A DNA stretch of 64,000 nucleotides from Zeus faber (taxonomy: Eukaryota > Chordata > Actinopteri > Zeiformes > Zeidae). The stretch lies in the NCBI GenBank assembly GCA_960531495.1, contig OY482863.1, positions 7,114,000 through 7,177,999 of the forward strand. The letters are read 5' to 3'. The position numbers and the translations under genes were made by a program. Every line of letters starts with the position of its first letter. Positions within the stretch are counted from its first letter, which is position 1. Under the pieces are notes generated by a model. The model worked only from the letters and a program-made list of their open reading frames with translations. It made no database searches and had not been told where the DNA came from. Shown piece by piece: positions 1 to 64,000 of the stretch.

Positions 1-990
1 CCAGCACTGGCTGTAATTAAGTGTTACGCGCATTCTAGTCCATTAGAAGACAAGGCAAATACATTTTGATATTGAGGGAGCGAACACAGCAGATATTCAG
101 TGCAATTGATCATATATTGTACATTTATCGATGACGACTTTTAGGTAATCAGCGTTTCTAAGAAGTTTGTTATTGACTTGATTCCACTAGTGTACTACAA
201 ATGGCAGGACAAGTTTTGCAATGCCTCAAGTGTTCGTAACCACTCTATGGGGAGTTGAGCCTTTTTTGAAGATTTGTTCATTTTGTGTCAGCGGTGCCTC
301 AGTTGACGTGTCAACACGAGTACACGAGGGATTCATTCATTACCGTCCATCGAATGTACGCAAGCCCCAAGGAGAAAACTGCAAGTCGCCACGCAGGTTT
401 GTCACTCTATTGTTAATACTTAGAATTAAGTTTTTAATGGTGAAATCACCATCAACTAGTTTGTAGGGTTTAAACTTGTGTTGTGATTACAAGTACAATT
501 TTGCGTGTTGCGTAGCTGTGTTGCCCTGCATCACAAAGTGGTGTTGGGTTTATTTGATAGTATTGGGATTGGATCGCATTCCAACAGTTAAACAGGTTTG
601 CATTTCTATGTTTCCTTCTTTTGTTTCCTGTACATTTAAGATCGGTAGACGGGACACCGCCCTCTAGTGTGCACATTTGTGTGTTGGCAGACACTTGTGT
701 GACCATCGCAGACCTGGAAGCATGCCTCAGGTCCAACCCAGCCAGGTGTCGCCCCTACTCATAATTCAACCCAACGTAGATGTACAAAACACAGTGTGTT
801 TTGATGACCCATTCGTCTGACATCGTACAGCGGTCCTGGCCATAGCGGTACGTTAGTCTCTGTCCAATCAGCTCATCTTGTTTGCCAAACCCCAGAGACT
901 AAACCCACCCACCATCCTCGCACAGAACATGATCACATTTATTATTCAATATGGAGAAACCAATCTTCTCCTGAATTTGACCTTTCACGT
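1..990. other. intergenic, nothing recognised
   Basis: Short open frames on both strands have no recognisable motif and no convincing splice context. No repeat family was recognised by eye in this stretch. Confidence 0.5.
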
Positions 991-993
991 TAG

Positions 994-1087
994 CTTGTGT
1001 GTGTGTGTGTGTGTGTGTGTCTGTGTGTGTTTTTACCCTGCTAGTGCTTCATTTTCACTCAAATACACATTTAATGCCCTCATTGAG

Positions 1088-1148
<61 letters not shown>
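994..1148. repeat. (GT)n followed by (CA)n microsatellites
   Basis: A GT run at about 995-1030 is followed, about 60 bases on, by a CA run at about 1089-1148. The two runs are complementary, so they could pair as a hairpin or cruciform. The open frame across them encodes only CV and HT dipeptides and is not a gene. The stretch 1149-1930 that follows has no recognisable gene. Confidence 0.95.
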
Positions 1149-1153
<5 letters not shown>

Positions 1154-1934
1154 CATGTAGACACATATAGATGCGAATGCACTCACATTTGCACACACAT
1201 GCGCATTCTCACTCTCCCGTTGTTTATTAAAATGATATCTCCTGTTGAATGAACAAACGTACCGATTAGAATACAGAGCTGAAAAAAATACAGAGGCAAA
1301 GATTACGAAATGCTAATGTCAAGGTTATATAACCCGAGAGGTTATTAAAAGACCGAGAAGGGTTACATGTTGGCACGCCATTGACTTGCGATTATCACTA
1401 AATGCCCGACAGTGTTCCGTGATTAACTTCGTCACACGATAGGACCTTGGAGGTTGAAGCATTACACGCAAGGCAGCGATGAGGTCAGATAGGAGAGCAA
1501 ATAGAGGAGGAGACAGGAGATGGGGTGAGGGTGGGGAAAGCGTAAGCGAAACATGGAATGGCTCTCGGCGTGGTCCCTGTAGTGGATGCATTTCGGAACG
1601 TAGTGACCTTCAATGGGGAAAAAAATGGATGAAAAAAGATAACACAAAATAAAAACGATAATAATGATAAATATAGCTTCAGGCAGCCATGCACGGGGTC
1701 CAGTTTAGTCGCAGCAATTCGTTCTCCTGTTAAAGGTATACATCATAATTAAATTAATTGTCAGTCATGGAATACACCCATATGTTGTAATGGCAAAACA
1801 TCTGGCTTTGATGTGCCATGTCGGGCAATGATGACTAAGTGACACAATGACACATTGATGACTCTCTGTGACCAATTACAGTTTTCAGAGTTCTATGAAA
1901 CGCAGCATTACTACTAACAGGTTGTGGCAGTTTC

Positions 1935-2235
1935 TCATACCACAAGCCACCCAAGTGGCATTTCAAGGGCCCTCCGGCACAGAGACGCAGACGACGATGT
2001 GTTGTAGACACCAGTTTATTGTACAGAGGAGGCTAGGTGGAATTGGCGAGGAGCAGATAGAGCATGGCATGACAGGGCTCCTATCCTGAGTGTGTGTGAG
2101 GATAGGGATTTTAACCTGTTGCTCGTTAGCCAAACCACCGAGCAACAGGTATGCGGCCACCCTATCCCAATCACAGAGATCCAGGTCAGGTGTGTCTGCT
2201 AAAACCATCCCATCCCCACATCACACACGAGTTAC
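1935..2235 (-). mobile_element. LTR-like repeat, copy A, with perfect hairpin
   Basis: The same sequence recurs in the opposite orientation at 37,710-37,955 and partly at 22,140-22,260. Shared blocks include a GGGCCCTCCG segment, a CACAGAGAC segment and a GTTGTAGACAC segment. Read on the minus strand, copy A has an AATAAA signal near 2,015-2,022, and its start near 2,225-2,235 reads TGTGATGTGGGG, as expected for an LTR start. It carries a perfect 12-bp stem (2,114-2,125 with 2,139-2,150) around a 13-nt loop. No second LTR or internal region lies beside it. The LTR identity is inferred; the three-copy family is seen directly. Confidence 0.55.
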
Positions 2236-2769
2236 AATTTTAAGAATTTCCATGGAAGGCAACATCATCTCGACCCAGCGCAAATCTTGCATGAAGCAAC
2301 TACCACACACCAATGGAGTCTACACCGTGCAACTCTCCCCATGCAAGTCCCCTCAAAGACACAACCTGCACATAATTGTGCATTCTTTTATAACGTTGGA
2401 TGATGTCTTAAAGCAATCCACTCCACAACCTTATCCTGCTGCACTAACTTTCTGCTACTTCTGGTAAATTTGCAACAGGTTTCACTTATTCCTGCCCCAA
2501 ATATACATCGATGTGGATCAAACTTGGACCATTCCGGATCCAACGAGACCTCAACCACGTCCGTGGGTTTGCCGGTTGCCATGTGTCAGATACTTTTAGC
2601 TGGAAAAAGGCCAAGGAGAAAAATAATAATAAAAATCCAAACAAAAACAAGGCTGGACGCTTAATAATAATAACAAATATAGTTGCAGGCAGCAAAACAT
2701 GGGGTCCAGTGTAGTCCTGTTGGTTACGGATTACACTTTTCCGAGTTTCCGTAAAACACATTGTTTAAT
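2236..2769. other. intergenic, nothing recognised
   Basis: No gene is seen. A weak repeat resembling 1,680-1,720 (GGGGTCCAGT block) lies near 2,690-2,715. Confidence 0.4.
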
Positions 2770-2890
2770 CTTTTTCTTTTTCTTTGGGCTGCACCCGTTA
2801 GGGGTTGCCACAGAGGATCATCTGCCTCCAATACCATCTGTTCTGTGCATCTTCCTCCCTTACACCAACCGCCTGCATGTCCTCCCTCGT
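2770..2890 (-). mobile_element. LINE 3' end, same family as the tRNA-array spacers
   Basis: On the minus strand this reads EDMQAVGV, EEDAQNR, then a stop, followed by a sequence like CGGGTGCAGCCCAAAGAA. The same C-terminus and post-stop bases appear repeatedly at 46-63 kb. It is a 5'-truncated copy of a non-LTR retrotransposon, probably RTE-like, and holds only the last ~35 residues and the start of the 3' UTR. Confidence 0.75.
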
Positions 2891-3394
2891 TGTTTAATAT
2901 CAGGTTGATAATCAGGTAAATTATGACCTATGCCGGTCATAGGCCTGCCTATGCTGCGGCGTGCTGCTGGGGTCACCCAGGGGTTGGCAGGCGGGTTGGC
3001 AGGGCTTGCGTGTCCTTCTGGGCCCTGTGGGTGTGGGGGTGGTTGGCCCGTCGTGCTGGGGCTGGTTAGTTCGTTCTGTCTGGTCCTGTGACCCGGGGGC
3101 CTGAGCCTGGCCGAGTGTGCTCGGCGCAGGGCTAACCATGTAGGTTGGGTGCCTCTAGGTATGGGAGGTGGCCGTGCTATGGCACGGTTGGGTCAGCAGG
3201 GCGGGGAGCGGCCACACGGACCCCCCCCAAGCCCGCCGCGCCCCTGCGTTGATCTGGTTGCGCTTCACCTACAGTATCTCTCCCAGTGCAAAAAGTCATA
3301 CTTAGTACATAAACCACACAATAGGCCTCGGACTTGCAGGATGGGTGGGGTGCGAGTTATGTGGGTGGGGATGTGACGGTCCTCTTCCGCTGCT
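2891..3394. other. GC-rich intergenic stretch
   Basis: GC-rich DNA with short open frames on both strands (proline-, glycine- and arginine-rich). Composition is like the GC-rich repeat at 31.5-32.6 and 41.2-41.6 kb, but no clear alignment is visible by eye. No gene is supported. Confidence 0.4.
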
Positions 3395-3500
3395 TGGAAA
3401 CATGGTGGCGCTTACCGTTAATAGTGAACAAACAATGTTCATTTTAATATGTTCATTTTAACACCTTATGTGGTTTTCAACTACAGAGAACCAGGAAGGG
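3395..3500 (+). repeat. dispersed repeat, copy 1
   Basis: The segment with AACATGGTGGCGC and a nearby TTAATAGTGAAC block resembles 43,672-43,780, which has the same order of blocks: AACATGGTGGCGCG, ATTAACGGTGAAC, then an AT-rich part. The copies are diverged, so this is an old repeat of unknown class. Confidence 0.5.
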
Positions 3501-5085
3501 AGTGGCAGCGAAGCTGGAGCGTGTGCATGCAAGATGCATGGGGACCGCTCATCCCTACGCGCTCGCAACTGCTCAACACTCACTCACTCGTCAAATTAAC
3601 TTTTGTGATGGGGATGGAATAGACAGTAGCTGAGAAACAAGCAGAGAAAGCTTGTGAACACACCCCCCCCTCCCCAACCCCCACCCACCCAGCAGCATCC
3701 GCAGATCAGAGATCAGCTCTTTTCCAGACACGGAATATTGGAAACAGCAAGGATTTCAATGTTTTTAAGAAAAATTTGATAATACAGCGACGCATGGCGG
3801 GGTGGACCAGGCAGACACAATGAAGGAGACACAGACGGAACTTCCGTGGAGCCGAAGCCGCTTTTATTGCCTGCTGCGAGGATGCAACTACCCTGGGGGT
3901 AGGAAGGGAGGTGTCCAGTCGGAAAATGACAACGTGGGGTTGCTGTGTCCCTTTTTATTTCCCCCTTCTCCTCAGACACTCAGCGCTCTCCTCACTTCCC
4001 TCTCTCCTCTCCCTCCACACTATCCTGGACACCTCCCCTCCAATCAGGGGAACGTATGCACATTACAACAAGCCACAATGAACCTTAACCCGCCCCTAAA
4101 TCTCCTCTCCCCCTCCCCCCACGGTCATACACACACCTACACAGCGTGTTTGTAACTTGTATCTAAAAAGGGTTTTGATCAATAAGCAAATCCAAACAGC
4201 AGCTCTAGGTCTCTGCTACAATGTAGACTGATATAAAACACATTTAAATTGATTGCACTCTTCACAAAAACATTTCTGTGTAGATTTATCTCCTGTTTCT
4301 ATTGAAAATGCTCATGTAACCATGCGCAGTTGAAAAAAAAAGTAGACCACTCGCGCAAAAGATAAACAAATGCTACGCGGCGCCACTGGGGCCCCGTGCG
4401 GCTTACCTGGCCGGTGGAGCCGCAGCAGTGGATTAAATGGATTCAATAGGAAGTGTGCACTTACGGGACACCACACTCGTACGCTGCGCCAACGCGTCCG
4501 GTGGACTTCTACCCTTGGTCCTACCATTACTGTCATAGTTGGAAATGGCAAACTGGCCCTAAATCAGCGGATCACCTTCATCATTGTATAGCCAGCGTTT
4601 GTTCCGCCTTCTTCTGTTGATGAATTTGACCAACTACCTATCAGATTGAGGGTGGCCACAGGGGGGGCCGATGGGATTGTAGGGGTGTCACCACTGTTAA
4701 AAACATCAGCCCTCAGAAATACTGACAGATCAATTTCAGACCAATCGTATCTTTATCTTAATCCCTTTTAGTTATATTATTTGATTAAAACATTGATGAC
4801 TAAATGTTCATGAGCTATCGATGTCAGATCATTTCTCATCATTGATAAACACCCATCAACAAGATTTTATCATTTTTGAACAGTACGTTGCCGTAGAAAT
4901 CGCTTTAGCTTAGAACGCTTGCCTAAGCTGCATGCAATTCTCGTGGCCCATGCAGAATTCAGCACAATATCTGCCGCGATCAAGGGCCGCTCTGAGTCTG
5001 CCGTGTCCACTGCGAGGTTGGGGCGGAGGGATGCTGTGTTTTTTACATAGATTTAATGGTTTGGAAATAATAATGTATATAAATT
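3501..5085. other. intergenic, possible LTR-like pyrimidine-rich segment
   Basis: 3,790-4,160 is pyrimidine-rich with a short C run before it. An open frame on the minus strand at 4,312-4,551 meets an AGGTAAGC donor-like site at about 4,400-4,408, but its product is not recognisable. No gene is supported. Confidence 0.35.
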
Positions 5086-5492
5086 AGGCTTGGGCGATCG
5101 TGCAAAGTTCCAGTCGCTGATCGTTGGGGGGCAGGGATCTACGAACAGGGATATACAATTTTATCGGGGGGTCTCAAAATTTGTTTCATACATGTAGGAA
5201 ACAGACTAAAATAAATAGATGCCCCTGCCCCTCAAAGTCTCTGTACGGGACTGTAGAGCTAGAAGTGCGATCCGATCACAAGTGGTTATTTAAAAGCTCT
5301 GATTGGTGATCTGAGTGGTGGTCTCCGCTCCAGTTTCAGAACACGTAAACAGCACTTACACTGTTTCAATGCTTGGATTCTTTCTGGTGGATTAAAAAAA
5401 TAAAAAATAAAAAATCATCTGTCATTAATGTCAATCGCGATCAATGGAGTCAATTGCCAATTGACGATTTTAATAAATCTGCCCAAGCCTAG
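5086..5492. mobile_element. hAT-type MITE
   Basis: The left end reads AGGCTTGGGCGAT and the right end is its near inverse, ATCTGCCCAAGCCT. The flanks are TATAAATT (5,078-5,085) and TATAAATA (5,493-5,500), an 8-bp target duplication with one mismatch, as expected for hAT. The interior has no transposase, so it is non-autonomous. Confidence 0.7.
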
Positions 5493-7298
5493 TATAAATA
5501 GACATGTTTAATTTAAATGAAGTGACTTGTTTTTTCGGTTGTTGTTAACGTTTTAAGCATGTTTTTAAGTATGGCTCATGGCTTCATTGGCTCATGTGTT
5601 CTACCAATCACCATGGACTTACGTCTGGACCAATCACTGTGCACTTACGTCACTGAACGTCTCCATGTCTCGTTCAGTCCCTGGCCTCGGGTTGGAGCAA
5701 AAAATGTCCCTCGAGAATAGTGTTTTAACAGCTACGACCGTTCCTTCATCGTGCAGTGCGGACACAAAAGAATGGAACGGCTCCTCCAAAGGTTCTTAGA
5801 ACTTCCTGCAGTGTGAAAACGCCTTCTATGACCGATTATAGTTTTCGGGGTTTTGTGAAACCCAGCACTCGTTACAGTTTTCTGAGTTTCCTTTAAATGC
5901 AGCATCGGCTCCGGTAATCTGTCTACAAGGAGCCACTATGCAGTCCACAGGGCACAAGTCACTGGATGTGAATGACTTCTGAGAGAAGAAGCTTGGACTT
6001 ATATAACTTGATGATGAAGATGTATCTATATTTGATGCAGTGGATCAGCTGATAAATCATATCCATATTGGTCTTTTGGCCAAATTCACGCACGGATAAG
6101 GTTATCAAAACTGATAGGTTATTGTCTATATCAATTGGGTGACATAACTGAAAATAAGACACATTTTTTTAAATTGTTCTTTAAAAATATTAATTTTTTC
6201 AGTCATAGGCAATCAGCGCCCAGATCAGTGAAAGCAGCTTTTTTCTTTTTGTTTTTTGTTTTTTTGTTATTATCTTTTAAAGAAGGCAACAGAAACCTGG
6301 CATCGATTGTCCAGCAGCCATCGTCTGCCTAGACATCACTGCCCACCCCCACCCACAGCATACACACCTCCAACTCCCTCTTGGAGCCATGGAGGTGATT
6401 TGTCACCTTAAAGGCAATTAATCACTGAGGGTGGAGGGGGGCGGGGTTGAGAGGGGGCCACTGTTTAGAGACCAAACATGGCCACACATCCATCCAGACC
6501 AGAATCCAGACTACCCCCACAGACCCCTAGGAATAACTTCAAGGTAGGAGGGGGGTTGATGGAGGGCATGGGGTCTTGGCTGGCTCTATTTTGGGGAGGG
6601 GGTTAAGGAAGAAAGTGTAACTCACCCCCCGTCACCACCCCAATCCAGACACATGTCAAAGATGACATGACAACCGGCTACAATAAAATGAAAGCTGTCC
6701 CATGTTGAAACGAGAATATTACGGGGTTATATCCCTCTCAGATAGCTTCAGGTGAGCCAGTATTCTGGGACTATGCAATGTCAGGATTGATTGTAGCAGT
6801 ACTGTATCAATACACATGGACCCTACAGGCAAACCTATCACAGCCACAGTCACAGTCATATCACAAAGGAGATAGAGCATTCTATCAGTTATTAAAGGAA
6901 ACCTCAGGTTTTATTTTTTTACCTAAACCCAGCCTGAGAGTTAGTCTGCCAAATTAAGTGTGTAGTATGTACGAGAACATAGTATGTGTCAAATATGCAA
7001 ACACTGCAACACATTGAGAGGGCAAGACACCTGTATAGGTTTATATGCAATGCCATCATCAACCCACAATGTGCTGAAAGTGGTGCAGCTACAGTATGTC
7101 AGATAAGCCATCAGTCTTTTTATTCATGGACTGACACTGGACGAGAATGAGTACAAGTACACTGGACATGAAATGTTTGTCTGTGGTACGCCATTAAGGA
7201 CACGGGTATGGTTTTGGGATAACATAAGTAAAAATTCCCTGAATGGCTTCAGGTTCATGTTTATCTTAAAAAAACATTGTTTTTCTGTCTTTTGAAAC
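5493..7298. other. intergenic, no gene recognised
   Basis: Contains two short related blocks near 5,825-5,900 (ACCGATTATAGTTTTC and GTTACAGTTTTCTGAG) that also resemble 1,870-1,905. 6,340-6,700 has G- and C-rich runs around an AATTAATCACTGAGG stretch. No coding evidence is seen. Confidence 0.4.
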
Positions 7299-7303
7299 AA
7301 CAC

Positions 7304-7667
7304 TCTGGAAGTCTCTGCCCACAGGTAGGTGTTTAAGGAGGGAGAGTCTTTCTGGCTGTGGTTTGTCAACATGGCCTGAGTTTTTTTATTATAAAGTTGA
7401 ACAAAAAGGCTCATTAGCCACCAGTATAAAAAATAAAGAATAATGATTTAATGTCCAGGAGGACTGGCGTTCTGAGTTGGCTCCTGGTCGGCTGACAAGC
7501 CTGTGTGCAGATCCCACCTGCAAGACGGACAAACATTAAGGAAGCTCCCTTCCACTGAGGCAGGGCGGGCGCTGATTCAGCCGACTTGAGGCAGCTTGGT
7601 GGCCACGGGAAAGGGAGCCTGCTGCCGTCTGCAACTGTGGCTTGACCACGCCCCTTGGTCTGCCACA
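7304..7667 (-). repeat. 3' LTR of the gypsy element
   Basis: About 364 bp, matching 9,064-9,443 over its length with small gaps. In transcript sense the right edge starts TGTGGCAG and the left edge ends near TTCCAGA, against TTCCACA in the other LTR. The divergence between the LTRs shows an old insertion. Confidence 0.85.
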
Positions 7668-7669
7668 TA

Positions 7670-7677
7670 CCCCCACC
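7670..7677 (-). promoter_or_regulatory. polypurine tract
   Basis: On the minus strand GGTGGGGG lies two bases before the 3' LTR. This is the expected place for the plus-strand primer of an LTR retrotransposon. Confidence 0.65.
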
Positions 7678-7684
7678 GCCTGAC

Positions 7685-8026
7685 TTAGGCTGGGGAGCTG
7701 TCCGGCCTACAGCTGACACCCCCCAGGGCATTTGTGTCCTTCATGCGGTGGAGCCACTGCAATGGGGCGTGGTCCGAACAGAGGGTGAAAGCTCGTCCCA
7801 GGAGGTAGTAGTGGAGGGAACCGATGGCCCACTTGATTGCCAGACACTCCTTCTCCACTGCGCTGTTCCTCGACTCCCGCTCTGAAAGTTTTCTGCTGAG
7901 GTACAGCACCGGCCGCTCAGTCCCCTCCACCTCCTGGGACAAGACGTGCCCAGCCCCCTGTCTGACGCATCTGTCTGCAGACGGAATGGAGAGAGAAGTT
8001 TGGGTTAAACAGCCCTGGCTTCCCAC
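7685..8026 (-). pseudogene. gypsy RNase H domain remnant
   Basis: The 113-codon frame carries typical Ty3/gypsy RNase H blocks: YLSRKLSERE, EKECLAIKWA and FTLCSDHAPLQWL. The upstream catalytic block QTDASDRGLG is visible in another frame just before, so a frameshift separates it from the rest. The frame ends at the polypurine tract with no integrase after it. In family members this domain removes the RNA strand during reverse transcription. Confidence 0.85.
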
Positions 8027-8039
8027 AGAGAGCTGACTT

Positions 8040-8560
8040 TACCCTCACAAACACCTGTTGGCACTTCTCTGACCACTTGTCCGCCACTTGTCAGACTTAA
8101 TTCGGATCTGGAGCAGATCTGAGTTAAGTCGGACAAGGGGCTGGTTAGCTCTGAAAAGCCGGGTACAAACCTCCCTTAGTGGCCGGCCAGCCCCAAGAAC
8201 TGCTTCACCTCCATCTTGGTCTTGGGTCTTGATGTGTTCGCGACCGCAGCGGTTTTATAAAGCTGGGATCAGACCAGGCCTTCCTAGTAGGCTGTGAGCT
8301 CCCAGCCTTGCGCCCACACCAAGGTCTCAAGCCCTGCGCCCACATGCCACATATGCCACTCCCAGGTGTCACTGTGAATGATTATGCATCTTGGTAGACA
8401 TGGTGTATACTACATGCGGAAGCAGGCCGTGGTCCATGATCCATTGGGGCTCACCCACCAGCACGATGGGACTAGATCAGTCACTCCTGGACTCGCCTAT
8501 GTCCAGCATGGCCTCTAATTCCGCCTGCAAGATCTTGCGATGATCTTGAGATGTTTGAGC
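8040..8560 (-). pseudogene. gypsy reverse transcriptase remnant
   Basis: Broken pieces are readable on the minus strand. ELEAMLDIGESRSD is followed by an in-frame stop and SSPIVLVG near 8,440-8,530. A connection block KMEVKQFLGLAG lies near 8,160-8,215. The catalytic centre between them (near 8,240-8,430) is missing or unreadable. The order and spacing fit a deleted RT domain upstream of RNase H. Confidence 0.7.
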
Positions 8561-8654
8561 AGGCGATTGGACGAGAGTGCACCTTCACCCCCAGGGTCTT
8601 CTACACATTGTGGTCATCATGAGGAACATAAGGCCTGGCAGGGAGGAGAAAACA

Positions 8655-8990
8655 TCAGAGAAGTGACGCTGAAGTGCGGTCACGTCCGCCCTCTGGAATG
8701 ATCGGCCACTTTTTGAACATCCGGCCCCAACTCATCACGGACACCCCCTCCCTCAATTCTTTCAAGAGGTTCAGGTTATAAATCTGTGTCGCCCCCGGCT
8801 TGTCAGACCGTTCATCCTCATAATCGACCTGGCCAACCTGCCATCCGGGGGCAGTCCCGGCAGTCATGGCTGGGCCACCCGCAGTGCCCACACCCCTGCT
8901 TAGATGCCTGCGCAGCTCCCTGATTTCCTGCGGTGGCACCGCACTGGGAGCTGATGGGGAACAGAGAGAGGACAGCACAGGAAGGGGAGA
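8655..8990 (-). pseudogene. pol fragment upstream of RT (post-integrase-like)
   Basis: On the minus strand an open stretch contains KPGATQIYNLNLLKELREG, which resembles the 'hydrophobic-Y-x-x-NLLK-W' block that normally follows integrase in Ty3/gypsy polyproteins. It lies between the primer site and the RT remnant. That places integrase-side sequence before RT, which is the basis for the Gmr1-like call. No zinc finger or catalytic integrase core remains. Confidence 0.55.
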
Positions 8991-9043
8991 CAGCATCCCA
9001 CGGCACCACAGGACCCAGCTGGAAAACAGTCTCTGTCCCCGGA

Positions 9044-9061
9044 GTCTCTGTTCAGGTGCCA
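9044..9061 (-). promoter_or_regulatory. primer binding site, tRNA-Lys type
   Basis: Two bases inside the 5' LTR the minus strand reads TGGCACCTGAACAGAGAC. It differs at three positions from the lysine-tRNA(UUU) primer site TGGCGCCCGAACAGGGAC known from retroelements. Position and match make this the minus-strand primer site. Confidence 0.75.
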
Positions 9062-9063
9062 CT

Positions 9064-9443
9064 TGTGGAAGTCTCTGCCCACAGGTCCCTACCTGTGGGC
9101 AGGGAGGGAGCAGAGTCTATCTAGCAGTGGTTTGCCAACAGTGCAAGAGTTTTTTATTATAATGTTGAACAAAAAGGCTTGCTGGCCACAAGTTTAAATA
9201 ATATAGAATAATGGTTTCAGGAGCGGGAAGAATGGCGTTCCGATCTGGCTGATGGTCGGCTGACAAGCCTGTGCACCGATCCCCTCTGCAAGACAGACAA
9301 ACATTAAGAAAGCCTCCTGTCCCGAGTCGGACCAGTCAGAGCCGCGTGGGTGCTGATTCAGCCGACTCAAGGCAGCTTGGCGGCCACGGGAAAGGGAGCC
9401 CTGCTGCCATCTGCAGCTTGACCACGCCCCTTGGTCCGCCACA
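9064..9443 (-). repeat. 5' LTR of the gypsy element
   Basis: About 380 bp, TGTGGCGGACC at the start and TTCCACA at the end in transcript sense. The start is also found in the palindrome at 12,427-12,489, which shows another copy of this family nearby. Confidence 0.85.
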
Positions 9444-9448
9444 AACAC

Positions 9449-10000
9449 CTTACACTGTGTTCTTTACAACAGATTGGTGATATGTACTAAACCTAGTACA
9501 ACCTAGTCATGGAGCATTAGCAAGATAACACCCAAGTGAACTGGTATCTCTTCAAGTGATTTTTTGCAGCCCTGCATTGCTGCTTGTATGATTTTTTTTT
9601 TTTTGCTTAAAAGTGGTATATTCCTTGTTTCAAATGGGAAATTTGACCTTATTTAAAGCAGAATCGCCCTTGTATAGGTGGCGCACCATCAAACGTCCCA
9701 GGAGTGGCCTAACACTCACACCTCACTCTTGAGTAATTTATCTGTGTTCCATCCATCAGTCACTCTTACCCCTGCGTCTCTCTTTCCCCTTATAATCGGG
9801 ATGGGAGATGGCTGGCTATTCGCCAGACCGTTTGTTCTCTGATCTAGACAGAACCCTTCCCTGAATATTAAGGGTTAGTTTTCTTTGGCATCACATGAGA
9901 AAGCCATTTGAAAATGAGTACATGTAGAGTTAATATGCATGCACATAACTGGATTCTGTCTGCAACGTTATGTTTTTTGGTCAAAAACCACAATCATAAT
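9449..10000. other. intergenic, nothing recognised
   Basis: No open frame or repeat of note, apart from a T run near 9,593-9,604. Confidence 0.4.
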
Positions 10001-10003
10001 AAT

Positions 10004-10085
10004 AATTTACATTAGATTACATTAGGTCCTTGAGCAGACACCTTTGTCCAAAGCAACGTACAAAAAGTACATTTTGTCAGTAGTA
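10004..10085 (+). repeat. teleost dispersed repeat end
   Basis: The block around TTACATTAGATTACATTAGG followed by CAGACACCTTTGTCCAAAGC resembles a repeat end very common in fish genomes ('tttgtccaaagcgacttaca' type). The class is not assigned here. Confidence 0.5.
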
Positions 10086-10473
10086 TCAAACCAACTCAAA
10101 CACAGTCACAGCTAACTAAACCTTCTCTCGGAATACGTAGCATTAGTAGAGTTAGAGAGTACTTTTTTAATGTTAAGCGTGAAAGAGATGTTTATTACCT
10201 ATTATAGGATTTTATTTTTTATTTGAAACTATATGTTGTCATGATGACAACTTACCTTGCTTCGTTGAAGTACATCAGGAGTTTCTGTGAAGGCTGAATT
10301 TAGTGTGTGGTTTGAGTCAATTATGAAGTATTTATGCCGATTTACGATAGCAGTGTAATTTACGTATATCTTTTTTAAAGCTGAGTTTCGATTTTTAGTT
10401 GGATTACATTTTCAATAAGTTTCGTTTCCATGAAATACGACAAAAATTGTGATATTTTTGTGGGTAATTACCA

Positions 10474-10671
10474 ATGCAAGGCTTCTATTTTTCTGACACC
10501 ACGTTGGTGATACGCACTGAACGCATCGCTGAGTATTTCAGTGTTTTCGAGGGATATGCCGACGACATTTTCGGGATTATTTTCTATTCTTTTTTTCATT
10601 TATCCGGCCATGTAATGTGGACCATGGATTTTATATATCAATCCAACAGATCTACCGACATCTACCAGGTA
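10474..10671 (+). other. orphan open frame ending at a splice donor
   Basis: An open frame of about 66 codons (MQGFYFSDTTLVIRTER onward) runs into TACCAG|GTAAGAAG at 10,666-10,679, a good donor. The protein is not recognised, no acceptor or partner exon was found, and the neighbouring DNA is repeat. It may be a non-coding exon or chance. 10,086-10,470 holds nothing else. Confidence 0.2.
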
Positions 10672-10869
10672 AGAAGACGTAAGACACACACGTGAATCGA
10701 TAGTTTGGTAACTTCTAAAGAAGGCAGAGTGACTGATTCCAAAGCGCACCCTGAATACGGTCCAGCTGGACATTCTCAATCGGAAACTTTATTTATAGTA
10801 AATAAAATGGTGACATTATAAAACGTCTTACTGTAAATCTGTAAAACTGATATTTTGTGTCAAATTTCT

Positions 10870-11240
10870 TCGGTTTTTCACTAATATCTGCTCCGTATGT
10901 GGATCGACTTGGATGAGATACAAACCACTAGATCCTTGTGACATATCTGTTCAAACGGCACCTTAAGTGTGTTTCTAGCTTGTGGTAGTATGTTTTCCAG
11001 ATAGTTTTATCTGGGTTGCACATATTTAGGCGTCGTAGACGTAGACGTACTGGCATGTCGGTCTAAAAAGCGTTTAAAATTTGGTTGGATTTTTGCTAAT
11101 ATCTGCCGTATGTGGATCGATTCGGATGAAACTTCAACAACGAGGTCTTTGTGTCAGCGCGGTTCAAACAAGACATAAACTGTGTTCGTGTGTTATGCCA
11201 AGGTTGGTTTTCCAGATCGTTTTAGGCTTCGAAATTAGAG
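10870..11240 (+). repeat. two diverged tandem copies of a ~215-bp repeat
   Basis: 10,872-11,013 and 11,088-11,224 share the blocks CTAATATCTGC, CGTATGTGGATCGA, GATGA, GTTCAAAC and GTTTTCCAGAT in the same order. Both are AT-rich and non-coding. Confidence 0.65.
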
Positions 11241-12085
<845 letters not shown>

Positions 12086-12426
12086 CCATAGTTCCTCGCC
12101 TGTGAAAATTTTGTGATAAGCGAGTCAGGTCGTGAAATGAAAAGGCAGCCTTATCGAGGCAGAAGGCCACGGCGTATCAAAGACAATTTTGGACTTTTTT
12201 TTTTTTTACCCCCAATGCCTTCCTGTTCAAGTCCTGCAAGTACCAGATCGTTTTAATGGGGGTTTTTTTTTCTCTCATGAAAAGTGATATGATCAAATCA
12301 TGAAAACTATTCACTTTACTTTAACACGTATACTTGAGTAGACTGTTGCTTTATTACTTTTACCAGGTGTAAAAAAAAAAAAGGTTGAACTTTACTAAAC
12401 ATTAAACATTTAACTCAATTGGGAAT

Positions 12427-12489
12427 ATGATACTGTGGCGGACCAAGGGGCGCGGTCAATTTGACCGCGCCCCTTTGTCCGAGTATCAT
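12427..12489. repeat. inverted LTR-end palindrome
   Basis: Arms CGGACCAAGGGGCGCGGTCAA and TTGACCGCGCCCCTTTGTCCG abut with no loop and one mismatch, flanked by ATGATACT and AGTATCAT with a 4-base bulge. The left arm TGTGGCGGACCAAGGGGCG equals the LTR start of the 7.3-9.4 kb gypsy family with one base changed farther in. It seems to be two inverted LTR ends fused, or a terminal piece of a non-autonomous element. Confidence 0.8.
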
Positions 12490-12519
12490 GGCTCACAACA
12501 AAAACTCACCATCATTAGT

Positions 12520-12996
12520 GGATTTGAGTAAATACAATTGGTGAGAAATAAACTAAAACATTGAATTGATATAGCTGAACTAGTTAATAATTTGGCTACA
12601 CTTCAAAATTCTGATTAATTACGATTCATCTCATTTTCAAATTTAGTCAAATTTGACCCGAAAGAAAGATTTATCTACTTTAAAAGCAGTGCATGGAGTT
12701 AATGCCCTACCATGATTTGGTTATTTGGTTTGGTTATATATGGAAACACAAAAGAATCTGTGTCAAAATGTATTTAACGGCATTTTCACCATAAACAAGC
12801 CGCCATTGTTCTGCTATTCACTGAGCCAGCTGCTAAGAGGAATGAGCCTCTACACAAGAAATGTTTTAAAAGGCCTTTAAAACATGGGAATCAAACTAAT
12901 AAAAAAACATACACTGCTGTGATAATAAAAAAAAAAATTATAATAATAATAATCTGCAGCGGACCCCCTGCCAATCCTTTGAGGACCCATAGGAGG
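12520..12996 (+). repeat. ~475-bp repeat, outlying copy
   Basis: Almost identical to 15,971-16,447 and 17,274-17,750, starting GATTTGAGTAAATAC and ending GACCCATAGGAGG. It differs at only a few bases (for example TTAATGCCC against TTAAAGCCC). It lies right after the LTR-end palindrome. After its end comes GTTTGGGAACCC, a hAT-like terminus. The class is unknown and no coding frame is present. Confidence 0.85.
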
Positions 12997-13435
12997 CCAC
13001 GAACCCCCGTTTGGGAACCCTTTAGGAAACATTTGTCTTGCTCGAGAGCATGTTGATGGTGGTACACTTATGTATTTACTGCTGCTTTGGCGTATGACTG
13101 TTCACTTCCCAGTGATAGAGCTCCGTCTGGAAAGCAAATGGTCCCTCTGGGATATTAAAGAGCCACGCCACCCTCTGCACGTCCAGATCTGCAAGTCCTT
13201 GTCAGTTGTCGGAGTAGATTCCCAAATATGTCAATCCGGGACGACATCCCCGTCAGAGCGCCGGGGCCGGTCGGCGGAGCGTCCCCGAGGTGACCTCCTG
13301 GGCTCCTGACACCTGATCTCCTGACCTCCTGGGCTCCTGACCTCCTGACCTCTTACACTGCTCCTGGTGTCCATACGGTGATCTGGACAAACACCCTCTC
13401 CCTCTTAGGGGAGGTTCACCCCCGACCTTAGAGCG
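12997..13435. other. intergenic with CTCCTGAC short repeats
   Basis: 13,294-13,352 contains repeated CTCCTGAC and CTCCTGGG words, a short minisatellite. No gene is recognised. Confidence 0.5.
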
Positions 13436-13817
13436 CAAAGAGGGGGAGGGAGGGAGAGAGAGAGGGAGGTGGAGAGAGGGGAGGGGGGCTAAGAGAGTGA
13501 GAGTAAGAGAGAGAGAGAGAGAGACAGCGAGAGAGAGGGAGGGGGAGAATGAGAGAGACAGGGAGAGAGAGGGGAAGAGAGGTGGGAGTGAGAGAGAGAC
13601 AGGGAGAGAGAGGGGGGGAGAGTGAGAGAAAGGGAGACAGAGGGGGAGAGAAGGGGGGAGTGAGAGAGAGAGAGACAGGGAGGGAGGGGGAGGGAGAGAG
13701 AGAGAGAGAGAGACAGGGAGAGAGAGGGAGAGAGGGGAAGAGAAGGTGGGAGTGAGAGAGAGAGAGAGAGAGGGAGAGAGAGGGAGAGAAGGGGGGAGTG
13801 AGAGAGAGACAGGGAGG

Positions 13818-13861
<44 letters not shown>

Positions 13862-14071
13862 GAGACAGGGAGAGAGAGGCAGAGAGAGGGGGGAGTGAGA
13901 GAGAGAGACAGGGAGAGAGAGAGACAGGGAGGGAGAGGGAGGGGGAGAGAGAGACAGGGAGAGAGAGAGTGAGAGACAGGGAGAGAGAGAGTGAGAGGGG
14001 GGAGAGTGAGTGAGAGTAAGAGAGAGAGAGACAGGGAGAGAGATGGAGGGCGAAAGTGAGAGAGAGGGAGA
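13436..14071 (+). repeat. ~640-bp polypurine tract
   Basis: The plus strand is almost entirely A and G, built from GAGAGA, GGGAGAGAGAG and GACAGGGAG words, with only scattered T and C. The long S/L/P-rich minus-strand frames (over 300 codons) come from this composition, not from a gene. Mirror-repeat parts can form triplex DNA. Confidence 0.95.
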
Positions 14072-14808
14072 AACTGCCACAGAGACATGTTGGGAATAAA
14101 TACATGTGGTTTTATTCCCCATAGTGAGATATGATTTAGTGATCTGGTCGTGTGTGTAAAGTTTCCCAGCTGGTGTTTCCAAACAGAACAGCAGACTTCA
14201 GAGGCTCTCGACTCTGAAAGGAGACATTTCAACATGTCTTTCCTCCATTTGAGACGACACAATGCTGCGCGGACAATTTCTCGATTTTTACAGAAAATTC
14301 AAATGAACAATTTCCGAGATGATTTCGTTGATTCAAAAACAATTTTTTTGGAGTGCATTTAAAGGACGGATTGAAGACAGTTACAATTTTTTGGGTCAGT
14401 CACTCCAAAATATTAAAACATATTAATTCTGACGTACTGCGACATGGATGATGCAGTGGCACCTTGTTTGGTGAACAATTTTTTTTTTTTTTTTTTTTTA
14501 TTAATTTCGGTTTACATAACGGCTTTTTTCAACATCTGCAGCAAGTCTGTGATGTGATGAGGTAATGTTAGCCTCCACCCTCAGGATCTGTTAAAGACGA
14601 TGGATGCCTCTTTCCAACTCACCTGGATTTATACCAGGAGAAACATCTGCGTTCTCCTGACAATTTCCTTCTGTGAGATTGGATGAGTTTACCTTTGTGG
14701 AGGCGAGCGGCTGTCGTTATTTATTTATTTATTACTTTATTTAGTCATTTATTTATTTATTTTTAAATCGTGTGGAAAGCAGCTGCTCTGGGGTCAAATT
14801 GATGTTTC
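14072..14808. other. intergenic, nothing recognised
   Basis: Includes a T run at 14,479-14,499 and TTTA repeats at about 14,720-14,763. No gene is seen. Confidence 0.4.
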
Positions 14809-14814
14809 CCATTC

Positions 14815-14845
14815 TTTATATATATATATATAGATTGCAACATAA

Positions 14846-14893
<48 letters not shown>

Positions 14894-14928
14894 ATGTGTA
14901 TGTTTGTGTGTATATATATATATATATT
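14815..14928. repeat. (TA)n microsatellite with TATG variants
   Basis: TA runs at about 14,817-14,832, 14,853-14,880 and 14,911-14,926 with TATG and TGTA words between. Open frames across it are artefacts. Confidence 0.9.
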
Positions 14929-14990
14929 TTTTTGCTCTCTTTCTCACTCTCCTCTCTCACCTCTTTACCGCGGGGGGCTTTATGTGCTCC

Positions 14991-15397
14991 ATAAAAGGAC
15001 GGCGCAGATTGGATTGAGCACCGACAGGTTGTATTCCATCAAAACAGACAGATAGACACGAGCCAAAGAGATAGAGGGACAGAGCAGTCAGGGAGAATAG
15101 CAAAGGGCCAGACTGACAGAGTCCCCAGAGGAGGACAGGGCAAGGAAACAAGACGTCAGGCTCTCGACAAAAATTATGGAAGCTCCCATGGCAGGCTGAC
15201 GGAGACTTCTGTATTCGCATCCCCGGGATTTTTTTATCCCTCCGAAGCGGGCCCGGTGTCGCGCCGAGAGGCGGTGGGACTTTGAGGGAGGCCACGCTAA
15301 AACATTAGACGATCTGATTTAAAGGCCTCCTCCAGTTTGATCTCAAAAATCTGGCTTTTCCGCTTCAAATTTGGAGAAGGGGAAAATGGAGATCGTG
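14991..15397 (+). other. candidate promoter and first exon (MEIV...)
   Basis: ATAAAAGG at 14,991-14,998 could be a TATA box, followed by about 360 bases of mixed GC content. Then GGAAAATGGAG gives a good start context with ATG at 15,386. The frame reads M-E-I-V and meets a near-ideal donor, GTG|GTAAGTATT, after 15,397. This is the layout of a 5' exon with a long leader and four codons. MEIV also begins the long isoform of the LIM-homeodomain protein Lhx9, but four residues cannot prove that and no second exon was found in the window. The exon is inferred. Confidence 0.35.
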
Positions 15398-15674
15398 GTA
15401 AGTATTTGCATTAGCAACACCCTGGTAAACGATGCCGATTCTCATCAACATTAGGATGCTAGTAATGGAGAGCAAAAGTGAACGCAGTAACCACTCAGAC
15501 TGGGGATTATAAATATCTGATCCCCTCCAAAGACTCGTTCAATCACAGAGAGGCCGAACGAGTGCGAATAAAATGGTTTCATTTCAAGGCGTCCCATGGA
15601 TATGTCATTTTTTGGCCCATTTTTAACGGTGGCTGGACACTGGTCCATTAATCAGTTATTTGTCAAAAAAAAAA
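15398..15674 (+). other. possible intron 1 start, unassigned
   Basis: Follows the candidate donor and carries no other signal. The tandem duplication begins after it. Confidence 0.3.
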
Positions 15675-16479
15675 TGCACAAAGGCAGGGGGCACCCTAGA
15701 AAACCCCGAAATAGCCCCAAAAATTGATTCTCAAGATTTAAGGGCGTTTAAAATCTTGAAAGGTTGAATTCCCTGTAAAGGACTAAAAAAGAGCTTGTCA
15801 GAATGGAGTCTGCTGTCACCATAATTAGCCCCTGGTAAATACACCCAGTCGCCCAGAATCACTTCATTATGCCGCCATTATTGCACTAAATAATTCACCA
15901 GCTCTCTGATGACGTGTACCGTATGTCTACGGGTGTTTGGATTTGACAAAAAGGTCCCCTGGATCTGGTATGGATTTGAGTAAATACAATTGGTGAGAAA
16001 TAAACTAAAACATTGAATTGATATAGCTGAACTAGTTAATAATTTGGCTACACTTCAAAATTCTGATTAATTACGATTCATCTCATTTTCAAATTTAGTC
16101 AAATTTGACCCGAAAGAAAGATTTATCTACTTTAAAAGCAGTGCATGGAGTTAAAGCCCTACCATGATTTGGTTATTTGGTTTGGTTATATATGGAAACA
16201 CAAAAGAATCTGTGTCAAAATGTATTTAACGGCATTTTCACCATAAACAAGCCGCTATTGTTCTGCTATTCACTGAGCCAGCTGCTAAGAGGAATGAGCC
16301 TCTACACAAGAAATGTTTTAAAAGGCCTTTAAAACATGGGAATCAAACTAATAAAAAAACATACACTGCTGTGATAATAAAAAAAAAATTATAATAATAA
16401 TAATCTGCAGCGGACCCCCTGCCATTCCTTTGAGGACCCATAGGAGGAGGTATCTGGGCAAATTGTCGGCGATGGTCCA

Positions 16480-16761
16480 CAGCGGCCATTCCCAAACTTA
16501 AGAATGCCGCGGCCCAATTTGAAATCTGAAAATCTTCTGTGGCCCAATGATCTGATTTAAGATGTCATCTGGATCAAAAACTGGACCGGATAAATGAAGA
16601 ATAACGCGTCATTTAAATCCCGCGGTGATTTCAGATTTTTACAAAATTGATAATGTAAATGCTTTTATTTATTTAAAGCACAGTAAATAACCTCTCGCGG
16701 CCCACCTGCAGCACCTCCATGACCCACCAGTTGGCCGCAGCTCACCCTTTGGGAAACACTG
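16480..16761. mobile_element. hAT-like MITE in first duplicate
   Basis: The left end is CAGCGGCCATTCCCAAACTT and the right end is the inverse type CTTTGGGAAACACTG. These are hAT-like termini of the CAGTGTTTCCCAAA type. The interior has GCGGCCCA blocks near both ends and no transposase. The same element sits at 17,783-18,064 in the second duplicate. Confidence 0.65.
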
Positions 16762-17782
16762 GTCAACAGCAATACGGTGGCACAAAAGTAGCCGGGACAG
16801 TTTTTATGCTTTCTAGTCGAAATATTTACATTCATATGTGGTCATTTTAGCCAGTTCCTTCCATCCATAAGATACAGAATACAGTGGGTCCTTCGTCAGC
16901 CAAACGTTCAATAAGAAGAAAGGCTTTCTAAAAAAACAAGCAAAGCGGGGTTGGCGAGGTGTAAGGGCGATGCACAATGCACAAAGGCAGGGGGCACCCT
17001 AGAAAACCCCGAAATAGCCCCAAAAATTGATTCTCAAGATTTAAGGGCGTTTAAAATCTTGAAAGGTTGAATTCCCTGTAAAGGACTAAAAAAGAGCTTG
17101 TCAGAATGGAGTCTGCTGTCACCATAATTAGCCCCTGGTAAATACACCCAGTCGCCCAGAATCACTTCATTATGCCGCCATTATTGCACTAAATAATTCA
17201 CCAGCTCTCTGATGACGTGTACCGTATGTCTACGGGTGTTTGGATTTGACAAAAAGGTCCCCTGGATCTGGTATGGATTTGAGTAAATACAATTGGTGAG
17301 AAATAAACTAAAACATTGAATTGATATAGCTGAACTAGTTAATAATTTGGCTACACTTCAAAATTCTGATTAATTACGATTCATCTCATTTTCAAATTTA
17401 GTCAAATTTGACCCGAAAGAAAGATTTATCTACTTTAAAAGCAGTGCATGGAGTTAAAGCCCTACCATGATTTGGTTATTTGGTTTGGTTATATATGGAA
17501 ACCCAAAAGAATCTGTGTCAAAATGTATTTAACGGCATTTTCACCATAAACAAGCCGCTATTGTTCTGCTATTCACTGAGCCAGCTGCTAAGAGGAATGA
17601 GCCTCTACACAAGAAATGTTTTAAAAGGCCTTTAAAACATGGGAATCAAACTAATAAAAAAACATACACTGCTGTGATAATAAAAAAAAAATTATAATAA
17701 TAATAATCTGCAGCGGACCCCCTGCCATTCCTTTGAGGACCCATAGGAGGAGGTATCTGGGCAAATTGTCGGCGATGGTCCA

Positions 17783-18064
17783 CAGCGGCCATTCCCAAAC
17801 TTAAGAATGCCGCGGCCCAATTTGAAATCTGAAAATCTTCTGTGGCCCAATGATCTGATTTAAGATGTCATCTGGATCAAAAAATGGACCGGATAAATGA
17901 AGAATAACGCGTCATTTAAATCCCGCGGTGATTTCAGATTTTTACAAAATTGATAATGTAAATGCTTTTATTTATTTAAAGCACAGTAAATGACCTCTCG
18001 CGGCCCACCTGCAGCACCTCCATGACCCACCAGTTGGCCGCAGCTCACCCTTTGGGAAACACTG
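17783..18064. mobile_element. hAT-like MITE in second duplicate
   Basis: Copy of 16,480-16,761 carried by the tandem duplication, differing by a few bases. It is not an independent insertion. Confidence 0.65.
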
Positions 18065-18273
18065 GTCAACAGCAATACGGTGGCACAAAAGTAGCCGGGA
18101 CAGTTTTTATGCTTTCTAGTCGAAATATTTACATTCATATGTGGTCATTTTAGCCAGTTCCTTCCATCCATAAGATACAGAATACAGTGGGTCCTTCGTC
18201 AGCCAAACGTTCAATAAGAAGAAAGGCATTCTAAAAAAACAAGCAAAGCGGGGTTGGCGAGGTGTAAGGGCGA

Positions 18274-18960
18274 GCAGGGCTTGAGGATCCTTCTCAGGTG
18301 TTCGGTTTCCCAGGGTCCGGAGGCTCCGCGGTGGCTCGGCCCACCCCTGCGCAATCGCGGCGGCGGGGACCCGCAACCTCTGAGCCCCCGCAGCGATGTT
18401 GCTGTGCAGCTCCATGTGGCCTCCCTGTAGGCCAGCGCCGCCCTCTCCTCTTCAAACTTCCACGTCAGCGGAGCCGGGACGTCGTCGAGGGACGAGGGGG
18501 AGCCAGGAGGTCCCTCTTACTCAGGGATCGCAGGAAACCCGTCAGCGCTTTGAACGGAGCGGCTTGTGACGTCGGTTTGTCCGTCTTGGTGTTGACTACA
18601 TCGCCACCTGGGAACCCTGGAGGAACGTGAGAAACAGAGGCTTTGGGAGCGCTGTTTGTGCTTTTGTCTCGGAATGGCCGCCCAACGGTGAGAGGAGGGA
18701 GAATGAATTAGTGACTCAACCGGTGGCGGCGGATTGTGGATTGTGGGCTACAGGGAGATAAGGGGTGGGGGTGAGATGTTTGGGGTGCAGCTAAACTACA
18801 TCCATCTTCGGCGACCACCGACCTGCCGCAACCTCTTCTAATTGCCCACCTCAAAATCTGGTTTGCCTTACGAAAATGGGAACCGCCACTAATTGTCGAC
18901 CAAATTAAATCGCTTAATGACACACCACTGTGGCCCATTAATCACCACTAATAGAGGGGA
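18274..18960. other. GC- and CpG-rich segment with unrecognised frames
   Basis: A GC-rich block with many CG dinucleotides. On the minus strand two overlapping frames (…FKALTGFLRSLSKRDLL… near 18,500-18,590 and WKFEEERAALAYREA near 18,420-18,465, continuing into MELHSNIAAG) look protein-like but lie in different frames and end quickly. It may be a CpG island or a decayed exon. The product is not recognised. Confidence 0.3.
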
Positions 18961-20460
18961 TGGTCACTTGCCGCAGAGAGAGAGAGAGATTTTAACAAAC
19001 CTTTATTAAGCACATGTCACTTGCCTTCTAGTCCGATGGCACAAGCACAAAAAAAACTGGAAGACAAATCAATGAACAAAGGAATGAAGGAATAAATAAA
19101 TAAATACATATTAGTAATAATAATATTGTAATCACAATACTAGTGAAAATACAAGTTAGGGTAAAAAAAATAAAATAAAAAAAACCACACAAGAAAAAAG
19201 AATGGCCACATCAAGAAATCACCAGTGCAACACAGTGAAAAAGGTCACATTTCCATCTAGAACACAGCAAATGACGTCCTTGTAGCACCACTGTTGTTTG
19301 AAATCCTGCACCTCACTCAGTCGTTTAAAGAAACAAAAAACCCAAAACGAGCCCACGCCCTGGCTCTCGCCAGAGCAAGAAACAACAGGGCAACCTCTTG
19401 TTTTACATCATTCCGTATTCTAGTTTTCCTTGCTTTTGCAAATCGCAAGTTTTGCTTCCACAACCGAAAATGATTAAAGTTTCCATTTAATTGGGTCTAG
19501 CTTATTGCGCCGCGGAAGATTCCCACGGCCTCCTCCTGAGCTTAAAGGTTTGCTGGCACAGATGGATGAGTGCGGAGGGAAATGAGTCAAGGGACGACTT
19601 CTTAAAGCCTTGAGTAAATTGAATACAGCTGGGTATTCTGCTGCAGAGGAGGAGTACAAAGAATTGTACCGTCTCGTAAAATATGCCTCCAATCGCAGGT
19701 GTTGTTCTTTACGCAACGATCGGTGGTTTTATTCTGAGCGCTCCCAGAGACGTTCGACCGCATTGTGCACGAGCAGGATGATTGCAGCAGGCAAAACAGG
19801 TTCAGATCGGATTTAATTATCGCCATCTGCACGGGTACAGGGCAGCACAGGTTCATTGGAATTCTCATGCGTGTCCCTCAGAGTCGTCTTTGCACAACAA
19901 AACATTCAATGGTAATTAAAGGAGCGGCAATAAATGAGGGCCGCCCCCTGAAAATCCACGAGTTGAGTCATCAGTCGAGACCCGCCCGCCGACTGATGAT
20001 TATCAAAAGTCGAGCTGCCGTTTATTTTTCCTTTGTAGGTCAGTGCGCATCTCAGCGTGAGGATAAAACAGATGGAAGCTTACAAAAATGCACATGTGTA
20101 ACATTTCAACGAGGAATTCAAAATAAGGGGAATCATAAATATATTTTTACATGTTATACGTTCCTCCAAATAAAACAGCGTAAACCAGCGTGTGAACAGG
20201 GCAGGGATGGGTTAAGATTTTAACAGTAGGCCTGCTCTTACTGAAACTGCATATTGATCTGGTACTCTTATTGGTTCTTTTTTTTTTTCTTTTTTAAAGA
20301 GAAAAAAGAAAACAGACGGAGAGCAGAATGAACACTGCTTTATTTTCTGCGCATTACGCATGGAGAGAGGGTGATTGGGGCGCAATCTGCACTCGTCCCC
20401 GTGTGTCCCCGTTCCACCCTGCTCATAATATCTGGTGAAAAAAATTCTCTCTAAGCACAA
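18961..20460. other. intergenic, nothing firm
   Basis: A GA run at about 18,977-18,988 is followed by TTTAACAAACCTTTATTAAGC, which resembles a retrotransposon tail on the minus strand. The open frames at 19,474-20,223 have no known motif. Confidence 0.35.
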
Positions 20461-20465
20461 TTTTG

Positions 20466-20745
20466 ATTAGTGCTGGGCGATAAAACAATAACAATAGTTA
20501 TCGCTATGTTTTTTTCCTCGATACCGAAATAAAATAGACCCTTTTAGATCATTTCCATTAAAAAAATCCACAGATCTGTTCATTTCCACACTCGACAAGT
20601 TGAACTGAAAGCCAATAAGTTGGACAATCCAAAGCTGACCTTTCACCTCTAACCAATCACGTTTGTCGATATATATTAAGACATTTCACTGCGTATATGT
20701 GTGAACGTATGTATATGTGTGTGACAAACAAACCTCTTGAATCTA
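20466..20745. mobile_element. MITE-like end and LINE tail
   Basis: ATTAGTGCTGGGCGATAA at about 20,466 is a hAT-like left end. 20,683-20,735 (GACATTTCACTGCGTATATG to CCTCTTGAATC) matches 63,855-63,920, a LINE 3' tail, so a retrotransposon end appears to have joined or inserted here. The right MITE end is not clear. Confidence 0.5.
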
Positions 20746-21165
20746 TATGGAAATAAGCCCCACCCCCTTCCTCATGGACAGGTTGCGCTTGTAAACACCG
20801 CGGAGACAGAGCGCAGCGTCCAGAACTCGTAGGAGAAGCAGAAAGATGATGGGCCGTTGACGACAGGGACACATACAGTACATCCCTAGTTTGGTGTTTT
20901 TTTTGACATTTAAGTTCTGACCCAAAGCATACGGTAAATATCCATTGTGTAAAATATGTCAACAAGATTTTTATTATTTATTTAGAGCTACTTGCCATAT
21001 TATTATTAATAAGTTGAATAATAAATATGTTTATTTATGAAAAAATGTAATAACTGAGGGGACTAAAAAATATCATAAATCGACACGCCTTCATGATTTT
21101 ATTCTTTATAGCCTCAATTATTTTTTAGGTCAGATAATATAGCTTCACTGATAATATTTACAGAA
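20746..21165. other. intergenic, nothing recognised
   Basis: No gene or clear repeat was seen. The last 200 bases are AT-rich. Confidence 0.4.
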
Positions 21166-21169
21166 CGGA

Positions 21170-21345
21170 ACATTGAAATCTCCCAGGACAAGTGGACCGG
21201 CACCACATTTTTTCTCAGGGCAACTCTGCACTGAGGATGCTCGGCGCTTTTCTCCTGCAGCGTTGTGTGTAGAGTGTGTCCATGGAGGGGAGGTCAGAGC
21301 CAATGATTCTTTCTGCAGTTTTGACGACTCGTTGAAGAGATTGCC
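21170..21345 (-). mobile_element. LINE ORF C-terminal fragment (CR1/L2-like)
   Basis: The minus strand reads SLQRVVKTAERIIGSDLP, then MDTLYTQRCRRKAPSIL before a stop. This is the pattern at the C-terminus of reverse-transcriptase proteins of CR1/L2-type non-LTR retrotransposons. It is truncated on both sides. Confidence 0.7.
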
Positions 21346-21499
21346 TCTCTACAGGCCAATTACTGGCCAATCTCCAATCATTGCATGGCAGTGCGGTTAG
21401 TGGTGCATTTCACCCTTTGCGGGTGCTTTGTGAATTAGACGCTTGCTTTTTCTGTTATTTGCGCTGGTTTAGCAGATGCAAAAGCCATGCAATCCTTTT

Positions 21500-21996
21500 G
21501 TGAGTTTTCCCCTTAGTATCTAACATGGTGAATACCCTGCCATCTTCTCCTGTCAACATGTCTATATTAACCTGTTCTGGAGTGTCATTGCTGTGAGTGC
21601 GTCTACCTGCTCACCTCGGGCTGATAGTGCAGCTGTTGTCTCATTGACAAACCTATGTTGTGCGTACCATATATAATGAATCCATTCTCTAGTCTTTGAA
21701 ATCTGTAGCTGAGGTAGGAAAGCAGTAAGGATTTCCGAAGAAGATGAATCCGTAGCCTTTTGTTCTCACGGGACACTAATTGGAAAACCTGTCCAATCAA
21801 CATAAACTGGATCATCTGTACTGCGGCTGCGTCTCCTGCCTTTAGGTGTTAAGGGAAGTATTCTATCCCGCTCTCTTAACATGACTGGGGCACAGCGACC
21901 TGTCCATCCCTTTGGCGATGATGATCTAAGTTCCTTTCCGCAATACCAAAACACATCTGCCAGTGCCACGGTACTGCCTACCAAAAACAAGGGCAT
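21500..21996 (-). pseudogene. degenerate Env-like fragment of an old retroelement
   Basis: Two overlapping minus-strand frames carry VALADVFWYCGKELRS, PVYVDWTGFP and, in a shifted frame, AMTLQNRL. The spacing resembles the end of the surface part and the transmembrane part of retroviral-type envelope proteins. Frameshifts and stops after LQNRL break it, so no protein can be made. No LTR pair or intact pol flanks it. It is an old, incomplete endogenous copy, and the family is not assigned. Confidence 0.55.
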
Positions 21997-22139
21997 TACG
22001 GTCTCCTGGCTGAGTTTTTCATAGTAGCTGTGGATACATTCTGTATTCTATGCCAATAGTGGGTCCCTATTTCTCCTAACATGTAAATGCATTGACAGTA
22101 GGATGACTGTAGAAACTTACACTGTAAGTTAAATATTAC

Positions 22140-22260
22140 AATGAGGGTTTTACCTGTTGCACGTTAGACCGAACAACAAGCAACAGGTATGCAGCCACTC
22201 TGATCCTGGGCCCCCAATTACCTAGACTCAGGTGATGTGTGGCTGTTCAAACCACACCAT
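22140..22260 (+). repeat. LTR-like repeat, copy C, with hairpin
   Basis: Shares the ACCTGTTGC...GCAACAGGT hairpin (22,152-22,160 with 22,180-22,188), TATGCAGCCACTCTGATCC and ACACCATCCCCA blocks with 2,110-2,225. The hairpin spans 37 bases, the same as in copy A. Confidence 0.6.
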
Positions 22261-22468
22261 CCCCATGGCGAGTAAGCACTTTAGTGAGTGCCAACTGTCA
22301 AGCCTCAGCAAATACAGACTTCCTCCTGGAAGTACAGAATAGGGATCCTGTGATCTCCTACTGAGCCTGCTGCTGAGTTACTTTCAGACTTTAGGCCATT
22401 TAGGTACGTGTGGAGTGCATTACATGTATGAAATAGAGCACTATGTCTAGAGAGTCAAAGCTAAGAGA

Positions 22469-22815
22469 TTGGGGAAACTATGTGGAGGGTGGTTGTACCG
22501 GGTGAATTATGAGATACTAACCTTTATGCACAACTACAAAACTACTGGCCACTTAGGAATAGAGAAGCTCACAGGCAAAATCAGAGCAAGATTTTACTGG
22601 CTGGGCTGGCTGAGAGCCATTAGACAGTGGTGTAAGACATGTGTGGCATGTGCTGCTTAAAAAGTGAAAGGTTCCACCTGGTAGAGCACCGTACACAAGT
22701 TCTGTCACATGCCATTCAACTGAAAGGATTGATGAAGACTTGATAGGCCCCTTCCACAACACTGAGCAAGGCAATAAGTACAGAATGGTCGTAGCGAACT
22801 ATCTCTCTAGATGGT
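22469..22815 (+). pseudogene. gypsy-type integrase remnant
   Basis: A 63-codon frame carries the H2C2 zinc-binding pattern: H in FMHN, H in TGHLG, then the paired cysteines in WCKTCVAC, with RFYWLG between. After a stop, another frame (from 22,683) continues as RAPYTSSVTCHS and then DEDLIGPF, GNKYRMVV and LSRW, which matches the start of the integrase catalytic core including its first acidic residue. At least one stop and one frameshift separate the parts. It is on the plus strand, opposite to the Env-like piece, so the two are likely different insertions. Confidence 0.75.
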
Positions 22816-24470
22816 CAGTTTAGGTTCGTTTTAGGGAAATGTGCAACTTGTTTGAAATGAATAAAACAAGAACCACTGCAGCGAGCACTCAGCCCACGGC
22901 TCCAGGAAGCAGAGAGGTCCGCAAGGGGCGCTGTAACCTGCGTGTACATTATATTTGCGCGTGCAACTTATGCGTTTGTGAACCTTATCAGTTATTGAAA
23001 CATAACTGATGAGGTTCACATTTGTCCAGTAAAATAAATTATTTTCGGACTCTGGACCGAGTTTTTCGACAGTTGTGTAAGAGTGCAATTGCACTCAGGA
23101 ACTGTAGGGATGCAAATACTTAAAGTTGCATAATGCTGCTTTAATCAGCATACTATTAGCCTTTGTGGAAGATAATCAAAGCATCTGGGGTGAGATGCTC
23201 CCATATGAAATGATGGCATGAAGCAGCATTCAGTCCTCCACGGGGTTCACACCGTGTAAGGTGTTGTTTGGTACTGACCTTTACCTTACCTGTAGATGTC
23301 ATGGAAACGCAAAACAAAAACATACAGTAAGTTCAAGTTCAAGAGATTATTTGTCACTGTGAGTGAGTATGTTCAGAAGATACAGTGATATCTGAGCACA
23401 GTGAGTGAGGCTTTAAAGAAAAATCACAAAAAGGCCACAGGTAAACAGAAATGGTATTTTGATATGAAGCTAACCTCTCAAAGATATGAGGAAAATTACT
23501 TACTATGTGTGGCTTGGGACTACTAAAAGTAGGGTCTATCACCAAAACTAAGAAAAAAGTTCAAAGGTCCCTTCAGGATAGTGAGAAAGCTGTCAGAGGC
23601 GCTATATGAAATAGAGCAATGTAATGGCTCTCATAAGGCTGTTGGCACTATAGCAGACCGAAGCCATACCTTGGAACTGCAGAATACTTAAACCCAGGGG
23701 GTGTCAAAATGACACAAGACTGGAATCCTGACTTTGTTCCAGCTAATGACCCGCGGGCAGCTGGGGTGGGTTGGTCGGGACCAGGTGTTAACAGGAGAAG
23801 AGACACTCAAAGGAATCACACCAGGTTGCCACTGTGGATGAGCGCTGTGGTAAATGAGAGAGATTTACCAGCAGGGGAAGACAATGGGTAATGGTGGGGG
23901 GATGTTGAAAACCACAAACACGGAACAACAGGGTTAAGCAAAAAACACAATGGGATCACAGACCCCTAGTGAGTGACTCATCTTACCTGTAAGAGAGGAC
24001 ACCCGAAACTCTGTGCAAGGTTTCACTTGGATCTTGGGTAAGGCAACAGAGAATTGTCAGAAGGCCAGCTTGCCAAGGAGATTTTCTGATGTAATGATTT
24101 GTACTGTAAGGTATCATAAAGTGGTATCAATTGGCTGTTTATTTAATAGTTTATAGTTTATTATATCACGTTACTGGATATTAAGTGATGTAAATGAGGG
24201 GCGGTCCTAGCCCTTGGACAGAGTTGCCTGGGGCAGAGTTGTTGGGATCAGGTGAAGCGCTCGGTGTTAAAGAGACGGCTGTACCAAATGTTGTGAAAAT
24301 ATAGGTGACACTTTATTGTACTAACTTGACTGAGGACTGTTGGTGTTCGTCAACAAACTACATGCAGTTAATTGACCATACGGCACGTTACAGTATTCTC
24401 GGGTATCGTTGAACTGAACTGATTATCGCTAATATTCTGTTTTGTTTTTTGTAATTTTTCATTTGTAGCA
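22816..24470. other. intergenic with retroelement scraps
   Basis: 23,333-23,360 (GTTCAAGTTCAAGAGATTATT) resembles a LINE tail. No gene is recognised. Confidence 0.4.
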
Positions 24471-24485
24471 TTGATTCAGCTTTTG

Positions 24486-24560
24486 TGTGCATGTGTGTGT
24501 GTGTGTGTGTGTGTATGTGTTGGGGTAGGTGAGGACTGGGGCAGGCGTCAGCACATCCCT

Positions 24561-24592
<32 letters not shown>

Positions 24593-24632
24593 TGGGGTAG
24601 GTGAGGACTGGGGCAGGCGTCAGCACATCCCT

Positions 24633-24664
<32 letters not shown>

Positions 24665-24704
24665 TGGGGTAGGTGAGGACTGGGGCAGGCGTCAGCACAT
24701 CCCT

Positions 24705-24751
<47 letters not shown>

Positions 24752-24786
24752 GGGGTAGGTGAGGACTGGGGCAGGCGTCAGCACAT

Positions 24787-24820
<34 letters not shown>

Positions 24821-24860
24821 TGGGGTAGGTGAGGACTGGGGCAGGCGTCAGCACATCCCT

Positions 24861-24909
<49 letters not shown>

Positions 24910-24912
24910 GGC
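24486..24912 (+). repeat. 5-copy compound minisatellite
   Basis: A 45-bp invariant core, TGGGGTAGGTGAGGACTGGG through CATCCCTTTT, recurs at 24,521, 24,593, 24,665, 24,751 and 24,821. Each copy is followed by a (GT)n run of variable length, so the period is 72, 72, 86 and 70. Core copies are nearly identical; one has TTTTTG in place of TTTTAG. The spacing difference comes only from the GT run. Confidence 0.95.
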
Positions 24913-25675
24913 TGGGCTATATATACCGTATATGATTATGCACACACTCACTGAGACACAAACACACAGTTCCTGCATGCGTGTTGCCGAGAAGACGGAT
25001 TTGATGGTCTCCGTCACCTGCCACCCGCGGACAGATGAGCGCGTTTTCGAGAGAGTCCAGGAGAAAGTGGTTTAAGAGGCGCCCCTGGATGACGGGCGGG
25101 GGGGGTGGTTGAGGCCACCAATGTGATTATACTTTATTGTGCGCGTGTGAGGCCCCGGCTGTAATTCAGTTTGAAGAGAACAGAGGGGCCTGCCATCACC
25201 CTGGGAAAGTTCACACTCTGCAATCTGGACCAATAAGGGAGACCGGGCGCAGGCGACGGGGAAGGACAAAAAGGAGGGTGGGGTGGGAGTGTGGTAAACA
25301 GAAAACCTTCTCCCAGCTCCTCCAGGAGAGCAGGGATGATACTCTGTGTACTGCTGTACGGCTTGACAGGCAATGTTTTCAGGTGCAGGCTAAAGTTCCG
25401 ATTTGATTCAGAATAGGGCAATATTCACAATTTTCTCGTATATACAGTATTGCATACAAATATTCAAATTTGTCATGTGAACACCATATGGACAGATTTG
25501 TCAATATTATTCTGCTTAACTGTGGCATGCCGACCCATAATGTTATTGCTTTATTCGCCACATGAGATTCATGCCATGTACAGTCTTACAGTATTGTCTC
25601 ATGATGAAGATCTGGCTGACCCAAAAAATGAAATTATACCATTATTCAATGTTTGTGTTCAGTGAAATGTATTAA
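24913..25675. other. intergenic, nothing recognised
   Basis: Moderate GC content with short frames. No motif or splice pair was found. Confidence 0.4.
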
Positions 25676-25677
25676 TT

Positions 25678-25695
25678 CTGATTATTATTGTTATC

Positions 25696-25731
<36 letters not shown>

Positions 25732-25800
25732 AATAATAACAATAATAATAATAATAGAATAACAACAATAATATAAATATATTAATAACGATCAAAATAA
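25678..25800. repeat. (ATT)n / (AAT)n microsatellite
   Basis: ATT trinucleotides run to about 25,728 and then switch to AAT words, so the two halves are complementary and can fold back. Confidence 0.9.
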
Positions 25801-25938
25801 TAATACACAACACAACAGTTATGGTTATGCTATTTATGTTGCACAGAAAAGACAGTTTATCATTCTTGATATTGAGCTTACAAAGACATAGGACATCACA
25901 TTCATAAAAAATATATACTTGAAATTGGATATTTTACA

Positions 25939-25944
25939 TTTATT
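25939..25944 (-). terminator. candidate polyadenylation signal
   Basis: AATAAA on the minus strand about 265 bases after the stop codon of the Deltex-like exon at 26,207. The 3' UTR would be 25,920-26,206. Confidence 0.45.
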
Positions 25945-26206
25945 TCAATAGTAAGTATGAGAATTAAAGTATTGCAGTTAGTCAAGTCCAACTGATACAT
26001 ATGGGATATTGCATATTAAAAATATATAAATTAAAAAAGATATGTTCTGTACACATTAAATACAAAGTGAACACTATTCGCACAAATCTATAAGATAAAA
26101 AAAAAGCATCTTGCTGCAAAGGAAAAGCTGTCAGCCCGCGGAGCTGAACCGGACCTTCCTGCTGTTTGTATCTCTGTATCCTTTCCCCCATTTGCCGGGC
26201 ACTCTG

Positions 26207-26276
26207 TTAGTCAATGGCTTTGTCTTTCAGTATCTTCCTCACGTTCTTCATATAATCTGGGTCTGGGTAGCTGTCT
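26207..26276 (-). CDS. Deltex-like protein, last coding exon
   Basis: Minus strand. After the acceptor ...GTGTCTACGCTCAG, the exon reads (one base completing Thr) DSYPDPDYMKNVRKILKDK and ends AID-stop. YPDPDY followed by a charged helix is the hallmark end of the Deltex C-terminal domain (DTC). Its phase fits the donor of the exon at 27,250 exactly. In Deltex proteins this domain lies next to a RING finger and binds ADP-ribosylated or NAD-linked substrates for ubiquitylation. Confidence 0.85.
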
Positions 26277-27249
26277 CTGAGCGTAGACACAAGCAGAGAA
26301 TTATCTGATCAGTCGACGCAGGGTTGTTGTCTGGCGAGGTTGTTGTGGTTCAAAGCTGTGTGTGCTGCAGGCGCCAGTGTGTGTGCAACATCAGAATCGT
26401 CGGATCACAGACAACAGAGAGGAACCGTTAGTGTGCGCCACCGTTGTGTTTCAAAAAGCTAGAAGATGGCCACGATGTCAGACAGACGTGGTTTGAGACT
26501 GGTGGTAATAGAGTGATTCACGCTGCTGTAGTCCATGCCTCAGAGTACAAATACGCAATGTACGCACCATTTAATGCTGCACTGCATAGGAACCAAACTT
26601 TGGTTTCTAATGGGAGGCAAGGTGTAAAAAACAATAGCATATGAAATCACAGTACACTGCCTGGGTGCACCTGGCGTTATGATGCACCCTGAGTGCATCT
26701 TGTTGTAATCGGTTAGCAAATAACATCATAAAATGCATTTGACAGCAGCTCTGTCATCAGCGTCTCCCGTAAGAGTAAAAAAAAAAAAAATCATCATACA
26801 TACAGCCCACTCTGCATTTTGTACGACTTCTGTACATTTAACTCACAACGGGTTATACTGAAAAGTTGGAGAGTCATCAATAACATCTCAAATTAATCTG
26901 CCCATCTCTGTATTCATACACAAGTTAAAACTACCTGTCAGGATATCAATAATGTTTGATTGAGTTCAAGACCAGCAGATCACCGGAAGACCACAAGAAA
27001 AAGACATCTTGAGGGTCACACGGTTAAATGGAGCCTATTAAAAGTTGCGTCTATCTAAGCAGGTTGCCATGTTGAAATATGTATAAGAGAAAATCTTTGG
27101 GTCAGTTGCTGCCATCCACTGATCGAGTAAGGGTGTGGAATGAAGAAAGTAAACGGATGCTAAATTACAATAGTTAGTTAGGTAGTTAAAGCAAGCAAAG
27201 GGCACCACCGCAGAACCCTTGGCAGAGTATTTTACTGAATCACGCTCAC

Positions 27250-27461
27250 GTCTTTGTCCCGCCATCGGGCTGCGTCTTGAAGGGGATATCCTTTGGGGTC
27301 ACTACATCCTCCCCATCCTGGTTGCTGGCCACGGTGAAGAGAAGGCCCTGGTGGAAGGCCTTTTCCAGCAGCCTCAGAACTTTCCGGCCTTCACGGTTGT
27401 CCGGCAGGTAGGCCCACAGCCTCAGGCCTGCGAAGGGCTGGCCTGGATGAGGGTGCCTGTC
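27250..27461 (-). CDS. Deltex-like protein, middle exon of DTC domain
   Basis: Minus strand, acceptor GGTTTCAG before 27,461 and donor GTGAGC after 27,250. It encodes DRHPHPGQPFAG, then AYLPDNREGRKVLRLLEKAF, LLFTVASNQDGEDVVT and DIPFKT. HPxPGxPF, AYLPDxxEGxxVLxLL, FTV and VVT..DI..KT are the ordered blocks of the Deltex DTC domain. Without splicing it would stop at TGA four bases later. With splicing it continues in frame into YPDPDY. The intron to the last exon is 973 bp. Paralogues most like it are the DTX3/DTX3L group of fish, but the exact member is not certain. Confidence 0.88.
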
Positions 27462-29344
27462 CTGAAACCATGGGGCACAAAAGGTTCACGGGTTCAGTGG
27501 CCGTAACAACGTTAATTTGAGGCCGGAATGTTTGCCCCATTGGACAGCATTTAAGCTCAGCGACATGTTTCTCAACAGCAATGCATTCAACAAGGTCATG
27601 CTGTGAACAGTTATAAATGAGGCCTGGAATGAAAAATCCTTTAAACCCCAGTTGATTGAAAGTGACACGTGACAAGTTTACTTCCTACTTCTAGATTTAA
27701 TAATCTCTCTTTACTGTGAAGCCAAACCTGCAGCTTAATGCCATAGTGCAACAACATGGAACGTAAAGCATTATAGCTGATTCTCGCCTCGGCCGAGATC
27801 CTTTGTCGAATCTCCCCCGTGTGCTAAACTGCTCCCACTCGTGTCTCGAAAACCATCATGGAAATGGTATGCCTGAAATGATTTTTGCATTTTTACAGAC
27901 CGGTTGTGAATGCCAGCATGATCTGTCCCGAGCAGCGAACCGGACCAACCGGATTTAAAGAGCTTCGTGCAAAAGAATGCCAACCGGTTTCATAAAATGA
28001 AGAAAACAGTACCTGCCCTTGGCTCTGAGCATTTCCATAACACTGAAGGTTTGAATTTACTTTTATTTGTTTTATGCCTTTGTTCTTTGTGTTTACATTC
28101 ATATGCTGCTTTTGTGGTTGTCAGGCTGCCCTTATCATTGCCCTAATCTTTAACAATGAGAAAATACAGTTTGGTTATGGTCTGAGGTTGCCCTCATTAT
28201 GACCTCATCATCTCTGCCAACCTCAAGGCTAATTGCTCTAAATTTGGGGTGGTGTGGGGAACAGAGCCATGACAGCAGGACATTTTGCTGGGGGCCTCAG
28301 GAGGCAAGACAGTGAGTAGGGCGGTACAAATATCGGGACACCATCTTAGACAACAAACAGTCCTTTGGAGTCATCGAGTTCAAGCCAAAAGTCAGTCAAG
28401 GCTGTTTTTCCTTAGAAAGGAAAGAACTCAGGAGAATGTGAATCAGTCATTATTTGATCCAATTTCTACCTGCTTCATTGGGTCAGTATTGACCTTCAGT
28501 ACCAGCTTGGTGTGGCTCACTTAATGACATCTGGAAGATTAAACTGGAGAGGACCATATTGCGGAGCAGTTAAACCATTAGAAAACAGGAAAGGCCCACG
28601 GCAGAGCTGTAGAAGATTGTACAAGTGAGTAAGAAAGGAGTGGATGTAGTGGACCTTCCACCACACCACTTCCCATGGAACTTTAGGGAAAGTCCTAATT
28701 ATGAGAGATTTGAATCATCCACAGTTATGTCACCAAACCAATAAAGTCTTTGTACTGTTGCTCTTTTTCCTGCTGTTTGCTGTGTTCTAACCCTAACCCT
28801 GGCCCTCAACATAATCCACTTCCACACCATCTGCACCAGTATTGGGTCCCATCTCAACCAGTATCAGGTGCCACCCAGTTCCGCAGAGAGGTCACCTAGA
28901 AGCTCCAGTTTCTTCATCACCACCAGGGCCAGGACTCCAAGGGGTGGGAGGATCTATCCCAATGCGTCTCCTAAAGACATACTGTATGTTCTATACAATT
29001 CTGTTGTATGATTTAAATGGGACCGTCATTCCATCTTGTATCTTCTGATTGAAACCCTTTAAAGCATCACGTTGAGGCTCTGTCAACAGGGTGAAGGTTG
29101 AAGTCCCTTTAAAACTGGAGATCCCCAAACAGCTTAGTGCCACAAAGTATGTCATTGGGTGACCAATGGCAAATTGGTCTATGGTATATGAAGCTCCCTC
29201 AGAAAAACAGTTATTCCGACTTTGATTCTATTTTTTTTTTTTTTTTTTGCGCATGGAACCCCCAACTGAATTCTCTTCCTCCCAAAGCCGATGTTGGCCG
29301 TCGGAGCGCCAAGGCGAGTTGGTTCTCGCCGTAGACCTTCCTAC

Positions 29345-29496
29345 CGACTGTACCCCATCGGAGAATAAGAAGTTAATCTGCAGGGTGTTGTCCGCGGGGT
29401 AGCCCGGCAGATCCCTGTGGAGGATCACCCAGGTAATCTGGCCCTCTGGCTGGCTGCTGCCCGGCGCCCCGTAGATCTTGTTGGTGGCCTCATTAG
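29345..29496 (-). CDS. Deltex-like protein, first DTC exon
   Basis: Minus strand, donor GTAGGAAG after 29,345, in phase 0 with the next exon (GVQS|DRHP). It encodes NEATNKIYG, SSQPEGQITW, RDLPGYPADNTLQINF and SDGVQS. QPEG..., LPGY..., I.I.F....GVQ is the start of the DTC domain. The acceptor AG lies immediately after a ~25-unit CT run, so a microsatellite serves as its polypyrimidine tract. The RING cysteines normally just before IYG are absent (NEATNK instead of CPxC), so this may be a RING-less or altered Deltex protein. The intron to the next exon is 1,883 bp. Confidence 0.82.
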
Positions 29497-29499
29497 CTT

Positions 29500-29552
<53 letters not shown>
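29497..29552. repeat. (GA)n microsatellite at the exon acceptor
   Basis: About 25 GA units on the plus strand, which is (CT)n in the sense of the Deltex-like transcript. It directly abuts the acceptor GAAG. Another purine-rich stretch with a G run lies at 29,655-29,690. Confidence 0.9.
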
Positions 29553-29554
<2 letters not shown>

Positions 29555-29797
29555 ACAGATCTCTTTAACAACAACATCCAGCGGAGCTAGAATGAGGAAA
29601 AGGAAAAGATTTTCAAGTCGGGAAATTAGGGTGTGAGAAAAGAATGTAGAAAGAGATAAAGAAAGAGACAACGAGGGGGGGGGGGGGGAGGAAATGGGCA
29701 CGTGGGATAACTGAATAATAGAGAGAGAGGGAGAGGAGAACGGTGACAGGCAGACGAGGACAGCTGTAGAGGTTTTAATGGCCTTGCGCTGGAGTAC

Positions 29798-29892
29798 CTT
29801 GATGTGTCAAAGATGGAGGCCCCTGTCCATTCAGGTACTGGTTACAGTGAAACTTGTCCCTGCTCTGCCCCGTGCCCATAATGACAGACAGG
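29798..29892 (-). CDS. candidate upstream exon of Deltex-like gene
   Basis: Minus strand, acceptor CCACGGCAG preceded by a C-rich tract, donor AAG|GTACTC (weaker). The 95-nt open stretch reads LSVIMGTGQSRDKFHCNQYL, then GQGPPSLTHQ, and its last base joins the next exon to give A-NEATNK in perfect phase. The 301-bp intron between them is short. The content is not clearly RING (only one Cys, in FHCNQYL), so the exon is supported by phase and splice sites only. Confidence 0.4.
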
Positions 29893-30553
29893 CTGCCGTG
29901 GGTGGGGGTGGGGGGTGGTTGACAGGAATAAGAAATGAAGAAATGTGAGTGGGGGTTGGAGGGTGGAAAGGGCATACTTGAATAAACCGCCATTCCGCTA
30001 TTTAAACAGAACTTTTAATGTGCTTTTCTGGCATGGAATAGAAACCCCCTTCACCGAAAGACATTTTGTTTTGCGGGTGTTTGATCACCAAATACGATTA
30101 TTGTCCCAAATAAAATCAATGCTTTTCTCTCTGAAATACAACCCCCCCCAAAAAAAGAAAAGAAAAAGAAAATGCATGATTGCATTTCCAAAACTGAATT
30201 CATTCAGTATTTCTATTTATTATTATAATTATTAGTAATAATAACAATAATTATAATAATAATTATAATAAATTATTAGAAACATAACTTTAACTTTTAT
30301 AACTTATAACAAAATAATACATAACATATAACTTTCTAAATATATAATATTTATTCATATCTCGAATAATAATAATAATAATATAATAATACTAAAACTA
30401 ACTTTATAATTAGCATTATAACAAACTACTTTACACTTGAGAAAGATGGCCCTGGCTAAAGTTTGGTCTAATTGCATGTGAAACTAACTGATTAAAAAAA
30501 AATGTAAACACAAATCCTCCACGACGAATTCATAAAGTCCAGCCATTACTCAC

Positions 30554-30696
30554 CTGGTGAGACCCTACCGCAACGTTCCTCTCCACACTGGTAATATGTA
30601 GTAGGTAATTAATATACTTAGCAGGTCTGCGTTGGTTCAGCTCATGGTGACACGCCAGGGTGACAGTGTCCGCCTGGTGCACAGACACGGTGGAAC
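30554..30696 (-). other. orphan exon candidate upstream of Deltex-like gene
   Basis: Minus strand, very good sites: CACCTTTCAG acceptor and CACCAG|GTGAGT donor, with one open frame (STVSVHQADTVTLACHHEL and on). TVSVHQAD resembles the start of macro domains, but the next residues do not continue that pattern. It ends in phase 0, which does not fit the candidate exon at 29,798, so an exon would be missing between them or it belongs elsewhere. Confidence 0.35.
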
Positions 30697-31489
30697 CTGA
30701 AAGGTGGGTGTGGCGATGGGGATCATGGTCCAACCGGTGTGGCAGCTCTTTACTTTTAACAAATGACAAATTATTTCGAAATGTGTTTAATTCTAGGTAC
30801 TATTAATTAGTAATACTCTGTATTTTTTTTTTTTTAATTCTGCCATCAAGATTTTCTCAGAAGTAGAAGTATTTTGTGTGATAATTATTTTATGTATGTG
30901 CCTTGCACAGATAAAAAATACATTACAATAAGTTATCAAACTTTTAGGTTCTTTAACTAGTGCAAAATGTCTGCAGGCGGCTTTTAATGTTATTTTTCAG
31001 GATGCTGATTAGTTTTTAGATCAAAGATCAATGTTGATACAATCAGTTGATATTTTAATAATAAGTCATGAGTAATTTGAGTATTTTAAATCAAAAAATA
31101 CTGCACCCAAAAGCATCTTTTTTTTTTTCTTTTTACCTGTGCTCTCAACATGCTGGGCATACAAAACAGAGTATTTGTATGCCATTGCATCCAGGACAGA
31201 GTTAGTCTGCAAGTAAAGTTTAACTTCTCAACCTGCAATGCCACTTTTAATTCATTCTTTAATCCTCAAGAACTGCTGAAACAACTCTGTCCAGTGGTCG
31301 ACCTGTTTGATGAGCACAGCTTTTTGTTACACAGAACCGCCACCAATCCCCCTATTGAAAAAACGATCTTAGTGTGTTTTGGTCTACAAACAACTAATCA
31401 TAATTACTATTCCAGGAGGGGGAGGATCACCATGGGTGAGACATTATGAAAATCGAAACAAACAACAACTTGTACCTAGAAATACATAA
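30697..31489. other. intergenic or intronic, AT-rich
   Basis: No gene recognised. T runs near 30,823-30,835 and 31,120-31,130. Confidence 0.4.
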
Positions 31490-32640
31490 ACATAGAAGTG
31501 CCGGGCCGTTTCTGGCCTGCTGCGATCCGGTTGGGCTGCGGGGAGCCCCGTTGGTTTTCAGAACCCCTTGGAAGCTGCTTGCTGCCATGGGTGTGGGCTG
31601 GCGTGCAGGAGACGGCTGTCAGCCTTGCTCCCACTCTGCGGCGGATGCCCCAGGCAGCGGTCAGGTGGTGCACTTGGCTACGTGGGGGGGAAGGGGCGCT
31701 CGGGGCTTGTGGCCAGGTGGGGCATCTGGCCGGTTACAGTATGGCGCCCTGCCTTTGCGTGGGGCGTTGGTGGGCATGGGGGCCTCGCCGGCTCGCCTAT
31801 GGAGCCGGTGGTTCTGGCGGGGTGTTGGTCTGTAGGCGTGGGACCTGTTTCCGGGCCTGTGGTCCATGCCTGGCGTGTGTGTCCACCGGGGAGTGCACGG
31901 GTCTTGTTCCATTAGTTTTGGTGTATGAGGTTTGGAATTATATTTCAGCCCTATAGACACTCCACAACCACAGGAAAGCCCAGAGAACCCTGCCCTGCAG
32001 CCACAGAAGACCCCCCCCCCCCCCAGCCCCCAGAGAAGCCAGGAGCTCATGGAGCAACACCCACACATAGCCCTGAGGAGCATAAACCAGTCCTAAAGAG
32101 TGCGAGGAGTCCCTGCACTCCTGAAGCGCACACATACAACCCACCCCCATGTGCAGCCATAAGACGCACCCGCAAGCACAGAACCGGGGCGCCAGGTACG
32201 GACCACAGACCTGGAGCCAGGTCCCATGCCAACAGACCGACACCCCGGGAGGTGAGGCAAGCCAGTGGGGCACCCATGCCCACAAACACCCCGTGAAAAT
32301 GCAAGGCTCGCCATACCACAACCGACTAGATGCCCTACCCGGCCACAGGCCCCGAACCCCCACCCACTTAGCCGAGTGCGTATGTTGCAGGACACCTGAA
32401 CGTAAACGATATGTGGCCCCTCCACCACCGCCGGCACCCGGGGCACCAGCCGCAAAGAAGCCATGCAGTGGGAGCAAAGGGCGACAGCGCCTCCCGCAAC
32501 GCAACCCACACCCACGATGGCCAACCACACCCCCACACCCACCCACCAGCGCCCCGTCACCCGAGAAACCCCAGTGCTCAATGTGTGCTGTTGGAAGATG
32601 CAGTTACAATTGCAGGGTGTGCGGGTGCTAGTCCTCCAGG
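31490..32640. repeat. GC-rich inverted repeat pair
   Basis: 31,490-31,920 on the plus strand and 31,930-32,640 on the minus strand are diverged copies of one GC-rich repeat. Both contain GGGCTTGTGGCC/GGGCCTGTGGCC, GGTGGGCATGGG-like, GTGTTGGTCTG/GTGTCGGTCTG and GCCTGTGGTCC-like blocks in the same order. A third copy lies at 41,200-41,640. The many long open frames reflect GC content, not genes. The arms could form a long imperfect foldback. Confidence 0.75.
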
Positions 32641-33810
32641 CATGTCAAACCCGAATCGCACCCCTCCTGCCCTGCAGATCCTGGTCCGGTGGTGTGTTGT
32701 GTCCCTCCGCTATTGAATATGTCAATATTTCAAAACAAAATTTTACTAATTCCTTCACACCTGATTTATGAAACTGTGCCTTGCGGTTTTTCACCATTTT
32801 TCACCGCCTTACAACATACTTCTCTTATCTCAGTTGTCCAGCCGTCATTGATGCCAAACTTAACTGCCTCCAAGTCTCTTTTCTCTCCAATGTTGCTGAG
32901 CGAACAGAAAGGCAGAGCAGAGCGCCCCGGAGCCGTCCTAAGCCTCGGCTCAGGTGGTAACAGTGGGCCAGCCATAGTGGATAAAGAGGAAAGACCCACA
33001 GATCCCCACTCCTCAACAGCATCCGTTCACCGTTCAACGGCCAGTGCAGAGTTTCCTCCTCTGTTGATTTCTCGCTGACCATCAGCATTTCTTTTAGGCA
33101 GGGAGTGGGGAGTGGGGGGTTATAATATATTAATATATAAAAACACAAAAGATATAAAATATATAAAAGATATAAAATAAATCAAATAAACTGTGAATAA
33201 GAGACAGAAGTTGAAGGACAAAGAGAATTCAGCATATAAAGGGAAGTTTCAGTTTGTGAGAATTGCACTTTAATTGATGTGTCGGATGATTATGTCAAAA
33301 TATTTATGCATGTTTGAAGTAATATACATGTACGCATAAAAATATATTTCTGTATGTCTAATATAATAAAATATAAAATAAAACTGTAGCATAAATTGAA
33401 TATATAATAATAGGTAATAGATACTGTGTAATGAAAATGGGGATGATTGGCTTTTATTGGGGTATAAAAGGTATGAAAAAAATGTTCACCCCCATAAATA
33501 TATGGTATTGGTGAGTTAACGGAGATCTCTGCGCTACCATTTAAAACAAAATCCGTCAAATAAAATTAAAGTCGATTAAACTCCCCAATTCCAAAAGAAC
33601 AAATACGGACATCGAAACTGGAGCCTGGGAACAAACTATTTTAGAATTTTTTTCAAGTGGATTCACTTTTGGCCTCTCCGCCAAACATGCCGAATCATCG
33701 ACTCCAGTGAGAATGATCCATAGTTTCTTGAAATCATTTTTTTTTTGGAAGCCTCCTCAGGTTGACTTGTTGGATTTACTAACGTATTCATTAATTCACG
33801 TGGAAGTTGC
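32641..33810. other. intergenic, unrecognised frames
   Basis: 32,766-33,148 has overlapping frames on both strands of 77-129 codons with no known motif. The plus strand has TTATCTCAG near 32,831. 33,110-33,560 is AT-rich. No gene is supported. Confidence 0.35.
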
Positions 33811-34378
33811 TTCCCTGTCACGCCCACAGCCTCCTAGCCCCACAAGGAGCCGTTTGTCTCTTTGTCATTTATCATGGACAGGTCGCCAGGCGCCAACCCC
33901 TTCCTGGTCACCTCTGCCACTCCTTCCTCCTGCACCGTCCCACACACCTGAGCTTCATCTTTCATCAAGCCTGCAGAATTTATTCCCAAGCCTTCCACCC
34001 ACTCATCGCCAGATAGCCAGCTTTTCTAACTCAGTTTGTGCCGCTCGTGGCTTCTCCTTAGTTCTGAGAATTTGTGTACGCAGTCTTCGCGTTAACCTTG
34101 CCTTTCTCCCTTCCACGTCCACGCAGTTCCCGTCCTGCCTCGTCGAGCCCGGCTTCCTGGAACCTGGATCCCTCCTTCCTCGTCCGCGCCATCCCTGACC
34201 TGTCTGGCCTCGTCCCGTCCGATGGTCCCGCCTTCCAGGACCCGTCTTCCCAATCCAGCTCGACCGGTTCTCACCCTCCGTCTCTCAATAAAACTCTGTT
34301 GCTGAACCCTGTCGGCCAGCGCCAGTGGTCCCTGTGTCGCGCATTTGAGTTCCCCCTAGCCCTGGTCGTAACATTCCC
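33811..34378 (+). mobile_element. solo LTR with TTCCC target duplication
   Basis: The LTR runs 33,816-34,373 (558 bp), TGTCACGCCC at the start and GGTCGTAACA at the end, flanked on both sides by TTCCC (33,811-33,815 and 34,374-34,378). It contains CTCAATAAAACTC near 34,285, a polyadenylation signal placed as in fish gypsy LTRs. No internal region is present, so it arose by LTR-LTR recombination. The open frames inside are not genes. Confidence 0.88.
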
Positions 34379-34713
34379 GTAGCATCCTGGACATTGTTCC
34401 TGACCCATTGTCATCGTACACAACATTTGCAGTGTGCAAAAGAATGCAAAAGAGTCACAGCTGGCGTTACAGTTTGTGCCAAAAGGGAGCATCAGGCTAC
34501 AGACAGCCTCAGGAGCTTTTCATTGGGGAGATGGACCTGATAGAACATTCCCTTGATGTCGCCACTGATGGATATATAAACCTTTTGATAACTCCATGGG
34601 GAACAGAGCCCAGTGATGGTCCCGGCAACAAGTAGTTGATTGGGTTTTCTCCTTTATAAGTAAAAGAGCACTTGCAAATTTATCAGTTGTAAGAAGTCGC
34701 TTGTCGTTTGCCG
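34379..34713. other. intergenic, nothing firm
   Basis: An open frame at 34,408-34,635 has no recognisable motif. No gene supported. Confidence 0.35.
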
Positions 34714-35305
34714 GGTAGAGATGGACCAGCAGGCAGGTAGAACACAAACCAACCTAAACTGGGCGTTTGTTCAAACGCAAAACAAGACGTTTGTCTGAAA
34801 AGACAAAGGTTTACCATTTCAAATGCCAGCTGGCACAGCCCCGTCCACTGGGTCGAATCTGACGCAGCCTTGGGTGAGGTATGTTATGGCAGGGGTTCTC
34901 AAAATATGGGTCGCAACCCCTGGTGGGATCGCCGAATGTTTTCTTGGGGTCGCCAGATGATTTTTTTGAACATGCACATAAAGAAGGAAAATGTGTTTTT
35001 AAAAAAAATTTCGATAATTTTTCAAAAATATGTTTTTTTAATCAAAATCAAAAATTCACTCAGTGAAATAAAACAGCGCACTTGCCTGTGTGTGTGCGTC
35101 CCTGTAACTATAGCAACTCACTCTCCCACTCCTGTCCCCGACTGTGCAGGAGAAGGAGACACTTGGCTGTCACAAAAGCTGCTTCGCTGGGAATAAATGT
35201 CAATACGTTTGAAAGGCATATATTTAAATTTACACCGTCAATTGATCAAAATGCGGGACATTTCGTCTGGATGCGGGACGGGGGACGATTGGTCAAATGT
35301 GGGAC

Positions 35306-35359
<54 letters not shown>

Positions 35360-35845
35360 AGCATTTAATATATATATATCAAAGACCATAGTGGTACAAA
35401 TCAGCACAAACGCAGCACGAATGGCAATCATTTTATCACATGGGGAGCCTACTGACGTTGTTAGATCGAACATCGGCGAGTCTGAATGACGGCGTCGTGA
35501 ACCTAAAAAATAAAAAGCCACACCTGTCTTGTAATAGCCTGCCATCCCCAAAAATCTCCTCACCTTTTTTTTTGTCTTAGGCATTGGGCAGGCTACAATT
35601 GCCAATTTTCATACTCGGTGCGAGAGGCCGGTGGCAGGCTGTAGGCTGGGAAGTAGGCGCATTGCCAACTCCGCCTTTGGCCAGACGCACGCCTCTGCTG
35701 TGCCCTCAAAGATGGCAATATATGCCTCTGGGTCGTCTTCCTCGGTCATTCGTCTCTTTTTCGGGGTAGAGATAGATCAAGAGCAGGTAGAACACAAATC
35801 AGCCTTAGCTGGGTGTTTATTCAAACACAAAACAAAACGCAAAAT
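34714..35845 (-). mobile_element. remnant gypsy element between two related repeats
   Basis: 34,714-34,795 and 35,764-35,845 share GTAGAGAT.GA.CA, GCAGGTAGAACACAAA and TTCAAACxCAAAACAA blocks and look like LTR ends about 1,050 bp apart. Between them, 35,495-35,605 on the minus strand encodes CPMPKTKKKVRRFLGMAGYY, the connection block after RT in Ty3/gypsy. The rest is decayed and interrupted by a TA microsatellite. Confidence 0.55.
35309..35385. repeat. (TA)n microsatellite
   Basis: TA dinucleotide runs with AAATA and AAACAGC interruptions, inside the remnant gypsy element. Confidence 0.9.
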
Positions 35846-36398
35846 GTATTCGCCACCAATGTTAGGTACAGTCTGGACTGGGAGCCCAGCCTCGCTGTCA
35901 GGAGGGAGATATTAAGGTGAAAACACAGTAGCTTTTAAATGCACTTCTTCAATAATCTTCTGCAGCTGCATCCCCTTCCGATTGCCAAAGCTGGGTGTCC
36001 CCACCTGCAGATGCCGCCAAAACCGCTCTCCACTGCCACATTAGAATTTGTGTGAAACTGTGCATGCACTCTCTAGCTTATGGACCTCCTGTTAGTACAT
36101 GTAAATGTTTTCTAACTGGGTTTCTAGATGTGACATAGCAGCGGGTCCTATCAACATTTACCTTGATGGTTTTGGTCTAAGGAAGGGCAGGGTATCTAAT
36201 TGCCAAATATTTCCTACCTGGCGGTACAGATGGAGGTGAAAAGGCATTGTGAGACTAGGAGCACCAGTCAAGATGGATTCCTACCACAGCTTGGCCCCTG
36301 GGCAAGCCTAGGCATACTGACTGACTTGATAGGGATGATAAGCTCTGGAATGATCTGAGACAATAATTAAGGCGGGACGTACCTTCTGAATAGCAGGT
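35846..36398. other. intergenic, nothing recognised
   Basis: No gene or repeat was recognised by eye. Confidence 0.4.
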
Positions 36399-36985
36399 AT
36401 ACACCGATCAGCCACAACATTAAAACCACCACTAATAGCCACAAATATTGTATCTTCCCCTCACGCCACCAAAACAGCTTTAACCCCTCAGAAGGTGTCC
36501 TGTGGTATTTGGCACCAAGACGTTAGCAGCAGATCCTTTAAGTCCTGTAAGTTGCGAGGCGGGGCCTCCATGGATCGGGCTTGTTGTTCCAGCACATCCC
36601 ACAGATGGTAAATCGGATCGGTCAGACCAGGCCACCTTCTTCCATTGCTCCATGGTCCAGTTCTGATGCTCACATGCCCATTGTAGGCACTTTCGGTGGT
36701 GGACAGGGGTCAGCATGGGCACTCTGACCGGTCTGTGGCAACACAGCCCCATACGCAGGAAGCTGTGATGCACTGTGTGTTCTGACACCTTTCTATTATA
36801 GCAGCATTAACTTTTTCAGCAATTTGTGCTACAGTAGCTCTTCTGTGGGATCGGACCAGAGGGCTAACCTTCGCTCCCCACACACATCAATAAGCCTTGG
36901 GCACCCATGACCCTGTCACCGGTTCACCGGTTGCACTTTCTTGGGCCACTATTGGAAGGTACTAACCACTGTACACCAGGAACAC
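36399..36985 (+). mobile_element. widespread fish DNA-transposon fragment
   Basis: Starts TATACACCGATCAGCCACAA and continues CATTAAAACCACC, then CCACCAAAACAGC, GGTGTCCTGTGGTATTTGG and CATCCCACAGATG, and later GTTCACCGGTTGCACTTTC. This order is characteristic of a very common non-autonomous transposon in teleost genomes. The opposite terminal repeat is not found near 36,990, so this copy is truncated on the right. Confidence 0.7.
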
Positions 36986-37709
36986 CGGGAATACCGGGAA
37001 ATGTGTGTTGTCTTTTAGTTCCAGCTACCCCCACAAAGGAATTGCAACTTTCTGACCTGCAAAGATACACTGGAACATCATATATTTGCCTATTTTAAAG
37101 CAGTCTTCTTTGCATTTTCCTATAATAATAAAATAATAGTTTGTCCATGGGGATTGATCATGGTACAAAACAAATACTTTCTTATAAATTATTTTGCACA
37201 TACAGAAAATACATACACATACACAGGTATACAAAATACCCACATATATGTATACACCCTAAACTACAGGCACAAAATGCACATATTATTTCCGACACAC
37301 ACAGAGCACTACATAGATTATCAAAGCAGTGATGATCTCATTAGCATTTAGAATTATCCTAATGGATTGCAATGATCAGAGTAATCAATAAAAGTGCAGC
37401 TAGAGGAGAGCGGGAGAGCGAGAGGGAGTAAAGACAAATACGCAAGCAGGGTACCACCAACTCTAATCAGATACGGGCTCCTTCTGTTCTTGCCTGATTT
37501 CTTCTGATGAAATAACCTAAATGAGGGCTTACAAATCAAGCATTTCACTTCACTGGGGGGATGGTATTATACAGCATGCTTCAGAGTCCTAAAAAAGGCT
37601 AAGATAGGAGACAGAAGTACGTGTCAGATTCAGATTAAATGGACAGACTTACACAAAAAATATCTTAGCTGCCTATATATATATATACAGTTTATATACA
37701 GTATATAAT
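36986..37709. other. intergenic, nothing recognised
   Basis: AT-rich with short TA and CA words. No gene seen. Confidence 0.4.
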
Positions 37710-37955
37710 GGGATTAGAGGTGGCTGTACGTCTGTTGCTCGTCAGAGCAATCAATGAGCAACAGGGAATCACCTATCCCCACACACACACAAGAAGAGCA
37801 TCAGTCATGACAGGTGTCAATCTGCTCCCGGCTTGTTACATCTTGCCACTCTCTACAATGAACTGATGTGTTTACAACATCTCTGCTTGTGTGTCTCTGT
37901 GTCGGAGGGCCCTCAAAACGCCACTCAGGTGTCGTGTGGCAGGCAGAAATGCCAC
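37710..37955 (+). mobile_element. LTR-like repeat, copy B, with hairpin
   Basis: Reverse complement of the 1,935-2,235 repeat: CGGAGGGCCCTC, GTGTTTACAACATC, ACAATGAACTG and the CTGTTGCTC...GAGCAACAG hairpin (37,732-37,740 with 37,756-37,764). AATGAA replaces AATAAA seen in copy A. Confidence 0.6.
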
Positions 37956-37966
37956 TATATATATTA

Positions 37967-37969
37967 AAA

Positions 37970-38028
<59 letters not shown>
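37967..38028. repeat. poly-A run followed by (TA)n
   Basis: An A run at about 37,969-37,987 leads into TA dinucleotides to 38,027. It may mark a retrotransposon tail expanded into a microsatellite. Confidence 0.85.
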
Positions 38029-38029
<1 letters not shown>

Positions 38030-38620
38030 ATACATAACCCCCCATCTTCTCCCTGGGCACCGCTACAAAGATGACAGCCCACTGCTCCTACTGCTCATAC
38101 TAGCGCTAATCTACAATAATTCAGGTTGATAACTACGATAATTCCTGGAGTCCGGACACAGCATTAAAAAGTGTTGTTACAGAAATGAAAGGGTCGCATT
38201 AATCTGCAGTTTTTCAATCGGTGGTTTTAAGTCAAGAGGCAGACAGACGCTGGTTTTTACTTGTACAAGCGTCGGGTCAGAGATGTGCTCTCGAGCAGCT
38301 CCCTGAGTCCAACAGTTTATTTTTCAGGGAGTCAGAATATATGGTCAGTTAGACCTCACAGATGCATAGGTGCTGAAGGTAAGGGAAACTTTATGGCAGT
38401 AATCCAAGTAATCCAACCAAAAAGGTATGTGAAAGAATTAACCCTGTGTGCTGAAATAATGGTATGTGACTGAGATCATATGAGGCTGTGTCCTTCATTA
38501 TGTCCTTCAGTATGTGCATATCTGTTTATGTGATACATGGATTTAGATATATTGTTACAGCGTCAAAAACATTGCATGCACTGTGCAGTGCAGGGGAAAA
38601 GGAGCAGTGCTTAAACATGT
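38029..38620. other. intergenic, nothing recognised
   Basis: Short frames only. No gene seen. Confidence 0.4.
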
Positions 38621-38624
38621 ATAT

Positions 38625-38700
38625 ATAATAAACTTTATTTTTATAGCACCTTTCATATAAGACATACAAGATTTGCAGCTCAAAGTGTTTTACAGAGAAA
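38625..38700 (+). repeat. retroposon tail-like repeat
   Basis: ATAAACTTTATTTTTATAGC followed by ACCTTTCATA and CAGCTCAAAGTGTTTTACA is a repeat end very common in fish genomes. Class uncertain. Confidence 0.5.
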
Positions 38701-40290
38701 ATGGGAAATAATAATTGACAGTAACTAATGATTAAAGTGAACTGAATAGTGCATTTGCGAAGAAAACAAAAAAACGAACAAAAACAAAACACAAATGGAA
38801 TAAGTAAGAATAACACATTTTACTTAAATGTCAGAGTAAATGTATATGTATGTATATATAATAGAATGAGGTACATAATACATCTCGTTATTATTATCTT
38901 CCTTTAAGTAAATGACTAGATTTATATATCTTTATATTTTTTTTTTTGATATTTATTTCCCAAATAAAAATTGCCTTTATTGGAGCATTATTTTTACCTA
39001 CCAAAATATCCACCACATTTAAACAGCCACATCACAGCCATATAACATTTTATGCACAAAATTATTTTACGTCTCCATAAAGTCATGTTGCTTAATACCA
39101 ACACCAATTAATTTTCCCTCCTTCGTGTCACTTGACGGCACCCTTACAATTATCTCAACTACTGAAATGACATTGACGACTTGACAAATGTATTGGCGTG
39201 ACTTATCCAAATCATTATCATCACACGTAGGCAGAGCAAACAAATCCCACCTTCCCTAATGGCTCTAGAATCCCGAGTGAGTTTCAGTGTGACAGATGAA
39301 TTCCACACAATAGAAATAACACAAAAACTTTTTCGCTGTTATGTGTCTGCTGTACATATGAGCTGCCTGCTCATAGACCTCCAGTTAGGAAACAGTTTAT
39401 ACTGCTCAATTTATTGATTTATTGATCATAGCGTAAAATAGCTGTTTGTTTCATTTCTTTCAACATCAATGCTTAAAAAAGAGGCAAAAATGGAGTGAAT
39501 CCAACTTTATATTGGAAGACAAAACAGCTGCTGTGTGAGATGATGCCTGCTAAACATTAAAGGTAATGCCTTCATCAGCAAGGTGCCCCAACAGAATTTC
39601 AGTGCCAACAATGAAATGTCATGACACCCGGTGATGACGCACAATAAGCTCTATAAGCTCTAAAAATACCAGCCAGGGGATCAGCTGAAGAAGAGCTGTG
39701 AAAACATGCTGTGTGATTTCCTGCTGAACATTGTTAAACAGATGTCTTGTGTTTGTGGGGCTGTTCTTAAACTGCGTGCACATCTGCGTGCACAATTGTG
39801 AAAAAATTACAAGAAGTGAAGAGGAGTGGGGTCGTCTCCGTTCCGAAAAATGAACGTGGCTTCACTGTCCCTGCTCACATCAGTGCATGGCAGTTGTAGC
39901 TTTGTACCCAGCTTTAGTTTTTCCCCCTTACATTTTTGTCATTTGTGACATAGAGTGCCACTGAATGCACTAATCCTCCCTAATCCTCCCATACTTTCTC
40001 CCTGCACGCCACACTTACAATCCGCGATGCCGATTTGATTACATTTGTAAAGAAAGGATAATATTATGACCAGGATTTATGTGTTTCGTTAATGTGTGTC
40101 ATATATTTCAGTTTACAGTTCAAAAATCATGTTCTGGTGTGCAGTACCTCTTTAAAGCAAAGGGTGTCTAATGCGAGGAATCCCAGATTGAGGGAAAATC
40201 AATTATTTTGATACTCAAACTATTGACTCGTACTGTATATTGAATCATTTTCTTAATGCAAGGGGCATTGTTAGGATCAGCGGCTTAGCT
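38701..40290. other. intergenic, nothing recognised
   Basis: AT-rich. No open frame over 60 codons with a recognisable motif. Confidence 0.4.
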
Positions 40291-40388
40291 GAGAGAGAGC
40301 GACGGTGTCCTCATCACGCTCGGTGCTTGTTTGGTTCCATTTCCTTACGAAACGAAACAAGCACCGCGCGTAATGGGGACACTCTCTC
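40291..40388. repeat. long imperfect hairpin
   Basis: Arms about 40,305-40,338 and 40,350-40,382 pair over roughly 30 positions. GTGTCCTCATCACGC faces the inverse of GCGTAATGGGGACAC, and CGGTGCTTGTTT faces AAACAAGCACCG. The loop is short, near CCATTTCCTTACG. A GAGAGAG/CTCTC extension lengthens the stem. It could be a MITE remnant or a hairpin RNA precursor. No flanking repeat was recognised. Confidence 0.7.
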
Positions 40389-41195
40389 CGTACCTAATAA
40401 CCTACATCCAATATGAAAACACACCGTTTTGGGGCGGCGATCGTGGGCGCCCCACTGCTGGCGCCCGTCGGGCACAGTCGGTATCAGTAAAGACTGAGCG
40501 ATCACGGCGCAGAGCCCGCCCTGCAGGGCTACTTGAGATTGGGGGCTGTACATGAATCATTGGTGGTGAAGCCACGCAACCACCGCAACGTCAACTCATT
40601 CCTTGGATTCCCCTGAGTTGTGTTGAAGGGATTTGAAGTACATGTGCCAAGAAGAAAAAATAATTTAGGGGAATTGTATTGAAAATGTAAATGAACAAAC
40701 TGCTGTCGAACATGGATTCAAAGTATTTTTTTCTATTCATTCATCGAAGGCCAACGTTTTTGCGACACGATTTCCAATTATCAAGATATCCCAGTCTGCA
40801 ATGATAACAAAGAAAAATAATTTCACCTTCTGCATCAGTTTGTTATTTCTCTCTCTTTACTCTGTTTGTGTCCCTGAATAGGGTGCAGGAGACTGCATGT
40901 GCCTATTTGAAGCCACCTTGCATTGGTAAAATCTCGGATCAGGTTGTTTCAGGAAAGCCCTTGGGAGTACTGGATGAAAATGACGTATTTGAAAACTTTG
41001 GTTTGGTTTCTGTCAGACGCACAGCACTAAAAACGGGTTTGTAAATTAAACCTAGTGATGAAAGGTTTGACTTTTTTTGAGATTCAGTTTTGGACAAGTC
41101 ACTCAGTAAGAAAATTTTTAATAAGTAATATTAAGTTTGATTTTTCTGACTTTTGATTGATTTGATTCAGTTGGTGTAACCAACGAGTGTCTTCG
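40389..41195. other. intergenic, nothing recognised
   Basis: 40,430-40,560 is GC-rich without motif. No gene seen. Confidence 0.4.
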
Positions 41196-41199
41196 TTGC

Positions 41200-41640
41200 A
41201 TGGGTACATGCTCGGTGCTTGTGGCTGAGTGGGGCATCGGGCTGGCTGTGGTATGGCGGAACTTGCCTTTGTATGGGGAATGGGTGGGCATCGGTGGGCA
41301 TGGGGCCCTACCAGTTCTGGTGGGGTGTCGATCTGTTGATCGTGGGGCCCGGTTGCCTACGGCTCGGGTTCCGCGCGTGCAGGTGTGTCATACGGCTGCT
41401 TCATGGGATGCATGCTCATCCTGTGCTTTTGGGAATTGGTTTGTGCGCCTCACGGGCGCGCGCTGGTGTTGCTCTGTGGGTTCTCGGCTTCTCTGTGGGT
41501 TCGGGGGTCCTTCTATGGCTACATTGCTTTGGGCTCTGAATGTTCTTGCAGCGCACCCATGGTACCTCAGCCACCAGAAAAGTGGACTCGTGTGTGGCTA
41601 CGAGGCCTTTCTGCTGCTGTGAGCCCCTGCAATATGTTTC
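41200..41640 (+). repeat. GC-rich repeat, third copy
   Basis: Same block order as the 31.5-32.6 kb inverted pair: GTGCTTGTGGC, GGGGCATCGGGC, GTATGGCG, GGTGGGCATGGG, GGGGTGTCGATCTGTTG, TGGGTTC and CTCGGCTTCTCTGTGGG. Long frames on the plus strand are composition artefacts. Confidence 0.7.
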
Positions 41641-43664
41641 TGACCTCATACACCGGAACTAATTGGGAGCAATCTTCTGCACATCACGCACAAATGCGCA
41701 CACACCCTGCCAGCATCTGCTTCACACACTCCTTTGAACACCCTCCTAATTATGGCTTTCTCCGTTCTTCTCCTATTGCTATAATTTTCACAGGAAGGAG
41801 GCCATGTGCCATAATTGTCGATGCAATTTTTGTTGATTTAATTAAGTTTTATCAAATACATGTAACTGTTTGTTTCTATGTTTATTTATTTCACTTGTGG
41901 TGATTATCCCCCTCTTGGAGAAGTAATGATGATTAGTTGTTTAGCTGATCTCAACGCGGTAAGATCGTCCTCCAAAGAGGGTGATTGGTCGTGGTGATGA
42001 ATGCATAACAGAAGCGCGCTACTCTTGTCGGCCCACAGGTCGTCCAAAGGAGTTATTGTAAGCGGCTCTTGATGATTATTAAAGATTGGCTTTTGCAGGA
42101 TGAGAATTTGAACTCCACTTACAGATGAACTCTGTCTTGGATGCAATGGCATACAAATACCCTGTGCTGTACGCCCAGCCTGCTGAAAGCACAGATAAGA
42201 ACATCAATAAATAAACGAAAGAAAGGTTGGGAAACACGATACTATAATATACATATAGAACTTATTTACAAAACGTGTTTACAAAATCCGGACAACATGG
42301 TATAGCTTTGTCAAATACATCAAAAAGACGATGTGAGAAAAACATTGCGCTGCTAGTCCGAGAATTCCACCCAGAACTGCCACTGCAAAGTTTATCCTCA
42401 TCCTCCCTGAGACGGTGACTTCCTCTTCTCGAAACTATGCTGTAGGGTGCTGTTCTTTCTTGTGAATGGTCATCCAGATAGACAGTTTACTGAGCACCAC
42501 TAGCTACGGTGGCTTATCGAATTCACTGCGGCTACCTTCCGATTCTTGGGCTTACCTGATTTTTGCATTCTTGCAAAATATTGGATTTTTGTACCAAAAT
42601 GATCTGAGGTTATGAACACTGGATCGACGCAACAAGTTGGAGATTCTTAAGCCGCTGCTCAGTTTCAGCACTAATATTCTACCATCTATGTGCAGACCCA
42701 AAAGGTCAGAGCACGTGAGCCAAAGGGCAAAGTGCAGGGCAGGGGGCTCAATAAAACATGACGCATTTCACACACAGCCGTCCATCTATTCAAGGCAATC
42801 AATCGAAACCTTTATCAAGAAGAAGCATTTAAGGTATATTTTCACTGTTCTTTAATCGCTAATGCACAATAAACGTTACAGTCCTTAATTATGAGCGTGG
42901 TTTATTCTGAATGTCAGGTTTACGCCACTGCATTCTACTGTCGTGAATTAAATGAACATAAAATTGAAATTCACAAAGAAATCTCAACCATATCCATAAA
43001 ATCTAGGGAGCTTCAGCTCTGTGACGAGCACAGGAGGATGCTGAAGAGGTCCAGGTGACAGGCCTCCCTTGTTGATTTGAAGTAAAAATACACTGCGACG
43101 CTTGTGTTTTGCGCGATGGTAAATATGCACAGATATGGTCAGGCATGCAGCTCACAAATTGACCAGGGAGATATCGATCGACTGACTGTGACCAAATAAC
43201 CCCCCCGAGACCAAAGACAATGGACAGCCTGCAGTTGAGTTTGAGGATCGATGTACATTTATTTATTTTATATGTATAATCATATAATAATCCCCAAAGT
43301 GCACACTAAAACCAAGCAAAATACTGAGCAAAATACTATTATTTATTGGATAAAATGAAGTGGTTGCTTGTGTGTGTATCTGACTCACATTCTGGTATTC
43401 CCTGGTGTATAAAAAGTCTATTTACTATATTTACTTATTAAATATTATGGTCTATTTATGAGCCTGACTGTATAATACGTGTACACATAAGTACGAGGTC
43501 TGAGGGTTAAAGGACCGTATGGGTTTCAAAAACCTGATTTTCAATTCATTTCACATTTCTGCAGCCCTGCTGTAAATTATATACAGCACTTGAAGCGGAA
43601 ATAAATACGTGCCAATACTCCCCTTTTTCCCATGTTAGCGAGGGGTTTACTGAGATAATTGATG
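41641..43664. other. intergenic, nothing recognised
   Basis: Mixed AT content, no repeat or coding frame recognised. AATTATGGC and ATTTAATTAAG words near 41,750-41,850 resemble homeobox sites but prove nothing alone. Confidence 0.35.
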
Positions 43665-43780
43665 TCACGGCAACATGGTGGCGCGTACCATTAACGGTGA
43701 ACCACCTTCCCTATTGTTCCCGATTTTTATTTATTTTAACATATATAATGTCGTTTTGAACTGCTCTGCAGGATTTATGT
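43665..43780 (+). repeat. dispersed repeat, copy 2
   Basis: Counterpart of 3,395-3,500 with CGGCAACATGGTGGCGCG and ATTAACGGTGAACCACC blocks. 43,781-44,190 after it holds no recognisable gene. Confidence 0.5.
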
Positions 43781-44193
43781 TCTGTTAACATGGGGACTAC
43801 TGACACAAATTACAGTTCCACAGGTTCCCCTGGACGCAGCATCACTTCCTGCTGTCTCTCCACCCGAAAGAGTGCGCTCCGATTCAATAAAACATGACAC
43901 TCAGTCCAGGCAGCTTGTGCGAAGAGCGGTACGCCAAAGAGTAAAATGTAGAAGTGCCGGTACTGTGTACCGGTGAGTACCGGCCCAATGGGGGCCCTGT
44001 ATATAAAGAAAAAAACACATAAAAAATTGAAAGAGTTAAAAAAGTTTAAATAAAAGCCAAACCTGGCTGCGACCCACAGAGCCTATCACCCAAACCTCAT
44101 AAAGAAAAGAGTAAAACCCTGTCCTGCTTCTCAAGGTATTTAGTCGAGAAGCACGTCAGCAGACGCATCACTCCGTCCTTAATGGAGGAACTG

Positions 44194-44372
44194 ACAGACG
44201 GACGGACGGACGGACGGACGGACGGACAGACGCGGGAAGGCGTACGGGGAGGAAAGTTAGCTGCAGCGCGAGATACGGCGCCAAACCTTTAATCAGATCC
44301 TCCCCCGACAAAAGGTGAGGCCGTCGTAGATAGAGATCACCTTCCAACTGCTGACTTAATGACGCTAAGATG

Positions 44373-44425
<53 letters not shown>

Positions 44426-44443
44426 TGCACACACACACACGAG

Positions 44444-44485
<42 letters not shown>

Positions 44486-44965
44486 AGGGAGGGAGGGGGA
44501 TAGAGACGAGGACTGCTCCAACATGGCCGGCGCAGCAATTATCCGTCGAAGCCCTTGTCAGGTATTACTGCCGTCTGTTGTGAGAAAATTAGGCTAAAGT
44601 GCCAGGCGGGGCCAGGCCTCCTTCCTGCCAGGGCCCCCGAGTCGGTGGCGTCTTCTTCCCCGGCCGGCTATCGGGAAATTTGTCTCTCTCTCTCTCTCTC
44701 TCATTCTCTTTCAGTCTCCCTCTCTCCGACGCATCTCTGCGCTAATTAAATGTGTTGCAGGCTGTCCGTAGAATGTCACAATTGATTTGTCTACTTTCAG
44801 CGAGGAGCCATTTTACCTCAAGCCCCCGCACACGCACACACACGCACACGCACACGCACACGCGTACGCACACGCACACGCGTACGCACACTCAGTTACT
44901 CATTCCAAAGTCGAGTTACTCGTTCCATTTCAAACCGCAATTCTCTCTCTCTCTCTCTCTCTGTT
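44194..44965. repeat. microsatellite cluster
   Basis: Contains (GACG)n at about 44,197-44,228, (GT)n at 44,373-44,422, (AC)n then (GA)n at 44,426-44,496, (CT)n at 44,683-44,703, CACG/CGTACG-rich CA repeat at 44,822-44,890, and (CT)n at 44,941-44,962. Open frames over these are artefacts. Confidence 0.92.
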
Positions 44966-45908
44966 ACACAGACAGACAGACAGACACACTCTCTTTTACT
45001 CATTCCCAACTCAACACACACACACACCGTTCCACATAAATCACCGAAAAATTAAAATGTTCTCTTTCTATAATCCTGGGAGTGTCGTGTTTTGAGGCGT
45101 GTGCTTTACAATTCAATGCCGTCTTCTAGGCAAGGAGATTACCAGGACACTGACGCGCTTCTCCTCCGATCCCCATGCGGCGGCGCGCTGGGAAAGAAAA
45201 GCCTCACCAAAAAAAACAAAAAACTTTTTTAGCCCTCTTGCTGTTTCGCTCTCGACTCAGCGGGACGGGTCGCGTCGTGCTTATCGCCAGGAGGCCGAGG
45301 GAAATCCAGGAAAAGCCCGCTGCCAGGCTCTGTGGGGAAAAGGGCGATGCGTCCATGCATTCCAGCTGCTAATCACTGACCTTGACATCCATCTTTTTAA
45401 TGTATTTGTTGACTGTTTACATTTAAATGGTTGGCTTTATTGCTCCTTATCAAATCTTAAAAATGACCGGTCATTGTTTACCTTGAGGTTAATTGCTCTG
45501 GTTGGTCTTTCGGTTCACAGCGAATAGCAAACGTATCCATCTGCTTGTCATTTTTCACGTTCATGTGCATTGACGTTTTTCAATCATTTATTTTTCGAGG
45601 CTTTTTCTTTCTGTTTTTGTTACTTTCAGGTTTGTATTTATGGTTTATCAACGGCTTTATTGCAAATTCCATATTTTACTTTTCTTTACTGTGGATTGGT
45701 TTATTATATTTCACAGTTTTTCCATCCTCTTATTGACCTTCAAGTTATGAAGTTGGTTAAGTTAAGTCTCTGTCTCTCAGTCTGTCTGCCTATATATCTG
45801 ACCTCAAGGAACAGTTCATAGAATTATCTAGTTCACAACCTACTTTCTTCTCATGCTTACCTCTTTCCTGTACCAGATACAGCGTACTGTATCGTGCTCC
45901 TCCTTGTA
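44966..45908. other. intergenic, nothing recognised
   Basis: No gene recognised; open frames of up to 142 codons lack motifs. Confidence 0.35.
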
Positions 45909-46214
45909 CAGTGGTACCTCCACTTACGACTGCATCTACCTACGACGGATCCAAGACACCAGCAGCGATAGTTGCCAAAATTTGTATCGACTTGCGACCG
46001 ACTGCTCCAAGATACAACATTGGAAATTTGCAGTTGGCGCGCCGTCAGTCGGCCGTCAGTCAGCGGGCGACCTACATGGCGTGTGCATGTAGTTCGTGGC
46101 TTATGGATATTTTTTTTCATATGACTGTGTTTGTTCTGTGTATTTTGGGAAAAATTTCCTTGACATACGACCGTTCTTATAGAACCAATTACAGTCGTAA
46201 GTCGAGGCACCACG
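45909..46214. mobile_element. mariner-type MITE with TA target sites
   Basis: Starts CAGTGGTACCTCCACTTACG and ends CGTAAGTCGAGGCACCACG, near-inverse ends flanked by TA (45,907-45,908 and 46,215-46,216). The 306-bp interior has no transposase. Ends of this type belong to the mariner/Tigger group. It sits at the left edge of the tRNA array. Confidence 0.8.
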
Positions 46215-46230
46215 TACTTAGCCTCAGAAC

Positions 46231-46470
46231 GTGACTGACTTAGACGGAGCGGTGACTCGTCCAATAAAAATCAGTCTCAGGAGAAGGAGGCTGAGGATGG
46301 AGCTGCCAGGCAAGAGGAAAAGAGGAAGGCCAAAGAGAAGCCTTATGGAGGTGGTGAGGGAGGACATGCAGGCGGTTGGTGTTACGGAGGAAGATGCGCA
46401 GAACAGAAGGTATCGGAGGCAGATGATCTGCTGTGTCGACCCCTAACGGGAGCAGACCAAAGAAGAAGAT
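46231..46470 (+). mobile_element. LINE 3' end at left edge of array
   Basis: Encodes RRRLRMELPGKRKRGRPKR, then MEVVREDMQAVGV, EEDAQNRRYRRQMICCVDP and a stop, followed by the post-stop GGGAGCAG..AAAGAAGAAG. It is the C-terminus of the non-LTR retrotransposon ORF (RTE-like) that fills the spacers. Confidence 0.8.
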
Positions 46471-46785
46471 ACTTTCATGTTTTTTCGACAGGGTGTAGTA
46501 TGTCATTTTTGGATTTCTTTCGCCGTACTATATTTTGACATTTTTGGACATAGTACAGATGTCGTTTTTGGAAGTTTTCCAGCGTACTATATTTTGACAA
46601 TTTTTGACTGAGTATAGTATGTTGTTTTTGGGATGTTTTTCAGCATTATATATATGTTGATGTTTTTCTTCATAGTATAGTATGCAGTTTTTGGACATTC
46701 TTCGGCGTACAATTCTTTGATGAATTGTGTCCGTTTTGTACGTTTTTCAGCGTCGTAAACTTTCATGTTTTCTGCATCCATAGGA

Positions 46786-46858
46786 GCCTCGTTGGCGCAG
46801 TAGAAAGCGCGTCAGTCTCATAATCTGAAGGTCGTGAGTTCGACCCTCACACAGGGCA
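46786..46858 (+). tRNA. tRNA-Met (CAT), unit 1, weakened
   Basis: 73 nt with CTCATAA anticodon loop. The D-loop GGC is changed to GAA (losing conserved G19) and one acceptor pair is broken by ACAGGGC. TTTT follows at about +10. It may be poorly functional. Confidence 0.8.
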
Positions 46859-47172
46859 GGACTCCATTTTGTACCGATTGGCAAGACAATGGGACCAAGT
46901 TGGAAAGGATGTCCAGCAGGTTCAGCTGATGAAGGATAATGATGGGTTTGCAGATGACATTGTGATCTGTAGCGAGAGTCGGGAGCAGACTGAGTATAGT
47001 ATGTTGTTTTTGGGATGTTTTTCAGCATTATATATGTTGATGTTTTTCTTAATAGTATAGTATGTCGTTTTTGGACATTTTTCGGCATATAATTCTTTGA
47101 TGTATTTTGACATACGTCAGGTTTGTACGTTTTTCAGCGTCGTAAACTTTCATGTTTTCTGCATCCATAGGA
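46859..47172 (+). repeat. 314-bp spacer, first copy
   Basis: LINE codons YRLARQWDQVGKDVQQVQL are joined directly to FADDIVICSESREQ, showing an internal deletion of the RT domain. The FADD motif is the RT catalytic block. Subrepeats and the conserved tRNA leader follow. The same 314-bp form recurs at 50,717, 56,451 and 60,017. Confidence 0.88.
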
Positions 47173-47245
47173 GCCTCGTTGGCGCAGTAGGCAGCGCGTC
47201 AGTCTCATAATCTGAAGGTCGTGAGTTCGACCCTCACACGGGGCA
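47173..47245 (+). tRNA. tRNA-Met (CAT), unit 2
   Basis: Matches the array consensus: acceptor GCCTCGT with ACGGGGC, box A TGGCGCAGTAGG, box B GTTCGACCC, anticodon CAT, discriminator A. It is the elongator, not the initiator, type. TTTT terminator follows. Confidence 0.95.
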
Positions 47246-47695
47246 GGACTTGATTTTGTACCGATTGGCAAAACAAAGGGACCAAGTTGGGAAGGATGTC
47301 CAGCAGGTTCAGCTGATGAACAATGCTGACGAGCGACGAGTGTGTGTTGAGAAGGTGGAAGGACAACTTTGAGGAGTTGATCAACGAATAAAAGTACAGG
47401 GAAGGCCAGAGGGAGTTGCACTGCGTACTATATTTTGACATTTTGCGTGACATTTTTGGACATAGTACAGATGTCGTTTTTGGAAGTTTTTCAGCGTACT
47501 ATATTTTGACAATTTTTGACTGAGTACAGTATGTTGTTTTTGGGACCTTTTTCAGCATTGTATATGTTGATGTTTTTCTTAATAGTATAGTATGTAGTTT
47601 TTGGACATTCTTCGGCGTACAATTCTTTGATGTATTGTGTCAGTTTTGTACGTTTTTCAGCGTCGTAAACGTTCATGTTTTCTGCATCCATAGGA
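47246..47695 (+). repeat. 450-bp spacer
   Basis: Short LINE N-terminal part with deletions, a YREGQRELHC remnant and subrepeats. The same length and sequence recur at 55,088-55,537. Confidence 0.85.
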
Positions 47696-47768
47696 GCCTC
47701 GTTGGCGCAGTAGGCAGCGCGTCTGTCTCATAATCTGAAGGTCGTGAGTTCAAGCCTCACACGGGGCA
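47696..47768 (+). tRNA. tRNA-Met (CAT), unit 3, variant
   Basis: Full length with A to T in the anticodon stem (TCTGT), which breaks one pair, and T-loop TTCAAGC, which keeps the box B pattern. TTTT follows. Confidence 0.85.
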
Positions 47769-48630
47769 GGAGCTCATTTTGTACCGATTGGCAAGACAAA
47801 GGATGTACAGCAGGTTTGTCTGATGAAGGATAATGATGGGAATCTTCTCAGTCGGTGGAAGGAGGAGTTGATGAATGAAGAAAAGTACAGGGAAGTCCAG
47901 AGGGAGTTGCTCTGCCTCTTTGTGGATTTAGAGAAAGCATATGATAGGCTGCCGAGAGAGCAAGTGGGGTCTTGCATGAGGAAGTCAGGGGTGGCAAAGA
48001 AGTAGGTATGAGTGGTACAGGATATGTATGAGGACAGTCAGACAGTAGTAAGGTGTGCAGCAGGCGTGACAAATACCTTCAAAGTGGAGGTGGGATTGCA
48101 TCAAGGATCAGCTCTGAACCCTTTCTGGTATTGCAATGCTGATCAGGCACGAGTCTCTGTGGACTATGATGTTCGCGGATGACATTGGGATCTGTAGCGA
48201 GAGTCGGGAGCAGGTTGAGGAGAGCCTGGAGAAGTGGAGGCATGCGTTAGAGAGAAGAGGAATGAAAGTCAGCAGGAGTAAGACAGAATACATGTGCCTG
48301 AATGGGAGGGAGGGCGGTGAAAAGCTGAGAATGCAAGGAGCGGAGACACTGTTTGTCTCCACCCTGGAAAGGGAGAGGATGCTGAAGGAGTGGAGAAGAA
48401 GTGTACTGGTACCCATCTTCAAGAGATGAGAGTTACACTGGGAGAAGGAGGCTGAGGATGGAGCTGCCAGGCAAGAGGAAAAGAGGAAGGACAAAGAGAA
48501 GCCTTATGGAGGTGGTGAGGGAGGACATGCAGGCGGTTGGTGGAAGGGGGGAAGATGCACAGAACAGAAGGTATTGAAGGCAGATGATCCGCTGTGTCGA
48601 CCCCTAACGGGAGCAGCCCAAAGAAGAAGA
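47769..48630 (+). mobile_element. LINE ORF pieces, longest spacer type
   Basis: Shows in order LFVDLEKAYDRLPREQV (RT motif A region), MFADDIGICSESREQ (RT motif C), MKVSRSKTEYMCLNG, KEWRRSVLVPIFKR and the C-terminal RRLRMELPGK block, in different frames. RT is not intact. Related pieces at 51,783-52,643 and 57,806-58,668. Confidence 0.85.
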
Positions 48631-48956
48631 TACTTTCATGCTTTTTCGACAGAGTTCAGTATGTCATTTTTGGATTTCTTTCGGCGTACTATATTTTGTC
48701 ATTTTGCGTGACATTTTTGGACATAGTACAGATGTCGTTTTTGGATGTTTTTCAGCGTATTATATTTTGACAATTTTTGACTGAGTATACTATGTTGTTT
48801 TTGGGATGTTTTTCAACATTATACATGTTGATGTTTTTCTTAATAGTATAGTATGTAGTTTTTGGACATTCTTCGGCGTACAATTCTTTGATGTATTGTG
48901 TCCGTTTTGTACATTTTTCAGCGTCGTAAACTTTCATGTTTTCTGTATCCGTAGGA

Positions 48957-49029
48957 GCCTCGTTGGCGCAGTAGGCAGCGCGTCAGTCTCATAATCTGAA
49001 GGTCGTGAGTTCGACCCTCACACGGGGCA
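48957..49029 (+). tRNA. tRNA-Met (CAT), unit 4
   Basis: Identical to the array consensus over 73 nt; CCTTCATTTT terminator follows. Confidence 0.95.
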
Positions 49030-49510
49030 GGCCTTCATTTTGTACCGATTGGCAAAACAAAGGGACCAAGTTGGGAAGGATGTTCAGCTGATGAAGAATA
49101 CTGATGGCAATGTGCTGACAAGCGACGAGAGTGTGTTGAGAAGGTGGAAGGAGAACTTTGAGGAGTTGATCAATGAAGAAAATCAGAGCGAGAGAACAGT
49201 GGATGATGTGGGGATAGTGGATCAACAAGTGCAGCAAATTTGCAAGGATGAGCTGAGAACAGCATTAAAGAAGATGGAGAGTGGAAAGGCATTCCCAATG
49301 ATGGGAATCTTCTCAGTCGGTGGAAGGAGGAGTTGATGAATGAAGAAAAGTACAGGGAAGTCCAGAGGGAGTTGCTCTGCCTCTTTGTGGATTTAGAGAA
49401 AGCATATGATAGGCTGCCGAGAGAGCAAGTGGGGTCTTGCATGAGGAAGTCAGGGGTAAAAGATGGAGTGGAAAGGCACTTGGTCCATATGACACACCTG
49501 TGGAAGCAGG
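49030..49510 (+). mobile_element. LINE ORF pieces in 675-bp spacer
   Basis: YRLAKQRDQVGKDVQL, ESVLRRWKENFEELINEEN and IVDQQVQQICKDELRTALKK read in one frame. Then a junction leads to the EEKYREVQRELLCLFVDLEK piece, placed out of normal order. Counterpart at 61,340-61,830. Confidence 0.8.
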
Positions 49511-49704
49511 GAAATGTTCAATTTTTGACTGAGTATAATATGTTGTTTTTGGGACCTTTTTCAGCATTATATATGTTGATGTTTTTCTTAATAGTATAGT
49601 ATGTAGTTTTTGGACATTCTTCGGCGTACAATTCTTTGATGTATTGTGTCCGTTTTGTACGTTTTTCAGCGTCATAAACTTTCATGTTTTCTGCATCCAT
49701 GGGA

Positions 49705-49777
49705 GTCTCGTTGGCGCAGTAGGCAGCGCGTCAGTCTCATAATCTGAAGGTCGTGAGTTCGACCCTCACACGGGGCA
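49705..49777 (+). tRNA. tRNA-Met (CAT), unit 5, acceptor variant
   Basis: Starts GTCTCGT; C2 to T leaves a G-T wobble with the acceptor 3' strand. Otherwise consensus, and a CTTTT terminator follows. Confidence 0.9.
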
Positions 49778-50330
49778 GGTCATGCTTTTGTACCGATTGG
49801 CAAAACAATGGGACCACGTTGGAAAGGATGTCCAGCAGGTTCGGCTGATGAAGGATAATGATGGCAATGTGCTGACGAGCGTGTGTTGAGAAGGTGGAAG
49901 GAGAACTTTGAGGAGTTGATCAATGAAGAAAATCAGAGTAAGTGGATGATGTGGGGATATTGGAACAACAAGTGCAGCAAATTTGCAAGGATGATGTGAG
50001 GACAGCAAGATAAAAGATGGAGTGGAAAGGAACTTGGTCCACATGACACCTGTGGAAGCAGGCAAATGTTTAGGTGTGATGGCGGTGGCCTTCCGAGAAG
50101 TGTACTGGTACCCATCTTCAAGCGATGAGAGTTACATTGGGAGAAGGAGGCTGAGGATGGAGCTGCCAGGCAAGAGGAAAAGAGGAAGACCAAAGAGAAG
50201 CCTTATGGAGGTGGTGAGGGAGGACATGCAGGCGGTTGGTGTTACGGAGGAAGATACGCAGAACAGAAGGTATCGGAGGCAGATGATCCGCTCTGTCGAC
50301 CCCTAACGGGAGCAGCCCAAAGAAGAAGGT
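49778..50330 (+). mobile_element. LINE ORF pieces in 866-bp spacer
   Basis: Frame-broken N-terminal part, then EVYWYPSSSDESYIG and the C-terminal RRLRMELPGK block to the stop and 3' UTR start. Nearly identical segments at 55,611, 59,080 and 60,404. Confidence 0.8.
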
Positions 50331-50643
50331 ATTTTCATTTTTTTCGACAGAGTTTAGTATGTCATTTGGATTTTTTTCGCTGTACTAAATTTTGACATTT
50401 CCAACGTAGTATAGCATGTCGTTTTTTGGAAGTTTTTCAGCGTACTATATTTTGACAATTTTTGACTGAGTACAGTATGTTGTTTTTGGGACGTTTTTCA
50501 GCATTATATATATGTTGATGTTTTTCTTAATAGTATAGTATGAAGTTTTTGGACATTCTTCGGCGTACAAATCTTTGATGAGTTGTGTCAGTTTTGTACG
50601 TTTTTCAGCGTCGTAAACTTTCATGTTTTCTGCATCCATAGGA

Positions 50644-50716
50644 GCCTCGTTGGCGCAGTAGGCAGCGCGTCAGTCTCATAATCTGAAGGTCGTGAGTTCG
50701 ACCCTCACACGGGGCA
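50644..50716 (+). tRNA. tRNA-Met (CAT), unit 6
   Basis: Identical to the array consensus; CTTCATTTT follows. Confidence 0.95.
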
Positions 50717-51030
50717 GGACTTCATTTTGTACCGATTGGCAAGACAATGGGACCAAGTTGGAAAGGATGTCCAGCAGGTTCAGCTGATGAAGGATAATGA
50801 TTGGTTCGCGGATGACATTGTGATCTGTAGCGAGAGTCGGGAGCAGATTGAGTATAGTATGTTGTTTTTGGGACGTTTTTCAGCATTATATATGTTTATG
50901 TTTTTCTTAATAGTATAGTATGTCGTTTTTGGACATTCTTCGTTGTACAATTCTTTGATGTATTTTGACATACGTCAGTTTTGTATGTTTTGCAGCGTCG
51001 TAAACGTTCATGTTTTCTGCCTCCATTGGA
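50717..51030 (+). repeat. 314-bp spacer, second copy
   Basis: Same structure as 46,859-47,172, with the same RT deletion joining QLMKDND to FADDIV. Confidence 0.88.
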
Positions 51031-51103
51031 GCCTCGTTGGCGCAGTAGGCAGCGCGTCAGTCTCATAATCTGAAGGTCGTGAGTTCGACCCTCACACGGG
51101 GCA
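51031..51103 (+). tRNA. tRNA-Met (CAT), unit 7
   Basis: Identical to the array consensus; CTTCATTTT follows. The leader has CTCCATTGGA in place of ATCCATAGGA. Confidence 0.95.
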
Positions 51104-51635
51104 GGACTTCATTTTGTACCGATTGGCAAGACAAAGGGACCAAGTTGGGAAGGATGTTCAGCTGATGAAGAATACTGATGGCAATGTGCTGACGAGCGAC
51201 GAGAGTGTGTTGAGATGATGGAAGGAGAACTTTGAGGAGTTGATCAATGAAGAAAATCAGAGCGAGAGAACAGTGGATGATGTGGGGATAGTGGATCAAC
51301 AAGTGCAGCAAATTTGCAAGGATGAGCTGAGAACAGCATTAAAGAAGATGGAGAGTGGAAAGGCACTTGGTCCATATGACACACCTGTGGAAGTAGGGAA
51401 ATGTTGAGGTGAGATGGCGGTGGCCTTCCTAACAAGACTGTCGCAACGCCACCCTGGAATAGGAGAGGATGCTGAAGAAGTGTACTGGTACCCATCTTCA
51501 AGAGATGAGAGTTACACTGGGAGAAGGAGGTTGAGGATGGAGCTGCCAGGCAAGAGGGAAAGAGGAAGGCCAAAGAGAAGCCTTATGGAGGTGGTGAGGG
51601 AGGACATGCAGGCGGTTGGTGGAAGGGAGGAGGAT
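51104..51635 (+). mobile_element. LINE ORF pieces, spacer after unit 7
   Basis: N-terminal RT-side codons broken by a TGA (LRRW to L-R-stop-W), then the C-terminal block cut at AVGGREEDRHS and fused directly to the AT-rich subrepeat. Confidence 0.78.
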
Positions 51636-51732
51636 AGACATAGTATAGCAAACTCGTTTCTGGAAGTTTTTCAGCGTAGTATATTGCCATGTTTTCAACA
51701 GAGTTCAGTAGGTCATTTTTGAACATTTTTCG

Positions 51733-51782
51733 GCCTCAGTCTCATAATCTGAAGGTCGTGAGTTCAAGCCTCACACGGGGCA
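51733..51782 (+). pseudogene. tRNA-Met remnant, unit 8
   Basis: GCCTC is joined to AGTCTCATAATCTGAAGG, so the D arm and nearby bases are deleted, possibly through a shared TC. The anticodon arm, T arm and 3' acceptor strand remain. It lacks box A and cannot fold as a normal tRNA. Confidence 0.85.
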
Positions 51783-52643
51783 GGAGCTCATTTTGTACCG
51801 ATTGGCAAGACAAAGGATGTACAGCAGGTTTGTCTGATGAAGGATAATGATGGGAATCTTCTCAGTCAGTGGAAGGAGGAGTTGATGAATGAAGAAAAGT
51901 ACAGGGAAGTCCAGAGGGAGTTGCTCTGCCTCTTTGTGGATTTAGAGAAAGCATATGATAGGCTGCCGAGAGAGCAAGTGGGGTCTTGCATGAGGAAGTC
52001 AGGGGTGGCAAAGAAGTAGGTATGAGTGGTACAGGATATGTATGAGGACAGTCAGACAGCAGTAAGGTGTGCAGCAGGCGTGACAAAGACCTTCAAAGTG
52101 GAGGTGGGATTGCATCAAGGATCAGCTCTGAACCCTTTCTGGTTTTGCAATGCTGATCAGGCACGAGTCTCTGTGCACTATGATGTTCGCGGATGACATT
52201 GGGATCTGTAGAGAGAGTCGGGAGCAGGTTGAGGAGAGCCTGGAGAAGTGGAGGCATGCGTTAGAGAGAAGAGGAATGAAAGTCAGCAGGAGTAAGACAG
52301 AATACATGTGCCTGAATGGGAGGGAGGGCGGTGAAAAGCTGAGAATGCAAGGAGCGGAGACACTGTTTGTCTCCACCCTGGAACGGGAGAGGATGCTGAA
52401 GGAGTGGAGAAGAAGTGTACTGGTATCCATCTTCAAGAGATGAGAGTTACACTGGGAGAAGGAGGCTGAGGATGGAGCTGCCAGGCAAGAGGAAACGAGG
52501 AAGGACAAAGAGAAGCCTTATGGAGGTGGTGAGGGAGGACATGCAGGCGGTTGGTGTTATGGAGGAAGATGCGCAGAACAGAAGGTGTTGGAGGCAGATG
52601 ATCCGCTGTGTCGACCCCTAACGGGAGCAGCCCAAAGAAGAAG
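51783..52643 (+). mobile_element. LINE ORF pieces, longest spacer type
   Basis: Close copy of 47,769-48,630 with the same AYDRLPREQ, FADDIGIC and MELPGK blocks; differences are single bases, e.g. CSES to CRES after FADDIGI. Confidence 0.85.
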
Positions 52644-52954
52644 GTATTTTCATTTTTTTCGACAGAGTTTAGTATGTCATTTGGATTTTTTTCGCTGTAC
52701 TAAATTTTGACATTTCCAACGTAGTATAGCATGTCGTTTTTTGGAAGTTTTTTAGCAAACTACATTGTGACATTTTTCGACAGAGTATAGTATGTTGTTT
52801 TTGGAACGTTTTTCAACATTATATATGTTGATGTTTTTCTTAATAGTATAGTATGTAGTTTTTGGACATTCTTCGGCGTACAATTCTTTGATGTATTGTC
52901 TGTTTTGTACGTTTTTCAGCGTCATAAACTTTCATGTTGTCTGCATCCACAGGA

Positions 52955-53027
52955 GCCTCGTTGGCGCAGTAGGCAGCGCGTCAGTCTCATAATCTGAAGG
53001 TCGTGAGTTCGACCCTCACACGGGGCA
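52955..53027 (+). tRNA. tRNA-Met (CAT), unit 9
   Basis: Identical to the array consensus over 73 nt, then AGTCATACTTTT. The leader reads GTTGTCTGCATCCACAGGA, slightly changed. Confidence 0.95.
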
Positions 53028-53570
53028 AGTCATACTTTTGTACCGATTGGCAAAACAATGGGACCAAGTTGGGAAGGATGTCCGGCTGATGAAGAATACT
53101 GATGGGAATGTGCTGACGAGAAGGTGGAAGGAGAATTTTGAGGAGTTGATCAATGAAGAAAATCAGAGCGAGAGAACAGTGGATGATGTGGGGATAGTGG
53201 ATAGTGGATCAACAAGTGCAGCAAATTTGCAAGGATGAGCTGAGAACAGCATTAAAGAAGATGGAGAGTGGAAAGGCACTTGGTCCATATGACACACCTG
53301 TGGAAGCAGGGAAATGTTGAGGTGAGATGGCGGTGGCCTTCCTAACAAGACTGTCGCAACGCCACCCTGGAATAGGAGAGGATGCTGAAGAAGTGGAGAA
53401 GAAGTGTACTGGTACCCATCTTCAAGAGATGAGAGTTACACTGGGAGAAGGAGGCTGAGGATGGAGCTGCCAGGCAATAGGAAACGAGGAAGGCCAAAGA
53501 GAAGCCTTATGGAGGTGGTGAGGGAGGACATTGAGGCGGTTGGTGGAAGGGAGGACGATAGACATAGTAT
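53028..53570 (+). mobile_element. LINE ORF pieces, spacer after unit 9
   Basis: N-terminal codons, with a small GATAGTG duplication that shifts frame, then the C-terminal block ending at VGGREDDRHS and fused to subrepeats that continue to about 53,990. No stop or 3' UTR is kept. Confidence 0.78.
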
Positions 53571-54001
53571 AGCATTTCGTTTCTGGAAGTTTTTCAGCGT
53601 AGTATATTGCCATGTTTTCAACAGAGTTCAGTAGGTCATTTTTGAACATTTTTCGGCGTAGTATATTGTGATGTTTTTCAATACAGTACAGCATGTCATT
53701 TTCAAATGTTTTTCAGTGTTGGATATGTTTACGTTGTTTTTCATAGTATAGTATGTCATTTTTGTCGAAAAACGTCATGTTTTGACGTTTTTTTGACAAT
53801 TCTTTGATGTATCTTATAGTATGTTCTTATAGTATGTTGTATGTTGTTTTTCAACATTATATATGTTGATGTTTTTCTTAATAGTATAGTATGTAGTTTT
53901 TGGACATTCTTCGGCGTACAATTCTTTGATGTATTTTGACATACGTCAGTTTTGTACGTTTTTCAGCGTCGTAAACTTTCATGTTTTCTGCATCCATAGG
54001 A

Positions 54002-54067
54002 GCCTCGTTGGCGCAGCGCGTCAGTCTCATAATCTGAAGGTCGTGAGTTCGACCCTCACACGGGGCA
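54002..54067 (+). pseudogene. tRNA-Met with shortened D arm, unit 10
   Basis: 66 nt, missing TAGGCAG of the D loop between two GCAGCGC-like words. Anticodon, T arm and acceptor are intact. Probably non-functional, although box B and TTTT remain. Confidence 0.85.
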
Positions 54068-54693
54068 GGACTCCATTTTGTTCCGATTGGCAAGACAAAG
54101 GGACCAAGTTGGGAAGGATGTCCAGCAGGTTCAGCTGATGAACAATACTGATGGCAATGTGCTGACGGGCGACGACAGTGTGTTGAGAAGGTGGAAGGAG
54201 AACTTTGAGGAGTTGATCAATGAAGAAAATCAGAGCGAGAGAACAGTGGATGATGTGGGGATAGTGGATCAACAAGTGCAGCAAATTTGCAAGGATGAGC
54301 TGAGAACAGCATTAAAGAAGATGGAGAGTGGAAAGGCACTTGGTCCATATGACACACCTGTGGAAGCAGGGAAATGTTGAGGTGAGATGGCGGTGGCCTT
54401 CCTAACAAGACTGTCGCAACGCCACCCTGGAATAGGAGAGAATGCTGAAGAAGTGGAGAAGAAGTGTACTGGTACCCATCTTCAAGAGATGAGAGTTACA
54501 CTGGGAGAAGGAGGCTGAGGATGGAGCTGCCAGGCAAGAGGAAAAGAGGAAGGACAAAGAGAAGCCTTATGGAGGTGGTGAGGGAGGACATGCAGGTGGT
54601 TGGTGTTACGGAGGAAGATGCGCAGAAGAGAAGGTATCGGAGGCAGATGATCTGCTGTGTCGACCCCTAACGGGAGCAGGCCAGAGAAGAAGA
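54068..54693 (+). mobile_element. LINE ORF pieces, spacer after unit 10
   Basis: The cleanest N-terminal stretch: FRLARQRDQVGKDVQQVQ through ENFEELINEENQSERT and KALGPYDTPVEAGKC, then a stop, then the C-terminal block to the stop codon. All RT catalytic blocks are missing. Confidence 0.8.
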
Positions 54694-55014
54694 TACTTTC
54701 ATGTTTTTTCGACAGAGTTTAGTATGTCATTTTTGGATTTCTTTCGCCGTACTATATTTTGACATTTTTGGACATAGTACAGATGTCGTTTTTGGAAGTT
54801 TTCCAGCGTACTATATTTTGACAATTTTTGACTGAGTATAGTATGTTGTTTTTGGGATGTTTTTCACCATTATATATGTTGATGTTTTTCTTAATAGTAT
54901 AGTATGTCGTTTTTGGACATTTTTCGGCATATAATTCTTTGATGTATTTTGACATACGTCAGGTTTGTACGTTTTTCAGCGTCGTAAACTTTCATGTTTT
55001 CTGCATCCATAGGA

Positions 55015-55087
55015 GCCTCGTTGGCGCAGTAGGCAGCGCGTCAGTCTCATAATCTGAAGGTCGTGAGTTCGACCCTCACACGGGGCA
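55015..55087 (+). tRNA. tRNA-Met (CAT), unit 11
   Basis: Identical to the array consensus; CTTCATTTT follows. Confidence 0.95.
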
Positions 55088-55537
55088 GGACTTCATTTTG
55101 TACCGATTGGCAAGACAAAGGGACCAAGTTGGGAAGGATGTCCAGCAGGTTCAGCTGATGAACAATGCTGACGAGCGACGAGTGTGTGTTGAGAAGGTGG
55201 AAGGACAACTTTGAGGAGTTGATCAACGAATAAAAGTACAGGGAAGGCCAGAGGGAGTTGCACTGCGTACTATATTTTGACATTTTGCGTGACATTTTTG
55301 GACATAGTACAGATGTCGTTTTTGGAAGTTTTTCAGTGTACTATATTTTGACAATTTTTGACTGAGTACAGTATGTTGTTTTTGGGACCTTTTTCAGCAT
55401 TATATATGTTGATGTTTTTCTTAATAGTATAGTATGTAGTTTTTGGACATTCTTCGGCGTACAAATCTTTGATGTAGTGTGTCAGTTTTGTACGTTTTTC
55501 AGCGTCCTGAACTTTCATGTTTTCTGCATCCTCGGGA
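55088..55537 (+). repeat. 450-bp spacer, second copy
   Basis: Same as 47,246-47,695 with a few base changes. The leader is changed to GCATCCTCGGGA. Confidence 0.85.
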
Positions 55538-55610
55538 GCCTCGTTGGCGCAGTAGGCAGCGCGTCAGTCTCATAATCTGAAGGTCGTGAGTTCGACCCTC
55601 ACACGGGGCA
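55538..55610 (+). tRNA. tRNA-Met (CAT), unit 12
   Basis: Identical to the array consensus; ATGCTTTT follows. Confidence 0.95.
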
Positions 55611-56160
55611 GGTCATGCTTTTGTACCGATTGGCAAAACAATGGGACCACGTTGGAAAGGATGTCCAGCAGGTTCGGCTGATGAAGGATAATGATGGCAA
55701 TGTGCTGACGAGCGTGTGTTGAGAAGGTGGAAGGAGAACTTTGAGGAGTTGATCAATGAAGAAAATCAGAGTAAGTGGATGATGTGGGGATATTGGAACA
55801 ACAAGTGCAGCAAATTTGCAAGGATGATGTGAGGACAGCAAGATAAAAGATGGAGTGGAAAGGAACTTGGTCCACATGACACCTGTGGAAGCAGGCAAAT
55901 GTTTAGGTGTGATGGCGGTGGCCTTCCGAGAAGTGTACTGGTACCCATCTTCAAGCGATGAGAGTTACATTGGGAGAAGGAGGCTGAGGATGGAGCTGCC
56001 AGGCAAGAGGAAAAGAGGAAGACCAAAGAGAAGCCTTATGGAGGTGGTGAGGGAGGACATGCAGGCGGCTGGTGTTACGGAGGAAGATGCGCAGAACAGA
56101 AGGTATTGGAGGCAGATGATCCGCTCTGTCGACCCCTAACGGGAGCAGCCCAAAGAAGAA
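55611..56160 (+). mobile_element. LINE ORF pieces, 767-bp spacer
   Basis: Close copy of 49,778-50,330. The whole spacer is about 100 bp shorter because a block of subrepeats before the leader is deleted (ATTATATCGTCGTAAAC junction near 56,337). Confidence 0.8.
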
Positions 56161-56377
56161 GGTATTTTCATTTTTTTCGACAGAGTTTAGTATGTCATTT
56201 GGATTTTTTTCGCTGTACCAAATTTTGACATTTCCAACGTAGTATAGCATGTCGTTTTTTGGAAGTTTTTCAGCGTACTATATTTTGACATTTTTTGACT
56301 GAGTACAGTATGTTGTTTTTGGGACGTTTTTCAGCATTATATCGTCGTAAACTTTCATGTTTTCTGCATCCATAGGA

Positions 56378-56450
56378 GCCTCGTTGGCGCAGTAGGCAGC
56401 GCGTCAGTCTCATAATCTGAAGGTCGTGAGTTCGACCCTCACACGGGGCA
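56378..56450 (+). tRNA. tRNA-Met (CAT), unit 13
   Basis: Identical to the array consensus; CTTCATTTT follows. Confidence 0.95.
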
Positions 56451-56764
56451 GGGCTTCATTTTGTACCGATTGGCAAGACAATGGGACCAAGTTGGAAAGG
56501 ATGTCCAGCAGGTTCAGCTGATGAAGGATAATGATTGGTTCGCGGATGACAATGTGATCTGTAGCGAGAGTCGGGAGCAGATTGAGTATAGTATGTTGTT
56601 TTTGGGACGTTTTTCAGCATTATATATGTTTATGTTTTTCTTAATAGTATAGTAGGTCGTTTTTGGACATTCTTCGTTGTACAATTCTTTGATGTATTTT
56701 GACATACGTCAGTTTTGTATGTTTTGCAGCGTCGTAAACGTTCATGTTTTCTGTCTCCATGGGA
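56451..56764 (+). repeat. 314-bp spacer, third copy
   Basis: Same as 50,717-51,030 with single changes, e.g. FADDIV to FADDNV. Confidence 0.88.
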
Positions 56765-56837
56765 GCCTCGTTGACGCAGTAGGCAGCGCGTCAGTCTCAT
56801 AATCTGAAGGTCGTGAGTTCGACCCTCACACGGGGCA
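56765..56837 (+). tRNA. tRNA-Met (CAT), unit 14, box A variant
   Basis: G10 to A (TTGACGCAG), which changes box A and the first D-stem pair. Otherwise consensus with TTTT after. Confidence 0.88.
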
Positions 56838-57430
56838 GGACTTCATTTTGTACCGATTGGAGAGACAAAGGGACCAAGTTGGGAAGGATGTTCAGCTGAT
56901 GAAGAATACTGATGGCAATGTGCTGACGAGCGACGAGAGTGTGTTGAGAAGGTGGAAGGAGAACTTTGAGGAGTTGATCAATGAAGAAAATCAGAGCGAG
57001 AGAACAGTGGCTGATGTGGGGATAGTGGATCAACAAGTGCAGCAAATTTGCAAGGATGAGCTGAGAACAGCATTAAAGAAGATGGAGAGTGGAAAGGCAC
57101 TTGGTCCATATGACACACCTGTGGAAGTAGGGAAATGTTGAGGTGAGATGGCGGTGGCCTTCCTAACAAGACTGTCGCAACGCCACCCTGGAATAGGAGA
57201 GGATGCTGAAGAAGTGGAGAAGAAGTGTACTGGTACCCATCTTCAAGAGATGAGAGTTACACTGGGAGAAGGAGGTTGAGGATGGAGCTGCCAGGCAAGA
57301 GGAAAAGAGGAAGGCCAAAGAGAAGCCTTATGGAGGTGGTGAGGAGGGACATGCAGGCGGTTGGTGTTACGGAGGAAGATGCGCAGAACAGAAGGTAGAC
57401 ATGCAGGCGGTTGGTGGAAGGGAGGAGGAT
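56838..57430 (+). mobile_element. LINE ORF pieces, spacer after unit 14
   Basis: Clean N-terminal stretch to PYDTPVEVGKC, then a C-terminal block with a short internal duplication (ACATGCAGGCGGTTGGTG occurs twice near 57,349 and 57,398), then fused to subrepeats. Confidence 0.8.
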
Positions 57431-57732
57431 AGACATAGTATAGCAAACTCGTTTCTGGAAGTTTTTCAGCGTAGTATATTGCCATGTTTTCAACAGAGTT
57501 CAGTAGTTCATTTTTGAATATTTTTCGGCTTAGTACATTGTGATGTTTTTCAATACAGTACAGCATGTCATTTTCCAATGTTTTTCGGTGTTGTATATGT
57601 TTACGTTTTTCTTCATCGTATAGTATGTCATTTTTGTCAAAAAACGTCAAGACATGACGTTTTTTGACATCGAATGTCAGTTTTGTACGTTTTTCAGCGT
57701 CGTAAACTTTCATGTTTTCTGCATCCTCGGGA

Positions 57733-57805
57733 GCCTCGTTGGCGCAGTAGGCAGCGCGTCAGTCTCATAATCTGAAGGTCGTGAGTTCGACCCTCACACG
57801 GGGCA
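57733..57805 (+). tRNA. tRNA-Met (CAT), unit 15
   Basis: Identical to the array consensus; GCTCATTTT follows. Confidence 0.95.
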
Positions 57806-58668
57806 GGAGCTCATTTTGTACCGATTGGCAAGACAAAGGATGTACAGCAGGTTTGTCTGATGAAGGATAATGATGGGAATCTTCTCAGTCGGTGAAAGGA
57901 GGAGTTGATGAATGAAGAAAAGTACAGGGAAGTCCAGAGGGAGTTGCTCTGCCTCTTTGTGGCTTTAGAGAAAGCATATGATAGGCTGCCGAGAGAGCAA
58001 GTGGGGTCTTGCATGAGGAAGTCAGGGGTGGCAAAGAAGTAGGTATGAGTGGTACAGGATATGTATGAGGACAGTCAGACAGCAGTAAGGTGTGCAACAG
58101 GCGTGACAAAGACCTTCAAAGTGGAGGTGGGATTGCATCAAGGATCAGCTCTGAACCCTTTCTGGTTTTGCAATGCTGATCAGGCACGAGTCTCTGTGGA
58201 CTATGATGTTCGCGGATGACATTGGGATCTGTAGCGAGAGTCGGGAGCAGGTTGAGGAGAGCCTGGAGAAGTGGAGGCATGCGTTAGAGAGAAGAGGAAT
58301 GAAAGTCAGCAGGAGTAAGACAGAATACATGTGCCTGAATGGGAGGGAGGGCGGTGAAAAGCTGAGAATGCAAGGAGCGGAGACACTGTTTGTCTCCACC
58401 CTGGAAAGGGAGAGGATGCTGAAGGAGTGGAGAAGAAGTGTACTGGTATCCATCTTCAAGAGATGAGAGTTACACTGGGAGAAGGAGGCTGAGGATGGAG
58501 CTGCCAGGCAAGAGGAAAAGAGGAAGGACAAAGAGAAGCCTTATGGAGGTGGTGAGGGAGGACATGCAGGCGGTTGGTGGAAGGGGGGAAGATGCGCAGA
58601 ACAGAAGGTATTGAAGGCAGATGATCCGCTGTGTCGACCCCTAACAGGAGCAGCCCAAAGAAGAAGAT
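57806..58668 (+). mobile_element. LINE ORF pieces, longest spacer type
   Basis: Third copy of the 47,769 type, with FADDIGICSESREQ and MKVSRSKTEYMCLNG intact and RT motif A reading FVALEKAYDRLP (D to A at the first catalytic Asp). Confidence 0.85.
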
Positions 58669-59006
58669 ACTTTCATGCTTTTTCGACAGAGTTCAGTATG
58701 TCATTTTTGGATTTCTTTCGGCGTACTATATTTTGACATTTTGCGTGACATTTTTGCGTGACATTTTTGGACATAGTACAGATGTCGTTTTTGGAAGTTT
58801 TTCAGCGTATTATATTTTGACAATTTTTGACTGAGTATACTATGTTGTTTTTGGGATGTTTATCAACATTATACATGTTGATGTTTTTCTTAATAGTATA
58901 GTATGTAGTTTTTGGACATTCTTCGGCGTACAATTCTTTGATGTATTGTGTCCGTTTTGTACGTTTTTCAGCGTCATAAACTTTCATGTTTTCTGCATCC
59001 ATGGGA

Positions 59007-59079
59007 GCCTCGTTGGCGCAGTAGGCAGCGCGTCAGTCTCATAATCTGAAGGTCGTGAGTTCGACCCTCACACGGGGCA
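59007..59079 (+). tRNA. tRNA-Met (CAT), unit 16
   Basis: Identical to the array consensus; ATGCTTTT follows. Confidence 0.95.
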
Positions 59080-59629
59080 GGTCATGCTTTTGTACCGATT
59101 GGCAAAACAATGGGACCACGTTGGAAAGGATGTCCAGCAGGTTCGGCTGATGAAGGATAATGATGGCAATGTGCTGACGAGCGTGTGTTGAGAAGGTGGA
59201 AGGAGAACTTTGAGGAGTTGATCAATGAAGAAAATCAGAGTAAGTGGATGATGTGGGGATATTGGAACAACAAGTGCAGCAATTTTGCAAGGATGATGTG
59301 AGGACAGCAAGATAAAAGATGGAGTGGAAAGGAACTTGGTCCACATGACACCTGTGGAAGCAGGCAAATGTTTAGGTGTGATGGCGGTGGCCTTCCGAGA
59401 AGTGTACTGGTACCCATCTTCAAGCGATGAGAGTTACATTGGGAGAAGGAGGCTGAGGATGGAGCTGCCAGGCAAGAGGAAAAGAGGAAGACCAAAGAGA
59501 AGCCTTATGGAGGTGGTGAGGGAGGACATGCAGGCGGTTGGTGTTACGGAGGAAGATGCGCAGAACAGAAGGTATTGGAGGCAGATGATCCGCTCTGTCG
59601 ACCCCTAACGGGAGCAGCCCAAAGAAGAA
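59080..59629 (+). mobile_element. LINE ORF pieces, 864-bp spacer
   Basis: Nearly identical to 49,778-50,330 and 60,404-60,955. Confidence 0.8.
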
Positions 59630-59943
59630 GGTATTTTCATTTTTTTCGACAGAGTTTAGTATGTCATTTGGATTTTTTTCGCTGTACTAAATTTTGACAT
59701 TTCCAACGTAGTATAGCATGTCGTTTTTTGGAAGTTTTTCAGCGTACTATATTTTGACAATTTTTGACTGGGTACAGTATGTTGTTTTTGGGACGTTTTT
59801 CAGCATTATATATGTTGATGTTTTTCTTAATAGTATAGTATGAAGTTTTTGGACATTCTTCGGCGTACAAATCTTTGATGAGTTGTGTCAGTTTTGTACG
59901 TTTTTCAGCGTCGTAAACTTTCATGTTTTCTGCATCCATAGGA

Positions 59944-60016
59944 GCCTCGTTGGCGCAGTAGGCAGCGCGTCAGTCTCATAATCTGAAGGTCGTGAGTTCA
60001 ACCCTCACACGGGGCA
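59944..60016 (+). tRNA. tRNA-Met (CAT), unit 17
   Basis: One change in the T loop (TTCAACC), still matching box B. TTTT follows. Confidence 0.93.
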
Positions 60017-60330
60017 GGACTTCATTTTGTACCGATTGGCAAGACAATGGGACCAAGTTGGAAAGGATGTCCAGCAGGTTCAGCTGATGAAGGATAATGA
60101 TTGGTTCGCGGATGACATTGTGATCTGTAGCGAGAGTCGGGAGCAGATTGAGTATAGTATGTTGTTTTTGGGACGTTTTTCAGCATTATATATGTTTATG
60201 TTTTTCTTAATAGTATAGTATGTCGTTTTTGGACATTCTTCGTTGTACAATTCTTTGATGTATTTTGACATACGTCAGTTTTGTATGTTTTGCAGCGTCG
60301 TAAACGTTCATGTTTTCTGCCTCCATTGGA
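60017..60330 (+). repeat. 314-bp spacer, fourth copy
   Basis: Appears identical to 50,717-51,030 by eye, including the CTCCATTGGA leader. Confidence 0.88.
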
Positions 60331-60403
60331 GCCTCGTTGGCGCAGTAGGCAGCGCGTCAGTCTCATAATCTGAAGGTCGTGAGTTCGACCCTCACACGGG
60401 GCA
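60331..60403 (+). tRNA. tRNA-Met (CAT), unit 18
   Basis: Identical to the array consensus; ATGCTTTT follows. Confidence 0.95.
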
Positions 60404-60955
60404 GGTCATGCTTTTGTACCGATTGGCAAAACAATGGGACCACGTTGGAAAGGATGTCCAGCAAGTTCGGCTGATGAAGGATAATGATGGCAATGTGCTG
60501 ACGAGCGTGTGTTGAGAAGGTGGAAGGAGAACTTTGAGGAGTTGATCAATGAAGAAAATCAGAGTAAGTGGATGATGTGGGGATATTGGAACAACAAGTG
60601 CAGCAAATTTGCAAGGATGATGTGAGGACAGCAAGATAAAAGATGGAGTGGAAAGGAACTTGGTCCACATGACACCTGTGGAAGCAGGCAAATGTTTAGG
60701 TGTGATGGCGGTGGCCTTCCGAGAAGTGTACTGGTACCCATCTTCAAGCGATGAGAGTTACATTGGGAGAAGGAGGCTGAGGATGGAGCTGCCAGGCAAG
60801 AGGAAAAGAGGAAGACCAAAGAGAAGCCTTATGGAGGTGGTGAGGGAGGACATGCAGGCGGTTGGTGTTACGGAGGAAGATGCGCAGAACAGAAGGTATT
60901 GGAGGCAGATGATCCGCTGTGTCGACCCCTAACGGGAGCAGCCCAAAAAGAAGGT
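60404..60955 (+). mobile_element. LINE ORF pieces, 863-bp spacer
   Basis: Another near-identical copy of the 866-bp spacer type, ending with the C-terminal MIRCVDP-stop and CCCAAAAAGAAGG. Confidence 0.8.
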
Positions 60956-61266
60956 ATTTTCATTTTTTTCGACAGAGTTTACAATGTCATTTGGATTTTT
61001 TTCGCTGTACTAAATTTTGACATTTCCAACGTAGTATAGCATGTCGTTTTTTGGAAGTTTTTCAGCGTACTATATTTTGACAATTTTTGACTGAGTATAC
61101 TATGTTGTTTTTGGGATGTTTTTCAACATTATACATGTTGATGTTTTTCTTAATAGTATAGTATGTAGTTTTTGGACATTCTTCGGCGTACAATTCTTTG
61201 ATGTATTGTGTCCGTTTTGTACATTTTTCAGCGTCGTAAACTTTCATGTTTTCTGCATCCGTAGGA

Positions 61267-61339
61267 GCATCGTTGGCGCAGTAGGCAGCGCGTCAGTCTC
61301 ATAATCTGAAGGTCGTGAGTTCGACCCTCACACGGGGCA
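61267..61339 (+). tRNA. tRNA-Met (CAT), unit 19, acceptor variant
   Basis: Starts GCATCGT; C3 to A breaks the third acceptor pair. Otherwise consensus with TTTT after. Confidence 0.88.
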
Positions 61340-61830
61340 GGACTTCATTTTGTACCGATTGGCAAAACAAAGGGACCAAGTTGGGAAGGATGTTCAGCTG
61401 ATGAAGAATACTGATGGCAATGTGCTGACGAGCGACGAGAGTGTGTTGAGAAGGTGGAAGGAGAACTTTGAGGAGTTGATCAATGAAGAAAATCAGAGCG
61501 AGAGAACAGTGGCTGATGTGGGATAGTGGATCAACAAGTGCAGCAAATTTGCAAGGATGAGCTGAGAACAGCATTAAAGAAGATGGAGAGTGGAAAGGCA
61601 TTCCCAATGATGGGAATCTTCTCAGTCGGTGGAAGGAGGAGTTGATGAATGAAGAAAAGTACAGGGAAGTCCAGAGGGAGTTGCTCTGCCTCTTTGTGGA
61701 TTTAGAGAAAGCATATGATAGGCTGCCGAGAGAGCAAGTGGGGTCTTGCATGAGGAGGTCAGGGGTAAAAGATGGAGTGGAAAGGCACTTGGTCCATATG
61801 ACACACCTGTGGAAGCAGGGAAATGTTCAA
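61340..61830 (+). mobile_element. LINE ORF pieces in 674-bp spacer
   Basis: Close copy of 49,030-49,510, one base shorter because GGGGATAG became GGGATAG, which shifts frame. Same out-of-order EEKYREVQREL junction. Confidence 0.8.
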
Positions 61831-62013
61831 TTTTTGACTGAGTATAATATGTTGTTTTTGGGACCTTTTTCAGCATTATATATGTTGATGTTTTTCTTAA
61901 TAGTATAGTATGTAGTTTTTGGACATTCTTCGGCGTACAATTCTTTGATGTATTGTGTCCGTTTTGTACGTTTTTCAGCGTCATAAACTTTCATGTTTTC
62001 CGCATCCATGGGA

Positions 62014-62077
62014 GCCTCGTTGGCGCAGTAGGCAGCGCGTCAGTCTCATAATCTGAAGGTCGTGAGTTCGACCCTCA
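62014..62077 (+). pseudogene. tRNA-Met cut at 3' end, unit 20
   Basis: Consensus up to the T-stem CCCTCA, then replaced by TAGACATAGTATAGC of the subrepeat. The 3' acceptor strand and terminator are lost, so no mature tRNA can form. Confidence 0.88.
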
Positions 62078-62164
62078 TAGACATAGTATAGCATGTCGTT
62101 TCTGGAAGTTTTTACGCGTAGTATATTGCCATGTTTTCATCAGAGTTCAGTAGGTCATTTTTGG

Positions 62165-62432
62165 ACTGGAATAGGAGAGGATGCTGAAGAAGTGGAGAAG
62201 AAGTGTACTGGTACCCATCTTCAAGAGATGAGAGTTACACTGGGAGAAGGAGGCTGAGGATGGAGCTGCCAGGCAAGAGGAAAAGAGGAAGGACAAAGAG
62301 AAGCCTTATGGAGGTGGTGAGGGAGGACATGCAGGCGGTTGGTGTTACGGAGGAAGATGCGCAGAACAGAAGGTATTCGAGGCAGATGATCCGCTGTGTC
62401 GACCCCTAACGGGAGCAGCCCAGAGAAGAAGA
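62165..62432 (+). mobile_element. LINE C-terminal piece after unit 20
   Basis: MYWYPSSRDESYTG, RRLRMELPGKRKRGRTKR and VTEEDAQNRRYSRQMIRCVDP-stop, without the N-terminal part usually found after a tRNA. The unit 20 truncation and this deletion probably arose together. Confidence 0.78.
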
Positions 62433-62710
62433 TACTTTCATGTTTTTTCGACAGAGTTTAGTATGTCATTTGGATTTTTTCGCATGTCGTTTTTTGGAAG
62501 TTTTTTCAGCAAACTACATTGTGACATTTTTCGACATAGTATAGTATGTTGTTTTTGGAATGTTTTTCAGCATTGTATATGTTGATGTTTTTCTTAATAG
62601 TATAGTATGTAGTTTTTGGACATTTTTCGGCGTACAATTCTTTGATGTATTGTGTCCGTTTTGTACGTTTTTCAGCGTCGTAAACTTTCATGTTTGCTGC
62701 ATCCATTGGA

Positions 62711-62783
62711 GCCTCGTTGGCGCAGTAGGCAGCACGTCAGTCTCATAATCTGAAGGTCGTGAGTTCGACCCTCACACGGGGCA
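62711..62783 (+). tRNA. tRNA-Met (CAT), unit 21, D-stem variant
   Basis: GCAGCAC instead of GCAGCGC breaks one D-stem pair. TTTT follows. Last tRNA of the array in this window. Confidence 0.88.
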
Positions 62784-63150
62784 GGACTTCATTTTGTACC
62801 GATTGGCAAGACAAAGGGACCAATTTGGGAAGGATGTCCAGCTGATGAAGGATACTGATGGCATTGTGCTGACGAGCGACGAGAGTGTGTTGAGAAGGTG
62901 GAAGGAGAACTTTGAGGAGTTGATCAATGAAGAAAATCAGAGCAAGAGAACAGTGGATGATGTGGGGATAGTGGATCAACAAGTGCAGCAAATTAGCAAG
63001 GATGAGGTGGGAGTAGCATTAAAGAAGTGAAGAGGCAGCTGGCCAAGATGACATACCTGGGGAAGTATGGGAATGTTTAGGTGACAGGGCAGTGGCCTTC
63101 CTGACCACACTGTCGCACCGCCGTCCTGGAAAGGGAGAGGATGCCGGAGG
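62784..63150 (+). mobile_element. LINE ORF N-terminal piece, right edge of array
   Basis: YRLARQRDQFGKDVQL, ENFEELINEENQSKRT and IVDQQVQQISKDEVGVALKK, then a stop, PGKYGN- and LTTLS-like codons further on. It is more diverged than the other copies, as expected at an array edge. Confidence 0.78.
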
Positions 63151-63329
63151 AGTTTGTCGTTTTTCAGTGTAGTACAATGTGATGTTTTTCAACATGGTTA
63201 ATTTTGTCGCTTTTGGACGTTTTTCGGCGTACAATACTTAGACCTTTTTTGTGCAGTATGTCGTTTAAGGAAGTTTTTGACATTTTTCGACATAGTAACA
63301 GCCGCCTAGCCACCTCAACTCCTCTCCAT

Positions 63330-63660
63330 ATGGAGGGGCAGCGGTTCTACTCTGAAGTCCTCCTGGAAGGCTGAGCTCCTCAACCAATCTCTAGGGCTGA
63401 GCCTAGGGACCTAATTTCTGCTGCCTGCATCCGGGACCTTAGTCCTTCGGCCATGTCCCAGAACTCATGACCATAGGTGGGGGTTCAAACAAAGTTTGAC
63501 CGGTAAATTGAGAGCTAATGCCTCTCGGCTCAGCTCTCTCCTCATACAGTCCGGTGCCTGCGTTACTGCAGACGCTGCACCCATCCCTCTGTCAATCTCA
63601 CACTCCTGCTTTCTCTCACTTGTGAATAGGATCCCGAGATACCTAAACTCCACTAGTGTC
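63330..63660 (-). mobile_element. second non-LTR retrotransposon fragment
   Basis: Minus strand reads FRYLGILFTSE, CEIDRGMGAASAV, then RRELSREA in a shifted region. This is the pattern of the C-terminal half of a LINE RT protein common in fish, a different family from the array spacers. Truncated on both sides and frameshifted. Confidence 0.65.
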
Positions 63661-63834
63661 AGCACAAAATGAACTGCGTCACAGCAAAATATGAAATGGC
63701 TCAAAAAATTTAAATAAAACTGGACCTGGACACAACTTAGAATATCGGTACAGATCACTGCATTGCGTTTTAGGAATCAGTGAGTTAGTCAAGTGGAAAT
63801 TTTTAGGCAGCTATTGTGTTCAGTCTAGAACATA

Positions 63835-63935
63835 TTGTGCGTAATCACATTGACATTTCACTGCATACTGTATATGTATGGAAGTATGTATATGTATGTG
63901 ACGAATAACCCTCTTGAATCTTGAATCTTGAATCG
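63835..63935 (+). repeat. LINE 3' tail with TTGAATC repeats
   Basis: ACATTTCACTGCATACTG, GTATATGTATGTGACGAATA and three CTTGAATC-type units. Same tail as 20,683-20,735. The rest to 64,000 shows no gene. Confidence 0.6.
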
Positions 63936-64000
63936 AATAACACTTTGAATAAAAGACTCTTGAGTCACGCGTCCAGCTTTTTTAGGTTACCTCGGGCTTA

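Follow-up and report, generated by a model that had tools for sequence, protein, structure and literature searches.

A tRNA-Met/LINE array in Zeus faber whose tandem blocks interrupt a minisatellite within a 13-bp direct repeat

The window analyzed here is a 64,000-nucleotide stretch of the Zeus faber genome (contig OY482863.1 of assembly GCA_960531495.1), and all positions refer to it. It holds a composite array of LINE pieces, a minisatellite and 21 copies of an elongator tRNA-Met gene, spanning ~17 kb on the plus strand (46,280–63,297, delimited by self-BLAST, unit listing and minisatellite profile). A BLAST search with the 73-mer places all 21 copies on the plus strand, head to tail in a single orientation, as in a tandem tRNA gene array. 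ARAGORN predicts 19 tRNA-Met (CAT), all on the plus strand between 46,786 and 62,783, so that a cloverleaf with a CAT anticodon is found in 19 of the 21 copies, and 20 of the 21 exceed the gathering score of the Rfam tRNA model (11 at 63.1 bits, the others at 40.7–63.0). Neither ARAGORN nor BLAST with the 73-mer finds a tRNA elsewhere in the 64-kb window.

By BLAST, 19 copies are complete or nearly so, 11 of them identical and eight variant, and two are truncated. The identical 73-nt copies, recognized by ARAGORN, Rfam and BLAST alike, are represented by 47,173–47,245 (+); the other ten start at 48,957, 50,644, 51,031, 52,955, 55,015, 55,538, 56,378, 57,733, 59,007 and 60,331 (+). Near-complete copies with substitutions lie at 46,786–46,858 (+; ARAGORN, BLAST and Rfam, the latter giving 54.3–63.0 bits for the variant group) and start at 47,696, 49,705, 56,765, 59,944, 61,267 and 62,711 (+). 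A further copy (54,002–54,067, +; ARAGORN, BLAST) carries a 7-nt deletion that by its position falls in the D arm. Only the 3' part is left at 51,733–51,782 (+; BLAST), and the copy at 62,014–62,077 (+; Rfam, BLAST) retains the 5' part and lacks the 3' end. The latter is the sole exception to the presence of TTTT at +9 to +12 past the tRNA, which is found in 20 of 21 copies. The leader sequence is CTGCATCCATAGGA and the trailer GGACTTCATTTT, with trailers varying between units (eight types among 19 copies). The initial annotation had reported 21 tRNA-Met units in one orientation, 11 of them identical, with terminators and with boxes A and B; the counts, orientation and terminators are borne out, and both boxes are present in the 11 identical copies when judged by eye against the consensus.

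The spacers consist of rearranged pieces of a single reverse-transcriptase LINE and of a minisatellite, both oriented as the tRNA. This agrees with the earlier description of spacers built from one retrotransposon and a ~60-bp subrepeat. Unit lengths are highly uneven: 387 (four units), 523 (two), 679, 697, 747–748 (two), 840–939 (four), 968, 1,013, 1,047 and 1,245–1,274 bp (three), at a GC content of ~44–45%. Self-BLAST of the array shows long pairwise duplications scattered over many offsets, a mosaic without a fixed period. The array had also been called a higher-order one. The joint multiplication of tRNA, LINE and ~60-bp subrepeat stands, but a regular higher-order satellite is ruled out by units of 387–1,274 bp, their mosaic order and the absence of a constant period.

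The LINE, putatively RTE-like, retains a stretch with the FADD region of reverse transcriptase at 48,118–48,429 (+; Pfam RVT_1, E 1e-7) and has relatives among fish reverse transcriptases. An example block (54,076–54,693, +) extends from the tRNA terminator to the 3' end of the LINE and carries internal deletions. At all 20 array junctions the LINE similarity begins at LYRLA, directly at TTTTG with the tRNA upstream, so that a 5'-truncated LINE is fused to the tRNA in the same orientation in 20/20 cases, as in a chimeric retrocopy. In 25 of 52 relatives the protein continues upstream, with ERLDTKEGEKD running into LYRLARQ or a variant thereof; the remaining 27 lack the motif. The only relative of the array in window positions 1–46,230 (blastn, E up to 1e-5) is a separate 114-bp, 5'-truncated copy of the LINE 3' end at 2,775–2,888 (−). 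It shares its 3' end point with the array LINE and is flanked on either side by a 9-bp direct repeat, ATTAAACAA. Both the 3' end of the array LINE and its target-duplicating habit are thereby seen independently. Viral contigs contained no relatives of the array DNA in searches with the exact tRNA, a LINE protein stretch and the leader–tRNA junction.

Between the LINE end and the next tRNA lies the minisatellite, with a monomer of ~59–63 bp (for example 54,705–54,925, +). The tRNA and the LINE together interrupt it as one inserted block with a direct repeat at its two edges, a feature overlooked in the initial annotation. The 13-mer ACTTTCATGTTTT is found to the left of all 20 tRNAs with a preserved 5' end (14 exact, six with one mismatch; for example 50,617–50,629, +) and to the right of all ten LINE 3' ends (0–2 mismatches; for example 54,695–54,707, +, 1–2 bases past the LINE end). 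All 67 internal monomers spanning the site differ from the 13-mer by at least three mismatches, ten partial monomers being left out. This contrast, 30/30 edges against 0/67 internal monomers within two mismatches, admits no valid Fisher test, as the motif was chosen from those flanks and the copies are related. The commonest left copy is identical to an exact right copy over the full length, and similarity breaks off directly outside the repeat on both sides. In the minisatellite profile, the monomer extends to model position 35–41 left of the tRNA and picks up again at 23–24 after the LINE. The arrangement is that of one target-site duplication around the whole tRNA and LINE block, as in chimeric retrocopies.

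We consider the insertion of a precursor-tRNA/LINE chimera by target-primed reverse transcription, followed by amplification through recombination, the best reading of the locus, at roughly even odds (a probability of about 0.5). The inserted block would comprise a short 5' leader, the full tRNA-Met with its TTTT-ending 3' trailer and the 5'-truncated LINE, and its entry into one ~60-bp minisatellite monomer would have created the 13-bp target-site duplication. Its likeliest source would be a single chimeric cDNA, arising from a template switch in which the LINE reverse transcriptase left the LINE RNA for the U-tail of a precursor tRNA. The promoter of tRNA genes is internal (boxes A and B), and the inserted copy may for this reason have been ready for transcription on arrival. 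Recombination among minisatellite and LINE repeats could then have yielded the 21 block copies and left the LINE in a number of deletion classes, the tRNA bodies presumably being kept by selection during the amplification. Counting against the chimera, the tRNA parts of published tRNA/LINE-1 chimeras are mostly halves in antisense orientation, unlike the tRNA of the array (PMC13174262, in excerpt).

The partial resemblance of the tRNA trailer to the 13-mer is a hint of two insertions, one nested in the other, in place of a single chimera. In that case the LINE and the tRNA, the latter perhaps as a copy of its gene, would have hit one minisatellite target at separate times, each duplicating ACTTTCATG, and the trailer would be a degraded third instance of the motif with TTTT arising by chance. 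In shuffle tests of trailer against right flank, six of 12 comparisons give p below 0.05 (range <2e-4 to 0.57), and the best pair shares 10 nt, with 0 of 5,000 shuffles as good. Because the ACTTTCATG motif ends in TTTT, the LINE would likewise begin at a T run. Against this, two hits on one site are required along with separate deletions in both trailer types, none of the 20 trailers keeps the full 13-mer, and the commonest form of the left outer copy matches an exact right one over its full length. We regard nested insertions as unlikely, yet as the alternative that survives best.

The tRNA bodies are about five times less variable than their surroundings, with π of 0.016 against 0.085 in the far flanks, a flank value inflated by poor alignment beyond about −51 and +150, where spacer structure differs. 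Segregating sites number 10/73 in the tRNA and 82/208 in the far flanks (Fisher p 4e-5), and singletons make up 9/10 of the tRNA variants as against 38/82 of the far-flank variants (p 0.015); all p values are descriptive, since the array copies are not independent. In a well-aligned LINE stretch (coordinates 93–150), 14 of 58 sites segregate, ten of them in several copies, compared with one shared variant among the ten in the tRNA. The near flanks have π of 0.22, and variability over the aligned region is among its highest in the bases immediately 3' of the gene. Near-flank haplotypes number nine (5') and eight (3') in 19 copies, against at most seven in the far windows (152 overlapping windows, each with at least 15 gap-free copies). 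The 5' near-flank π (8-bp window) is matched by 11% of far windows, some upstream windows near −63 equal the 3' near flank in variability, and by segregating sites alone the near-flank excess is not significant (11/19 against 71/189, p 0.09). High near-flank variability is expected where mutagenesis acts next to tRNA genes that are transcribed, as stated in PMC8113476 (in excerpt). Taken with the terminators, the pattern of variation would fit Pol III genes that are active or were so until recently.

Many vertebrate tRNA copies are silent, and the array may be a silent, selfish satellite whose tRNAs are passengers, alike through youth of the array or through conversion. Eight of the 19 near-complete copies do carry changes, and two more copies are truncated. 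The flanks of those same copies, however, are several times more diverged, and conversion acting uniformly would not exempt just the tRNA body. CpG sites are also less decayed in the tRNA (4/132) than in the flanks (16/113). A silent satellite appears rather unlikely on this evidence. The full proposal is a functional array born by retrotransposition, in which a full-length precursor tRNA-Met was template-switched onto an RTE-like LINE, entered a minisatellite, was immediately active through its internal promoter, was multiplied by minisatellite recombination and had its tRNA bodies preserved by selection or transcription. It is offered tentatively and short of even odds.

Linkage within the array, as read from the aligned copies, appears to reflect general recombination only. 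Four-gamete pairs make up 33/54 across the tRNA, 55/151 upstream and 6/15 downstream (mean r2 0.06–0.09), and 3/7 across the tRNA against 24/64 upstream when the near flanks are left out. With 180-bp flanks, the nearest partner is identical on both sides in five of 20 units. A control with ~90-bp flanks finds the same nearest partner in 11/18 units across the tRNA, in 5, 6 and 8/18 upstream and in 15 and 15/18 downstream, which rules out the tRNA body as an exchange hotspot.

The array could also have formed as an ordinary cluster, a resident tRNA-Met gene beside a minisatellite having been tandemly duplicated with a LINE fragment as random passenger and without any retrotransposition of the tRNA. 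Teleost tRNA genes often occur in large parallel clusters, some with at least fifty members (PMC2888827, in excerpt), and a partial LINE is a passenger in the human tRNA array at 1q23.3 (PMC4041453, in excerpt). Such an origin leaves unexplained why the same 13-mer variant stands at both outer edges of the tRNA and LINE block and in 0/67 internal monomers, as well as why the LINE breakpoint coincides with the terminator, and we find it doubtful.

As tRNA genes can work as barriers, the block might be a Pol III/TFIIIC-marked or CTCF-bound boundary or insulator. CTCF binds the human 1q23.3 array (PMC4041453, in excerpt), and CTCF-like sites number 27 with one mismatch allowed, against 13.1 expected. 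The 26 minus-strand sites amount to two recurring 12-mers, CCGTGTGAGGGT (17 times) and CCGTTAGGGGTC (nine times), which by reading sit in the 3' half of the tRNA and at the 3' end of the LINE. They are therefore not independent evidence, and the excess is uninformative for a CTCF boundary. A boundary or insulator role seems highly improbable. At the level of sequence, a raised tRNA-Met supply, a boundary and a selfish array would look alike. Least probable of all, and only barely credible, is a copy number inflated or collapsed in assembly: tandem arrays are prone to such error, but the window contains no N, exact repeats reach at most 529 bp, followed by 417 and 405 bp, and the 70 longest self-matches listed are 84.7–98.5% identical, so that the copies are not duplicated haplotypes.

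Repeats of tRNA genes are known in Xenopus. The composite unit had been called unusual, and this holds in part. No tRNA/LINE/minisatellite array in fish appears among the literature matches listed, a set of titles and abstract starts with most subscription journals outside its scope. Tandem tRNA units that include part of a LINE and simple tandem repeats, however, have already been described at human 1q23.3 (PMC4041453, in excerpt), as has a tRNA-Cys array overlapping a Helitron in Arabidopsis (PMC10701932, in excerpt). The human units are 7.3 kb long, ~98% identical and GC-rich, and their five tRNA genes are of several kinds and occupy both strands, whereas the Zeus faber array lacks such a regular, near-identical unit and has one tRNA per unit, on one strand, fused to the LINE, at lower regularity and ~44–45% GC. 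The Arabidopsis cluster resembles it in having one tRNA per 0.4-kb unit, transposon sequence inside, variable copy number and 84–94% identity; it differs in its DNA transposon annotation, its four to six units and its plant host. The large parallel clusters of teleosts are similar in arrangement, but no LINE/minisatellite unit is described for them in PMC2888827 (in excerpt), and zebrafish pairs are mostly of mixed kinds, in contrast to an array of Met only. Entamoeba arrays share short tandem repeats between tRNA genes but belong to a protist, with up to five tRNAs per unit and no LINE mentioned at the start of the abstract (PMC2652664).

Chimeric retrocopies of tRNA/LINE-1 and U6/LINE-1 likewise join a small RNA to a 5'-truncated LINE within target-site duplications (PMC13174262, PMC4476161, both in excerpt), which measure 9–19 bp in eight sampled tRNA/LINE-1 chimeras (PMC13174262). 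These mammalian insertions are dispersed and their tRNA parts mostly antisense and of half length, whereas the array combines, in tandem, an RTE-like LINE with a tRNA of full length in sense orientation. Some tRNA-derived SINEs also unite a tRNA head with RTE-type LINE sequence (PMC13174262 citing Kojima 2018; PMC3747384; in excerpt). In the array, by contrast, the TTTT after the tRNA should halt transcription before the LINE, and the copies are tandem. On sequence, a tRNA-derived SINE array is ruled out by this terminator, and no tRNA-bearing copy occurs outside the array in the 64-kb window.

The array joins two published kinds of structure, chimeras of tRNA and LINE on the one hand and tRNA arrays that carry transposon pieces as passengers on the other. 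What is new is that tRNA and LINE jointly interrupt a minisatellite within a 13-bp direct repeat and that the LINE begins exactly at the tRNA terminator. The number and clustering of tRNA genes vary sharply among sequenced fishes (PMC2888827, in excerpt), and the start of new tRNA arrays is not well documented in the literature surveyed. If the chimera reading is true, insertion scar, breakpoint and amplification history are preserved together at this locus, which makes an origin by retrotransposition and later amplification testable through the empty site in relatives. The array illustrates a possible origin of tRNA gene arrays—probably by the insertion of a jumping gene that was multiplied later—and retroelements could, if this is so, seed new tRNA gene clusters.

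The array at 46,280–63,297 (+) accounts for every tRNA gene detected by ARAGORN in the 64-kb window: 19 tRNA-Met (CAT) genes, all on the forward strand at 46,786–62,783, and none outside that interval. Rfam gives 20 tRNA matches over its cut-off, and 11 of these score 63.1 bits. BLAST with the 73-mer returns 21 copies, comprising 11 identical ones, eight near-complete variants (the one at 54,002 (+) is missing 7 nt) and two truncated copies at 51,733 and 62,014 (+). TTTT occupies +9 to +12, after eight bases 3' of the tRNA, in 20 of the 21; the sole exception lacks its 3' end. Spacers contain pieces of a single LINE, after which comes a ~60-bp subrepeat; both run in the orientation of the tRNA. 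The initial annotation was thus correct in both copy counts, the retained terminator, the common orientation and the composition of the spacers. The LINE, which we take to be RTE-like, matches the reverse-transcriptase family RVT_1 at 48,118–48,429 (E 1e-7). A single-sequence search recovered one relative and a two-sequence profile 52, the named ones including the fishes Silurus, Erpetoichthys and Polypterus and the crustacean Petrolisthes. A separate retrotransposon polymerase relic lies at 7685–8038 (-) (RT_RNaseH, E 6e-23).

The block of tRNA leader, tRNA-Met, trailer and 5'-truncated LINE is described here as inserted in a MINISATELLITE. Left of the leader, the 60-bp monomer profile stops at model position 35–41, and it picks up at 23–24 after the LINE 3' end; within this overlap, one and the same 13-mer, ACTTTCATGTTTT, is found at both block edges. 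It is present with at most one mismatch at 20 of 20 left edges (14 exact) and with at most two at 10 of 10 right edges (three exact, two with one mismatch, five with two); all 67 internal monomers spanning the place, a count excluding 10 partial monomers, have at least three mismatches. Outside the 13-mer, sequences diverge immediately on the left and right. A 5'-truncated LINE copy ~43 kb from the array (2,775–2,888, (-)) contains 114 bp of the LINE 3' end and has 14 array matches, 10 of 106–114 bp at 87–92% identity and four shorter. In nine of the 10 long matches similarity ends no more than two bases from the 13-mer, so the right block edge is the end of the LINE. The same copy has a 9-bp direct repeat, ATTAAACAA, on both sides, so the LINE family does leave target-site duplications.

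At the breakpoint, in 20 of 20 array junctions, LINE similarity starts at LYRLA, inside the TTTTG ending the tRNA trailer, and the upstream sequence is tRNA. In the proteins of 25 of the 52 relatives, LYRLA or its variant is preceded by ERLDTKEGEKD or a variant, the remaining 27 being without this motif. The junction resembles U6/LINE-1 chimeras, described in the available part of the source as 5'-truncated LINEs joined to a Pol III RNA ending in uridines (PMC4476161). Chimeras of tRNA and LINE-1 with 9–19 bp duplications are also known, but, unlike the array, are mostly half-length and antisense; the same excerpt notes chimeras of RTE-type LINEs with tRNA, credited to Kojima 2018 (PMC13174262). 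We rank, without certainty, a single chimeric insertion over a nested one, in which the tRNA and the LINE may have entered the same target one after the other. Such sequential entry is possible because the trailers also resemble the 13-mer: shuffle p is <0.05 in six of 12 trailer/right-flank comparisons (range <2e-4 to 0.57), with 8–10 nt common to the best pairings. These matches, which weigh against a chimera, and the LINE copy at 2,775–2,888, which favors insertion, are about in balance. A tRNA-derived SINE fails as a reading because the TTTT should end transcription ahead of the LINE.

Recurring deletion classes revealed by marker positions comprise units of 387 bp (n = 4), 523 bp (n = 2), 747–748 bp (n = 2), 840–939 bp (n = 4) and 1,245–1,274 bp (n = 3), four units of 679–1,047 bp with another common layout, and single odd units at 62,014 and 62,711. 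Self-comparison reveals duplicated segments, the largest 1.9 kb, at many different offsets; the units therefore form a mosaic rather than a fixed higher-order repeat, the initial term 'higher-order array' is only loosely apt, and a regular satellite is rejected. A gross assembly artefact is improbable, given that the longest exact repeat is 529 bp and the window contains no N.

Other repeats are found in the window. An element of ~300 bp at 45911–46213 ends ~70 bp short of the array's left edge; with its 22-nt terminal inverted repeats (91% complementary) it resembles a small non-autonomous DNA transposon. At 15673–18273, 1.3 kb is duplicated in direct tandem (99.7% identical), and a 478-bp part of it recurs ~3.5 kb upstream at 12519–12996 (99.2%); this duplication is very recent. 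The minisatellite at 24493–24892 has a 72-bp unit of a (GT)n run and a 44-bp unique stretch, and diverged repeats at 31130–32379 and 41867–42201 are ~72% alike in opposite orientation.

The original paper on transcription-associated mutagenesis in tRNA genes is reportedly Thornlow 2018. Genes subject to it combine a conserved body with variable immediate flanks, according to the excerpt available (PMC8113476), and the array tRNAs are similar. In their body pi is 0.016, against 0.085 for the far flanks; variable positions are 10 of 73 versus 82 of 208, and singletons nine of 10 variants versus 38 of 82. Diversity jumps to 0.22 just outside the gene (permutation p 0.0013). Near-flank haplotypes among 19 copies number nine (5') and eight (3'), with at most seven in each of 152 overlapping far-flank windows. 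By segregating sites only, near and far flanks differ at p 0.09; 11% of far windows match the 5' near-flank pi, and windows around -63 about equal the 3' flank in variability. In addition, flank diversity is inflated where some spacers align poorly, and the copies are related to each other. Weighed against these reservations, the pattern of variation makes transcription of the array tRNAs likely. Decayed CpGs are fewer in the tRNA (4/132) than in the flanks (16/113), which could come from selection alone.

Some teleosts ordinarily have tRNA genes in large parallel clusters, as far as the cited excerpt goes (PMC2888827). In the portions available, every unit of a human tandem tRNA repeat includes part of a LINE together with simple repeats (PMC4041453), and a tRNA-Cys array in Arabidopsis overlaps with Helitrons (PMC10701932); both resemble the Zeus faber array in uniting tRNA with transposon sequence, so a composite of this sort is not new in kind. 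Among the matches listed, the literature search found no array with a bracketed tRNA-LINE insertion as its founding unit. For the role of the array, tRNA supply, a boundary and selfish spread are all candidates. We regard the array as real, mostly explained and moderately surprising: it joins two known kinds, tandem tRNA arrays and small-RNA/LINE chimeras.
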